A stretch of 64,000 nt of DNA from Artemia franciscana. Lineage: Eukaryota > Arthropoda > Branchiopoda > Anostraca > Artemiidae. The stretch lies in NCBI RefSeq assembly GCF_032884065.1, contig NC_088864.1, positions 18,046,409 to 18,110,408 on the forward strand, written 5' to 3'. Shown here piece after piece: positions 1 to 64,000 of the stretch. Under the pieces are notes generated by a model that saw only the letters and a list, made by a program, of their open reading frames with translations, did no database searches and was not told where the DNA came from. The translations under genes and the position numbers were made by a program. The first letter of the stretch is position 1. Every line of letters starts with the position of its first letter.

Positions 1-1603
1 TGTATGTTAAAGGTGTCTTGATAATATTGTTATTCTCAGTTACTACTTTTTATTTTATTCATCTATCTTGTTTTAGTTACCGTAGACACTTTCTTAACTT
101 TCCACACATGATTAAACCAGGGGTAGCAATTGAAAGATAAACAGGAAGGGTGCGTGCGAGCATAGTATGGCTGGGGCCCAACCCTACATTAAACTTTTTG
201 CCCCAAAATAGACCCATCTACCCCCCTAGTAAAACCTCTTGATCAAACCCACGTAAAATGAAAAGTCTCTTCAACCCAAATTAAGTGGAAATAGAATAGG
301 TTTTAGTTTGATGGAAAACAAGAAGAAACAAACTCCTAATATATAGTATACCTGCTTTATCATTTTTTCTATATACATGAAACACCTTTATTTTCATGAA
401 TTAAAAAATAAAACAAATAAATCAAAGAATTGACCATTCAAATGACTTGTATGCAATGCTACAACTTATTCAATCAAATTAATTAAATCAACAGTACACA
501 TACAAGAAGGAGGGAAAATCCTGAAGAACAAGGAAATGGTTGAGCTATAATACTGACAAGCAGCCTACTCTTAACCTGCGTCACGACTACGAGTAATTGT
601 TTCTGTTTTTACTTATCTGTTTTTACTAGATATTTTATCCAATCATGATATATGCTCCAGTACATAGATTAACATGTGAAACAATTGCCTGTAAATACAA
701 GAATATACCGAGATAAGTTACTCAATCCCAATCTACGAACGACATAGATTGCTCAATACCGAATCAATCTCCAATCAATTAAACCTGATTTATCATTTAG
801 TCAAATAATTAATATAATTTAACAATGATTAATATTAAAAATAATATATAATTATCTAATTATAATTAACCGATATTATAAAGTAATTCATATAATATAT
901 CAGTACTAAAACAATAATTTAAACTAAATTAAAACAATCAACTAATTAAAATAACTAAAATCAAAACTCGATCAATTCCAGTCTACGAAAAATTTTAAGC
1001 GTCAATTGATTTTAGTGGAGCAAGTCAATTATTTCCAGACAAGTTAGGTAAAGATGCGCCTATTTTCCTAGAAAGAAATACTTCAAAGTTTACAATCAAA
1101 CAATAAAAAAAAATAATGATACAAAAAAACAAATGGTCATAATAATAATATAACAAAAATAATATGATAAAAGGCTTTTTGTCGACAAAATCTTATTTAA
1201 GAACAGCAATCCACCCCCACCCCCGCACACATACCTTTTGCATTGAAATGTCTCTACTTAGAATTATAAGTGTCTTTAATAAGAATCCCCTCAATTGGTC
1301 CCTTAATTGGCAAATAAAAATAAATTAGCAGCCTCCATTTTTCGGCTAATAATCCGAAGAAGGTGAAGAGCCTAAGTAACATTAAAGCAAATTACCCTTT
1401 TATATTTCTTATTCGTTTTACAATGGAAGAATACCTGTTAAAGGTTCATATGTTTATTAGCTTGGATGGAGAGGAAGGCGTGATCTCCAGTAATCGACTT
1501 ATATCTACTAATAAGGAGACTGCTTATATATTTATTTGACGAGAAAGCATTCGGTCATCTGAGAATGTGAGCAGTTACTTGGAAATAGATAATCGATTAT
1601 TTT
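1..1603. other. AT-rich stretch without recognised gene
   Basis: Very AT-rich sequence, most extreme at about 780-960. No open frame, splice-bounded exon or known repeat is visible on either strand. The block at 140-300 is more GC-rich but has no coding pattern. It could be intron or intergenic sequence downstream of the minus-strand CEP97-like exons. Confidence 0.5.
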
Positions 1604-2769
1604 TAATTAAATAAAAAATAAGTTTTTCAATTGAATATAAGGAGCAACATTAAAACTTAGAACGAACAAAAAATATTAGGTACATGAGGGGGTTCACCCA
1701 GTCGTCAATAGCTTGCTCTTTACACAAATGTTCAAATTTTGCTCCAATTCTTTAAAAATGAACCCCTGAATCACAAAGCTCGTTTAATTAGGATAAATAG
1801 CTCCTTTGAAACCGCAAAAAAAAGAGAAAAAAATAGTGCAAAGAGCGAAGTATTGACGAGGGGGCAAAGCCCTTCATATAAGTAATAATTTCTGTAAAAA
1901 CTTGTTTTTTTTATTTAATTTCGGATCGTTTTTTAAATAACACCAGAAGATCCTGGCATGAAAAATTCCCTTTCCCCATGAAAAATTAATCTATGGAAAG
2001 GTCCTACCATGTGGCCCCCTCCCTCGTCCCCCAAAGAAAAATCCCTCCTGAAAACATCTGTGTACTTTCTAATAGCCAATGCTATATGTAAACAATGGGC
2101 AAAATTCATAATTTGTAGCTCTTCCCCCGGAGACTTTGGGAAATTAAGTCATCCTCAAAAAGATAATTATTAGATTTTTCGACAATGTTGAGCAAAATGA
2201 CTATCTCAAAATGTTGGTCAGATGACTTTGGGGAAAACATAAGCGTGGGAGGGGGCCTAGTTGCCCTCCAATTTTTTGGTCAATTAAAAAGGCATTAGAA
2301 TTTAATTTCTATTCGAATGAACTCTCTTGCAATATTCTAGAGTCACTAGGTCGATACGATCACCCCTGAAAAAAAAAAAAAACAAAAAAAAAACTAACGA
2401 ACAAATAAACACGTATCCGTAATATTTCTTCTAACAAATAATACAAAATTCTATATTTTTGCATATATGTGCCTGAAACCTCTACAGTAGGATTTTATGA
2501 TACGCTGAATCTGATGGTGTGATTTTCATTAAGATTCTACAACTTTTAAGGCGTGTTTTTCCCTTTTTTCAAAAATAATACAAATTTTCTCAGACTCGTA
2601 ACTCTTGATGGGTAACATTAAACTTAATGAAACTTATACATTTGAACTCAGCATAAAAATGCAATTCTTTTGATGCATCTATCGATATCCAAATTCCGTT
2701 TTTTGAGTTTCAGTTAATATTGACCCTGGTCACTCCTTACCTACAGTTCGTTACCACAAACTATTTGAT
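1604..2769 (+). mobile_element. Family A copy A1, old, single foldback
   Basis: Diverged copy in forward orientation. It starts with the AATTAAATAAAA head, then has a degenerate foldback (arms around 1640-1720 and 1845-1900), the family body, and a decayed palindromic end near 2745-2769. Unlike the 1.7-kb copies it has only one foldback module, joined directly to the body. Its loop matches the internal second module of the long copies. It may represent an older, simpler form or a deletion product. No coding capacity. Confidence 0.8.
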
Positions 2770-3386
2770 TCAAAGGAAAGTGCAGTCTTTTCTAGCCATC
2801 TACATGAAATAAGACATGCCGAGATCCCCTCTTCAAAATTTGTATTCAGGCTTTCTAAGGTGTGCAATTCTCATAGCCCTTGTTGGACCAACTAAAACGA
2901 GGCTTAAACCTTCTATTTTAAATTAACTGATACTAAAGCATGGTTTCATAAATACTAAAAATTTCGAATTGATCAACTGTCCAATCTGAATAAAAAAAAT
3001 TTCAAACTCTGGTTGTCCAGAAAAATTAGAATAAATATAAGTTTTTTGCATATAAGTAACTCGAAGGCAGTTCTATTGACATTAATTAAATCATGCCAAA
3101 TAGATTTATTTAGGCTCTTAGGAAAAATAATTTTTAAGTTTGTGCTTCATTTTCCCTTAGAGGATAGTTTACGTGTCTTTGTTTTCGTTTCTATAACATA
3201 TATTTAGTAAAGCACAATAGACTTAAAAAACAGAAGGCTTTAAAAAGAAACTGAATTTAGTATTTCAAAACTGAGATTCCTGATATTATTTTCCAAAGAA
3301 TGTATAAGAATTTCATTACCTAATCAATTTGAACAGAAGAAATTGCATTTGTGAAATCATATTTTGGTGTGTTTAGCGAATATTAC
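2770..3386. other. AT-rich non-coding DNA, probably intron
   Basis: This lies immediately downstream, on the minus strand, of the splice donor of the CEP97-like exon, so it is probably the start of that gene's next intron. No further leucine-rich-repeat exon was recognised between here and the window start. Confidence 0.45.
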
Positions 3387-3545
3387 CTTAATATTATTTC
3401 CAGAAAGATTTAAATACGTCAAATGTGTGAGATCTCGTAAACCTTCAATGGCTGCTATGTTATTGTGAGACAGATTGAGATGGCAGAGGGAATAAAGCCG
3501 GCCAACTCCGTACATTCTGATAAGTTGATTGTGAGAAGCAGATAG
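3387..3545 (-). CDS. CEP97-like leucine-rich-repeat exon (downstream of the two)
   Basis: Internal exon of 159 bp (53 codons, phase 0 at both ends) on the minus strand. The acceptor is TTTTTCTAG at 3546-3554 and the donor is AAG|GTAATA at 3381-3386. The translation has two leucine-rich repeats: LSASHNQLIRMYGVG near the start, then LNLSHNNI and LNLSGNNI. From family knowledge, the order and spacing, including the RM-GV step after the first repeat, match the N-terminal repeats of CEP97. CEP97 partners CP110 at the distal end of centrioles and restrains ciliation. The preceding exon at 9021-9166 joins in frame. Later repeats and the rest of the protein must lie outside the window or were not recognised. 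Assignment to another LRR protein remains possible. Confidence 0.75.
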
Positions 3546-4369
3546 CTAGAAAAAGGCGTTAGTTGGTTAGTAACAAATGAAGCACATAAAGAGAATAGAA
3601 AATTTAATAGAGAAGAATCTTCGGTGCTTCAATTTGAGTGTAATAGGGATTATAGTGCTTTAGGGACTAGCGCCACCAACAGTGCAGCCTTTTTCACTAA
3701 AGTGAGAAAAATCCCAAACAACCTATATCTTAAGTTAACTATAGTTAAACAAGATCTAACTTCTAATTTGAAGTCTAAATTTATTTCAATTCAATTGCAA
3801 ACTTCTGAAAATGAAAAGATTATTGTTCTTAAAACTATTTTTCTGGATTACAATGTATTGCAAAAGTAAAAGAACAAAGATGAAAACTAAATAACTAAAA
3901 ATTTATTTAAGTGTTTATAATCAGTTTTTGTGATGTTGATGGGTGGCGCTGAATTATTTCTATTTTTCTAAGAGGTGAACTACAGATTTCCCTCTTATTA
4001 CTCCCCATATTCGTTAGAAACATTTGCAAGGATACATGTGTCATACCTTTAAGAAGGAGAATAAAAAGCATATTCAATATATAGGCATACCCAAACATCA
4101 ATCTACAGAATAAGAATACCCCATGCTGGCTTAATAAAGAATCACAGGCTAATTAGTTACAGTTTAAACTGTTTTATTTAATCAGCTTAACACAACTTAG
4201 CTATGTATAATAAAACAGCCGTTTTAGGTTTTTTTATATTTATTTTTGTTATTTAGCAGAATATAACGAATTTGCTAAAAGAATCTTGATAAGTTTGAAC
4301 GTTCCATGATACTATTAGTAAACATAGTATCTAATCGTTAGAATAGTAGAGGGTAAAGTAGGTAAGTAA

Positions 4370-4700
4370 GAATCAAGGCACTAGACCCTCATGGTCAAAA
4401 CCAGCGGTGCTAATCTCCGTTTCATGGTCCTTCAGTCAGGAAGTGCAATGGGGGGTTGCAGGCCAGCCATTCTGTGCTTTCGCACACCCTTCCTGCTAAC
4501 CTTCCCCAGATTTTTCCAGGTACCAATTACCCAAATAGAGTTGGGTCGACTTTGACTGAACTTACAGAGTCACGCCACCGACCTTCGTCCCAAGCCAAAT
4601 AAACGGTCATGCCAGGAATCCAAAGCGTGCCCCTTGAACAAACGATTCCCAACCCAGAACGGCAACCATTTAACCAGGAAGCTAGTAGAGGGTGTAAATA
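4370..4700. repeat. SINE-like or unclassified dispersed repeat, copy 1
   Basis: GC-richer block with a motif shared with 31740-31865: CCTTCAGTCAGGAAGTGCAA followed by a GGCCAGCCATTCTGTGCTTT-type segment and CACACCCTTCCTG. The part at 4520-4560 (AGGTACCAATT and TGGGTCGACT) resembles segments of SINE-like repeats I have seen in other invertebrates. No clear tRNA head with A and B boxes could be placed, so the class is uncertain. Confidence 0.45.
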
Positions 4701-6498
4701 TTAGTCTACCATACTTGCACACAAAAGAAGGGGGGGTGATCAAAATAGTCAAAACCTTCAGGCGAACTGATATTACCTTTTGAAGTAAAGATTAGAGGTT
4801 GAGATTTGAAAGTTAAAAAAAAGTATGCCAAGTATGTAATCCTGATTTTTGCATTTTATGAAGTTTTCTCTTTATCTACCACGAGAATTTTCAACCAATG
4901 GCGAAGATCCTCCCTGGTAAACCTTCACACAGAAAAATAAAGAAAACCTCTCTAAAAAAAAGTTTACAAAATTAATAACCAAAAATACACTTCTATATCT
5001 TTAACTTCTTTTTAAATATCTAGAGGCCACCCTCCCCTGACAAAATGCTTAAATCAGGTAAGATTATATCTGCTGTTAACTTCCTGAGTGAAGGCATGGT
5101 AATACGAGTGAGTGAAACTCAACCAAAATTGTGATTTTATCAGTTTTCTCATAGTTGGAAAACATTGAATTAAAATATGTAGCTAATAAACTAAGATCTT
5201 GCAGGTTACAGTCTATCTAACCCATAATCTACTGAACATCCATGCCGATGCATATTTCATCCCCAATAGTATTATAAGCATCATGACATAAACATTTTAT
5301 GAAAATGGCATAGAACCAAATTTTATAGAAGCCTATATGGAAATTCAAATTTCATATAAAATTGTATGCAAACTTATATTTCATAAAATTAAAATTCGAA
5401 TTTAAATTTCATAAGAAAAATGTATCAAGCTGAGCTAAATATTTAGAATATAATGGCACGGAGGGTAGAAAAAAAAAACCTACTATAGGCCTAGTTAGTA
5501 AAAATACACCAGTGCTAAGTCACTTGGGCCATAACTCATCCTCGTCCCACCCTATTTGAAGCTCTTGCTTAGGCTACTTCTCAAAAAACCCCACATAGAA
5601 TTTAAGGTGTTTAAATTATGTCCCAATGAAGGATGTCGAGTCTTTCTTTGGCTTCCTTATGCACAACAGAGCATGACTAATTTGGGGATACAGTCTTTAT
5701 CAATCTAAAGGACATATCCCAGCCAAAAGAAAACAGAGAGTTAAAAAAAAACATTCTCATCCTTTTTACTCCCTTTGTGGCTGTACGAGAATCATGCTGA
5801 TTTACATCTCAAAAATGTACATATATGTCAATCTCAAGGAATGTAACGTGTATAAAAAAATGTAAATAACACCTATCAAATAATGGTTTTGGGTTAAAAA
5901 AATACACAACAAAAATTCAAGCATATTTTTTTTTTACATGGAAGTAGCCTACTGGGAAGGAATGCTTCTTCTTACTTTCGTCCCTAGTATTCGTGCCACT
6001 CTTTCATGGAGCGTAAAGTGAGTGGAATCGAATCACTTTGTTAAGAAAAATTTGGCAACTCATCGCCAAGATCTACAAGCTATACCTAAAATCTTCCTTA
6101 AATAATTCCTATTAAACGTAGGGCAGAAATCAAAATGGCGAAAATTTAATAACAATAATCAAATGAGCAAAAAGTTAATAAGCGGAGAGATTGACAAGTT
6201 TTTATTATGGAAATCATTTAGCTGTCATATATTTAGTATACGATTCTGGTCCTTATTCAATTTTAATTATAAACATACCAGTGAACTTGAGGGACAATTT
6301 TGTATCAACATTTTGTATTTTAATTCAATTTTGAATTAAAAACTGGCGAAAAACTAATTAAAAACTAATTAAAAACTGGTGAAAAACTGGCTGAATTCAT
6401 TTTTTTTTCTTAAAAGAAAAGACTAAACTTGCCATCTCAGAAAACAAATAGATAGCATTATTGCATATGTACGTACATAATAAACATCTATATATAAG

Positions 6499-6762
<264 letters not shown>

Positions 6763-6955
6763 AAAGCTAGTGACGGTTAATTGTTAATGATGGAAATAAT
6801 AGAAGCATAATTGATCTGATTACGGTTCAAATCTTTCTAAACAGATTTTGAATTGAAAACTAATAGATGATCATTCCCCTCTCCTAGTATTCATGCATTA
6901 GGTGGAGTAAATTCCATGAACTATTGAGGTAAGAAAGCATTTTCGTTTCTTTATG

Positions 6956-8695
6956 TAATTAAATAAGAAAACTAGTTTTTCTAACTGAAAGTAAGGAGCG
7001 ACATTAAGACTTAAAACGAACAGAAATTACTCCGTATATGAAATGGGTTGTCCCCTCCGCATTCCCTCACTCTTTACGCTAAAGCTTTTAATTGTTTTAA
7101 AAAGTAGAATTGTGGCAAAGAGTCAAACTTTAGCGTAAAGAGCGAGGGATTGCGGAGGGGACAACCCATTTCATATATGGAGTAATTTCTGTTCGTTTTA
7201 AGTTTTAATGTCGCTCCTTACTTTCAGTAAAAAAAAACTTGTTTTTTTATTTAATTTCTGAATGTTTTTGAATTAATGCATGTTTGATTTTGGCTCTCCG
7301 CACATAAATTATTAAAATGAAATTTGTATATTAATTGTTTTGGGGGCTAAATGGCTTTCTCTTAGTTTTGATCAGACGATTTTAAGAAATAAGGGGTGGG
7401 GAAGGAGGCCTAATTGCCCTCCAATTTTTCGGTTACTTAAAAAGGCAACTAGAACTTTTAATTTTTAACGAACGTTTTTATTAGTAAAAAATATACGTAA
7501 CTTAAGAATTAACTTACGTAACACACTTTTATATCCTTATATTTTTATTATGTATACGAGGGGGTTTGTACCCTCGTCAATACGTCGCTCTTTACACTAA
7601 ATCGTAAGTTTTGTCCCAGTTCTTTAAGAATGACCCCTGAATTAGAAAGCCCGTAGAATAAATAGTTGAAATTACTAAAAATACTTTAGCATAAAGAGCG
7701 AGGTATTTACCTCCTCCTAAAAACCTCGCTCTTTATGCTAAAGTATTTTTAGGACCCCTCATATGCGTAATAATCTCTGTTTTGAGTTTCAATGTTACTC
7801 CTTACTTTCAATTGAAGAAACGTTTTCATGTGTATTTTTTCATTGTTTTTTATAGTTATGTTAGAAAATCCTGCGCCCTTTTCATTGAATTTCTCTTCCC
7901 CCCTGACATATTCCTCGAAGGAAAGATCCTCCCACGTAGCCCCTTCCCCTCAAACCCACCCCCAAACAAAAAAAGCCCCCTGGAAACGTCTGTACACTTC
8001 CCAATTACCATTACTGTATGTAAACACTGGTCAAAGTTTGTAACTTGCAGCCCCTCCCCCAGGGATTATGGGGGAGTAAGTCATTCCTAAAGACATAGTT
8101 ATTATGGTTTTCGACTATGTGGAACAAACTGGCAATCTCAAAATTTTTATCCGTTGACTTTGGGAAAAAATGAGCGTGGGAGGGGGCCAAGGTGCCCTCA
8201 AATTTTTTTGGTCACTTAAAAAGGGCACTAGAACTTTTCATTTCCGTTAGAATGAGCCCTCTTGCGACATTATAGGACCACTTGGTCGATATGATGACCA
8301 CTGGGAAAAAAAAACAAAAAAAAAAACAACAACAAACAAACAAATAAACACGCACCCGTGATTTGTCTTCTGGCAAAAAATACGAAATTCCACATTTTTG
8401 TAGATAAGAGCTTGAAATTTTTGCTATAGGGTTCTCTGATACACCGAATGCGATGGTGTAATTTTCGTTAAGATTCTATGACTTTTAGGGGGTGTTTCCG
8501 CCTATCTTCCACAATATAGCAAATTTTTTCAGGCTCGTAACTTTTGATGACAAAGACTAAATTTGATGAAACTTATATATTTAGAATCAGCATGAAAATC
8601 TGATTCTTTTGATTTATCTTTTAGTATCAAAATTCCGTTTTTTTAGAGTTTCGTTTACTATTTAGCTGGGTCGCTCCTTACCCAGCTAAATAGTA
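6956..8695 (+). mobile_element. Family A copy A2, full length, subfamily 2
   Basis: Forward copy. The foldback arms (about 6982-7080 and 7125-7230) both carry the variant GGGTTGTCCCCTCCGCA or its complement. The loop at 7083-7124 is inverted relative to the body when compared with the copy at 9691. The second module is followed by a small hairpin at 7677-7757 whose arms read TACTTTAGCATAAAGAGCG and its complement. The body carries the subfamily variant GCGCCCTTTTCATTGAATTT. The usual palindromic end is missing and replaced by a snap-back of the body end (8656-8695). Open frames within it are short and not protein-like. Confidence 0.9.
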
Positions 8696-9020
8696 AAAAA
8701 AAACTAATTGCAAAAAAAACTCTAGCATTGAATTATATAATTTTACTCTGGTTCTTGTGATAATTTGATATACATTCTTAAAACTACGTAGATGAGATGA
8801 TATGTGAAAAGACTAAACATTTGAAAGATTTAAATGCGATAATAAATGAACACAAAAAATGAATATTTGAATACAATCAGGTTCAAAACCGCGAAGTACT
8901 TATTTTTTTTTTTTGTTACTAGCCAACAAAATATCGCGAAGTATCAACTTCCCTTAAATTGCTTATAGATAAAAAAGCGAAGTTTCCTTCTTAAATACAG
9001 AGAGCCCTTTCAAGACTTGC

Positions 9021-9166
9021 CTTTTCGAGACTTCCATAAGTATCAACATTATCCAGTCGTGCAAGATCATTGTGGTCAACAAGAAGGGTAGAGCAGCCAG
9101 CATGAACAGACTGAGCTGGGTCAATTTTCTTTATCCTCTTTCTTCGAATATCCAAGACTCCATTTT
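9021..9166 (-). CDS. CEP97-like N-terminal leucine-rich-repeat exon (upstream of the two)
   Basis: Exon of 146 bp on the minus strand (two bases completing a codon, then 48 codons). The acceptor is TTTTTTATTCTTCATTGTAG just above 9166. The donor is AAG|GCAAGT, a GC donor. The translation includes NGVLDIRRKRIKKIDPAQSV, then a repeat LLVDHNDLARLDNV. From family knowledge, this corresponds to the first CEP97 segments, where an N-terminal cap is followed by a repeat of the form LILDKNQIIKLEN. Joining to the exon at 3387-3545 gives the same spacing between repeats as in CEP97, which supports both the gene call and the GC donor. The first exon with the start codon should lie at higher coordinates; I could not place it. 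Confidence 0.72.
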
Positions 9167-9690
9167 CTACAATGAAGAATAAAAAAGACTTAGGATTGAT
9201 TTGCTATATCCTACATTCATAGAGGAGAGGGGGGGGGGGTCTCATCGTATAGAACTTTGGAGAGACTGTTTATATATTTTGGCTGAATACTTTTCAAATC
9301 TTTCTCAAGAGTTAAGATATTTTCTAACATTTGTTTTTATTTTTTATGGAAGACTAAAAGATGGCCGACCCCCTCCCCTGGTATTCACGAATTGCTTGGA
9401 TAGACCTCAAGATGCACTAAGAATGTTTCTCCTGAAATCTTGCATTAAATTACTTAGAGTAACAAAAACTAGTATATTTGGAATAAATATGAATTCTTTT
9501 AAAATTTTAAAGTAGTTAATTGAGCTTTGTAAATTGAATTTTTATCAATAAACTCCTGAAAATTTCTGAAAGTCTCATTCACCTAGATCAAGTACTTTTT
9601 TTTAATTAAATATCAACAAAAACAGTACATAAACTGATCATCTGCCATACATAAGTTTGTTCAAAAAAGGGGTTGTTGACCCTACTATGT
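9167..9690. other. Non-coding DNA upstream of the CEP97-like exon
   Basis: Contains a pyrimidine tract (minus-strand sense) serving the acceptor at 9167, then ordinary sequence. The open frame at 9201-9515 (+) shows no domain and is probably chance. Confidence 0.4.
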
Positions 9691-11434
9691 AATTAAATAA
9701 AAAAAAAAACTTGTTTTTTTAACTGAAAGTAAGGAGCGACATTAAAACTTAAAACGAACAGAAATTACTTCGTATATGAAAGAGGCTGCTTCCTCATCAA
9801 CGCCCCGCTCTTTACGCTAAAGTTTGACTCTGTCTCTCAATTCTTCTTTTTAAAACAGTAAAAAACTTAAAAACAGTAAAAAACTTTTTAAGTAAAAAAC
9901 TTAGCGTAAAGAGCGGGGCGTTGATGAGGAAGCAGCCTCTTTCATATACGAAGTAATTTCTGTTCGTTTTAAGTTTTAATGTCGCTCCTTACTTTCAGTT
10001 AAAAAAACTTGTTTTTTTTTATTTAATTTCTGAACGTTTTTGAATCAATGCATGTTTTGATTTTGGCTCTCCGCAGAGGAATAATTAAAACGAAATTTGC
10101 ATTTTTTTTTTGGCTAAATGGCTTTCTCATAATTTTTATCGAATGATTTTGAGAAAAAAAGAGCGGGGGAGGAAGCCTAGTTGCCCTCCGATTTTGCGGT
10201 CAATTAAAAAGGCAACTAGAACTTTTAATTTTTTATGAATATCTTTATTGGTAAAAGATTTACGTAACTTATAAATTAGTTTACGTAAAGAACTTTTGTA
10301 TTCTCATATTTTTATTACATATATGAGGGGGCTCGCCCCCTTGTCAGATCCTCGCTCTTTACACTAAAGCTTAAATTTTGTCACAATTCATTAAGAATGA
10401 CCCCAGAATCACAAAAGCCGTAGAATAAATAGTTGAAATTACTAAAAATACTTTAACGTAAAGAGCGAGGTATTAGGAGGAGGTGAGCCCCTCAAATGGG
10501 TAATAATTTCTGTTTGTTTTAAGTTTTAATGCTGTTCCTGACTTTCAGCTGAAAGAACTTTTTCACATTTATTTTTTCATTGTGTTTTTAAATAATGCTA
10601 GTAAATCCTGCGCTCCCTTCATGGAAATTTTCTTCCCCCATGACAAATTATCGAGGGAAAGTTCCCCCAGCATATCCCCGTCTTCTCAACCCCTCCCCCA
10701 ACCAAAAAAATCCTCCTGAAAACGCCTGTACACTTCCCAATAACCATTACTATATGTAAGCATTGGTCAAAGTTTGTAACTTGTTGCCCCTCCCATGGGG
10801 ACTGTGGGGGAGTAAGTCGTCCCCAAAGACATAGTTTTAAGGTTTTTCGACTACGCTGAATAAAATGGCTATCTCAGAATTTTGATCCGTTGACTTTGGT
10901 AAAATAATTAGCGTGGGAGGGTACCTAGGTGCCCTCCAATTTTTTTGGTCACTTAAAAAGGGCACTAGAACTTTTTATTTCCATTAGAATGAGCCCTCTT
11001 GCAACATTCTAGGACAACTGGGTCCATACGATCACCCCTGGAAAAAAAAAAAAAAAACAAAAAAAAACAAATAAACACGCATCCGTGATCTGCCTTCTGG
11101 CAAAAAATACAAAATTCCACATTTTTGTAGATATGAGCTTGAAACTTCTACAGTAGGGTTCTCTGATACGCTGAATCTGATGATGTTATTTTCGTTAAGA
11201 TTCTATGACTTCTAGGGGGCGTTTCCCCCTATTTTCTAAAATAACGCAAATTTTCTCAGGCTCGTAACTTTTGATGGGTAAGACTAAACTTGATGAAACT
11301 TATATATTTAAAATCAGCATTAAAATGCGATTCTTTTGATGTAGGTATTGGTAACAAAATTTTATTTTTTAGAGTTTTGGTTACTATTGAGCCGGGTCGC
11401 TCCTTACTACAGTTCGTTACCACGAACTGTTTGA
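9691..11434 (+). mobile_element. Family A copy A3, full length, subfamily 1
   Basis: Best reference copy of the family. Order: head AATTAAATAAAA; left arm (about 9721-9824), loop, right arm (about 9901-10000); spacer; second, imperfect foldback (about 10320-10380 pairing with 10445-10505); body with a poly(A)/C tract near 11040-11075; terminal palindrome ending at 11434. The arms share CCTCATCAACGCCCCGCTC and its complement. The loop has a small internal duplication of AAAAACTTAAAAACAGT-like sequence. Nearly identical to the copy at 57185-58907, suggesting recent common origin. No protein is encoded. Confidence 0.92.
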
Positions 11435-12029
11435 CTACCTTCTAAATTTTGAATTGACCAACCCTATATACCTTCTGTTTAGATATACTTATGCCTGCCT
11501 ATTCAGGGACCTCCAAGTTCCAAATGGTTAAACCTACAGTAAAAATTTAAGTATCTATAAACACCCACGTTTTCATTCTATCTGAAAGTATGGATCTATT
11601 GAAAAATATAAGGAACTGGCAGAGGAAAGTAAGAAGTACCACATTTATTTACTGAAAAAAAAAATCCATGGGACATGCAGTTCGAATTTGAAAACCACTG
11701 GTACAGTTTCTGAAACTGGTGGTTCTGGCACAATTTGATGGCACTCATTATGACCTAAAGCAGAGAGAGACAAGCATTATGCAACTAAGATTGGTTAGAT
11801 ACGTTCAACACCCTGTCTTGGCCGGATTGCTAGGCTCCAGTGACCAGCTCATGGTAATTTTAGGGTAGCAGTTTTTCTTCCTCATTTGATTCCATGTTCT
11901 CCCATTGCCTTTCCTGTGCTCCTTAAAACAAAGTTCATCAAAATGATCTATGTAAATAGAGATAGAACAAAGTCTTGCTTAACTCGTGATTTAATACGAA
12001 AACAGCTACCTCCCACATTTACCACCTAA
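11435..12029. other. Unassigned sequence with weak open segments
   Basis: No known domain. A plus-strand frame over about 11866-12000 stays open for some 45 codons without recognisable content. It may be debris related to the fragment that follows. Confidence 0.3.
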
Positions 12030-12143
12030 ACAGAACCAGTGTTATTATCTGGTAATATATTATATGTATTATCTGGTATACTATACAAGGATAAGACATT
12101 TGATAAAGCTCTTCTATCAGCCGAACCGAACGCTTGCTCGTAA
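12030..12143 (+). pseudogene. Coding relic paralogous to 50776-50886
   Basis: A frame ending in TAA at 12141-12143 reads GILYKDKTFDKALLSAEPN near its end. It aligns without gaps, and with the same stop position, to the minus-strand segment at 50776-50886 (GIPYKDRTFATALLWAEPN). Matching reading frame and length imply common descent from coding sequence. The family is not identified. The segment faintly resembles the N-terminal region of glutathione S-transferases (LLxYxGIPYxDxxF), which is only a guess. The upstream part has a small duplication of TTATCTGGTA. Confidence 0.4.
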
Positions 12144-12239
12144 TATATAAAAGCTGATGACTAAAGGCGTTTGATGACTTAAGCACTTCTCAATTATTAA
12201 CTTAAAGTGAAAATTTGGTCGTCATATCCTCAACCTTTC

Positions 12240-13190
12240 CTATAACCACACAGTTCTTCTCTTAAAACTTTGTCTTACAGCATCTCTCAGTCTAGAAAGT
12301 ATCATCGTACTAAATAATTTGCTACCTACAGAGACCAGTCTAATGCATTTATAATTACTATACTTACTCTTATCACCTTTCTTAATCAGGGGTTCAATTA
12401 GGGTTTTCCTAAAATCGCTAGATACTTCTCCCTTTTCAAAAATCATATTCATAATCTTCATTAACTTATTTATTTTTTAGCCTCATAGCCACCATATTTA
12501 AGAAACTCATTTACCCACTATCAGCAGCTAGGGCCTTATTATTTTTGATCCTTTTAGTACTGTTGCTAGTTTTTCCTCAAAAAATAAATCTTCCCTCACA
12601 TCCAAAGTGTCAAGAACTTTTTCATTTTCCTTTATATCTGTTCCTGTAACTCTATCCTAGTTTAGCATATTTTCAAAATGTTCTGCCCAATCTCTCTTTA
12701 ATTCTTCGCTTATCATTAAATTGTGGCCCCATTCCTATCTTTAATTAGGAGAATTCAAGATTGACTACTCCCTCTCAATTTATTGAAATACAAGTACAAT
12801 ATTTTACTATATTAATAATTGTCTAGCTGCATCTTTCAGATCCTCAGCAATTTTATATACGGTTCTCCACTTCACATCACTTTATTTCATAATTTAATGC
12901 TCCCTCCACTTTCTTTACATTCTTCTTATTTTCATATGATCTATAACTCAGATAACTCTGTACAAGCCCCTTCTCTTCTCTATTAAACATAAAGCCTTTC
13001 CACTAATATTCCCAGTTATGTTCCTAACTTTCTTCCCTAAGACACCATCAGCTACTTCACAAATTATTTTCCAAAAATTAATCCATACATCTTCTACACT
13101 GTCAAATTTTAAACTCTCAAATTTAGTATTCAACTGTTGCTGGAAATTTTATTTCAAATTCTCGTCCTGGAGTTTGTCAATGTCATAATT
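12240..13190 (-). pseudogene. LINE-B fragment, reverse transcriptase N-terminal part
   Basis: Minus-strand relic of a non-LTR retrotransposon. The 12240-12461 segment carries the RT start: SDFRKTLIEPLIKKGDKS, then RLVSVGSKLF and MILSRLRDAV, typical of RT blocks 1-2 in RTE-like LINEs. The 12948-13133 segment (VEDVWINFWKIICEVADGVL) is the linker upstream of RT, expected between endonuclease and RT. The connecting 12462-12947 is broken by stops and frameshifts. Neither the catalytic Asp-Asp motif nor the 3' end is present, so it is truncated at both ends. Probably the same lineage as 54590-54990 and 60570-61290. Confidence 0.75.
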
Positions 13191-13544
13191 TCATGGAAGG
13201 TAGTTACCCTTCAAAAATATCAGCTTTGAATCAACCCTAGACACTACTAGATTATCTTTACTGTTAAAACCAATAGCAGCACTCCTATATACCCTAAAAT
13301 TGTGATTTAGCTAACAAGTATTTCAAATAAGACATAATGTCATAGACAGCAATGTCTCTGAACATTGCAATTCGTTTTTCAGGCTAGTATTGTGTAGGCT
13401 ACCTGAAAAATACTTGAACATGGTAAAATTTACTAAAAAAAGTACCATATTATTTTCTTTTGTAAATCACTAAATTCATAGATTTTTCATACTTCAATTT
13501 TCTTAAAATATGGCCTGATGGGCGTAGGATTGCAAATTCAATGT

Positions 13545-14030
13545 GCTAACAGCTTTGCTACAAGCTTCTCGGGGTAACCAGAATTATCAAACTCACATTT
13601 CCTGTCCACCCCTACTGATAAAAGCAGGCTAATAGCTTGGCTACAAGCTTCGCAGGGGACCGAGATTATCAAACTCACATTTCCTGTGCACCACTACTGA
13701 TAAAAGTAACAGCTTGGATTCAAGCTTCTCAGTGGACTAGGATTATCAAACTCACATTTCCTGTTCATTCCTACTGATAAAAGTAATAGCTTGGCTACAA
13801 GCTTCTCAGGGAACCAGGATTATCAAACTCACATTTCCTGTTCATTCCTACTGATAAAAGTAATAGCTTGGCTACAAGCTTCTCAGGGAACCAGGATTGC
13901 CAAACTCACATTTCCTATTCACCCCTACTGATAAAAGTAAAGGCTTGGTGACAAGCTTCTCATGGGACCAGGATTATCAAAACTCACAATACTTGTTCAC
14001 CCCTACTGATAAAGGTGATAATGTAGTAGG
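13545..14030. repeat. Minisatellite, about 77-bp unit, about 6 copies
   Basis: Tandem units share AGCTTGGCTACAAGCTTCTC, GATTATCAAACTCACATTTC and CTACTGATAAAAG. The middle two units are nearly identical; outer units are more diverged, as expected when the array is homogenised from the centre. Each unit contains the small palindrome AGCTTG..CAAGCT. Confidence 0.95.
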
Positions 14031-14870
14031 GTCTTTACAGAATTTGCAGATATAACAAAGAATTATATAAAGAATGGATTCTTTACTTATCAGATTAGAA
14101 CTTCAGAAATTTTCAGGCAAAAGTTTCTGTCATATTTGGTCAAAACTTGGAATGGTTTAAGGAACTAAAATTCTCATGAAGAAACCAAGATTAAAAATTC
14201 TGTTTTAATTGATAATGTAAGAATTGAAAATTGGCTCCTTCAGTTGTCATTGATGTTATTAGTATTGAGTCATTCACGAGTGTCATTTTATGCTCTGGGT
14301 TGATTCAATATAATAGCAGGTTATTATGCATGTCTCCAATCTTTATTGTTTTATGATTATTAATTATATTTGTTTTTAGTATGGCATTTTTGTTTCTTAT
14401 ACTTTTTCTCTTTTTGCAAACAGCCTTTGGCTTACTGTAGTTTTATTCAGTATATGAAATAACGCTCTGGGTACTGTCACAACGTTTGTTCCTAAACCTT
14501 GAGCATTTTCTATGATGACCAGGGAAATGAACTAGAAAAGCAGTTATTTGAAGAATCATAAAAAGTGATTAACCACATGATCGGCATACTTGCTGGAATC
14601 TAAGCTTGCTGTAAATGAAAAATAAAATAATTGAAAAAATGAGAAGTTTTAGAGATTTATCTTAAACCATTATTACTCTAAATGGGCCTATAGAATAAAG
14701 AAACTAATTTCTAACCAGCAAAAATTAGATCTACATTGCATTGGCAACGTGAGGTGTTACGGTAACCTTTTTTCTGCTTCGCCGAGCAAAGTGTTGCGAG
14801 TGAAACACTTTGGTTTTGTTTCCTCGCTTCGATTAAACGCTGAAGTTGTTAACCCGTAAGAATCTTAAAA
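14031..14870. other. No recognised feature
   Basis: AT-rich DNA. A short inverted repeat CAAAGTGTTGCGAGTGAAAC followed by ACTTTG lies near 14788-14813. Nothing coding was recognised. Confidence 0.4.
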
Positions 14871-14877
14871 TAAATAC

Positions 14878-15175
14878 TAGGTACACCAACTCGCAAAAGT
14901 TGCAAACCCCTCATTGCAACTAGCAAAAGTTGCAAACCCTTCATCGCTGAAGATGATTTTAGCCTAACAGCCGACTATTACATACAACTCCCCTACATGT
15001 CTTACCACTGGAACCAAATTGGTCTTACCATCAAATACACCAGAAACTAATACTACTTACACCAACTAGCAAAATTTGCGAACCCCTCATTGCCGAAAAT
15101 GATTATGAGCTAACAGCCGACTGTTGCTTAAAACTCCCCTATATGTTTCACAATTGCTATCGGCCTATTTTTGGT
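14878..15175. repeat. Direct repeat pair, about 110 bp
   Basis: Two similar segments (about 14878-14995 and 15057-15170) share ACACCAACT-GCAAAA, AACCCCTCATTG and CTAACAGCCGACT. The first also has a small internal duplication of the AGCAAAAGTTGCAAACCC motif. Confidence 0.75.
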
Positions 15176-15785
15176 TTCAGTGTGTACCTCACTACTGAAG
15201 TTGTCAACACCTTTAAACTTTCAAACTAGTATATCTCATGAAGGAGTTTTTCTACCAAAAAAAAAATGACATATACTTTGATCAGCACATCAAGAGCTAC
15301 CGACTGCCGTCAAAGAAAAAAAAAATCTATCTGTCTTACTTCAAAAGTTGACTTTTTTGCCGTAGGCCAAGTTTCTAACGTCATCACTAAGAAAGGAGCA
15401 AAGGATAAACTCTAATTTCTTTAGAAATGAGAGAACTTTTAAAGTTTAAGAGGTACATCTGACACCATTTCTGTATTGGCCTATTTTTGGTTTCAGTGTG
15501 TACCTTACTACTGAAGTTGTCAACCTTTTTAAACTTTCAAACTAATATATCTCATGAAGGAATTTTTCTACCAAAAAATGGATTATATGTACTTTGATCA
15601 GCTCAGCAAGAGCTATCGACAACCGTCGAAAAAAATCTATCTTTTTTGTTCAAAAGTTGCCTTTTTTGCCGTAGGCCAAGTTTCTAACGTCATCACTTAG
15701 AAAGGAGCAAAGGATAAACTCTAATTTCTTTAGCAATGAGAAAACTTTGAAAGTTTAAGAGTCACATCTGATACCATTTCTCTAC
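15162..15785. repeat. Tandem duplication of an approximately 312-bp unit
   Basis: Two units (about 15162-15474 and 15475-15785) share CGGCCTATTTTTGGTTTCAG, ACTGAAGTTGTCAAC, GCCGTAGGCCAAGTTTCTAA and AGGAGCAAAGGATAAACTC. They differ mainly in poly(A) lengths and scattered substitutions. No reading frame is conserved. Confidence 0.9.
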
Positions 15786-16194
15786 CGCAGTCCCAAGTGT
15801 AAAAAACCGAATGATAAACTCAGCTGAAATCACGAACAGAAATGGGTAGAAACAGTAGATTTTCGGCCCTAGGCAAGAGTTCTACGACGCTTTCCGAAAT
15901 GCAATGCCATATTCATCAATCAAGCATAAGGTCCATACTTTCCGTAAAAACCACAGAGGTTAGATCCTTACCACTTTCTAGGAATAAGATAAAATTAGGG
16001 TGCTAGAAAAAAAAATCAACAAAACCAACGTGTTGCTCTCACAACACAATTACAGATAAAACGAAATGCTCAATATACTAGATAACAGTTTGTTTCAGTT
16101 TTTATAGAAGAACCGACAGTCTACTTCTGCTAATAATGCTAATACTGGATCAGTATTCACAGCAGGCAGCAGCAACTAACAAATTCTGACATTA
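15786..16194. other. No recognised feature
   Basis: Non-repetitive sequence with no open frame of note. It may be the flank or old target of the neighbouring tandem unit. Confidence 0.4.
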
Positions 16195-16238
16195 TTACTA
16201 TATTATATATATATAATATAGTATATTATATATATATA

Positions 16239-16280
<42 letters not shown>
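16195..16280. repeat. (TA)n tract at the Helitron insertion site
   Basis: Alternating TA ending exactly at the Helitron CTAG terminus. Helitrons insert between A and T, so a TA tract is an expected target. Confidence 0.9.
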
Positions 16281-16281
<1 letters not shown>

Positions 16282-16430
16282 TAGCTGTTGGGGTGGCGCT
16301 TCGCGCAACCCCAACACCTAGTTGGTGGGGGCCTTCGCGCCCCCCCCGCGCGCGTAAGTCGTTACGCGCCATATTAGTTACGCGCCATTGTAGTTGTGTC
16401 CCTATGTCCCACCTGTGAATATAGATAGAT

Positions 16431-16501
<71 letters not shown>

Positions 16502-16700
16502 TTTAACTACGTAAAACTTGCGAATATACAACATTCTTTGCTGTCCCATTGTCTGTGCATATAAATAGATTGTCAGGTTTACCGACTCTTGAACATGCAA
16601 CATATAATGGTCCATGGGAAAACAATCCGTATTCAGATCTATACCTCATGATTCTAATGATTGCCCTTGAGCTTTGTTGATGGGGATTGCTAATCGACCA
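16281..16700 (-). mobile_element. Helitron 3' end with helicase C-terminus remnant
   Basis: Read on the minus strand, the end of a Pif1-type (SF1) helicase is visible. The INKAQGQS segment (about 16658-16681) is followed, after a frame break, by the motif VI-like VACSRV (16584-16601) and a tail ending in LRS-stop near 16499. A TA tract and a GC-rich hairpin with arms GTTGGGGT and ACCCCAAC (16286-16316) follow. The element terminates in CTAG (16281-16284) next to AT-rich target. A 3' hairpin plus a CTRR end is the signature of Helitrons, rolling-circle transposons. The frame break after INKAQGQSLES makes this copy inactive. The 5' end was not found; sequence up to about 18.2 kb may belong to it. 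Confidence 0.82.
16432..16498. repeat. (TA)n microsatellite inside the Helitron tail
   Basis: Pure TA run between the helicase stop codon and the terminal hairpin. Confidence 0.95.
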
Positions 16701-16709
16701 TTCCCTGAG

Positions 16710-17235
16710 TCGCCATCGTCATTTATATATCCCCCTGTGCACCCCGGCGTCCCCTTTGTAGTTATGTCCCTGTGTCCCGGTCGTCATTTATATTCCCTGT
16801 GTCCCGGTCGTCATTTGTGTCCCGGTGTTCCAGTCTGTGATTTCTCTTTGAGTGTCCCAGCGTCATTTATATTCCTTGTGTCCCGGTGTCCCGGTCGTCA
16901 TTTATATCCCCCTGTGCCCCCCGGCGTCCCCATTGTAGTTGTGTCCCTGTGTCCCGGTCGTCATTTATATTCCCTGTGTCCCGGTCGTCATTTCTATCCC
17001 GGTCTGTATATACATTCGTTTTTTAGTTTTGTTTTTCTCCTTTATTTTTTTCCTTTTTTCTTTTTTAGTTTATTTAGATTTTTAGATTTTTTAGTTTTTT
17101 TTATTAGTTTTTAGTTTTTTTGTAGTTTTTACCATTTTTTTAGTTTTTTTAGTTTTTTTTTTTTTACTTATGTCCTGGTCGTCATTTATACTCCCTGTGT
17201 CCCGGTCGTCATTTGTGTCTCGGTGCTTTGTTGAT
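16710..17235. repeat. GC-rich minisatellite with TGTCCCGGTCGTCATTT motif
   Basis: Irregular tandem array of the motif TCCCTGTGTCCCGG-TCGTCATTTATAT with variants, interrupted by a T-rich block near 17020-17160. A long plus-strand open frame here (16674-17114) is a by-product of the repeats. On the minus strand the array adjoins the helicase segment, so it may be an expansion inside the Helitron. Confidence 0.85.
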
Positions 17236-18120
17236 TGCTAATTTATATTATATTTATATTTATATTTTTTATATTTATTAATATTTTTTTAGTTTTCTTT
17301 TTCTCTTATTTTTCAGTTTTTTCCTTTTTTTTAGTTTTTTCTTTTTTAGTTTTTAGTTTTTTTTTGTTTTTTACCTTTTTTTAGTTTTTTTAGTTTTTTT
17401 AGTTTTTTAGCTTTTTTAGTTTTTTTATTAGTTTTTAGTTTTTTTTTTAGTTTTTGCCTTTTTTTAGTTTTTTCAGTTTTTTTTAGTTTTTAGCTTTTTA
17501 CCTTTTTTTAGTTTTTTTTTAGTTTTTTAGCTTTTTTAGTTTTTTTTCTTTTTAGTTTTTTTTGTAGTTTTTACCTTTTTTAGTTTTTTTTCTTCTTTTG
17601 TATTAGTGTGAAATAATTCAGACGTCATATGCGGACAAACACGACGTCACTCGACAGACAGACAGACAGACATAACCCACAAACAACTTATTTTTATATA
17701 TATTTATTCATATTTTTTTAGTTTTCCTTTTCTCTTTTATTTTTCAGTTTTTTCCTTTTTTTTAGTTTTTTTCTTTTTTAGTTTTTAGTTTTTTTTAGTT
17801 TTTTACCTTTTTTTTAGTTTTTTTTAGTTTTTTTAGTTTTTTAGCTTTTTTAGTTTTTTTATTAGTTTTTATTTTTTTTGTAGTTTTTGCCTTTTTTTTA
17901 TTTTTTTCAGTTTTTTTTTAGTTATTAGATTTTTACCTTTTTTTAGTTTTTTTTTAGTTTTTTAGCTTTTTTAGTTTTTTTTTCTTTTTAGTTTTTTTTG
18001 TAGTTTTTACCTTCTTTAGTTTTTTTCTTCTTTTGTATTAGTGTGAAATAATTCAGACGTCATATGCGGACAAACATGACGTCACCTGATCCATCCACAG
18101 ATCCACACACAGACAACTTA
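17236..18120. repeat. T-rich (TTTTTTAG)n array, tandemly duplicated, about 420-bp unit
   Basis: Two long units (about 17260-17690 and 17700-18120) are made of TTTTTTAG and TTTTTACC variants. Each ends in the same non-simple block containing GTGTGAAATAATTCAGACGT, CATATGCGGACAAACA and ACGTCAC. The duplication includes this block, so the unit was copied as a whole. No gene. Confidence 0.88.
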
Positions 18121-18133
18121 TTTTTATATATAT

Positions 18134-18209
<76 letters not shown>

Positions 18210-18212
18210 GAT
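18121..18212. repeat. (TA)n microsatellite
   Basis: Alternating TA with one GTATGTATA interruption. Confidence 0.95.
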
Positions 18213-18644
18213 TATATTTACTGTTATATCTAAGAGACCTAAGATAAAGAGGTAAAATAGCTTAATTTAGAAAGTAAGGAAGTTTATGCAGTAGAACTTC
18301 AGTTTAATGCTTTTCATTATCCTGAAAAGTCGCGAAGAAGACTTTCTAGAATAAAGCTAAGGCTTAAGTTTGGGCCAAAGAAGGTAGTTTCAAGCTTCTA
18401 CCTTGTATCCCTTCTCTAATTGTAAGATTCAAAAGGAGAAGTTCTATATATAATGGCTTATTGTTGTCCTGAAAAGCAACTTGATTTAGATTGATGAAGC
18501 TTATAGGAGTGAATCTAAAGCCGAACTACATCCAGAGCCAGGGTCTTTTAAAGCTCTTGGCCAATTAAAACCACTTTTAAAATAAATAAAGTAATTTTTG
18601 ACCAATTTCTAAAGCTTAGAATATTGCATAGAAGATGGGCGAAT
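18213..18644. other. No recognised feature
   Basis: AT-rich DNA between the T-rich array and the 3' end of LINE-C. Nothing coding or repeated was recognised. Confidence 0.4.
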
Positions 18645-20845
18645 CTCAACATTTACAACTTTGTGACTTAATGCTCTTGCTCAGCAGGGTCACCAGCGAA
18701 GAGGGAAGTGGTTGACAGCGCCATCAGTCTTCTCCAAGTAGCCCTGTCCAGGGCTTAGGATGGGACCTCATTTGGGTTGATGTTGTGGCTGAGCAGGCGT
18801 TGGTTTATTATATAGGCCCATCTAGTGCGTCGCCTTCCTTGAGGGTGTTTCCAGCTGTTTTTCGAGGGATTGAAGTCCAAGATGATCCTTGCAGGGATAC
18901 TTAGCGTGAGATAGAGTAGGTGGCTCTTAGAGAGTGGGCTTCTGCTTGGGTAAAGAGGTTCGCCAACTTGAAGGTCTTTACAATCTCAGTAGTGCGATCT
19001 CGTCATACCATTTAAAGCCTTCGACTCGAAGCAGGTGTCTAGTCTGAACGGCATCAACCTTTCTTAGCTGTGTCTGTGTTATCGGCCATGTCTCAGATGA
19101 GTACAGCATGATGCTTGAGACTGCATCAACACAGAGCTTGCCTTGTCTGATCTGGCTGAAATTTCGGTGTCAAGTGCGCCACTTCAGGATATACTAGATC
19201 CAGGATATGTGAAATGCCTTACCACATCGACAGCTTGGCCGTTAATCTCAACAGTTGAGAGTGGCACTGATGCAGTCTTTTCTATGGGCATGATCTTTGT
19301 TTTCTTCCAGTTGATTAGCAGCTCAACTCTAGAGGCTATGAAGGAGAGCGTCACAAGTGCAGACTTAAGTTGGTCGAGATTGTTACTAAGGAAAGCTACA
19401 TCGTCCACTAAGTCAACATTGGACAGTCCTCCCAGCATAACTGATGCCGAAAGGGTGGGCATGGTGCGTCTTGTTCAGGATATGGTCGATGACGCAGATA
19501 AACAGCTCAGGTTCAGCAGTGCATCCTTGCTGTACTCCATTTTGTATGGGAAAGGAAGAAGAAAGCTTCCCGTTAACCAGGACGGCGCTTTCTGTGTTGC
19601 TGTAGAGTTCTTTGAAGAGTCTGACTATCTTTGTGGGTAGGCCTGCAGCTTTCAGGATTAGCCAAAGGGACGGTCTGTCAACAGTGTCAAAGGCAGAACA
19701 AAAGTCCATGAAAGCTATGTAGGCTTTTTTGTTAAATTCCACAGTCTTCTCAATGATCTGACCGTGTGAATCTGTTCAGTTGTCAATCTTCCTGGCATGA
19801 ATCTGGGCTTGTTGAGGCGGCGCAAAGCATGTAGGAAACTTGTTGCTCAGTAGCAGCATTGCAAACAGCTTTCCAGGAGCAGACAGTAGGGTGATACCGC
19901 AGTAGTTACTACAGTCAATCTTGCTGCCCTTGCGCTTAAGCGCTGGCACAAGGATTCCTTTCTTCCAGTCTGATGATATAGCTTCAGTGCGCCATATTAT
20001 GCTGAACACCATCTGCAGCCAGAGTATCATTGCAGGGCCACCTGTTGTGAGTAGCTCAGAAGTGATGCCACAAGTGCCGGCTGCTTTATTGTTCTCAAGT
20101 TTCTTTACAGCCGATCTGACCTCCTCAGGAGAAAATTCGTCACCGTCGGGGGCAGCAGTAGCTTCTGCAGCAGCATTAACAGAACAGATTCACATGGTTA
20201 GACAGATTTGAGCAGTATATTGAAGTGTTTCTTCCATAGACCAAGACATTGGGACTGATCGCATATGGTTTCTCCATTTGCTGCTTTCAGGCTTGTGGAC
20301 GCCATGGTGTGTTGGCCAGTCAGCTCATGCAAGATCGTGAATGTTGCGCCTATGTTTTTCTTTTGGGCAGTTTGCTTGAGCTCAGTGGCTTCGCCTCCTA
20401 TGAAGTCTTTCTTGCCCTTGTGAAGCATAGAGTTGTGCTGTCTTTAGAGTGTTATATCTCCTCGTAGTCTTGCTTTCTGTCTCTGCTCAATCACTTTGGA
20501 TGTCTGGTTGCTAATCCACTTTTTCTTTTTTTGCTGCTTCAAGCTCACAACTTCTGTAGCTGCAGTGAGAACCTTGAAAGTGTTCCACACTGACTCGTTT
20601 TCTGAATACCGCTGGAGGGCCTCAAAGCGGTTAGAGACCTGACCCATATATTGCTCTCAAACCAAGGGATCTTGCTTCATTCGAGAGGTGTCTATCTTCT
20701 CGGAGGAAGAGGAGTTACTCTTGTCGGCCATCAGCTGGAGTTTGATCCTTGCAGAAACAAGACGATGGCTGGTATTGCCAAGCTCAGCATCTCTGTATGA
20801 GCAGCAGTTCTGGACAGACGAAAGCCAGCGTCATCGTACAATGAT
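18645..20845 (-). pseudogene. LINE-C: 5'-truncated non-LTR retrotransposon, decayed
   Basis: Minus-strand relic in expected order. The end of the endonuclease (about 20740-20830: CSYRDAELGNTSHRLVSARI) is followed by a linker (20444-20647). RT blocks come next: GILVPALKRKGSK and NYCGITLLSAPGKLFA at 19776-20030, then AYIAFMDFCSAFDTVDRPSL and NGVQQGC at 19413-19742. The active-site box reads LVDD, where YADD or FADD is usual (about 19400-19411). The C-terminal tail (about 18700-18960) includes GRRRTRWAYIINQRL. Stops and frameshifts separate the pieces. The protein type (APE-like endonuclease plus RT) fits RTE-like LINEs, which copy themselves by target-primed reverse transcription. Distinct in sequence from LINE-A and LINE-B. 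Confidence 0.82.
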
Positions 20846-20856
20846 ATACTGACTCT

Positions 20857-21055
20857 TCCTTGCCTTTCCAATTTGATGAATCCTCTAGGACAAAGGGACA
20901 TACCAAGAATTTGACACAGAAGACAGCAGATACCAGATACTGCATCAACTATTTTTCAAATAGAATGATTGCCCATTGGAACAATCTTCCTGATATTGCT
21001 GTCACTACTCCCTCTGTTGACAGTGGCGTCGTCAAGGGGAGGGGGAGATGGTATT
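20857..21055 (+). pseudogene. Jockey/CR1-like LINE C-terminal fragment
   Basis: The plus-strand frame reads FDESSRTKGHTKNLTQ, then NYFSNRMIAHWNNLPD. The pattern RTxGH...FFSxRxxxxWNxLP is typical of the extreme C-terminus of Jockey/CR1-type non-LTR retrotransposon ORF2. Only about 60 codons remain, and after the LPD segment the match stops. It abuts LINE-C in opposite orientation. Confidence 0.65.
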
Positions 21056-24000
21056 TACCCCCCAATAATCTGGAGAAAAAATTATTAAGTGATTTTAAAA
21101 CTGTTGCTTTTTTTAGGTTTTAACTGTGTTCTTTGCTTAGAGCAAATAACTTTTTTATTCGTTCATGCTTATTTTTAATATAAAAAACGTGAAAAATAGG
21201 GGTACATTATGCTTCCTAATAAGTTCCATATTGGTATTTATACAAATATACCACCTTCAAAACCTTATCATCAAATAAATAGGTGAGCCTATTTAATGGC
21301 AAAATTGCGAAAATGTAATATACATTTGGACCAGGAACTTCCTGTTCCTCCATGTTTGTTCAGGTCAAATTGTTTCCCCTGATAGGTAAGGGTCTTTTAC
21401 TTCCTAAAACCTATCAGCTCAATATAAAGTTTTCTTGTTTTAAAACTTTAAAAAATGGATATGAATAAACCGTCTACATTTGCAAATAGAACAGAAATGG
21501 AATCACTGAAAAACAAGAAATCACTGAAAATAAGAAATTGTTTTTCATTGAAAAACACGAAAAGAAATCATCAAAAAAGAAATAAGACTTAGTACTCTTT
21601 ATAATAATATTTTCACTTTAGCTAGATAGGTCAAATCAATTGTAGTTTAGACATGAAATTTAGTAGGGGTGAGGGATCACGTCCAGGAATCATTGGATTA
21701 TTTTCATTTTTTACTTCCAATGTTTAAATCAAAACTCCAATATAGCTCCAAATTCTTCTAATTGCAACTGAAACAACTAGTGAGCACTGATAATGCCCTA
21801 TTCCTTGCGTTTTGGATTCACATTCTAAACCATAAATGCAAAACTGCTTCTGTGTACAATACCATGCTGATCTCTCATTATTGTTGCTTTCTTACATATT
21901 TCTTTTAACCAGCTCAAAAAAAAAGAATGTGCTAAAGATTATTGTTGTTATTGTATTCACATTTCATGTAATGCCAGTTCTACTTAAGTGGCATTTATCT
22001 CTGCATCATCATGCAGTAGAACATGTCAGCTTCAAGTAGGAATTTTTTCTCACAAATGAGAAATTTTATACTCACAAATAAGCAGTACCAGCCCATACTC
22101 TTCATCTATTGTTATCAGTTTTAATATGCAGCAATAGGAGACCAAGCTTCACTTGGTAAGAGAATAAAAAAAAAAAAAAAAAAAAAAAACGTTCAGGGTC
22201 CTTTTCCTTTTTCCAGAAATGTATACCTCCAATACCCTCATTTACACAAAGAAAACTTTCACGTAATTTTCTAGATTTCCTTTTTTAACTAAGAAACAAA
22301 GGGGAAGGTAATTTTCAAACTCTAGGCATCAATATTTCCTATCCAATTGGCATCCCTGGTAAGTTTCAATTAATTTAAGGTTTCTAATCCAATGCTGCCA
22401 AGATGTGTTCAGATTTCTTAAATATTCCTAATCAAACAATGCTAAGATGAATAAGTTAATAATTCACACATTTCTTCCAGATATTTTAAATTAAAAATAC
22501 TGTTTCTATTTCAAATGTAAGGAAAAATTGTTTTTTTTCATTGGATAACACCCTTTTTAGTTATTTTTTATTTAAAAAAAAAAGAAAAACAATCTAAAGT
22601 ACTTTTTGGGTATCATATTTCATTTTATGATTACCTTATAAAGTTAAATTTACAAAGAGCAATTATATATAAAAATTAGTTTATAAATGAGCCCATGATT
22701 AGCTTTCCATGAAGTCCATGTGTCCAGCCCAGCATTTCCATTCTAAAAGTCTCACCCAAATTGCACTTTTAGTGCACCTTGTGGCACTTTATGACAGCTT
22801 TATTGAATCTAAGCATATTAACAAGGATAAAATATAAGATTTGTCTTATATGAGACCTTAAACAGCTCTCTGTGATGTTCTAGTACCTTGATAGCAACAA
22901 AGAAAAATAAGAGGACATATCACTGTTGCCCATGTAGGAATAGATGTTGTTTTCTTCTTGTTCAATAAGTATTGTGTAGTCTGCAATTTTCCTTTATAAG
23001 GTTTTAACAATATTTAAAAGATGTACATTTTGATTTCCTAAGACACATCATTTTCAAATCACATGAAACTGAATGATACAATGCATGAGGCTGCTGGAAT
23101 AGTGTAGTTCACCTGAGATTTCGTCTCCTATGATAGGTGTAAGAGTTGAAGGAAGTGGAAGAGGATATACACTTCTGAACCAACTAAATGCAGATGGCCT
23201 TAGTAAAAGCTGAGTTCACTACTTAATTTAAGTTTATTGATATGTGTGCATTGTTTATTTATGTATCCTGTAATATTTTGAGTTTAACTGAGCATTGTCA
23301 TTGCTAGACAGTAGTTTTTCTTCATTTTTGCTTGAAGAAAGATGTTCTATTGGAGACTTAAGGAAGGAACAGGCTATCTTTACCTTTTTAACTGCTTGGT
23401 ACAAACCCCCCATTAGGTGGAGTTCTTATGAAACCATTAGGCTAGTTCTTATGTGGCCCCAGGATAGGAACAGCTGGGCTGCTATGTATTATGTAGATTC
23501 TTAATTCAGAATACACACATCCTTATGTTCAGCAATGTAAGATAACCAAACTTTCAGTTCCTTAACCGATTCTGTAAAAACCACCTTTGTCCAGCTCTCA
23601 ACTTTGATGTGCTTTATAACATTTTCAAAATATAATTTGTACCAATTTTAATTGGTTCTAACAGATTAATGAAATCAGTAAAGGGTAGAACTCCTTACTT
23701 ACTTCCTTTGACTCAGATCTAACTTTAAAAATCAACAGAAAGTAGAACAAGAAGAAAAAGGTATTGAAAAGGGATTTGATTCCCATCTATGTCTTCTCAC
23801 AGTATCACAAGAACAGAAAGTGAAGACAATCTTAACAGTGAAAGCAGCTTGACTTTGACCCAATTAATAAAGAAACATGATCCAATCAATGGTTCAAACT
23901 CAGCTTTGGCTCATATTTGTGATGGCCCCTTCTGACAAAGAGGCTTGATTTTCCCTTAGACTAGTGGGAGAAAATTTGGAGCAGAGCCAGCAGAATTTCC

Positions 24001-24308
24001 TGACATCTTTAAAACACATTTAGGCTTGTGTTTCTTATAAGTTTTCTAACACCCTTTTCTCAATAGGTGGTTTTAGATGAAAGGGGTTGAGGGGGCACAA
24101 GGGGAATGGGTGCAAAATTTTTAGTGGCAAAAATTTGCAAATAATCTAACATTTACAATCGTTTTTTTAGTTTTTAGAATATATTTTTATCAAAATAAAG
24201 CAAAAGTCAGAGTTGGCAGTAAGTTACTTTTTATCTAATATTCAACATAATCACTCACACTATATTAGATATTTTGGTAAATGTTTAGTTTCATCACATG
24301 CTGTCCAA
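21056..24308. other. Long AT-rich stretch without recognised gene
   Basis: Looks single-copy within this window. There is a poly(A) run of about two dozen bases at 22167-22190. A small frame ending at 23210 (MIGVRVEGSGRGYTLLNQLN near its start) begins around 23129 beside a TAG acceptor-like site; this is too weak to call an exon. No family A copy is present, unlike the rest of the window. Confidence 0.4.
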
Positions 24309-24343
24309 AATGAAAACTATGCTACAAAGCAGCATAGTTTTCA
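24309..24343. repeat. Perfect 14-bp hairpin
   Basis: ATGAAAACTATGCT and its exact complement AGCATAGTTTTCAT flank a 7-base loop. Function unknown. Confidence 0.7.
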
Positions 24344-24384
24344 TAATATAGCACTTATAAATGCTAATTCTAGAAGCGCATCCA

Positions 24385-25150
24385 TTTCTGGTTGACCCAT
24401 TTCCTCCATGAGGCAAACTAAAAATGCATAAAGTGGGCAGGGTTTTGAAGCCAAGAGAAAAGTTGGGGTTGTACAATATGAATGAAATTATATTTTAAAT
24501 ACTAATTCCAGTCATCACTGGTAATTTCTGTACTCATGCTTCCATTAATGCTAATATCCAAGATGGTTCATTTACACTTTTGAGTTTAAATTAGCCAGCT
24601 GTTTCTGAACAATTGCAATAGGCTAATAGCTGTTGTGACATTGGCCTATGACAAAATTTGAACCAGTAAATCATAGCAATTAGTTAAATATTACAAAAGA
24701 TAGGCAGTGTAATGTCCAATTTCACTTACAGGTAAAATTACATATAGAGCAAAGTATATTAGTCCATGAGCCCTGGGGCACTGAGGCAAGGTCTGATTGG
24801 TTCAGCCTTGTTTGATATGGTCATAATGTTTCATCATTACAATCCTATTTTCTGTAGAAATTGGGGTTAGTCAAGGGTAAGCTTCTGTGGAGTTAAAAGT
24901 TTGAAGGGATGATATTTTTTTCTTTTGTGAGTCTTTTTTATTTTTTTGAATTACTCCATACAGCTAGATTTTCATGATTGCATATTGTTTTTATGTCATT
25001 ATTCATTCATTTTATCCAATTCAACATTTCCCTTGGCTTCAAAACCCTGCCCATTTTACACATTTTTAGTTTTGTTAAAGGGGGATCTTAGAAAGCTAAA
25101 AAATGGATGAACTTTTGTAATAATGACAAAGAAACAATATGCAATCAGGA
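24385..25150. repeat. Nested inverted repeats, MITE-like
   Basis: A segment around 24410-24460 (GGGCAGGGTTTTGAAGCCAA) recurs inverted at about 25035-25080 (TTGGCTTCAAAACCCTGCCC), with weaker match extending to about 100 bp. The right copy itself sits in a hairpin whose arms at 24974-25015 and 25103-25148 share GATTGCATATTG and its complement. This suggests a small foldback element plus a partial second copy. Confidence 0.6.
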
Positions 25151-27209
25151 GCATCTTGCTATATGAAGTAATATACATTTTCTACAGCTTGTGATGAACC
25201 TAAAGCTTTACTGATATTTTCAGCCTATAGAGAGTAAACAGCTTTACAGTAGGTTAATCCATGAAATGAACAACAAAAATATATTATTTGGGCTATATAT
25301 GTCTATCAGAGGGGGGGTGCATTGTCAGGGTAATGACTATATTGTTGAAAATGAGCATTAAATTTGGAATCTAATGGAGCCTCTCATTTTTTGTTTCATG
25401 CTTGTTTTGTACACATCCTTGGGATAGGCCTATATAGTACCAGCAGGGGGTGGGGTGGTGGATCATCAAAGTTATACTTTAATCATCAAAAATGGCAATG
25501 TAAAAATGTCTTTATTCTTGTTTTCTTATGTCTCCTTCTGGAGAGCCATTACTCTACATATTTATAGCTAGGCTACTTCTTGTTTTCTTAGAATGTGGTT
25601 AGAGTAAGAATAAGAAACTTTTAGGGATGGATCTACAGACTAAAGCAGGCCATAGCATACTTTGAGGTACATAACTCTACTTCTTCTCTCTCAAGAGGGC
25701 CCTGACCTTTGATGACTTTAAAAAAATTGTGTTATAAAATAGAAACCTTGCAAAATAGATCTTCTGCTTAAAATAAGTACAAAAAAACATTTCCAGCTTC
25801 ACTACATTGCTCAGTCCTAATTTGTGAAGTTTCAAAAATCTGTAAATACATTTACAAAATTAAAAAAAAACATTGATATGACCTAAAATTCATCTCAAAT
25901 AACAGGAATTGCATTTTCAAAACTAAACCAAAGAAAAAGAAACTGATAGATGAGAGTTAGGGTAAAATATTGTTATGCGGAATATTCAATAGGCTAGGTA
26001 ATTTCAGAAGTGGATTCATTACTGAAAGTTTCATTTTCCTAACCTAGCAAAAAGTGGCTAAACTAGAATTTTACCAAGTTTACTATTACCTAAGGTTATT
26101 GTATCATTCATATCAGAGTTATCTTTTATTATTGTCTTCCTTTTCTCTAAAAATTTTGCATTTTCAGAATCGCTTGTGTAGCTGAATTTGAAAATCTTGC
26201 TACTCGAAAATCGAAATTTGGAACAAACTACTTAGAGCCGACTAACACTTGTTAATACGACATATTATTTACACGGAATATAATGCTTTTTTCATTGTTT
26301 TCAGCCACGAAAAACTTACTTAAGGACATTTCCATTGGTCAAAACAAGTAGGAATTAGTTTGAAAGAAGAAATTAAACCCAATAAAGCATTGAAGAAATT
26401 AAAATGAACTATGGAGCAAAACTGAAAACAAACCACCAATGAATATGACTTTGTGGCCGCTAAAACGTTTAAAAATGCTCAATTCGGCTTTATGCCTCAC
26501 TGAACACACAAAAAAATATATTTTGAAAATAGGCTCCCTTGTTTCTTTATAACATCATTTAAAATAAATGCGTCTCAAACGCTCATAAATTGTTTCGGTA
26601 CAAAATTCTTGCAGCAACAAATTTACCTCAATTAGTTAAACATATAATAAATTCTTAGTTTTTTTTCATTTTTAAACCCATTTATGTCGATTAAGTTGCC
26701 AATCAGCTTGCTAAGACCCAACGTATCGCTAATCTTTCAGTCGTACGGCACCGATGACGCCGGTGTGCCATAGGTCTCTTCATATTTAGCCTTATATTTT
26801 TGCATTGATTTGTTGATGTCGGTTGTGTTAAGTGATAATAACGTGCTAATTAACTTTATTAGTCTATTGAGTTTAAAGTAAATCCTTCAACTCCTGCAAC
26901 CAAGGCCATATTTTGTTTTCTCACTCCCCAACATTAAAGATTAAAAATGAAATAGGTCAAACTATAGCAAAAGCTGTAAGTTTGGTGATTGAATAACTTA
27001 TTACAGGCCAGGAACAAATTTTACTTTCTTAGCTGAAATTGGCCGATTTTACGAAACTAAAAAAATGCAAAGTTAATGAATTTAACGAACATGAACTTAC
27101 AACCTGAAACTGAGGACACCATTTTAAACCTCATGCCTCCGTTCCTTCCCTAATCTTAGAAAAGATTTTAAAATATTCCGAGAAAATTCATTCTATTTTT
27201 TTTAACCCA
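25151..27209. other. AT-rich stretch without recognised gene
   Basis: No repeat family recognised. A splice-acceptor-like TTTTCAG at about 26162-26168 precedes a 28-codon open segment ending at a TAA near 26255, unassigned. A CpG-richer patch near 26730-26770 could be a promoter or first-exon region, without direct support. Confidence 0.35.
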
Positions 27210-30075
27210 CCTGGTGTATATCCGGGAGGTTAACAAGGTTGCCCTGTTGGCTCTCTCAGGCTAAAGATGACAGTCCTAAGTCTGTAAAGTGGTGAGGGCT
27301 GGTCGACCGGTTGATAAACTGTTAATCCAGATACTCTGCCGGGTCGGATAAATAATGTGATGAAAACTCTTGACAAATATCGAATCGATATGGCTGTATT
27401 ATCTGAGACAGGAATTCCAGAGTCTGGGACCCTTGAATGTGATAATTATCATGTGCTATATTCTAAGAAAGAACGTATTAAAGCGGCTGGAGTGGCACTG
27501 GCTCTAAGCGAGGCGGCAGATAAATGCCTTATTGATTGGGAACCAATTAACGATCGTACCCTGAGAGCGCGTTTTGGGACTACTTAAGCAAAAATGACGT
27601 GTATAGCAGTTATGCTCCAACAAAAGAATCAAGTGACTCTGATAAAGATAGTTTCTATCAGTCACTTAGTGATGTTACAAATAAAGTTCATAGCAATGAT
27701 ATATTGGTTGTTTATGACGATTTTAATGCAAAAGTGGGCTGCCACCAGGATTATGCGCCAACGATAATTGGTTTTCATGGACTTGGTGGAATCAGTGAAA
27801 ATGGCATGAGACTGATTGATTATTGTGTCACTAATGACATGATTGTAGGAGGTACACGGTGTTCCCATAAGACAATTCACAAATACACGTGTAAATCACT
27901 TGATGATACCACTCGAAACTAGATCAACCATTTACTAATCAACAAGTGAAGAAAAAGGTCCCTCAAAGATGTCAGAGCTTATCGCTGAGCCAATGATACA
28001 ATCTTACACTAGAAAATAGGTTCGTAGCCCTGAGCCTCTATGACTCCGACGAAACAAATTCAGAATGTCTTTGTGAGTATCAGAGTGCCTAAATGATGCT
28101 GCAGTGGAAGTTCTTGGATATAAGAAAAGAAAAAAGAAAGAGTGGATTAATGAAGAAACTTGGCAGCTGATTCAGGAATGAACAAATCTGAAAGCTCTCG
28201 TTGATAAATACTAGTCTTTAATCTAGTCAGCCTAGCAATAGGCAATACTGTGATAGTTTAAAACAACAGTATAAATTTGCCCACAAGCGAGTGAAAATGT
28301 CTGCCAGGAATGACAGGAGAACTTTTGCTGAGGACATAGCAGTGGAGGTAGAAAGAGCAGCTAGCCGGGTTGATAGTAAAACCGTTTATATGCTTAGTAA
28401 GAACCTTTCCAGCGCGCAAACAAACCCTTGCCTCTTCATAGAGGATAAAAGTGGGCATCTGCTTACGAATCAGGCAGATATCCAAAGCCGTTGGAGTGAA
28501 TATTTCTCGGATGTGCTGAACCAGCCAATACCCCATGAGCCACTGTTGGTCCCTGACGTGCCCCCATTTACCTTGAATATCTATTCGGGCCCCATCCTCT
28601 TCCAAGAAGTTGTTGTAGCCCTGAAGTCACTAAAAAATGGGAAAGCAGCCGGATGTGATAGAGTCCCTCCAGAGCTGTTGAAATATGGAAAAAAGCTCTC
28701 ACTGGCCCACTATGTAAGCTGCTTGTTAAGGTGTGGGATGAAGAGGCTGACCCTCCTGACAGGAATAAAGGCATTATAGTGAAACACTTCATGAAAGGTC
28801 GAAAAACATCATGTGATAACTAGAGAAGTATCACACTTCAGTCAGCCGGAAGTAAAGTTCTATGTCAGATTATACTTAATAGAATCCAGACTAAAGTGGG
28901 CAAAATTTTAAGGAATGAGCAACATGGTTTCCACCCAAATCGTCCGTGCTACGACCTGATATTTAGCTTACGTGCTCTACTGGAGGAATCAAACGAATGG
29001 CAAGTCCAGATTATTTTAGTGTTTATAGACTTCTTGAAAGCGTGCACCGACAGGCAATGTAGAAAATTCTCCTAGCGTGTGGAATGCCTCCGAAAACTGT
29101 GAATATGATTAAATCTTTGTATGCTGCACAGGTTTGTGCAGTCCAGATGGAAAATAGGCTGTCAGAGTGGTTCCCTGTTGAGTCTGGTGTGCGTCAAGGA
29201 TGTTTAATATCTGCAATATTGTTCGCAATTATGCAAAAAATTAACTTATTGAAATCAATTAAACTTATTGATTTCACTGACGATATTGTTCTCGTAGCTC
29301 ACTCCCAAGAGGACATTCAGCTTAATCTGAATGGATTAGCAGAAAAAGCTCCCCCTATGGGCCTGAAGATTAATATTAATAAAACGAAACGTATTTCAAA
29401 CGTAGGTGTGACGAGCATAGCAGCTGGGATTCGATACGAAGGAATTGATATAAAGGAGGTAAGCGAATTTAAGTACCTCGGTAGTACAATTACCAAAGAT
29501 GGGAACAGTGACAGAGAAGTCTTGCCACGCATAGCGTATGTGGGTGGAGCATTTTCTCAGCTGAAGAATATTTGGAGATGCAGATACTTCTCTCAGAAGT
29601 TGAAATTGCGATTGTTCAGGATTAATGTACTCTCCGTACTTTTATATGGATGCAAGTCCTGGAGCCTTTCAAAGAATACTGAGAAAAGACTGCTTGGCTT
29701 CGAGAATAATTGCCTGCGCTGAGTCCTTGCGGTACATTGGACCGATAGAGCAAAAAATTCCCAGATTAGGGCTGATACCGAACAACCACTGGTGACCGAC
29801 GAGATCAGAATGAGATGATGGAAGTATTTGGGGCATATGACCTGCATGAGCGAAGGACGCCTCCCACACAATTTATGGTGTTGGACCCCACCAGGCATTT
29901 GAAGGAGTGGAAGACAACGCAGCACACTTGGTAGATCCCTGGAAAAAAGCAAGGAGTCTCCGAGCAACTTTGAATGAACTTTGGTCTTTGGCACAAAATC
30001 GGTCAAGTTGGAGGTCAACCGTCACTGTCCTATGCGCCCCCAGGCGTAGGAGGACCTAAATGTGGCTTATAATTT
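27210..30075 (+). pseudogene. LINE-A: near-full-length RTE-like retrotransposon, broken
   Basis: Plus-strand relic covering an APE-type endonuclease and reverse transcriptase in order. Endonuclease parts are MAVLSETGIPESG (27357-27587) and, in another frame, DDFNAKVG with MIVGGTRCSHKTIHKYTCKS (27599-27922). The linker WINEETWQLI (about 28150) leads to RT: LKNGKAAGCDRVPPELLKYG (28291-28779), then GVRQGC, the active-site box FTDD (29273-29284), KININKTK and FKYLGSTITKDG (29084-29722). The C-terminal tail continues to about 30050 in shifted frames. At least four frameshifts and several stops (27585, 27920, 29720) disable it. FTDD in place of FADD/YADD and DDFNAKVG in place of GDFNAKVG are also unusual. 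It has no internal family A insertion. Confidence 0.88.
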
Positions 30076-30827
30076 GGATCAAATCTTGGGAACCGTCTTT
30101 CCAATTCCCAAAGACCATAGATAGTTGAATCCCTGTCCAACTTACTGATCCTTTTTTCTAAGTCGTGAATCAGTCTTCAAAATTTATTAAAGCCTAACAG
30201 ATAGGAAAGAAGTGAATGCGCGAACTAGGAAATGCCTTTCCAAATTCTAATTTGGTATATAGATCCATTTCTGAAAGCAGAGCCGTTCCTAGGGGTGGTG
30301 GCAATACAGTGCCACCTCTTGACTTTAATATAAGCAAAAACTGCCGAATCAAAGCGAAAAATTTGATCAAAGTGGGTAACCTCCAAACCGTGGCACCATC
30401 CAGCCAGGGTTCTTGGGGTGGTTTGCCACGGTTACCTTACTTTGAACGGCTCTGTCCCGAAAGACTTCATTCATGCAACACAACAACTTTGGGAGTTAGG
30501 GGAACTATCCCTTAAGCTGCAATTTACATTTCAGGCTATTATATTAAAGGCGTTAGTCATTTAAATAGTGGAAAAACCAAATCCGAATCAAACACAAAAA
30601 TCAGCTTGAATTCTGTAACTCGGAAACGACCTTTTAGCTTTAGCTTACAATTAGATTTTTTTTTTTTACTTGTTACTTCTAGTAAAGTAGTTCAAGCAAA
30701 TTTTCGTAATGGGGTTCTCAAGCTTTTTCAAGGTGATTTCGAATCATCTGAAACGACCATATTTGATTTTAACTGCTATTTTCCAGTCTATAGCAGATCG
30801 TTTTATAATTGATACGTTTATAATGTA
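30076..30827. other. Unassigned sequence between LINE-A and family A copy A4
   Basis: The open frame at 30216-30515 (+), with VPRGGGNTVPPLDFNI in its middle, has no recognisable domain. An inverted pair GGTTACC..GGTAACC near 30378 and 30431 is too short to interpret. Confidence 0.3.
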
Positions 30828-31590
30828 TCAAACAGTCTTTGGTAACGAACTATAGTAAGGAAAGACCTGCCTCAATAGCAACCGAAACTCTACAAAATGG
30901 AGTTTTGATAAAAGAATCGCATTTTTATGCTGATTCTAAATATATAAGTTTCATCAAGTTTGATCTTACACATCAAAAGTTAGGAGCCTGAGAAAATTTG
31001 CCTAATTTTAAAAATTAGGTGGAAATACCCCCTAAAGTCATATAATCTTAACGAAAATCACACAATCTAATTCAGCGTATCAGAGAACCCTATTGTAGAA
31101 GTTCCCAGCTCCTATCTACAAAAAGTGGAATTTTGAATTTTTTGCCAGAAGATAGATCACGGATGCGTGTTCATTTGTTTTTTCCCCCAGGGGTGATTGT
31201 ATCGACCCAGTTACATGGGAGGATCTTTCCATGGAGAAACTTACATGAGGGACGAAAATTTTCATGAAGGGGCCGCAGGATCTTCTAGTATTATTTAAAA
31301 AAAAACAACGAGAAAAAAAAATTCGTCTCGAAGTTAGGATTAGCATTAAAACCTAAAAAGAACAGGAAATATTTCGTATATAAAGGGGTTGTACCCTCCT
31401 CAACGCCTCGCTCTTTATTCTAAAGTTTTTTTTTTTTAAAGTAGAGTTGTGAAAAAGAGTCAAAATTTAGCGTGAAGAACATGGCGTTGAGGAGGGAACA
31501 ACCCCTTTCATATACGGAATAATTTCTGTTCGTTTTAAGTTTTGATGTCGCTCCTTACTTGCAGTTAAAAACTTGTTTTTTTTTAAATCT
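30828..31590 (-). mobile_element. Family A copy A4, internally deleted
   Basis: Reverse copy. It starts with a mutated palindrome (CAGTCTTTGGTAACGAACTA) and runs normally to about 31210. It then jumps across part of the body (junction near GACCCAGTTAC|ATGGGAGG) and ends with a complete foldback (about 31360-31575) whose arms share CCTCCTCAACGCC or its complement. A deletion derivative that kept both ends. Confidence 0.85.
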
Positions 31591-31734
31591 TTGTATAAAT
31601 GCCAGATTACCTTAGTAACCTCAAGATTATAAAGATACATTCACAACGTTTATAAGGAAGATACGTTCATAAAAAGACACTTTTAACATGTATATTTGGA
31701 TAAATGCCAAATGTCCTTAGTAATTGCTGGTTTC

Positions 31735-31865
31735 AAAATTGGTTCGAAGGTTAACTCCTAATTTCATGCCCTTCAGCCAAAAAGGGCAATGAGGGGTAGG
31801 AGGTCAGCCATCCTGTGCTTTCACACACCCTTCCTGTTTACCCTCCCCAAATTTCACCACACGAA
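31735..31865. repeat. SINE-like or unclassified dispersed repeat, copy 2
   Basis: Shares GTCAGCCATCCTGTGCTTTC, CACACCCTTCCTG and the CCTTCAGCCA-GG-CAATG core with 4370-4520. This copy is truncated shortly after the CCCTCCCCAAATTTC segment. Confidence 0.5.
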
Positions 31866-33829
31866 CAAAGAAATATCCAGTTAAATAATTTTATATCTAT
31901 TTACTGTCAATAAAAAGGTATCATCCCTATTTTGAACTGTTTTACTTTCGTCATTTTTATTAGTGAGTTTTACTGTGTAAAAAAAAATAAATCCGAACCT
32001 CTTTATTTTTTTTATCAAAGTACTTGTTTTTAGTCGACTGTTTACCATTTGTCGGATCAGGCGAGGTATTGTTTTAGAGCTAGAGGATGAAATTTGTATG
32101 TACAACAACTGTTTATAAAATTGTTTGTCTATTGTTCTATTGTAATATAATTCAAAAAAAGGTGGAAAAATATTTCACCAAAATTCTTATGACAGCGAAA
32201 AGTTTTCCTTTTCTGAATATAGCAACATCTTTTAAAAGGCTTTGCACCTCCATTTAAAAAGCAGAGAAAGGTTATATTTACCCCTGTTTCACTTCAGATG
32301 ATGTTCCTGAAGTATATACAGTTATCTTTTAATCTTATTGAGCTGGAGAGTATTAACAAGTACCACGAAATCTTATAAATCTTGATTCCTTGCAAATTCC
32401 AAGATTTTGAAACTAGGACGTAAAGGTATAGAAAATACTTATTAAAATTAGTGCCAACTTTTAAGATTGAGAGACCTGATCATTTCCTGACATAGTTCTT
32501 GAGATGAAAGTTAAAAAGAAACAAGCTCTGCATTTCCGTAGATCTTATAATTTGTATTAGTTGGTGTATGATGATCTACCAGTTAATTTTTTTAAAGGAT
32601 GACCTGCACTCCAAATAGTGTCCCCTTAGACTGGCACAGTTGAAATTAAAAGCGGAAAATGCTAATAAATAGTATAAAAGAAAATAAATAAAAAGACTCT
32701 ATAATTTTCAAATACTTAAAAAAAATGTCATAAAAATAGTTGCCTAAAACAACTATAGAAACAAAACAATATTCACGGTTTTATAAGAATCTACACTTTT
32801 GTATATGACAAGCTTGGCAGCTTGAGGGTTCGTGATTGGAGCTAGGACGGCCAGGCCTGGTAAGAAAACGTTTCCGTCTTGGGTAAGAGCCTCCATAATG
32901 TAGATACACTATGACTTCCAATAAATTTTCCACGACCTAGAAAATAGTTTTACTTTCAATATTCTAAAAAAAAAGTACAATAAGATTGGCACAGGATCGT
33001 AATTGCTAGGCTGTAACTTTAAAGAAGTTGAAAAAACTTATTATAATGAATGCTAAGTCTGTTAAAATAGATTAAAGTTAGAGAAAAAACATCCTAAAGA
33101 GTCATTGTCGGCGCATAGGGCGTGGAACCGAAGTTTCAGTTGCAGGGTCTTTATTACGATGGCGACTCCCAAGCCTGTCACCCAATCTTACTGCAGCAAG
33201 GATCTATCTATGGGCCTCGTATTGTCAAGCAAATCATCTATACACTGCACTACGACAGGGTGAGTTACAATGAGGAATAAATAATTACATATTGGCTAAA
33301 AACAACCCAAACATAAATTTTGTATAGTGAAACCCAGCCAAGTATGAATGAGTCTGTGGAGATGAGGTATACAAGTAAGGGGCACAACTATAAAACAAAA
33401 GTAAGAAACAAGCGAATAGCAGTGAAGATAAGAGAAGCAACAGGAAACATTATCATAAACATGTAAAAACTTGGTGAGGAAGATGGTTGTATTATGTCCA
33501 TCTATCAGGATGCGGAGCTAGTTTACTCATATAGTAAAGAGTGACCCGCTCAGGTTGTAAGCAATTTTGAAAGTTGAGAGCCTGGAAAAGTTTTTCTCTG
33601 TGAAATGGGCATTTTTTTTCTTGTTTTTTGTTTTATCGATGTCTACATATTCAACGTTTTTCAAGATTGGACTAAAACATAAAAAAAAGCAAAAAAAAAA
33701 AAAAAATACAAAAAAAAGAACCAAAGCAAAAACCAAAACAGGAAAAACACGACAAGGGAAAATCAATTTGACATTCTGAATAAGTAATAGGATTCATTAA
33801 AAAAACAACATATTTTTATTTTTTGGTTA
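31866..33829. other. AT-rich stretch, no firm gene
   Basis: Mostly featureless. At 33100-33260 a GC-richer segment contains a short ATG frame (MATPKPVTQSYCSKDL at its start, about 33160-33265) ending at a GTGAGT donor-like site. It may be a first exon or transposon debris. An oligo(A) run lies at 33690-33707. Confidence 0.35.
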
Positions 33830-34420
33830 CTATGGGAAATGGTTGATTCTTTACTAGTTACAACTTATTTTTCTTTGCCCTATGTACCTGGTCTAGGGGA
33901 AAACTTAACAAATATAAAATTGATGAATGCTTTGAGTCAGTTAAACTATTCAACAGCTTTCTAAATTGTGGGAAGAATCTAACTCGTAGTAATTTGAGTA
34001 GTGGTGTGTATAGTATTCCTTGTTCTTATGGAAAGCTTTACATTGGCCGAACTCGCCAACAGTTTGTTGAACGATCTATAGAGCATCGCAAGTCAATAAA
34101 ATAAAGTTTTAAATGTAGTAAGCCTTCTGAAACTTTGCTTTCAGCTTTATTTTTCATTACGTACAATTTGACGATGACGCAGTTCTAACGGCAGAGGCTT
34201 GACAGCAATTGGAATAAAAAAAAATCTTACTAATATTTCAATGCATATAGATACAGGTAATTTAAATATTGACCAGATTTACAATATTTATCATAAAAGT
34301 GAACCAATAACTAATGAGGGCAATAAAGCTTTACAAAATCACCAGGGGACTAAATTAATTACAAGACCTAGGGAAATTGCAGCGGTAGAAGCAGACAAAA
34401 TTATTATTACACAATAAAAT
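33830..34420 (+). pseudogene. Penelope-like element, GIY-YIG endonuclease relic
   Basis: The pieces appear in order but in different frames. SLPYVPGLGENL (about 33875) is the conserved segment at the RT/linker end of Penelope-like retroelements. GVYSIPCSYGKLYIGRTRQQ (about 34005-34064) is the GIY-YIG nuclease core, reading GVY...YIG with the expected downstream Arg and an ERSIEHRKSI helix. FDDDAVLTAEA and NISMHIDTGNLNIDQIYN (to about 34300) match the C-terminal part. A TAA within the nuclease and at least two frameshifts inactivate it. Penelope-like elements use this nuclease to nick DNA for target-primed reverse transcription. The RT domain itself is absent. Confidence 0.78.
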
Positions 34421-34825
34421 AATTAATTGCATTTTAATTTTATTTTGTTTTATACAGGTGCTTCAGTGTTCTCACTGAAGCAACTTTATTTAGCTTCTTT
34501 GGTGCTCAATCACAGTAGAAACAATTGTACAAATTGATTTTTTTTAAATTTCTTGGGTTTAGATTTTATTTAATTTTAGGTTGCTACTCCGTGCTTATCA
34601 ACCCTAGTTCTGCCATAGTCACAGAGGCAAGGTGGGAGAGAGAAAAAAAAACACGAAAAAAAAAGTCAGACACACAAACATATAGGGTCAGACACACACA
34701 CAAAAAAAAAAAAACAAAGACAGACACAGAGGCATGCAAACAGAGACTCAGTCACACAGGCACGGTAGAGGAGAGACAAAAAACAAAAAACAAAAACACG
34801 CACATGCAAACACATTGAGTTAAAA
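34421..34825. other. Hairpin and A/C-rich low-complexity DNA
   Basis: A hairpin GCTTCAGTG..CACTGAAGC lies at about 34462-34483, just after the Penelope-like relic, possibly part of its 3' end. The 34625-34812 stretch is low complexity, rich in AAAAAC and CACACA. Confidence 0.5.
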
Positions 34826-36515
34826 TCAAACAGTTCGTGGTAACGAACTGTAGTAAGGAGCGACTCGGCTCAATAGTAACCAAAACTCTAAAAAATCGAG
34901 TTTTGGTACCAATAGCTACATCAAAAGAATCGAATTTTAATGCTGATTTTAAATATATAAGTTTCATCAAGTTTAGTCTTACCCATCAAAAGTAACGAGC
35001 CTGGGAAAATTTGCGTTATTTTAGAAAATAGGGGGAAACACCCCCTAAAAGTCATGGAATCTTAACGAAAATCACACCATCAGATTCAGCGTATTCGAGG
35101 ACCCTCCTGTAGAAGTTTCAAGCTCATATCTACAAAAACGTGGAATTTTATATTTTTTTACAAAACACGGATACGCGTTTATTTGTTTGTTTGTTTATTT
35201 TTTTGTTGTTTTTTTTTTCCAGGGGTGATCGTATCGACCCAGGTGTCCTAGAATGTTGCAAGAGGGCTCATTTTAAAGGAAATGAAAAGTTCTAGTGCCC
35301 TTTTCAAGTGACCAAAAAAATTGGAGGGCAACTAGGCCCCCTCCCACGCTCATTATTTTCCCAAAGTCAACGGATCAAAATTCTGAGATAGCCATTTTAT
35401 TCAACATAGTCGAAAAATCTTATAACTATGTCTTTAGGGACAACTTACTCCCCCACAGTCCCCGTGGGAGGGGTTACAAGTTCAAAACTTTGACCAGTGC
35501 TTACATATAGTAATGGTTATTGGGAAGTGTATAGGCGTTTTCAGGAGGATTTTTTGGTTGGAGGCAGGGGTTGAGAAGAGGGGGATATGCTGGGGGAACT
35601 TTCCATCGAGGAATTTGTCATGGGGAAAGAAAATTTCTATGAAGGGAGCGCAGGATTTACTAGCATTACTTAAAAAAAACAATGAAAAAATAAATACGAA
35701 AAAGTTTTTTTTCAGCTGGAAGTAAGCAGCAGCATTAAAACTTAAAACGAACAAAAAATTATTAACCATATTAGGGGATCACCTCCTAATACCTCTCTCT
35801 TTACGCTAAAGTATTTTTAGTAATTTCAACTATTTATTCTGCGGCTTTTGTGATTCAGGGGTCCTTCTTAATGAATTGGGACAAAATTTAAGCTTTAGTG
35901 TAAAGAGCAAGGTACTGACGAGGGGGCGAACCCCGCTCATATATGTAATAAAAACATGAGAATACAAAAGTTCTTTACGTAAGCTAATTTATAAGTTACG
36001 TATATCTTTTACTTATAAAAAAATTCGTAGAAAATTAAAAGTTCTAGTTGTCTTTTTAATTAACCGAAAATCGGAGGGAAACTAGGTTCCTCCCCCGCTC
36101 TTCTTTTCTCAAAATCATTCGATCAAAATTATGAGAAAGCCGTTTAGCCAAAAAAAAGAGATAAATATACAAATTTCGTTTTAATTATTTCTCTGCGGAG
36201 AGCCAAAATCAAAACATGCATTGATTCAAAAACGTTCAGAAATTAAATAAAAAAAAAGTTTTTTTTAAATGAAAGTAAGGACTCATATTACTCCGTATAT
36301 GAAAGGGGCTTTTCCTTCTCAACCCCCCGCTCTTTACGCTAAAGTTTGACTCTTTCTCTTAACTCTACATTTTAAAACAGTAAAAAACTTTAGCGTAAAG
36401 AGTGGGGGGTTGAGAAGGAAAAGCCCCTTTCATATACGGAGTAATTTCTGTTCGTTTTAAGTTTTAATGTCGCTCCTTACTTTCATTTAAAAAAACTTGT
36501 TTTTTTTTATTTAAT
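34826..36515 (-). mobile_element. Family A copy A5, full length, subfamily 1, flipped loop
   Basis: Reverse copy from the intact palindrome CAGTTCGTGGTAACGAACTG to the TTTATTTAAT end. The foldback lies at about 36270-36490, and its arms share GGGGCTTTTCCTTCTCAACC or its complement, a variant private to this copy. The loop (36343-36397) reads GTTTGACTC first, opposite to the reverse copy at 40349. The left outer arm is shortened (GTAAGGACTCATATTACTCC), lacking the ACATTAAAACTT segment. No coding. Confidence 0.92.
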
Positions 36516-36536
36516 TAGAATCAAGATCAAGTAGTT

Positions 36537-36912
36537 GTGGGCCTCAAACCATGGCTAATTGTAGAAAAAGCCAAGATAGATAGTCCGAGTGAGTGAGAGG
36601 CAAATTTGGCATAAGCCAATTTTAGGATTGTATAAAAATGATGTCAGTTCAATTGTTTATAGATAAATCTATCATCCGTCCATACGTCATTCCTAAGGCA
36701 GAACTAAGGTAGATAGTCATAGAGCTAAGGGATGAAAGATTAGATTAATTGGAAGCAATGATTAAAACGAGGATCGATGGATGAGAGAATATCAATCAAC
36801 AAGAAAAATAACATAATTTTGTATAATTTTGAAAAAGCCTAATGTCAGGTTTGCCTCTCACTCAGACTATTTGTATTAGCTTTTTTCCGATTAACCATGG
36901 CTCTCAACTTTT
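36537..36912. mobile_element. MITE-like element with about 70-bp terminal inverted repeats
   Basis: The left end (about 36537-36609: CCATGGCTAATTG, GTGAGTGAGAGGCAAA) is the inverted complement of the right end (about 36842-36912: TTTGCCTCTCACTCAGACTA, CGATTAACCATGG). The interior is about 230 bp, AT-rich and non-coding. It lies directly beside the end of A5. No target-site duplication could be fixed by eye. Confidence 0.7.
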
Positions 36913-36946
36913 TAAATCTCAGTCATGACAGAACAAATCCAAAAAT

Positions 36947-37174
<228 letters not shown>

Positions 37175-37347
37175 CTTGAGTGGAACTAATAATGGTAACA
37201 AGAAAAAGGAAATAAATAATACACAAATGAAAAACAAAGTCAAGGAATTGAAATATCAGCGTACACAAGGACTTATAAGCAGAAGGTAAGTAACAATTTA
37301 AAAGAAGTGAATAATACTTTGGACAGCCTTTTTAATCTCTTAAACGA

Positions 37348-37740
37348 AATTAAATTTAAAAAAAAATAAATTTTCAAAACTGAAATTAAGGAGAAACATT
37401 AAAACTCAAAATGAAGAGATATTATTCCGTATATGAAGGGGCTTCCTCACTCTTCAATACCATGTTCTTACGCTGAAGGTTTTAGCACTTTTAAAAAAAT
37501 GCCTATGCTAATTAAACGGCCCTTGGGTCTCAGGAATCGTTCTTAAAAAAAATCGGACGAACAGTCAAACTTAAACATAAAGAGCAGGTATTGAAGAGGG
37601 TGCAACCCCTTCAATTACGGAATAATTTATGTCCTTTTGATATTTAATGTTGCTCCCTACTTTTAGTTGAAGAAATTTGTTTTCTTATTTAATTTCAGAT
37701 TGTTTTTCAAATAATACCGGTAAATCTGGCTCACCCTCCA
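37348..37740 (+). mobile_element. Family A copy A14, diverged head fragment
   Basis: Forward orientation. Degenerate head and a single weak foldback (TATTCCGTATATGAAGGGGC pairing with the GTGCAACCCCTTCAATTACG region), then TTATTTAATTTC and the start of the body. Its loop resembles that of A1. It then runs into a cluster of GGAAATTTCC-type motifs. Confidence 0.7.
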
Positions 37741-38215
37741 TGAAAAATTCCTACCCTTTACCAGAAACTCCTCTGTTGATAGTTCCTCCTACATAAAATA
37801 CATCCTCTGTAAAATTCTCTCTGTTCAATTCCATCCTCGCTGAAAATTTCCTCCTCTCCACCATAAAATTTCTTGCGGACGATTCAGGCGGAAAAATTTC
37901 TCCTTAGAATACTTTGATTTGTAGAACACTTTAGTTTCTAATCATTTTAAATCGCTCCAGAAATCCCTTCTTCTGTGAAAATTTTATCCTAGAAATCCAA
38001 GCCCGCTGAAAATTTCCCTCAGCCACTTCCCCTGGAAGGTCTGTATATACAAAACTGAGTTTGTAAAGAAAAAGGAAGACAAATAAAAAATAATTTCGTA
38101 TAGGAATTCTGTCAAATCCCTCCAGCCTGAAATTTCCCCTAGAAAGTTCACCCCGGAAATTTCCCTCTCCCAGGAAATTATTCCATTGAAAATTTCTCAT
38201 GCATGAAATTCATCT
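37740..38215. repeat. Irregular array of GAAAATTTCC motifs
   Basis: Around 20 imperfect copies of a 15-30 bp motif of type CCTC..TGAAAATTTCCTC, varied in spacing. The starting motif looks like the family A body segment CATGAAAAATTCC..CCCATGAC, so this may be an amplification of one internal piece. Not coding. Confidence 0.6.
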
Positions 38216-38249
38216 CTGCTCTTCTCGAAAAATGTCGGTAACCTTACCA

Positions 38250-38736
38250 TTAGTATATTTTTACTAATAAAAACGTTCGCGAAAAATTATAAGTTCTAGT
38301 TGCCTTTTTAAGTAATAAAAAAATTGGAGGGTAACTAGGCCTCCTCCCCTGCTCCTTTTTTTTCAAAATCGTCCGATCAGAACTATGAGAAAGCCATTTG
38401 GCCAAAAAAATAAATTAATCTGCAAATTTCGTTTTAATTATTCATGTGCGGAGAGCCAAAATCAAAAGATGCATTAATTCAAAAACGTTCAGAAATGAAA
38501 TAAAAAAAAGTTTTTTTTAACTGAAAGTAAGGGAGTGACATTAACGCCCCGCTCTTTACGCTCAAGTTTTTTAACTGTTTTAAAAAGTAGAGTTGAGAGA
38601 AAGAGTCAAACCTTAGCGTAAAGAGTGGGGTGCTGAGGAGGGGACAGCCCCTTACATATACGGAATAATTTCTGCTCGTTTTAAGTTTTAATGTCACTCC
38701 TTACTATCAGTTAAAAAACTTGTTTTTTTACTTAAT
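38250..38736 (-). mobile_element. Family A copy A13, foldback-end fragment
   Basis: Reverse copy starting inside the body (TTAGTATATTTTTACTAATA) and ending with a partial foldback (about 38515-38715). The outer part of one arm is missing: GGAGTGACATTAA|CGCCCCGCTC. The arms therefore match only over the GCTCTTTACGCT region. Confidence 0.82.
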
Positions 38737-38939
38737 ATTTCAAAGGACCCACATCATTGAGCACAAGCGAAAACATACAAGGCGAAGGGGAAGATTTAGA
38801 AATACCTTTGCCTTTAGCCCTTAACCCAAATTCGTTTTTGAATTATTCTCAGAAGAGAACCTTATCCTACCCCCCCCCAAATCTTCAAAGTAAAAAAGAA
38901 CTTGAATTTATCAGCGATATATCAACAATGTAATCGCCA

Positions 38940-39255
38940 GTTCCTGCAAAAATAACCAACTGAATTTTTGTGGTTTTTTCGCGGGCTTTGTACATCAATG
39001 AGCCTCAAATGCCAAATAACCTTGGTTAAAACAGTCATTTATTAAATAGCCAAAGAACAAAATAACACTCCATAGTTATGGCATATATTATTTAAATTAA
39101 GAAATAAAACAGGCAAGTCGAAACATCTGTTTTTTTCCCATAGGCTTTACATATCTACGAGCTTAAATACTAAATATACTTGGCTAAAATAGTCATTCAG
39201 TAAAATAGCCATATAATAAAATTGTTCTCCCAAGTTCAGACCTATATTTCTTCCA
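38940..39255. repeat. Diverged tandem duplication, about 155-bp unit
   Basis: Two units share TTGGTTAAAACAGTCATTTA / TTGGCTAAAATAGTCATTCA, AAATAGCCA and AAACAGGCAA. No open frame is conserved between them. Confidence 0.7.
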
Positions 39256-39579
39256 TTAAAAAATGAAAACAGGCAATTTAAGAGGCTTAGGGAAGGACTA
39301 ATTTGATGGGAAATTGAAAATTCTAGTGTCCTTTTTAAGGAAAATGATGGATTCAAATAAGGTGCAATTTTTCAAAGAAATTGTATTTTCTGGCAGCACA
39401 GCCACCGGCAAGATAATATAACACACATGAATTTTGAAAAGATGATACATTTAAGATATTTCAAGAACGACTGGGGGGATTTAAGTTTAAACTTACAGGA
39501 GGTTTTGTGGGGTGGACCTCAATTGGACCTCAAATTGTGACTTAGGGCTGGAAGCAATGGTAAATCCAAAAATTCCATG

Positions 39580-40310
39580 AGCATCCAGGCTATCAAAACA
39601 GCAAACCTACAATATCTCGGGAGCGGTCCGAGAATGCATCTCAAATTGTTAGGTAGTGTGGGGGGATCAAGGGAACTTCAAATTTTGTTGGGGGAAGGAT
39701 TAAAATTGCTTCCAATGGAAATAAACATTTCTACACTATACACTCCAATGACAATTAGACTTCTTAAATCTCTAAGTTACGAGGTAAATCCAAAAAGCAC
39801 AACATGGTAAGAGGTTATCAAAATAGCGTATCTGCAAAATTTTGGAATGGATTGACTTATCAACTTGAAACTTTCAGGAAGTGTTTCAGGAGGAGGCCAA
39901 GGGAACCTCAAGTTTTAACTTGCAAAGAAGAGGAGCGGAGTGCAAAAAAAAATCATTTCCTCCATCCACCTAATTGTTTCGTGCTAGAATCCTCAATGTG
40001 AGGAGTTATAATCAATTCAAGGCTCAGCGGGAGGAGCTATAATCTATTTGAGGTTAAATAGAAATGTCACTATAAAAACAAAATATTATGATTTGCCAGT
40101 TGGTCAAAGCAGCTTATCTGAAACATCCAAGAAGAATGGCTTTTGGGGGTACGCCGAAACTTTCAAAGGATGTTTTGAGGGGAACAAGTGATTCTCCAAC
40201 TTTACCTTGGGGGAGGGGACTGAGGGTTAGGGTCTAAATGTTTGGTATGCACTTTTTTAATTTTTTTTGGTACGATGGTCCCTGTTAGGCTAGAATCTAT
40301 TTCCGTTGAA
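39580..40310. repeat. Old tandem repeat, about 230-270-bp unit, about 3 units
   Basis: Units beginning near 39590, 39820 and 40095 share TATCAAAACAGC..CTACAA, GAAACTTTCAGGAAGTGTTT, GGGGATCAAGGGAACTTCAA and GGTTAAAATTGC-type segments. A related stretch (GAATAGCTTACG, GGAGCCAAATAGAACTCAAA) is at 48418-48520. No protein recognised. Confidence 0.55.
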
Positions 40311-40348
40311 GTAGCGATGTAGAATGAAAAAAACTATGTGCATCCATA

Positions 40349-42053
40349 TCAAACAGTTCGTGGTAACGAACTGTAGTAAGGAGCGACCCGGCTCAATAGT
40401 AACCGAAACTCTAAAAAACGAAAGTTTGATACCAATAGTTACATCAAAAGAATCGCATTTTAATGTTGGTTTTAAATATATAAGTTTCATCAAGTTTAGT
40501 CTTATCCATCAGAAGTTACGAGCTTGAGAAAATTCGCTTTATTTTAGAAAATAGGGGGAAACGCCCCCTAAAAGTCATAGAATCTTAACGAAAATCACAC
40601 CATCAGATTCAGCGTATCAGAGAACCCTACTGTAGAAGTTTCGAGCTCCTATCTACAAAAATGGGGAATTTTGCATTTTTTGCCAGAAGGCAGATCACGG
40701 ATGCGTGTTTATTTGTTTTTTTTGTTTTTTTTTTTTTCCCAGGGGTGATCGTATCGACCCAGTTGTCCTAGAATGTTGCAAGAGGGCTCATTCTAACGGA
40801 AATGAAAAGTTCTAGTGCCCTTTTTAAGTGACCAAAAAATTGGAGGGCACCTACCCTCCCACGCTAATTATTTTCCCAAAGTCAACGGATCAAAATTCTG
40901 AGATAGCCATTTTATTCAGCGTAGTCAAAAAACCTTATAACTATGTCTTTGGGGACGACTTACTCCCCCACAGTCCCCGTGGGAGGGGCAACAAGTTACA
41001 AACTTTGACCTGTGCTTACATATAGTAATGGTTATTGGGAAGTATACAGGCGTTTTCAGGAGGATTTTTTTGGTTTGGGGGAGGGGTTGAGAAGAGATGG
41101 ATATGCTGGGGGAACTTTCCTTCGAGAATTTGTAATGGGAGAAGAAAATTTCCATGAAGGGAGAGCAGGATTTACTAGCATTATTAAAAAAAAAACAATT
41201 AAAAAATAAAAGTGAAAAAGCTTTTTCAGCTGGAAGTAAGGAACAGCAATAAAACTTAAAACAAACAGAAATTATTACCCATATGAGGGGCTCACCTCCT
41301 TCTAATACCTCGCTCTTTACGCTAAAGTATTTTCGGTAATTTCAACTACTTATTCTACGGCTTTTGTGATTCAGGGGGTCATTCTTAATGAATTGGGATA
41401 AAATTTAAGCTTTAGTGTAAAGAGCGAGGTACTGACGAGGGGGCAAATCCCCTCATATATGTAATAAAAACATGAGAATACAAAAGTTCTTTACGTAAGC
41501 TAATTTATAATTTACGTAAATCTTTTACCAATAAAAAGATTTGTAAAAAATTAAAAGTTCTAGTTGCCTTTTTAATTAACCAAAAAATCGGGGGGCAACT
41601 AGGCTTCGTCCCCCGCTCTTTTTTTCTCAAAATCATTCGATCAAAATTATGAGAAAGCCATTGAGCCAAAAAAAAAATATGCAAATTTTGTTTCGATCAT
41701 TCCTCTGCGGAGAGCCAAAATCAAAACATGCATTGATTCAAAAACGTTCAGAAATTAAATAAAAAAAACAAGTTTTTTCAACTGAAAGTAAGGAGTGACA
41801 TCAAAACTTAAAACGCACAGAAATTACTTCGTATATGAAAGAGGCTGCTTCCTCATCAACGCCCCGCTCTTTACGCTAAAGTTTTTTACTGTTTTAGAAA
41901 GAAGAATTGAGAGAAAGAGTCAAACTTTAGCGTAAAGAGCGGGGTGTTGATGAGGAAGCAGCCTCTTTCATATACGAAGTAATTTCTGTGCATTTTAAGT
42001 TTTGATGTCACTCCTTACTTTCAGTTGAAAAAAATAGTTTTTTTTTATTTAAT
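40349..42053 (-). mobile_element. Family A copy A6, full length, subfamily 1
   Basis: Reverse copy with an intact palindrome (40352-40373), full body and a complete foldback (about 41778-42030). The arms share GAGGCTGCTTCCTCATCAAC or its complement, the same variant as A3 and A9. The loop (41880-41926) is in the standard orientation relative to the body. One arm end reads AAACGCACAG and its partner CTGTGCATTT, so the unusual GC/CG step occurs in both arms. Confidence 0.92.
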
Positions 42054-42240
42054 CACACAAAGGAGACAGAGAGGCAACTCGCTACGTCTCTTTGAACAAA
42101 AAAAAGGAAAAAGAAATTATACATCAATAGTTCTCGCGGAGTACGGAGGAAAGCAAAAGGATAAAAAATAACAAAAACATCGACTCTTGGAGATAGGGAT
42201 GGGATTTACAAAATAAATTATAAATAAATCAATAATACAT

Positions 42241-42513
42241 TCAATCCCCGCTACTGTCGGCAGAAACGACTGTCACTTTCAATATCTTTTTATGTGTATT
42301 GAGTGATGGTAAATTTCTAACTAAATCAAATAGATTATATTTATTTACAATCTGGGAAAGTTGATATCTTAAACTAAGCCTTGATCCCTCATTTTTAACA
42401 AACAGAAAAATAAACTTATTTCTTGCTTTTGATAAATGGCTATGCTTATTTTCAATGAAAATATCCATGCTATTGGAAAAATAATCTATAAGTTTTAAAA
42501 ATGTTATGCCCAA
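42241..42513 (-). CDS. Unidentified open frame, 90 codons
   Basis: Minus-strand ATG frame containing SHLSKARNKFIFLFVKNEGS and YNLFDLVRNLPSLNTHKK. Composition is protein-like, with mixed charged and hydrophobic residues. No domain was recognised, and splice sites or a promoter could not be assigned. It may be a transposon fragment or a host exon. Confidence 0.3.
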   Translation of the reverse strand: MGITFLKLIDYFSNSMDIFIENKHSHLSKARNKFIFLFVKNEGSRLSLRYQLSQIVNKYNLFDLVRNLPSLNTHKKILKVTVVSADSSGD

Positions 42514-42689
42514 ATTAAGACTAAAACTTGTTGTGAATCAAGAATAGTAAGAAATAAAAAAAATGTGTTAGTTTCAGATAATTTTTGTAAGTCAATGTAG
42601 GCTTGCTGGAAACTTACTTCACCCAGAATCATGTAGTCATCTCTTATCTGAAGAATTAAAAGAAAAATGTGACCCTGCATTTCCTACAG

Positions 42690-43400
42690 CGCAAGCAGCC
42701 CCTCAACACCCTCCCTCTTTTCCATATCGCTATAAATTTATAGTAGACAGTTATACATTTGGCAATTTGTTTGGACCGGGTTCATGCAAAGATGTTCAAC
42801 CTGCATGATTAGAGGTACAAACTGGGTCTGTGACCCCCTCGACACCCCTGCATCTCTGCAAAATCTAGATATGTTCTGAATTGATGTAAATGTGTTGGAG
42901 AACCGAGCTGTATAATTTTGGTCACCAGTTGCGAAACAATTTAAGTTCTAACACTTAAAAAGGGGAAGTAATTGTGGCTTGAGTCGGGAGTCACCCCATA
43001 TACAGGGTGGGAATGTTACCCCGTGGTTTGAACAAAATAACAAAAGTATTTTCTACCTGTATCATTTAAATCCAAAGTAACAGGGGATCGTGGCCCCTGC
43101 AACATTCTCCGACTAACCACAGGCTATTTAGCAGTAAGGTAGTCAGTCTTGCAGTACCGTGTTTAAGCGGATACCTTGCAAGTATTTCCAATCTGTAAGA
43201 CTACGAGAAATGTGAGTCGGTGCTTCCTCCAATACCAATAGCCCCTGCAGTGACCCTACCATTACCTTCTGCAAGGTTTTAATAGAAGTTATGCATTTTG
43301 CACAGTGTTTAAAGTTGATTAATACAATGATTTTCAGTACGTATGATTAGAGGCTTGAAGTTCGTTCATGGCCTTTTAAAACCCCACCAAACAACATGTT
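42690..43400. repeat. Diverged direct repeat, period about 510 bp
   Basis: Segments at about 42690-42830 and 43215-43360 share AGCCCCT, TAGTAGACAGTTATACATTT / AATAGAAGTTATGCATTTTG, GTTCAACCTGCATGATTAGA / TTTCAGTACGTATGATTAGA and GAGGTACAAAC / GAGGCTTGAAG. Probably two decayed units of a longer tandem repeat. No gene. Confidence 0.5.
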
Positions 43401-43427
43401 ATCCATACCTTAAAACGATAGGATAGG

Positions 43428-43616
43428 GTGATGATACCTTATAGAGATTACACTCTTTCTCTAAAATTTGCAAGAAGTGCTTCGCTGAGAGTTTTAAATC
43501 GCTCACCTATTCCACTCAAGCCTGAAACTTACGGAAAAAGAACCTTGGAACAAAGAGAGCTAGAGGATGCATTTGAAAGCCTTAAAACTCTTAAAACCCA
43601 TCTACTTTCTATCTGA
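43428..43616 (+). CDS. Unidentified open segment, possible exon
   Basis: Open for 62 codons with protein-like content (LKPETYGKRTLEQRELEDAF). The frame contains an internal ATG at about 43431. No domain or firm splice boundary was recognised; chance cannot be excluded. Confidence 0.22.
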   Translation: MMIPYRDYTLSLKFARSASLRVLNRSPIPLKPETYGKRTLEQRELEDAFESLKTLKTHLLSI

Positions 43617-43929
43617 AAATAGATGGGACATGAATTATGCTGGGCACAGAGACTCATTAAGGCAGACTCCTCCCAAGAAATTATAGATTACTAACCACTG
43701 GTTTTTGGGTTTAGCTCAGAAGGATTCAAAACTCTTATTTAATTAGAAATACGTTCACAGCTTTACGTACCAGATGTCGTGCAAATCTTGTGGGAACATA
43801 ATGGCAACTAGAATACAACTGCTTTTGAATATTTGTAAGAAGTTTACAGATGAATTCAAGTTCTGTTTTGTTCCTTTTACATAGTGTTCTGTCTATCTGT
43901 CATGCAATTACGTAATGCCCTCTTTGAAA

Positions 43930-44590
43930 ATATCCGTTCAAGGAGTTTATACCCTCGGAAAATACACCCTCTCACGGAAAATAGCCCCCAGAAAATACCC
44001 CAAAGACAAAATAGCCCCATGCGGAGAATGTCCCCCCCCGTAAAAATGCCTCTTCGTGGAAAATACCCCTCGTGGAGTATAATCACCTACAAGGAAATTA
44101 TTCCCAAAAATTTTCTCCTCTCTGCAAATTCCCCCCGACAGTCCCCCCTTCATAAAACTCCCCAGCGTAAAAATTATGTATTTTTCCCAACGGGGGGGGG
44201 GGATACAAAAGAAACTTTAAAGAACGCATCACAATGGGAAATTGATATCGACTCCCTTATGATTTCTGAGAATATTTCTGGTCTACGCCGTTATGATGAA
44301 AGTAAAGAATATCATTAAGCCCAAAAGTGAGCAGAGTTTATCCCATATAGGAGGGGGACCGCACCTTCATCCATAGATCCTCCTCATGGTCGCAGAAACT
44401 TTGAAGGGTACTCATTAGATCAGAAATTGAGAGTTCTAGTCCTTTTCTTTTAAGTCAAAAGTGATTGGAGACATACCGGCCACGAGGGAGGGGGTATTTT
44501 CCTACGGGGTATTTTTTATAAGGGTGAGGATGTTTCTGTAGGGGGTATTTTATGTGGGAGGGTATTTTTTTTTGGGGGGGTTGGTTATAA
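43930..44590. repeat. Irregular GGAAAATACCCC motif array with inverted part
   Basis: From 43930 to 44170 a motif of type GGAAAATACCCC recurs about 12 times. From 44455 to 44580 the complementary form GGGGTATTTT recurs. The whole therefore reads as a loose inverted repeat around non-repetitive DNA at 44200-44450. It resembles the motif array at 37740-38215. The open frame at 43884-44318 is an artefact of the array. Confidence 0.55.
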
Positions 44591-44728
44591 GTCAACCAAA
44601 AACATGTGACAAGAAAGAATAGGAGCATAAATTCAAAGCATATATTATACTTTCATGGAAACAATCCGTCAAAATATATTTAAATATTTTTACACACAGC
44701 TTATCAATTTAATTAATAATTATTTTAG

Positions 44729-44838
44729 GTTACTATCATCGTCCAATTGTTCCAGCATTACCAACATACCCATCTTATGGACACAGACCTGGATATGGAG
44801 GTGGATTTATCATTGGAGGCTTCCGTGGACGTCGTTAG
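44729..44838 (+). CDS. Terminal exon of a Gly/Tyr/Arg-rich small protein
   Basis: A TTATTTTAG acceptor is followed by an open segment that starts in phase 1 and ends at TAG (44836-44838). It encodes YYHRPIVPALPTYPSYGHRP, then a Gly-rich tail with FIIGGFRGRR. A poly(A) signal AATAAA lies 50 bases after the stop. The composition (Gly, Tyr, Pro, His, Arg) is typical of small secreted arthropod proteins, either cuticle/structural or glycine-rich antimicrobial-like. Function cannot be told apart here. The upstream exon, which should carry a signal peptide, was not found. Another frame over the same DNA is open but Trp-rich and less plausible. Confidence 0.65.
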
Positions 44839-44887
44839 GCCTGCAAGTTTTATAATCCATTAACATTATTTTTTGCAAATATATTAA

Positions 44888-44893
44888 AATAAA
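44888..44893 (+). terminator. Poly(A) signal AATAAA for the Gly/Tyr-rich gene
   Basis: AATAAA is located 50 bases after the stop codon at 44838, within AT-rich sequence. Spacing suits a short 3' UTR. Confidence 0.5.
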
Positions 44894-45489
44894 TTATTAT
44901 CTATAATTTTATCTATTAAGTATTTTTAGCTTTAGCATATTTGTGAATCCCCATTATTCATAACTTTCCAAATACTGTCCTGCTATTAGCCCTTTAAGAA
45001 GAAGTCCTGCTCAGCCATATGCACTCAAACCTTGTTAGAGAATAAAATAAGTGTCGTATCTTATCCGAGGTAGTATCATTATTACCAAAACAATTACTCA
45101 CATACATCTGAAGAATTCTTTCTTTTTTTAATTGTTTTGGTTTTGTGTTTCTTCTTGTAAGATTTTTCTTTTTCTATAATATATTTTCAGAGCCGCATTT
45201 ATAAAAGGAAGAAAAGGAAATCAATAACAGTGGTTAAAAATATATTTCAGCACCTCTAGCTCTAAGACTGCTGCAGTTTTGTGCAAGAAACTAAGCGTTA
45301 CTGGAACAAAATTTAACGCCCTCCCCCTTAAAACAAGAATAATGAAAAAAAATTTCTCACATTTAGAATTTTTCAATTTGCTTCCTGTAATCAACTTGAT
45401 TACATCCATTTTCAATATTTAAAGTATTTATAATTTAATTTCGCCAATATTTCAATATATCAATTGAGCCGCACAATGTACACTTCCCA
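44894..45489. other. No recognised feature
   Basis: AT-rich downstream region. The open frame at 45221-45415 (-) has no recognisable content. Confidence 0.4.
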
Positions 45490-45846
45490 ATTAAATAGAA
45501 AAAAAATTATTAAAAAAAATTAAGGAGAAAGATTAAAACTTAAAACTTAGAAAGATATTTGTACATGAGTAGGACTGTCCCTTCTTAATCCCTCGTTTCT
45601 TATGTTCAGTTTATTAGAGCTTTAAAAAAGCTTCTTATTTCAATCCAGGTGCTTATGTGTTTCAGCAATGTTAAAAAATTAGGATAAAAAGCCAAACTTA
45701 AAAATATAAAGTGAGTAGCATAGAAAGTGAGGGGTATATAAGGGGTAACCCTCCTCATATACGAATATATACTGTCGTTTTAAGTCCAATATTACTCCTT
45801 AATTTTAGCTAAAAAAAAAATTTTTACCATTAAATTTCTGATCCCC
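45490..45846 (+). mobile_element. Family A copy A15, diverged single-foldback fragment
   Basis: Head AATTAAATAGAAAAAA, weak arms (ACATGAGTAGGACTGTCCCT against GGGTAACCCTCCTCATATAC), a loop, then TCGTTTTAAGTCCAATATTA and a T-rich end. The body is missing. Like A1 and A14 it carries only one foldback. Confidence 0.7.
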
Positions 45847-46390
45847 AATAATTTGGAAAAAATTATTATATTGCCCCTGCCCTTGAGTATCTGGATATGG
45901 ACCCTTGTTCCCCCCCCTCTTGCCCCCTGCTCTGGGAGCCGCATTCTTGACTTCAGTTGCCATATTCACAACATTACCGACTAGATTTAGTCTTTGGCTG
46001 GTACTGAAAACCACGGCTTTTTAAACTTTATTCGCAGAATAGCTTGAATGCTACCTTCATCGCCTGTCAATGTACTGTATCCATCGAATCCCGGACCAAC
46101 ATATTTTTGAGGTAAATCAAGGATGAATAATATTCTCCGGTTGAGTAAATCAATGAATACTCCTTCTGTTAGTTCATTTCCTCTTGGAAGTAAGTCATCA
46201 ATATTGCAGAAAATAATTACAGAACTGATTGATCCAATTATTTCTCTATTTTAAGTAATCGTCCTTCGATAAAAATTTTGCAACCGCGTATCTAATGGAA
46301 CAGTTTCCAAGAAGGTTTTACTGGCAGTAGTTGCTGTAGCAGAAATTTCAAAATTCATGTCAGCTAAAGGTGAAATTCTTTAAATTTTGG
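45805..46390 (-). pseudogene. Decayed coding sequence of unknown origin
   Basis: Three adjacent minus-strand frames look like one broken protein. The most upstream includes FEISATATTASKTFLETVPL (about 46280-46360). The middle includes RGNELTEGVFIDLLNRRILF and GPGFDGYSTLTGDEGSIQAI (about 46030-46250). The last includes QRLNLVGNVVNMATEVKNAA with a Gly/Asn-rich stretch (45850-46014). Frame changes fall near 46265 and 46020, with a TAA in between. The mix of a structured middle and a Gly/Gln-rich tail could fit a virus-derived or transposon structural protein, but I recognise no family. Confidence 0.45.
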
Positions 46391-46689
46391 CGAAAAGCAA
46401 TTTTATCTAATATAAGCTGTACAAAGCATCATAATAATATCTATTATAAATTGGACCGATAAGCCGGAATATATTGTGGAAGTTTGGCTGAGAGGTTACA
46501 ATATCTAGCGCAAGTAAGACCAAGAAGACGTAATATCCAGTGTAAGTTGGGTTTCCTAGGGGGAGGGATAGCAGCCCCTGCTGAGTATGCCTATTTGTTG
46601 AACAAGCTCATTTGAGAAATTTTTGAAAAATGTGATTTAATTAGACTATACTGGGTACTTTTTTAATGTCCAACCCCACTCAAGAATTT
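46391..46689. other. No recognised feature
   Basis: Short unique stretch between the decayed coding relic and family A copy A7. Confidence 0.4.
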
Positions 46690-48388
46690 TCAAACAGTTC
46701 GTGGTAACGAACTGTATTGAATTTTGATATCAATAGCTACACAAAAAGAATTGCATTTTAATGCTAATTTTAAATATATAAGTTTCATCAAGTTTAGTCT
46801 TACCCATGAAAAGTTACGAGCCTGAGAAAATTTGCCTTATTTAAGAAAATAGGGGGGAACACCCCCTGAAAGTCATATAATCTTAACGAAAATCACACCA
46901 TCAGATTCGGCGTATTAGAGAACCCTATTGTACAAGTTCCAAGCTCCTATCTACAAAAATGTGGAATTTTGTATTTTTTGCCAGAAGACAAATCACGGTT
47001 GCGTGTTTATTTATTTTTTTTTTTTTTCCCAGGGGTCATCGTATCGACCAAGTGGTCCTAGAATGTCGCAAGAGGGCTCATTCTAACGGAAATGAAAAGT
47101 TCTAGTGCCCTTTTTAAGTAACCAAAAAAATTGGAGGGCATCTAGGCCCCCTCCCACGCTCATTTTTTCCCAATGTCAACGGATCAAAATTTTGAGATAG
47201 CCATTTTGTTCAACATAGTCGAAAACCATAATAACTATGTATTTGGGGATGATTTACTCCCCCACAATCCCTCGGGGAGGGGCTGCAAGTTACAAACTTT
47301 GACCAGTGTTTACATATAGTAATGGTTATTGGGAAGTGTACAGACGTTTTCAGGGGGATTTTATTTTGTTTGGGGGGTGGGGCTGAGGGGAGGGGAATAT
47401 GTTGGAGGATATTTCCTTGGAGGAATCTGTCATGGGGGAAAAAATTCAAGGAAAAGGGCGCATGATTTTCTAGCATTACTATAAGAAAACAATGAAAAAT
47501 AAACATGAAAACGTTTTTTCAAATGAAAGGAAGGAGTAGCATTGAAACTTAAAACGAACAGAGATTATAACGCATATGAGGGGTTCTAAAAATACTTTAG
47601 CATAAAGAGCGAGGTACTTAGGAGGAGATAAATACCTCTCTCTTTATGCTAAAGTATTTTTAGTAATTTCAACTATTTATTCTACGGCCTTTCTGATTCA
47701 GGGGTCATTCTTAAAGAATTGGGACAAAACTTAAGATTTAGTGTAAAGAGCGAGGTATTAACGAGGATACAAACCCCCTTGTATACATAATAAAAATATA
47801 AGATTATAAAAGTTTGTTACGTAAGTTGCTAATTTATAAGTTACGTATAATTTTTACTAATAAAAACGTTCGTTAAAAATTAAAAGTTCTAGTTTCCTTT
47901 TTAAGCAACCGAAAAATTGGAGGGCAACTAGGCCTCCTTCTCCACCCCTTATTTCTCAAAATCGTCTGATCAAAACTAAGAGAAAGCCATTTAGCCAAAA
48001 AAAGAATTAATATACAAATTTCATTTTAATAATTTATGTGCGGAGAGCCAAAACCAAACATGCATTAATTCAAAAACGTTCAGAAATTAAATAAAAAAAA
48101 AAACTAATTTTTTTAGCTGAAAGTAAGGAGTGACATTAAAACTTAAAACGAACAGAAATTACTCCGTATATAAAATGGTTTGTCCCCTCCGCAATCCCTC
48201 GCTCTTTACGTTAAAGTTTGATTCTTTGTCACAATTCTACTTTTTAAAACAATTAAAAACTTTAGCGTAAAGAGCGAGGCATTGCGGAGGGGACAAACCA
48301 TTTTATATACGGAGTAATTTCTGTTCGTTTTAAGTTTTAATGTCACTCCTTACTTTCAGCTAAAAAAATTAGTTTTTTTTTATTTAAT
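46690..48388 (-). mobile_element. Family A copy A7, full length, subfamily 2, flipped loop
   Basis: Reverse copy with an intact palindrome but about 45 bases missing just inside it (AACGAACTGTA|TTGAATTTTG). Subfamily 2 body (AAATTCAAGGAAAAGGGCGC) and a third hairpin near 47585-47660. The foldback lies at about 48115-48365, with arms sharing TGTCCCCTCCGCAATCC or its complement. The loop (48217-48262) reads GTTTGATTC first, opposite to the standard reverse copy. Confidence 0.92.
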
Positions 48389-49041
48389 TCCTAAAAGAGG
48401 GTATCTACTTTATCTTGTGAATAGCTTACGAATTCAGCTGAAATTTTCACGGGGTACCTGGAGCCAAATAGAACTCAAATGTTGACTTGGTGGGTATTTA
48501 AAGGTAAATTTGGAAAAAAATATCCAAAATATCCTAATTCCACGTCTATTACATCTTCTTTTGTAACATCAGGTAGGGATTGATATGGTACTTTTGAAAT
48601 ATTTTGAATGTCTGAAAAAGGACAGCAAGTTTTTCTTGTAAGCTTGAAACTGATACTCAGGAGCTATTTGGTCAAGGAAGGCCTTACATAGAAGAAGCTT
48701 GAAAAAAAAATCCATGCAAAAATTGGACCAGTGTTTGTTTACAGATCACTCAAGATTTTTAGTACTTTTGTTTAGTTGACCCAGTTACTTGACTCCGAAT
48801 GTCATCAGTCATTCCAGACCGAAAGGACAAGACGACATAGCATGCAAAAAAACGGAGCATTATATTTCATATCTCCAAAATGATACCACAAGTTTTTTGA
48901 CCTGGTCGACGGAGATTAAGTTTTAAGAGAAGAACCGTGTAGTTTTTGGAAGGGAAGAGGATGCGTCGACCAAATTTTCACCTTTGGATTAATAACTGAG
49001 AAGTGACAGATTCATTATATAATTTCAGTCTTTATTTTTAT
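48389..49041. repeat. Spacer between inverted copies A7 and A8
   Basis: Contains a segment related to the 39580-40310 tandem repeat (48418-48520) and otherwise unique DNA. It is the spacer of a 4-kb inverted repeat formed by A7 and A8. Confidence 0.5.
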
Positions 49042-50771
49042 TAAATAAAAAAAAACTAGTTCTTTTAACTGTAAGTAAGGAGCGACATTAAAACTTAAAA
49101 CGAACAGAAATTACTCCGTATATGAAATGGGTTGTCCCCTCCTCAACGTCTCGCTCTTTACGCTAAAGTTTGACTCTTTGCCACAATAGTACTTTTTAAA
49201 ACAATTAAAAGCTTTAGCGTAAAGAGCGAGGCGTTGAAGAGGGGACAACCCATTTCATATATGAAAAAAAAAACAGTTAAAAAAACTATTTTTTTTTTAT
49301 TTAATTTCTGAACGTTTTGAATTAATGCATATTTGATTTTGGCTCTCCACCATAGGACTTGTCCAATCTTATTGAATTTTTTGTATTGAATCAGATTAAC
49401 AGATTATTAAAATGAAATTTGCATATTAATTCCTTTTTTGGCTAAATGGCTTTCTCTTAGTTTTGATCAGACGATTTTGAGAAATAAGGGGTGGGCAAGG
49501 AGGCCTAGTTGCCCTCCAATTTTAGGGTTAAATAAAAAGGCAAATATAACTTTTAATTTTTAACTAACATTTCTATTAGTAAAAAATATACGTAACTTAA
49601 GAATTAACTTACGTAACAAACTTTTATGTTCTTATATTTTTATTATGTATATAAGGGGGTTTGTACCGTCGTTGATGCCTCGCTCTTTACACTAAATCGT
49701 AAGTTTTGTCTCAATTCTTTAAGAATGACCCCTGAATCAGAAAGGCCGTAGAGTAAATAGTTGAAATTACTAAAAATACTTTAGCATAAAAAGCGAGGTA
49801 TTTATCTCCTCCTAAATACCTCGCTATTTATGCTAAAGTATATTTAGAGCCCCTCATATGCGTAATAATCTCTGTTCGTTTTAAGCTTCAATGCTACTCC
49901 TTACTTTCTCCTTAATTGAAAAAAACTTTTTCATGTTTATTTTTTCATTGTTTTTTTTTATGGTAGTCTTAGAAAACCCTGCGCCCTTTTCATTGAATTT
50001 CTCTTCCCCCATGACATATTTCTCCAAGGAAAGATCTTCCCACATAGCCCCCTCCCCTCAGCCCCACCCCCAAAACCAAAAAATCCCCCTGAAAACGTCT
50101 CTACACTTCCCAATAACGATTATTATATGTAAACACTGGTCAAAGTGGGGGAGTAAGTCATTCCCAAAGACATAGTTATTATGGTTTTCGACCATGCGGA
50201 AAAAAATGGCTATCTCAAAATTTTGATCCATTGACTTTGGAGAAAAAATGAGCGTTGGAGGGGGCCTAGGTGCCCTCCAATTTTTTGGTCACTTAAAAAG
50301 GGCACTAGAACTTTTCATTCATTTAGAATGAGCCCTTTTGCGACATTCTAGGACCACTTGGTTGATACGATGACCCCTCGGGAAAAGAAAAAAACAAAAA
50401 ACAAACAAATAAACACGCACCCATGATTTGTTTTCTGGCAAAAAATACGAGATTCCACATTTTTGTAGATAGGAGCTTGAAATTTTTGCTATAGGGTTCT
50501 CTGATATGCCGAATGCGATGGTGTGATATTCGTTAAGATTCTATGACTTTTACGGGGTGTTTCCCCCTATTTTCCAAAGTAAAGCAAATTTTCTCAGGCT
50601 CGTAACTTTTGATGACAAACATTGAAGTTGATGAAACTTATATATTTAAAAGCAGCATGAAAATCCAATTCTTTTGATGTATATTTTAGCATCAAAATTC
50701 CGTTTTTTAGAGTTTCGTTTATATTGAGCCGCGTCGCTCCTTACTACAGTTCGTTACCACGAACTGTTTGA
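49042..50771 (+). mobile_element. Family A copy A8, full length, subfamily 2
   Basis: Forward copy. Foldback at about 49063-49265 with arms sharing GGGTTGTCCCCTC, but the right arm lacks its outer 50 or so bases (CATATATG|AAAAAAAAAACAGTT). The loop is in standard orientation. The third hairpin lies at about 49770-49850 and an intact palindrome ends at 50771. A region near 49350-49410 has an extra insertion of about 50 bases (ACTTGTCCAATCTTATTGAA) not seen in A2 or A7. Confidence 0.92.
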
Positions 50772-50775
50772 TAGA

Positions 50776-50886
50776 TTATGAATAGGTGTTTGGTTCAGCC
50801 CACAGAAGAGCTGTAGCAAATGTCCTATCCTTGTATGGTATGCCAGTAAAGTACATGAGTAACAAGATAGTACGTGAACAATATTG
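50776..50886 (-). CDS. Putative exon paralogous to 12030-12143
   Basis: On the minus strand, an AACCACAG acceptor (50887-50894) is followed by 36 codons and TAA (50776-50778). The middle reads LLLMYFTGIPYKDRTFATAL. A related relic on the plus strand at 12030-12143 preserves the same frame, spacing and stop position, so this is or was coding. The stop lies only five bases from the A8 palindrome, so A8 may have inserted just downstream and altered the 3' end. There is faint resemblance to the start of glutathione S-transferases, not secure. A longer overlapping frame (50754-51005) is open too and is less supported. Confidence 0.42.
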   Translation of the reverse strand, partial: QYCSRTILLLMYFTGIPYKDRTFATALLWAEPNTYS

Positions 50887-52021
50887 CTGTGGTTAAGGTT
50901 TGGTGAGGTTGCCTCATCAAAAATAACAGTATGATCTGGGTGTTTCTTAGCTTTATTTAATTCTTTGTTGTTTTCGCTAATATCGCCATTATAAATACGT
51001 AGCACAAATATTTACATTGAAAACCAAGACAAGCTAAAGTAAAAAAAATTATTGTAATGAATAAGAAGTAATCTTGAAACAAAAAGGAATTGTATGAATA
51101 AAAAGTCAAATAGTGAACAGATGCATACCAAACCGAATAAGAGCGGTGCCACTGCTTCCCTCAAGCTCTCTCAGCAATTGAATGACGCTACACTTTATTA
51201 AAAACGAAAATAAAACTTATAAAAATATTTCTAAATGATATTTTTGAAAATTCTACTAAATTACTTAAGCTCCCAGTTGAGGAACAACTTGTAAAAGTAT
51301 GCTAGAAGTTCACAGGCAAACATCATTTCACGAACAATACAATAAGGATAATAGAAGAGGAATCATGTAGTCCTTGTTTACCATTGTTGTTTTGATTGAA
51401 TTTTTTAAAATCTTATTTGAAAAATAAAATTCTTCCTTGTCATGAAGAGAGTATTTTAGCCACTGTAGCATATATTTCTGTTAATAGATGAGTAATTTTA
51501 GGGTTGATGATTTGATATATCTGGCCATCACCCACGGAGTTCCAGCGACAGGTTTCATAAATTTAATACAAAAACTATGCTCGATTCTTTGTTAGGGGAT
51601 GAAAAGTGCGCAGAAGTTTACTGGTCAAAGGACCAGACTTCGTAATACTATTAAAAATTTCTTGACGTTCGTTAGATATTAAGTTCGTCTTACGCTTGAT
51701 TTCTTCATTTCTTGTAATTTCTGTGCGTTTTAAATATGAATTTGGTACTTACGTGTTATAGCAACCACACTCAAGAAGTGAAGTTAGGTTAATAATAAAA
51801 AGTGAGGAACAGAAAAAAAGTATAAGTGAGGTTAATCATAAGGAAATATACCAAAATATGAGGAAAATGTTATATTTTAGTAACGAAATTATGAAAAATA
51901 CGACAGAGAATTATGGAAAGCAAACTGCCCAGAACGCATTATATTCAATACCTAGCCTAACCACCTTCAAATATTAAATATTCATTTAAAATATACCTCA
52001 ATAATAATTTATCTTGCTCAG
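50887..52021. other. No recognised feature
   Basis: AT-rich DNA between two putative exons on opposite strands. No repeats recognised. Confidence 0.4.
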
Positions 52022-52100
52022 GCTAAGCTGATTATCTCTGAGCGGACTCAGAAAACTGGTTTCATTACAGATCCAGAACAAAGTTTGGTCACAATAACAC
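52022..52100 (+). CDS. Putative internal exon, unidentified gene
   Basis: A strong acceptor (TTATCTTGCTCAG) and strong donor (AACAC|GTAAGTACC) flank 79 bp open in one frame only. It encodes AKLIISERTQKTGFITDPEQ followed by SLVTIT. Splice-site quality and clean frame favour a real exon. No family recognised. It lies on the opposite strand to the 3CxxC exon 190 bp away, so at least two genes would overlap here. Confidence 0.5.
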
Positions 52101-52289
52101 GTAAGTACCATAAATTTTATCTCAACTTGATATCTATTTGTTGCGGGTTTAAGTAATACAACTTATATGTCATCAAAAAATGATTTTGTTTCTTGTTTAC
52201 CAGATTAATAAAGACAGAAAAAAAACAAGACTTTTGTCAAAGATGCCATTAAGATTAAAAACCTTTACGTAAAAAAGATAAAGCTATAC

Positions 52290-52470
52290 CTTTTGTATTT
52301 CTTCCGGATACCAGCCTGGCTCCTCAAATTTGACTAGCCTCTTACTGTTTGAACACCTTTTTAAACATTTCGCACATTTTTGTTTGAAGGGATAGTATGA
52401 AACACTTCCATGACTTTGATGAAACTCAACGAGAAAGCAAACACGTCCTCTCATAGATGTCCATCCGTTT
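52290..52470 (-). CDS. 3CxxC zinc-binding (receptor-transporting-protein-like) exon
   Basis: Minus-strand exon of 181 bp (one base plus 60 codons). The acceptor is GTTAGTCTTGCAG and the donor is AAAAG|GTATAG. It starts NGWTSMRGRVCFLVEFHQSH, continues through YYPFKQKCAKCLKRC and ends PGWYPEEIQK. From family knowledge, the zf-3CxxC domain (receptor-transporting proteins, chaperones of membrane receptors, and ZAR1-like RNA-binding proteins) has a first CxxC, then W-S, a strand pair, F-Q-C-x-x-C, and in RTP-like forms a P-x-W-x-x-E helix start. The second Cys pair and the flanking landmarks are here. The first CxxC should be in the preceding exon and the VLxNL-type helix in the next; neither was located. 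Confidence 0.68.
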
Positions 52471-52946
52471 CTGCAAGACTAACACAAAAACATTTCAAGA
52501 ATAAAATCAAAGATTTGATGTTAGCATCAGAGGTTGGAATTTGATTCAGCATGTTATAATCTATTTGTCAAAAATAATACACGAATTTGCTTCTTAATAC
52601 ACGGATTAACCACAAGTTTTATTAGGTGATGAAGCATAAGATATTAGTTAAGCTGTGTATATTGTGAAAGGCCAGATCAAAAAGTTTGGGTAACTTACGA
52701 GAGTGGGATCTGGCGCTAGTGTCGACCAAAATATGAGACGCCATTTAGCATTTGGTGAAACTTAGCATTTTTTCCACTGCAATAATAAAAATAATTAATT
52801 TAATTTCTGTAAATTAGTAAGACTGGGATAATATTAAGTACTTGATCTCAGTTCATAACAGAAAAAGGATTAGAGCTTGAAAAATTACAGCGTTGCCATA
52901 CGCTAGACGGTGTTGATATTTTTCTTTTATTAACACCAGCACCAGT
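52471..52946. other. Probable intron of the 3CxxC gene
   Basis: Contains an acceptor/donor-like pair on the minus strand (about 52700-52778, ending CTCTC|GTAAGTTACC). Every frame I read across it is interrupted or unconvincing, so it is not called as an exon. Confidence 0.35.
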
Positions 52947-53141
52947 TCACACTCTTATACAGCACCAATGCTCCTTGGGCCAGACTATGAAGGGAACCGG
53001 TTTGACTGATCCAGTTTGAGTACTACCTAAATGGGGCCTGGAATAAATCTTCGCTTTGTGGGCAGATTTCCCTCGATCTTTTAAAAGATTTATTTGACTC
53101 AGCTGTATAAGATTTCCAGAATCAGTATCAAATATCATATT
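52947..53141 (-). CDS. Putative exon, unidentified
   Basis: On the minus strand, ATTATTAGCAG is followed by an open segment of 63 codons from its ATG to a TGA. It contains DTDSGNLIQLSQINLLKDRG and PVPFIVWPKEHWCCIRV. Composition is protein-like. It lies upstream of the 3CxxC exon on the same strand but ends in a stop without an obvious donor, so joining the two would need an internal donor (for example after LLK, AAAAG|AT is not a GT site). No family recognised. Confidence 0.33.
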   Translation of the reverse strand, partial: NMIFDTDSGNLIQLSQINLLKDRGKSAHKAKIYSRPHLGSTQTGSVKPVPFIVWPKEHWCCIRV

Positions 53142-53325
53142 CTGCTAATAATGCAACTTTAATTTATTGAAAATTTCATTCACCAAGCTGAACTACTAAT
53201 CTTAATATTTCAAATAAAATTTGTCTAGAAACCATTGGCTCACATCCGGTCCATTTGCTTGGTATTTAAAATTTACATTTGAATGATTTTTATGGTCATC
53301 TTTCTACAATATGAAGAGACTAAAC

Positions 53326-53434
<109 letters not shown>

Positions 53435-53866
53435 TAATGATAAAAATAATAATAATAATAATAAAAATAACAATAATAACAATAGTAAAAAAATGGTTTT
53501 TCATAAAATAGCAAAAGCGACTTTAAATTTTAACTGAGTATCGGTTACCTTAGTTAACTACAAAAGCAAGTTTTATTCCAGTTGATAATTAAGAGCTACA
53601 TTCTAAAACTTAAAACGAAGAGAGGTTATTCATTATGTTATCCTTGAACGACTTTTATCATTATTGTTCTAGAGTCAGCAGGTATTAAAAAAAAGTAGTA
53701 AACGTTGTAGTAAGCAGTAGTTAGAAAAAATGCTAAGCATAAAAAGAGAGAGCGACTTTAAGATTCTAACCGAGTATTGATTACCTTATTTAAGACGTTG
53801 ACTACATAGTCATACAATTAATTATCTTGCCTTTTTAAACGAGCACTAATTGTATATTTATTTTAG

Positions 53867-54152
53867 TATATCATCGGTGTCAAGCGGAAACCATGTATCT
53901 GGTCACATTTGTGATTTTCACGTTTTAACACGGTTCTACTCGACGAAAAGTTCTGCATTGAATGGTGTAAATAACAGGTGTAGATCAAATGGTGTGTACC
54001 TCGATTGCCTCCAACGCATGAATGGAGAGATACAGATATGGTGGAAACAATGTATCTTGGATTACCATAAAAAGGTGCCAAGTGGAAGTCTGGTATCTCG
54101 CAGCTTCCTCCTCACAGAGTATATATTGCCACCAGAAGAAAAGAATTGTTAG
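53867..54152 (+). CDS. Putative exon, 94 open codons, unidentified
   Basis: A TATTTATTTTAG acceptor-like site is followed by a frame open to TAG at 54150-54152. It includes NGVNNRCRSNGVYLDCLQRM and SLVSRSFLLTEYILPPEEKN. If it followed the exon at 52022-52100, the phase would select a different frame that stops after about 20 codons, so the two do not join simply. No domain recognised. Confidence 0.3.
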
Positions 54153-54319
54153 CAATGAGACAACAAAAGCACAATTATAGATAAGATGGTTCTTGTTCCT
54201 ACAAAATTTTTAGCGTTAATTAACACATTGTTTGCTAAGGAATGTATATATTTCTGAGAATTTGGGAGATTCTCAGAAATTTCAAAGATTCTTGAGAAAT
54301 TTCTGAGAATTCGAGCCAG

Positions 54320-54631
54320 AGTTCATTGGGATCTGAATATATTCACTGTGAAGACGATGAAGTCGAGCCACCTCAGCTGGAAGAAAAGAAATCTGAAGAT
54401 TTACCTGAAGCAAATTTAGATATACCTGAGGCTAGTGTTCAGAGTGGCGAAGGTATCTGCAATAAAGACTCTGATTCAGGGAGTATGGAAGCAAACACAA
54501 CTGGTCCAAAAGAATTCAGAGAGGAGACCTCAGACGAGGAAGAAGCTCTTCGTCTTGACCATGCGCTTGCGTTCCACCACAAGCGTAAAACTACTTCTAC
54601 GACAACTACTAACAGCTCACCGCAGCACTAA
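54320..54631 (+). CDS. Acidic, Ser/Glu-rich exon-like segment running into a LINE end
   Basis: A CGAGCCAG acceptor-like site is followed by a frame open for 103 codons with no ATG near its start, which suggests an exon. The content is strongly acidic: CEDDEVEPPQLEEKKSEDLP, then EETSDEEEALRLDHALAFHH. The last codons (Thr/Ser-rich, about 54590 on) come from the ACT-rich tail of LINE-B, so the original 3' end of this coding segment was overwritten. A disordered, charged segment cannot be assigned to a family. Confidence 0.4.
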   Translation, partial: SSLGSEYIHCEDDEVEPPQLEEKKSEDLPEANLDIPEASVQSGEGICNKDSDSGSMEANTTGPKEFREETSDEEEALRLDHALAFHHKRKTTSTTTTNSSPQH

Positions 54632-54990
54632 GCCGCCTGAGGCCCACACAGCTATGCACGCTCCTCTTCCATCCCAATCTATTCAAAGCCTCACTCTTTA
54701 CACCCCCCCCCAAAGAAGTTCCTATTTCCTTCAAATATTTCTTTATGACATCCTCCAACCCCAGACATGGACGACCTGATTTCCGTTTAGCCCTAAACGG
54801 TTGGCCGAAAAGGACAATCTTCGGCAATCTGTTATCCTTCATCCGTAGAACGTGCACTAGCCATTTCAACCTTCCTTTAATTATAGTCCTATAAAGTGGA
54901 AGGGAACCACACTTTTCGTACAAGCCTACTGTTTGAAATACGACTAGTCTGCCGGGTACCCAGAACAATCCGTAAGAATAGCGTAAAACA
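54590..54990 (-). pseudogene. LINE-B 3' fragment (RT C-terminal tail)
   Basis: The minus-strand frame reads LYEKCGSLPLYRTIIKGRLK, VHVLRMKDNRLPKIVLFGQP, GRPCLGLEDVIKKYLKEIG and ends SCVGLRRLSAAVSC-stop, followed by an (ACT)-type tail. The pattern WLxHVLRM..RxPK...G.RxxGRP is the C-terminal tail of RTE-like LINE polymerases. A frameshift separates it from upstream RIVLGTR-type residues. 5' truncation and a short-repeat tail are usual for LINE insertions. Confidence 0.82.
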
Positions 54991-55019
54991 GTTAATGCTA
55001 AACTAACGCTAAATGGCAT

Positions 55020-55430
55020 AGTCATACCTGAGGATAATCATATAAACTACATAGGTCTTACACTTGACAAAAAACTCGATTTTCACATTCACATCACAAC
55101 TATAAAAAAAAACAAAAAAAAAAAAACAAAAAAAATGCAATAGGAAAATCAGAATAATAAAAAGACTACTATCCACACACTGGGGCTGTAATCTGAATAC
55201 TTTATTCCAGTTTTATAAATCGCATGTGAAACCCCAAATTGTTTATAGAATCATTGTTTATGGTGCTTGTGCAAAGAACCAGAGGCACAAAAAACAAAAC
55301 AAAAAAAAACAAAATGGCATAATTGGCCCCATGTTTAGTCTTAGAAAACTAACAATTACTAAGTTTCTAGTTAATGAGAACGGCCTTTCAACAATAACTG
55401 AAAGACGAAATTGTCTCATATTCAATTGAA
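55020..55430 (+). pseudogene. Jockey/CR1-like reverse transcriptase C-terminal fragment
   Basis: The plus-strand frame reads NYIGLTLDKKLDFHIHI (about 55048-55100), is broken by an A-rich tract at 55107-55137, then resumes: RKIRIIKRLLSTHWGCNLNT, QFYKSHVKPQIVYRIIVYGA, LRKLTITKF. The YIGLTLDKKLxFxxHI box followed by a LxxxYxxxVxPxxxYxxxxYG box is typical of the post-catalytic RT region of Jockey/CR1 LINEs. No active site remains. Confidence 0.7.
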
Positions 55431-55974
55431 GCCAACAGCTTACACGCCCTGTATAGCCGGTTAAAAAATCCATCCATCTACCATCTATAGAGGCATTCCA
55501 AACAAGTTTGCAATCACTCAAAAATAAATTTCCAGTGACACCGAAATTTATTGTCCCCACCTACTCATAGGCTGTTAGAGATTTTGTCAAGCGGAAACCA
55601 TATTTTGGCTTTTCTGTTGACCACTGCTTTAATCGAGTTGTTTTTGTTCTTCCGATGTGGGATCCGCCATAAAAAGTTGTCTATCTAAAATAAAGGTTTC
55701 AACCGCAAAACTACTAACAGAAACGTTGTTATTTTTTTTTTCACCTCTAATAAATTTTGAAAAAAAAAAGATATGTGGTCTTCACTTGACAACGATTATG
55801 TATTTTTTCTCAAAAACGCCTCCATATTTTCTTTTCTGGAAAATTGGCATCCTGGGATTTTCTGGCCTAAACCAAACGATCGTTAATAGCCTTTCCAAGC
55901 CTGCAGCGCACCGAGTGCCGGGGCCTAGCCTTGAAAACGGCTACATAGCTAGGTACTTACTTTATTAATATGGG
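55431..55974. other. No firm feature
   Basis: The open frame at 55657-55968 (+) has no recognisable content. GTCAAGCGGAAACCAT at about 55586 also occurs at about 53880, possibly by chance. Confidence 0.35.
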
Positions 55975-56975
55975 TTCAGATGAGGTTCTATTGATGTGGT
56001 TCTGTTTTCCGCTAAGAGGCTCCGTTTTATGATAGGCTCAGGGGTGAGCTCAAAACAGTTCCTTAATTACTAAAAGAAAAGAGGAGAAAAAACTGACTGA
56101 GTAGTCAAATTGAAAGTTTTTATCACTAAAAATTTATGAAATATTTGATATTTTAAAGGCATTAGAACCCCACCCGCCCCCCAAAAAAAGAATCTTATAA
56201 GGGAAGGGGATGGGCCATCAGAGACCAAAGAATGTTCCATTGAAAATGGAAAAATTTAGCGAAGTTAAATTCCATTAATATATTTTGGGCATTAAATAAA
56301 TTTTGTAAAGTTGCAAAATGTTTTAAATAATCAAAAGGTTGGAAGAAAATAATATTGTGGAACTAAACGTTAACAACTTCTATAAATACATGCTATATGT
56401 TTATGGACTCAAGGGGATTTCTGTTAATGTGGCTCGGTTTTTGACTTAGAAGGTCCCATATTGGTTTGGGCCCAAGTATGAGCTTAGAACGTTCCACCAA
56501 TTACTGAAAGAAAAAATGAGAGAAAAAATAAGATAGAACAGCCAAATAAGATTTTTGCATTTCTGAAGTTTTGTGAAATTGTTTTTCAAAGCGGAAGGGG
56601 ACGGAACTTCACCAACCGAAAACTAAAGCAGTCTCCTTCAAAAACGAACTAATGATAGAAAACTTGCATTCTAACGAATTTTTCCAGTTATAAATTTTGT
56701 GAAAATGTAAAGTTTCTAAAGGCACATATTAACCTAAAGAGACAGGGGTATACCAGTACGTTGGCAATAAAAGTTAGTAACATCTTTAGATACATGCTAT
56801 ATTAACGTTGCGGAGGGGAGGCTCTATTAATGTGGTTCTGTTCTCCACTAGGCGTTCGTACATTAACATTAGCTCAGGGGTAAACGCAAACACTTCCGTC
56901 ATTTATTGAAAGAAAACAAAAGAAAAGAACTTACTGAACAATTAAACCGAATTTTTGCATTGTCGAAAAACAGTT
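55975..56975. repeat. Diverged tandem repeat, about 410-bp unit, about 2.5 units
   Basis: Units begin near 55975, 56403 and 56810. Each has TCTATTGATGTGGTTCTGTT or TCTGTTAATGTGGCTCGGTT, CAGGGGTGAGCTCAAA or a variant, and TTACTGAAAGAAAAAA. Positions drift by tens of bases, and identity is moderate, so the array is old. Confidence 0.75.
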
Positions 56976-56999
56976 TTGTGTCTTCCATTCTTACAATGT

Positions 57000-57184
57000 T
57001 TTCATCATAAAAGAGATCCCATCGATGAGGAAGAATTACATTTCTCCAAAGGTCTTTAAAGGCAGTCATGCTGAAAGTAAATATACATTGTTACAATTAC
57101 AATAAAGTGGTTGTAAATTGATTAAAGTAAAGAGGTTGTAGGGAGTGGTAGACCGTTCATGCACAAGATGACCTTGTGTATGAT
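57000..57184. repeat. Block R, copy 1 left part, split by A9
   Basis: GATGAGGAAGAATTACATTT, CAAAGGTCTTTAAAGGCAGT and the CAAGATGACC end recur near 59060-59110 and 59920-59985. The match resumes after A9 at 58910. Confidence 0.65.
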
Positions 57185-58907
57185 CAAATAAAAAAACAAG
57201 TTTTTTTAACTGAAAGTAAGGAGCGACAATAAAACTCAAAACGAACAGAAATTACTTCGTATATGAAAGAGGCTGCTTCCTCATCAACGCCCCGCTCTTT
57301 ACGCTAAAGTTTGACTCTGTCTATCAATTCTTCTTTTTAAAACAGTAAAAAACTTTAGCGTAAAGAGCGGGGCGTTGATGAGGAAGCAGCCTCTTTCATA
57401 TACGAAGTAATTTCTGTTCGTTTTAAGTTTTAATGTCGCTCCTTACTTTCAGTTAAAAAAACTTGTTTTTTTTTTTATTTAATTTCTGAACGTTTTTGAA
57501 TCAATGCATGTTTTGATTTTGGCTCTCCGCAGAGGAATAATTAAAACGAAATTTGCATTTTTTTTTTTTTTTTGGCTAAATGGCTTTCTCATAATTTTGA
57601 TCGAATGATTTTGAGAAAAAAAGAGCGGGAGAGGAAGCCTAGTTGCCCTCCGATTTTTTGGTTAATTAAAAAGGCAACTAGAACTTTTAATTTTTTACGA
57701 ATATTTTTATTAGTAAAAGATTTACGTAACTTATAAATTAGCTTACGTAAAAAACTTTTGTATTCTCATATTTTTATTACATATATGAGGGGGTTCGCCC
57801 CATTGTCAGATCCTCGCTCTTTACAATAAAAGCTTAAATTCTGTCCCAATTCATTAAGAATGACCCCAGAATCACAAAAGCCGTAGAATAAATAGTTGAA
57901 ATTACTAAAAATACTTTAACGTAAAGAGCGAGGTATTAGGAGGAGGTGAGCCCCTCAAATGGGTAATAATTTCTGTTTTTTTTTAAGTTTTAATGCTGTT
58001 CCTTACTTCCAGGTGAAAGTACTTTTTCATATTTATTTTTTCATTGTGTTTTTAAATAATGCTAGTAAATCCTGCGCTCCCTTCATGGAGATTTTCATCC
58101 CCCATGACAAATTATCGATGGAAAGTTCCCCCAGCATATCCCCTTCTTCTCAACCCCTCCCCCAACCAAAAAAATCCTCCTGAAAACGCCTGTACACTTC
58201 CCAATAACCATTACTATATGTAAGCATTGGTCAAAGTTTGTAACTTGTTGCCCCTCCCATGGGGACTGTGGGGGAGTAAGTCGTCCCTAAAGACATAGTT
58301 ATAAGGTTTTCCGACTACGCTGAATAAAATGGCTATCTCAGAATTTTGATCCGTTGACTTTGGTAAAATAATTAGCGTGGGAGGGGGCCTAGGTGCCCTC
58401 CAATTTTTTTGGTCACTTAAAAAGGGCACTAGAACTTTTCATTTCCGTTAGAATGAGCCCTTTTGCAACATTCTAGGACAACTGGGTCGATACGATCACC
58501 CATGGAAAAAAAACAAAACAAAAAACAAAAAAACAAACAAACAAATAAACACGCATCCGTGATCTGCCTTCTGGCAAAAAATACAAAATTCCACATTTGT
58601 GTAGATAGGAGCTTGAAACTTCTACAGTAGGGTTCTCTGATACGCTGAATCTGATGGTGAGATTTTGTTAAGATTCTATGACTTCTAGGGGGCGTTTCCC
58701 CCTATTTTCTAAAATAACGCAAATTTTCTCAGGCTCGTAACTTTTGATGGGTAAGACTAAACTTGATGAAACTTATATATTTAAAATCAACATTAAAATG
58801 CGATTCTTTTGATGTAGGTATTGGTATCAAAATTCCATTTTTTAGAGTTTTGGTTAATATTGAGCCGGGTCGCTCCTTACTACAGTTCGTAACCACGAAC
58901 TGTTTGA
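57185..58907 (+). mobile_element. Family A copy A9, full length, subfamily 1
   Basis: Forward copy almost identical to A3. Foldback at about 57208-57460 with arms GAGGCTGCTTCCTCATCAAC or complement and the loop in standard orientation. Imperfect second foldback, body, and terminal palindrome with one change (GTTCGTAACCACGAAC). It interrupts block R, whose other copy at 59900-60180 lacks the insertion. Confidence 0.93.
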
Positions 58908-59120
58908 TGCTAAAAACGAATTCTGTATGTTATCTACTTCGAGTTCATTCGCTAGGAATCCACCGCTGTGACCCTTATGCCTTTTTTGCTTGAGATGTTT
59001 GTATAGATATAAGAGAAAAACTACACAGAAATAATACAGATCTAACCCTCCAGAACAAAAATGAATGATGAGGAAGAATTACTTTTCTCCAAAGGACTTT
59101 AAAGCCAGTCATGATGAAAA
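58908..59120. repeat. Block R, copy 1 right part
   Basis: Matches 59992-60140: GTGACCCTTATGCCTTTTTT / GTGACCTTTACGCCTTTTTG, GCTTGAGAT, TAGATATAAGA and AGATCTAACCCTCCAGAAC / AAATCTAACCCTCCAGAAC. Confidence 0.75.
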
Positions 59121-59290
59121 TAAACCATATTAAATTTAATATGTTTAAATTTTAAATTATATTATAATTAATTCTGTTTATATTATAATAATTATGTTTA
59201 TATAATTAATTATGTTTAAATTAATTATTAATTATAATTAATTATAATAATTAATTATTATAATAATTATAAATTTATTGTTGCAATTGC
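59121..59290. repeat. TAATTATAATTAAT-rich palindromic low complexity
   Basis: Dense short self-complementary AT motifs. No coding. Confidence 0.7.
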
Positions 59291-59899
59291 AGGTGGTTTA
59301 CAATTACAAAGTATCACATAATTGCAGCTTTCAGACGCAGCCTAGTAAAGAGCGATCAACGGTCCCATAGTAATCGGAAGTTTAAACACGCGTTTTCAAA
59401 AAACATATGTAGTAAGATAAATCCGTCGTTTAATATTAATTCAGGAATGGTAACTATCATTTCGGTTAATCTGAATAGTAAAGATTTATTTGGAAATTGT
59501 TTTTATAAAAATTCTGGAAAAATAGCTAGAAACCACTCAATAATGGCACCAGATTGAAATAAAGTTTATCATCAAAATCACCATTGCCAAACCCTTACAC
59601 AGGGGGCTTCATCTCGAAGGTGTAAAGTGAAGAAAACGATGATCTCTCCCTACGAAAATGAACAAAATATGTGGACAGTACTGGCAAAACTGTAAAAAAA
59701 AACTGTATATTTTTGGTTATTATGCATTGCGATTAGAAGTTCCTATGGGATAATTTTCTAACATTGAAGCCTCTTATAAGGGAAACAACCAGGGTGTATT
59801 CCTTGTGAAAATAATAACTGAAGCCTCTCTTGATCCTCATTATATAATTTACTTTCTGATGAAGTTACAAATACGCTTAAATGAACCACTATTCTTTAA
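59291..59899. other. No recognised feature
   Basis: AT-rich DNA between the two block R copies. No protein-like frame. Confidence 0.4.
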
Positions 59900-60180
59900 A
59901 CATTGTTACACAAAACCAAAGCTTTAGTGTAAAGAGCATGGAGGTTGAAGTGAGTGGTAGTTTCTTCATATATAAGATGACCCTATTAAAAACTAACTTT
60001 GTATTTTATATTCTTTGAGTTAATTCGTCAAGAATCCTCTTCTGTGACCTTTACGCCTTTTTGCTTGAGATATTCGAATAGATATAAGAAAAGAACCACA
60101 GAGAAGTAAGATAAATCTAACCCTCCAGAACCAAATTTCTACTCATACCATGTGTGTGTTTCGATCGCCTTCAAATGGAG
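59900..60180. repeat. Block R, copy 2, without family A insertion
   Basis: Continuous version of the block interrupted at 57185. It reads ATAAGATGACC directly followed by CTATTAAAAACTAACTTTGT, where copy 1 has A9 between CAAGATGACCTTGTGTATGA and GCTAAAAACGAATTCTGT. Confidence 0.7.
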
Positions 60181-60569
60181 GGTAGGGCTTAGTAAAGATG
60201 TATGTGGCCTCTGTATATTTTTTTAGTCTTTCTACTACGTTGCATAGGAGGGATGATCGAAAAAGCTTACTAGGGGGCTCATTCAATTGTAAGTTGAAGT
60301 TTGAGTACTCTTCCTAAGATTTGAAAGTGACTTGAATAAAGTAAGAGGCAATTTTGTTACAAAATCATTCACTTTTTTTTATATTTACGCACTTGCGGGA
60401 GAGTCAAAATGACGGGGAATTGAGATTTTTAAATGGCCATTTGTTTTTTTTATGGTTTAGAGCCTTAATCAGGCTTAGAAACCCTCATGCTCCGAAGCTT
60501 ACAGATCCTGCTCTATAGCATTACATAAATGCCGCACTGAGTTTCAAATTCGTTCATAAATATACTAAT
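60181..60569. other. No recognised feature
   Basis: AT-rich DNA with no protein-like frame or repeat noticed. Confidence 0.35.
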
Positions 60570-61290
60570 ACTACTACTACTTGCAACTCACTGCGGCATC
60601 AAGCCACCTGAGGGCAACACAGTTACACTCGGTGTTCCTCTACCCCGATCGATCCAAAGCCTCCCTATTTACACCCTCACAATAAGTTTCCCGATTCTCT
60701 TAAATCTTTTAGGAATCCTTGCGACATCCTCCCATCCCATTTGAGGACGCCCAGCTTTTTGTTTGGCCCTAGGTTGTTGGCCAAAAAGGACGAGCATTGG
60801 CAATCTGTCATGCTTCATCCCTCAAAACTTGTCCTAGCCATCTCAACCTTTTTCTTAATACAGCCCTAGAAAGCAAGTTTCAACCATATTTCTCAAACAG
60901 CTTACTGTTAGAGATACGGTCAGTCAGCCGGGAACCCAAAATAATCCGTAGTCAATTTCGCTGTAAAATATCTTGCAAGTGCTTCTCCGTCCTTTGGAGT
61001 CCCCACGCTTAAGGATTATCTCGATTGCTGTTATCCCTGTAGTTTTCAATATTCAAATCTTGGGTCGCAGACTTATCTTCCTATTTTTCCGAACTTTTTT
61101 CAACTACAAAAACCCCGTTGGTCTTGGTTTTTCTACTTGTAATATCTTCACTGTACCCACCGTCCTTACTAATAATACTACCTAGGTAGATAAAACTATC
61201 CTTTGGATCGATCTTATCGTTAACCATTAGAGCCTCTTCACCTTCACTTATTCCTAGTTTTAGTGATTAGGCCTTCTTAAAATAATTTTC
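60570..61290 (-). pseudogene. LINE-B 3' fragment, second copy
   Basis: The region 60575-60950 is homologous to 54600-54960 at DNA level (GGCATCAAGCCACCTGAGGG / AGCACTAAGCCGCCTGAGGC; TTGGCCAAAAAGGACGAGC / TTGGCCGAAAAGGACAATC). On the minus strand it encodes the same RT C-terminal tail, heavily frameshifted. It extends further upstream, to about 61290, into the preceding RT thumb region. The ACT-type tail lies at about 60570-60580. Confidence 0.78.
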
Positions 61291-61483
61291 AAACTGATTC
61301 TTGCACCCTTACTCTCAGAACTTGCACTTCAACTCTCAAAACCTTCAAAAATTCATTCATTATGCTAACATTATCAGTATAATACTAGGATGCTTAAATC
61401 ATCTGCATAACCTATGTCTAGGAGAATTTTTGGTTTATATTTTTTTGGAATTTAATTTTCTGGGTTTCAGAGCATCGCTGTAG

Positions 61484-61999
61484 TCAAACAGTTCGTGTTA
61501 ATGAACTGTAAGTAAGTAGCGATGCGGCTCAATAGTAACCGAAAAACTATGAATCAGAGTCTTGATAACAATAGGTGTATCAGAAGCATCGAATTTTAAT
61601 GGTTATTCAAAATAAGTAAAATTCGTCAAATTTAATATTACCCATCAAATGTTACGAGCCTGAAAAATTTTGCCCAATTTAATAAAAGGGAGGAAACCCC
61701 CTAGTATATCAAGTGACTTTAATCAAAATCCCACCACCAGATTCAACATACCAGAGAACCCTACTGCAGATTTTCAAGCTCCTATCTACAAAAATGTGGA
61801 ATTTGTAATTTTTTTGCCAGAAGAAAGATCACGGATGCGTGTCTTTTTCCGTTCTTTTTTCTTCTCAGGGGGTTTTCACATCAAACCAGTGGTCCTAGAA
61901 TGTCACAAGAGGGCTCATTTGAACGGAAATTAAAGGTTCTAGTCCCCTTTTTAAGTGCCCAGAACATTATAGGGCAACTGGGCCCCCTCCCACGCTCAT
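61484..61999 (-). mobile_element. Family A copy A10, truncated palindrome-end fragment
   Basis: Reverse copy from a mutated palindrome (CAGTTCGTGTTAATGAACTG) to CCCCTCCCACGCTCAT, where the next copy begins abruptly. More diverged than its neighbour. Confidence 0.85.
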
Positions 62000-63491
62000 A
62001 GTTCGTGGTAACGAACTGTAGTAAGGACCGGCCCGGCTCAATAGGAACTGAAACTCTATAAAACAAAATATTAATACCAATAGTTACATAAAGAAATCAC
62101 ATTTTTATGCTGATTTTACATATATATACGTTTCGTCAAGTTTAGTCTTACCCATTAGCCTGAGAAAATTTGCCTTATTTTAGAAAATAAGGAGAAAAAC
62201 TCACTAAAAGTCATTAAATCTCAACACTATCAAGTTCAGCGTATCAGAGAACCCTGCTGTAGAAGTTTCAAGCTCCTATCTACAAAAATGTGGAATTATG
62301 TATTTTTTTGCCAGAAGACAGATCATGGATGCGTGTTTATTTTTTTTTTATTTTTTTTTCCCAGGGGTGATCGTATCGATCCAGAGATCCTAACATGTTT
62401 CGAGAGAGCTCATTCTAACAGACATTAAAAGTTCCAGTGCTCTTTATGTGACCAAAAATTGGAGGGCACCCAGGCCCCTCCCACTCTCATTTTTCCCCAA
62501 AGTCACCAGATCAAAATTCTGAGATAGCCAATTTGTTCAGCATAGTCAAAAAACCTAACAGTTATGTCTTTTGGGACGAATTAATCCCCAATAGTCGCCG
62601 GGGGAGGGGCTGCGAGTTACAAACTTTGACCCTTGTTTACATATAGTAAGGGTTATTGGGATGTGTACAGACGTTTTCAGGGGGACTTTTACGTGTTGAA
62701 GGAGGGGAGGTGGGTCACGGGAGGGGGTTTCGTGGGAGGATCTTTCCATGGAGGAATTTATCATGGGGTAAGAGAATTTCCATGAAGGGGCTGCAGCATT
62801 TTCTAGCATTATTTAAAAAAAAAGAGAAAACAAATAAAACAAAATTTCAGCTGGAAGTAAGGAGTAGAGTTAAATCCTAAAAAGAACAGAAATTATAAAG
62901 TAAATAAGGAGGTTCAGCTCCTCTACAATACCTCGATCTTTACACTAAATTATTTCAGTAATTTCAACTATTTATTCTACGGCCTTTGTAATTCAGGGCT
63001 CATTCTTAAAGAATTGGGACAAAATATTGTATTGACGATTATTTGAAGAGGTATTGACGAGGGGGTGAACCCACTCATAGACGTCATAAAAATATACAAA
63101 TATAGAAGTTCGTTACGTAGGTTAATTCGTAAGTTACGTATATTTATTACTAACAAAAACGTTCGTTAAAAATAAAAAGATCTAGTTGCCTTTCCAAGGA
63201 ACCAAAAATTGGAGGGCAATCCCCCGCCCTTTTTTAATCATATCAAAATCGCAAATCGTATATTATTCCGTATATGAAAGGTGCTGTCCCCTCCTCAACG
63301 CCTCGCTCTTTACGCTAAAGTTTTTTATTGTTTTAAAAAGTAGAGTTTTAAGAAAGAGTCAAAATCTAGCGTAAAGAGCCAGGCGTTGAGGAGGGGACAA
63401 CTCCTCACATATACGGAATAATTTCTGTTGGTTTTAAGCTTTAATGTTGTTCCTTACTTGCAGTTAAAAAAAACTTTTTTTTTTAATTTAA
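62000..63491 (-). mobile_element. Family A copy A11, near full length
   Basis: Reverse copy starting at AGTTCGTGGTAACGAACTG (without the usual leading CAAAC), immediately after A10. Diverged body, foldback at about 63265-63470 with arms sharing CTGTCCCCTCCTCAACGCC or its complement, loop in standard orientation, and a T-rich end. Between body and foldback a stretch is deleted (near 63235-63260). Confidence 0.87.
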
Positions 63492-63742
63492 TGCTTACAC
63501 AAGTTGACTACCTGTTTCAGTTAAATATCGTAGTTTTGGATACAGGCTTATAATTCAAGTGCTCTTTAATGGGTCCTTTCGGGTCGTGAAATCAAATAGT
63601 ACAAACATTGGGTGAATTTAGCCAAGGCCAAACTTTCTTTGGAATAAACCGTATATATAGGTTAAGGGTTAAGACATCTAAACCCCCCTTGGAAAAGGCC
63701 TACGCCCATTTTTAAGAAACTGGACCCCGTCCCTTTAAGGAA
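63492..63742. other. Short unique gap
   Basis: No repeat or gene recognised between A11 and A12. Confidence 0.35.
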
Positions 63743-64000
63743 TTTAAATAAAAAACAAGTGTTTTTAACTGAAAGTAAGGAGCGATATTAAAACTTAAAA
63801 CGAACATAAATAACTTCGTATATGAAAGGGGCTGCTTCCTCATCAACGCCCCGCTCTTTACGCTAAAGTTTGACTCTTTCTCTCAACTCTTCTTTTTAAA
63901 ACAGTAAAAACAGTACACAATTTTTTGTAGATAGGAGCTCGAAAATTCCACAATAGGGTTCTCTGACGCGCTAAATCTGATGGTGTAATTTTCGTGAAGA
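63743..64000 (+). mobile_element. Family A copy A12, runs off the window, internally deleted
   Basis: Forward head and left arm with CTGCTTCCTCATCAACGCC, then part of the loop. At about 63905 the sequence jumps to the distal body (TTTTTGTAGATAGGAGCTCG), skipping the right arm, second module and most of the body. Continues beyond the window end. Confidence 0.85.

Follow-up and report, generated by a model that had tools for sequence, protein, structure and literature searches.

How can the two arms of a long DNA hairpin stay alike within each copy while the copies themselves diverge? The question arises in a 64,000-nucleotide stretch of the Artemia franciscana genome (here 'the window', with a GC content of 34.7%), where a repeat of ~1.7 kb is present as about a dozen full or partial copies. 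The repeat is a noncoding-looking transposable element, Helitron-like in character, and its 3′ end is closed by a hairpin termed H1. From one copy, E5, and its relatives, the initial annotation had proposed that one arm of H1 is copied from the other. The copies and their hairpins are collected in Table 1.

Table 1 Copies of the element and their hairpins, with positions in the window
Feature	Positions	Strand	Description
E1	1601..2770	-	old copy
E2	6956..8697	-	hairpin A2, loop orientation as A5; has H3 and private 5′ palindrome H4
H3 of E2	7675..7752	-	palindrome
H4 of E2	8654..8697	-	palindrome in place of usual 5′ start; 18-bp perfect arms
E3	9690..11434	-	hairpin A3, majority loop orientation, loop 76 nt
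E4	30824..31590	+	internal deletion; hairpin A4 with strongly diverged arms
E5	34826..36516	+	~1.7 kb copy with the H1 of the initial annotation; start TCAAACAGTTCG, end TTATTTAATT
H2 of E5	35773..35940	+	inner decayed hairpin, 81-nt loop, internal control
H1 left arm, A5	36241..36344	+	~23 nt deleted
H1 loop, A5	36345..36387	+	43 nt, minority orientation
H1 right arm, A5	36388..36516	+	up to element 3′ end
A5b	38253..38740	+	5′-truncated copy; left arm mostly deleted; majority loop
E6	40348..42053	+	hairpin A6, majority loop
E7	46646..48395	+	hairpin A7, loop orientation as A5; H3 at 47586-47663
E8	49029..50772	-	hairpin A8, majority loop; H3 at 49770-49847
E9	57169..58908	-	hairpin A9, majority loop
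E11	61479..63492	+	5′ part duplicated; hairpin A11, majority loop
A12	63740..64000	-	partial copy with half hairpin, runs past window edge

E5 starts with TCAAACAGTTCGTGGTAACGAACTG, carries the inner decayed hairpin H2, and ends in H1, whose right arm reaches the conserved end TATTTAAT; the usual termini of the element are TCAAACAG...TATTTAAT. E5 itself contains no ORF of 100 aa, and E2, E6, and E7 overlap ORFs of 100 aa on the opposite strand. In the ML body tree of eight copies, E3, E9, E6, and E5 form clade X, E2, E7, and E8 form group Y, and E11 stands next to X (support 93–100). An exact-pattern search for further copies returned 0 matches in viral_contigs (viral DNA) and 0 in genome_contigs (bacterial and archaeal DNA). 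In the neighborhood of E5, an imperfect inverted repeat that is not of the family adjoins the element (36549–36900; 135 alignment columns, 72%), and a long GA dinucleotide tract lies beyond E5 at 36950–37170. Another imperfect palindrome outside the family (24950–25172; 67%) starts with ATTACTCCATA, resembling part of the H1 arm, and may be a distant relative.

From ten copies, H1 arms were excised starting at the loop and moving outward, and the 20 arms, with one half hairpin in addition, were aligned, giving an arm core of 99 columns. Permutation, simulation, and mismatch counts were made with A2, A3, A5, A6, A7, A8, and A9, and A4 and A11 were included in the distance table, the arm tree, and a nine-copy count. 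Excluded from the arm statistics are A5b, whose left arm is deleted, the half hairpin A12, and A1 and A10, which are old and have a different loop. The non-homologous stretches of the A8, A11, and A5 left arms were masked.

That the arms agree within a foldback while the copies disagree, as first noticed from E5 and its relatives, was borne out with two exceptions. Left and right arms differ at 0 of 99 positions in A3, 1 of 70 in A5, 2 of 99 in each of A6, A7, and A9, 5 of 99 in A2, and 3 of 53 in A8. The pooled mismatches of these seven copies are thus 15 in 618 paired positions, to be compared with an arm difference of 1.0–18.2% between copies (21 pairs, each the mean over four arm comparisons). 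The exceptions are A4 and A11, whose arms differ at 23 of 98 and 6 of 57 positions, respectively. In A5, the ~23 nt missing from the left arm are still present in the right arm.

The true left–right pairing of the seven copies gives the minimum of all 5040 assignments, and again the minimum of 144 assignments when arms are shuffled within subfamilies; each time two assignments reach it, because the left arms of A3 and A9 are identical. When arms were simulated to evolve independently along the body tree, 110.2 mismatches were obtained on average and 66 at the minimum, so that 0 of 2000 runs came as low as the observed count. Copy by copy, A8 alone was equalled by any run (1 of 2000).

A tree of left and right arms had been suggested by the initial annotation, with clustering of arms by side as the outcome that would speak against copying. 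In the ML tree of the 18 arms in the window, arms pair by copy for A5 (94), A6 (97), A7 (92), and A8 (56). The base of the tree is unresolved and holds both A2 arms side by side, and the arms of A3 are indistinguishable from those of A9. A4 and A11 remain unpaired, which counts against copying and may be owed to their greater age. When the tree was constrained to separate left arms from right arms, it became 98.6 lnL worse and was rejected for H1 (AU p = 1.15e-6).

Fold-back artefacts occur in long-read and whole-genome-amplified DNA, which speaks for an assembly or amplification origin from fold-back reads. However, the copies differ in arm type, carry changes confined to one arm, and have 3′ ends that are alike at many sites; the matched arms also agree for the most part with the independent body tree, making an artefact extremely unlikely.

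Differences present in both arms occupy 18 columns and fall into six groups: the X/Y split (5 columns), A3 with A6 and A9 (4), A2 with A7 (2), A5 (2), A6 (2), and A7 (3). The suggestion that such variants are private to copies holds for the seven columns that mark single copies, while the remaining 11 mark groups. Among the individual variants named by the initial annotation, TGTCCCCTCCGCA is found by exact match in both arms of A2 and A7, TTTTCCTTCTCAACC likewise in both arms of A5, and the 'GCAC/GTGC' change of A6 is present in both of its arms (core column 36). Two others were correct in part: A3 and A9 each carry CTTCCTCATCAACG in both arms, whereas in A6 the final base of the second arm is different, and A11 has GTCCCCTCCTCAACG in its two arms, whereas A8 matches exactly in only one.

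When a minor base is carried by exactly two of the 14 arms of the seven copies, those two arms belong to the same copy in 7 of 9 cases, as against 0.7 expected (P = 5e-7). The other 2 of 9 are shared by different copies, which counts against copying. With A4 and A11 added, two-arm minor bases fall within one copy in 5 of 9 cases (0.5 expected, P = 7e-5); in this nine-copy set, two of the seven bases that marked a single copy in both arms cease to be private, as A4 has them in one arm.

Because both-arm differences are spread across several groups, arm-to-arm copying must have recurred, with its products inherited by subfamilies. On the ML body tree E2 joins E8, so the carriers of the A2 and A7 variants are not a clade. 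Therefore, at least five branches are certainly involved in both-arm changes, and the pattern shared by A2 and A7 needs a reversal, an exchange, or an error in the tree.

Matched changes could alternatively be kept by selection for base pairing, in an RNA or a DNA hairpin, with compensatory changes preserving the stem. The stem is strong, and the both-arm changes (12 transitions and 6 transversions) are more transition-rich than the body, where transversions make up 43–55% in seven body pairs, higher than among both-arm or one-arm changes. One-arm changes comprise 11 transitions and 4 transversions, indistinguishable from the both-arm changes in what is a weak test (Fisher p = 0.72). On the other hand, 6 of the 18 both-arm changes are transversions, which no G–U step bridges, and one-arm mismatches read as G–U have no strand bias, with counts of 6 and 5 for the two transcript senses and 4 mismatches unpairable. 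Arms also evolve between copies at 0.90 of the body divergence (slope, 21 pairs), an arm-versus-body comparison likewise proposed at the outset, and Rfam gave no match at the gathering score in 34700–36700. Compensatory selection on an RNA stem was accordingly disfavored by the G–U counts, the transversion share, and the arm rate, and selection of this kind is very unlikely to be what matches the arms.

The loop supplies the strongest evidence for arm-to-arm copying, which the initial annotation did not contain. The H1 loop lies one way in A2, A5, and A7 and is reverse-complemented in A3, A4, A5b, A6, A8, A9, and A11 (3 versus 7 of the 10 scored), and both orientations occur inside both body clades. 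Between A2 and A8, the loops disagree at 29 of 43 positions as they lie, but at only 2 of 43 in a common orientation. Once all loops are set to one orientation, they follow the subfamilies. Fitch parsimony requires three flips on the ML body tree, or two if A2 and A7 are taken as sisters. Loops are 43 nt long, save those of A3 (76 nt), A4 (39 nt), and A5b (44 nt); the greater length in A3 (9808–9913) comes from a local tandem duplication.

Selection on the stem leaves loop inversion unexplained. Exchange between the arms, by homologous recombination or by cruciform resolution, would account jointly for matching and inversion, as gene conversion would match the arms and a crossover would invert the loop. 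However, arms of ~100–125 bp are short for ordinary homologous recombination, and recombination does not explain the births of two further palindromes, H3 and H4, so we consider it unlikely.

The inner hairpin H2 provides a comparison within the same element. It was compared in seven copies over 25 nt, with H2 of E1, E4, and E11 left out. Its arms differ at 3–7 of 25 positions per copy (mean 22%), while left arms differ from one another by 9.5% and right arms by 16%, and the H2 arm tree separates right arms from left arms (support 78 from 25 nt only). The arm-tree test can thus also give the outcome opposite to that of H1. The H2 loop has the same orientation in 7 of 7 sequences. H2 shows neither arm matching nor loop flipping, although as a control it is limited to 25 comparable nt, has a longer loop, and is already diverged.

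H3 occurs only in group Y, in E2, E7, and E8. Its new arm matches the inverted left arm of the neighboring H2, of the X type, at 38–40 of 42 alignment columns; apparently, the H2 left arm was copied in inverted form in the group Y subfamily, giving rise to H3. Its 35-nt arms have 1–2 mismatches in each of the three copies, so even a near-perfect palindrome is not always kept perfect, which counts against copying. H4 is an 18-bp inverted copy of adjacent sequence at the 5′ end of E2, where the usual element start is absent. Palindromes newly made by inverted copying were, like the loop inversions, absent from the initial annotation. Together with pairing by copy, these two findings support the original proposal that one arm is copied from the other.

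We conceived that such copying proceeds by template switching. During DNA copying, either chromosomal replication or element amplification, a nascent strand would sometimes leave one arm, copy the other, and return. A tract copied within the arms would make them identical, a switch between strands spanning the loop would leave it inverted, and switches outside H1 could generate new palindromes such as H3 and H4. Template switching between arms, mostly before or at insertion, would explain the matching of H1, the loop flips, H3, and H4, and we put its probability at roughly 0.6.

As for the timing, half of the left–right mismatch, which ranges from 0 to 5.3%, rises with the terminal body branch (r = 0.92, eight copies, one window). 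This correlation includes A11 and omits A4, whose half-mismatch is about 12% and which is not in the body tree. With longer branches going together with poorer matching, the arms seem to drift apart once a copy is resident, and matching would act mainly before or at insertion. Coming from one window, the correlation fits arm copying 'every cycle' as well as 'now and then'.

The same correlation, looking as if arms were reset at insertion, would also be expected if transposition passed through a folded single-stranded or hairpin-capped intermediate, in a rolling-hairpin-like manner. Stem mismatches would then be repaired and cap opening would flip the loop, with the arms reset at each transposition. 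The position of H1 at the element 3′ end, the absence of a target duplication over 4 bp in eight copies, and the great stability of the folded A5 hairpin (−100.6 kcal/mol, z −22) all suit such an intermediate. However, H3 and H4, although located in other parts of the element, resemble inverted copies too, which this route explains less simply, and no Rep or helicase domain was seen in the 14 scanned of the 27 window ORFs. Hence it is a tentative candidate, on the doubtful side. A bolder version makes the terminal hairpin a self-renewing transposon end, in which one arm is made anew from the other at every round of amplification by way of a folded single-stranded intermediate, the flip and flop loops are products of that process, and arm mismatch is a built-in insertion clock; this appears rather unlikely. 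We infer template switching, rather than recombination or hairpin-intermediate repair, acting mainly before or at insertion.

The element shares features with the Helentron derivatives HINE and DINE-1 but lacks some of the defining ones, so it is not filed in that family and is called Helitron-like only. As in HINEs, for which subterminal inverted repeats of ~12–15 bp are characteristic, the 5′ and 3′ ends of the element share an inverted match of 13–20 bp. In E5, comparison of the 5′ end with the inverted 3′ end gives AGTAAGGAGCGAC, matched at 13 of 13 positions (score 13, with 12 the best of 1000 shuffles). No adjacent repeat exceeds 4 bp in eight copies, in agreement with HINE insertion without target duplication; E4, E5, and E7 have 4-bp matches near their ends, and E3 one of 3 bp. 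The T-flanked insertion of HINEs is absent, the base before the 5′ end being A in six, G in two, and T in one of nine intact 5′ ends. The canonical Helitron 5′ TC begins 9 of 11 5′ ends, the exceptions being E2 and the inner E11 start, but the canonical CTRR at the 3′ end, with insertion between A and T, is missing, as the end TATTTAAT is without CTRR and the following base varies. A 3′ palindrome is present with arms over 100 bp. Foldback elements have long inverted repeats at both ends, whereas this element has its long hairpin solely at the 3′ end.

A Pfam scan covered 14 of the 27 ORFs of at least 100 aa in the window, other than those antisense to E2, E6, and E7. RVT_1 and DUF6451 were found in one ORF, with one further hit below its cut-off. 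The ORF with these domains is one of several ORF fragments at 28222–29722, which are probably a decayed non-LTR retrotransposon.

In the excerpt of a report on Helentrons, HINEs, and DINE-1 elements (PMC4067079), the likenesses to our element are the inverted repeat in subterminal position, a palindrome at each end, insertion that leaves no target duplication, and a copy that needs no protein. The differences are that their 3′ palindrome is 5–10 bp with T flanking each end, whereas here the arms are over 100 bp, the base before the 5′ end is mostly A, and no Rep or helicase partner was seen in the 14 scanned ORFs; the subterminal repeat also lies 2–4 nt from the end in mite HINEs and ~27 nt from the 5′ end here. 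Foldback-like elements such as Galileo likewise have long DNA able to fold back, but in the description consulted (PMC4168063) both termini bear long inverted repeats and the target duplications are of 7 bp, as against a hairpin at one end only.

Template switching itself has been described before. In yeast it results in arm homogenisation and spacer inversion, recurrently and reversibly, according to the excerpt of PMC8604942, and both hallmarks, homogenised arms and an inverted loop, are found in H1. The yeast cases in that excerpt are short repeats in coding genes with spacer inversions amounting to substitutions of 2–5 bp and arms longer than 9 bp, whereas H1 belongs to a mobile element, with arms of 100–125 bp and a loop that is 43 nt long in most copies. 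At microRNA and rRNA loci, the excerpt of PMC8794818 describes template switches that can create hairpins and invert loops. The likeness there extends to new stems apparently arising in one event, loop inversion, and matched stem changes, but its authors call the evidence for maintenance circumstantial, whereas here several copies of one hairpin serve as replicate histories. Counting against the parallel, the inverted spacers or loops in these two excerpts are at most 8 nt where a length is given, much shorter than the H1 loop.

Arm matching, loop inversion, and births by inverted copying together are the published signature of template switching between inverted-repeat arms, and on this reading H1 is a clear natural example of an already known kind of mutation. 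A literature search gave, among the titles and abstract openings listed, no account of arm homogenisation, loop inversion, or template switching in a transposon hairpin, which is not proof of absence.

In this family, arm matching, loop inversion, and palindrome birth are found together, and the dispersed copies of one hairpin let arm-to-arm copying be followed in replicate natural histories, for which the decayed hairpin of the same element is a control. If it is true that resetting of the arms is confined to the time before or at insertion, the age of each copy could be read from its arm mismatch with no need of an outgroup, as is done with LTRs in retrotransposons.
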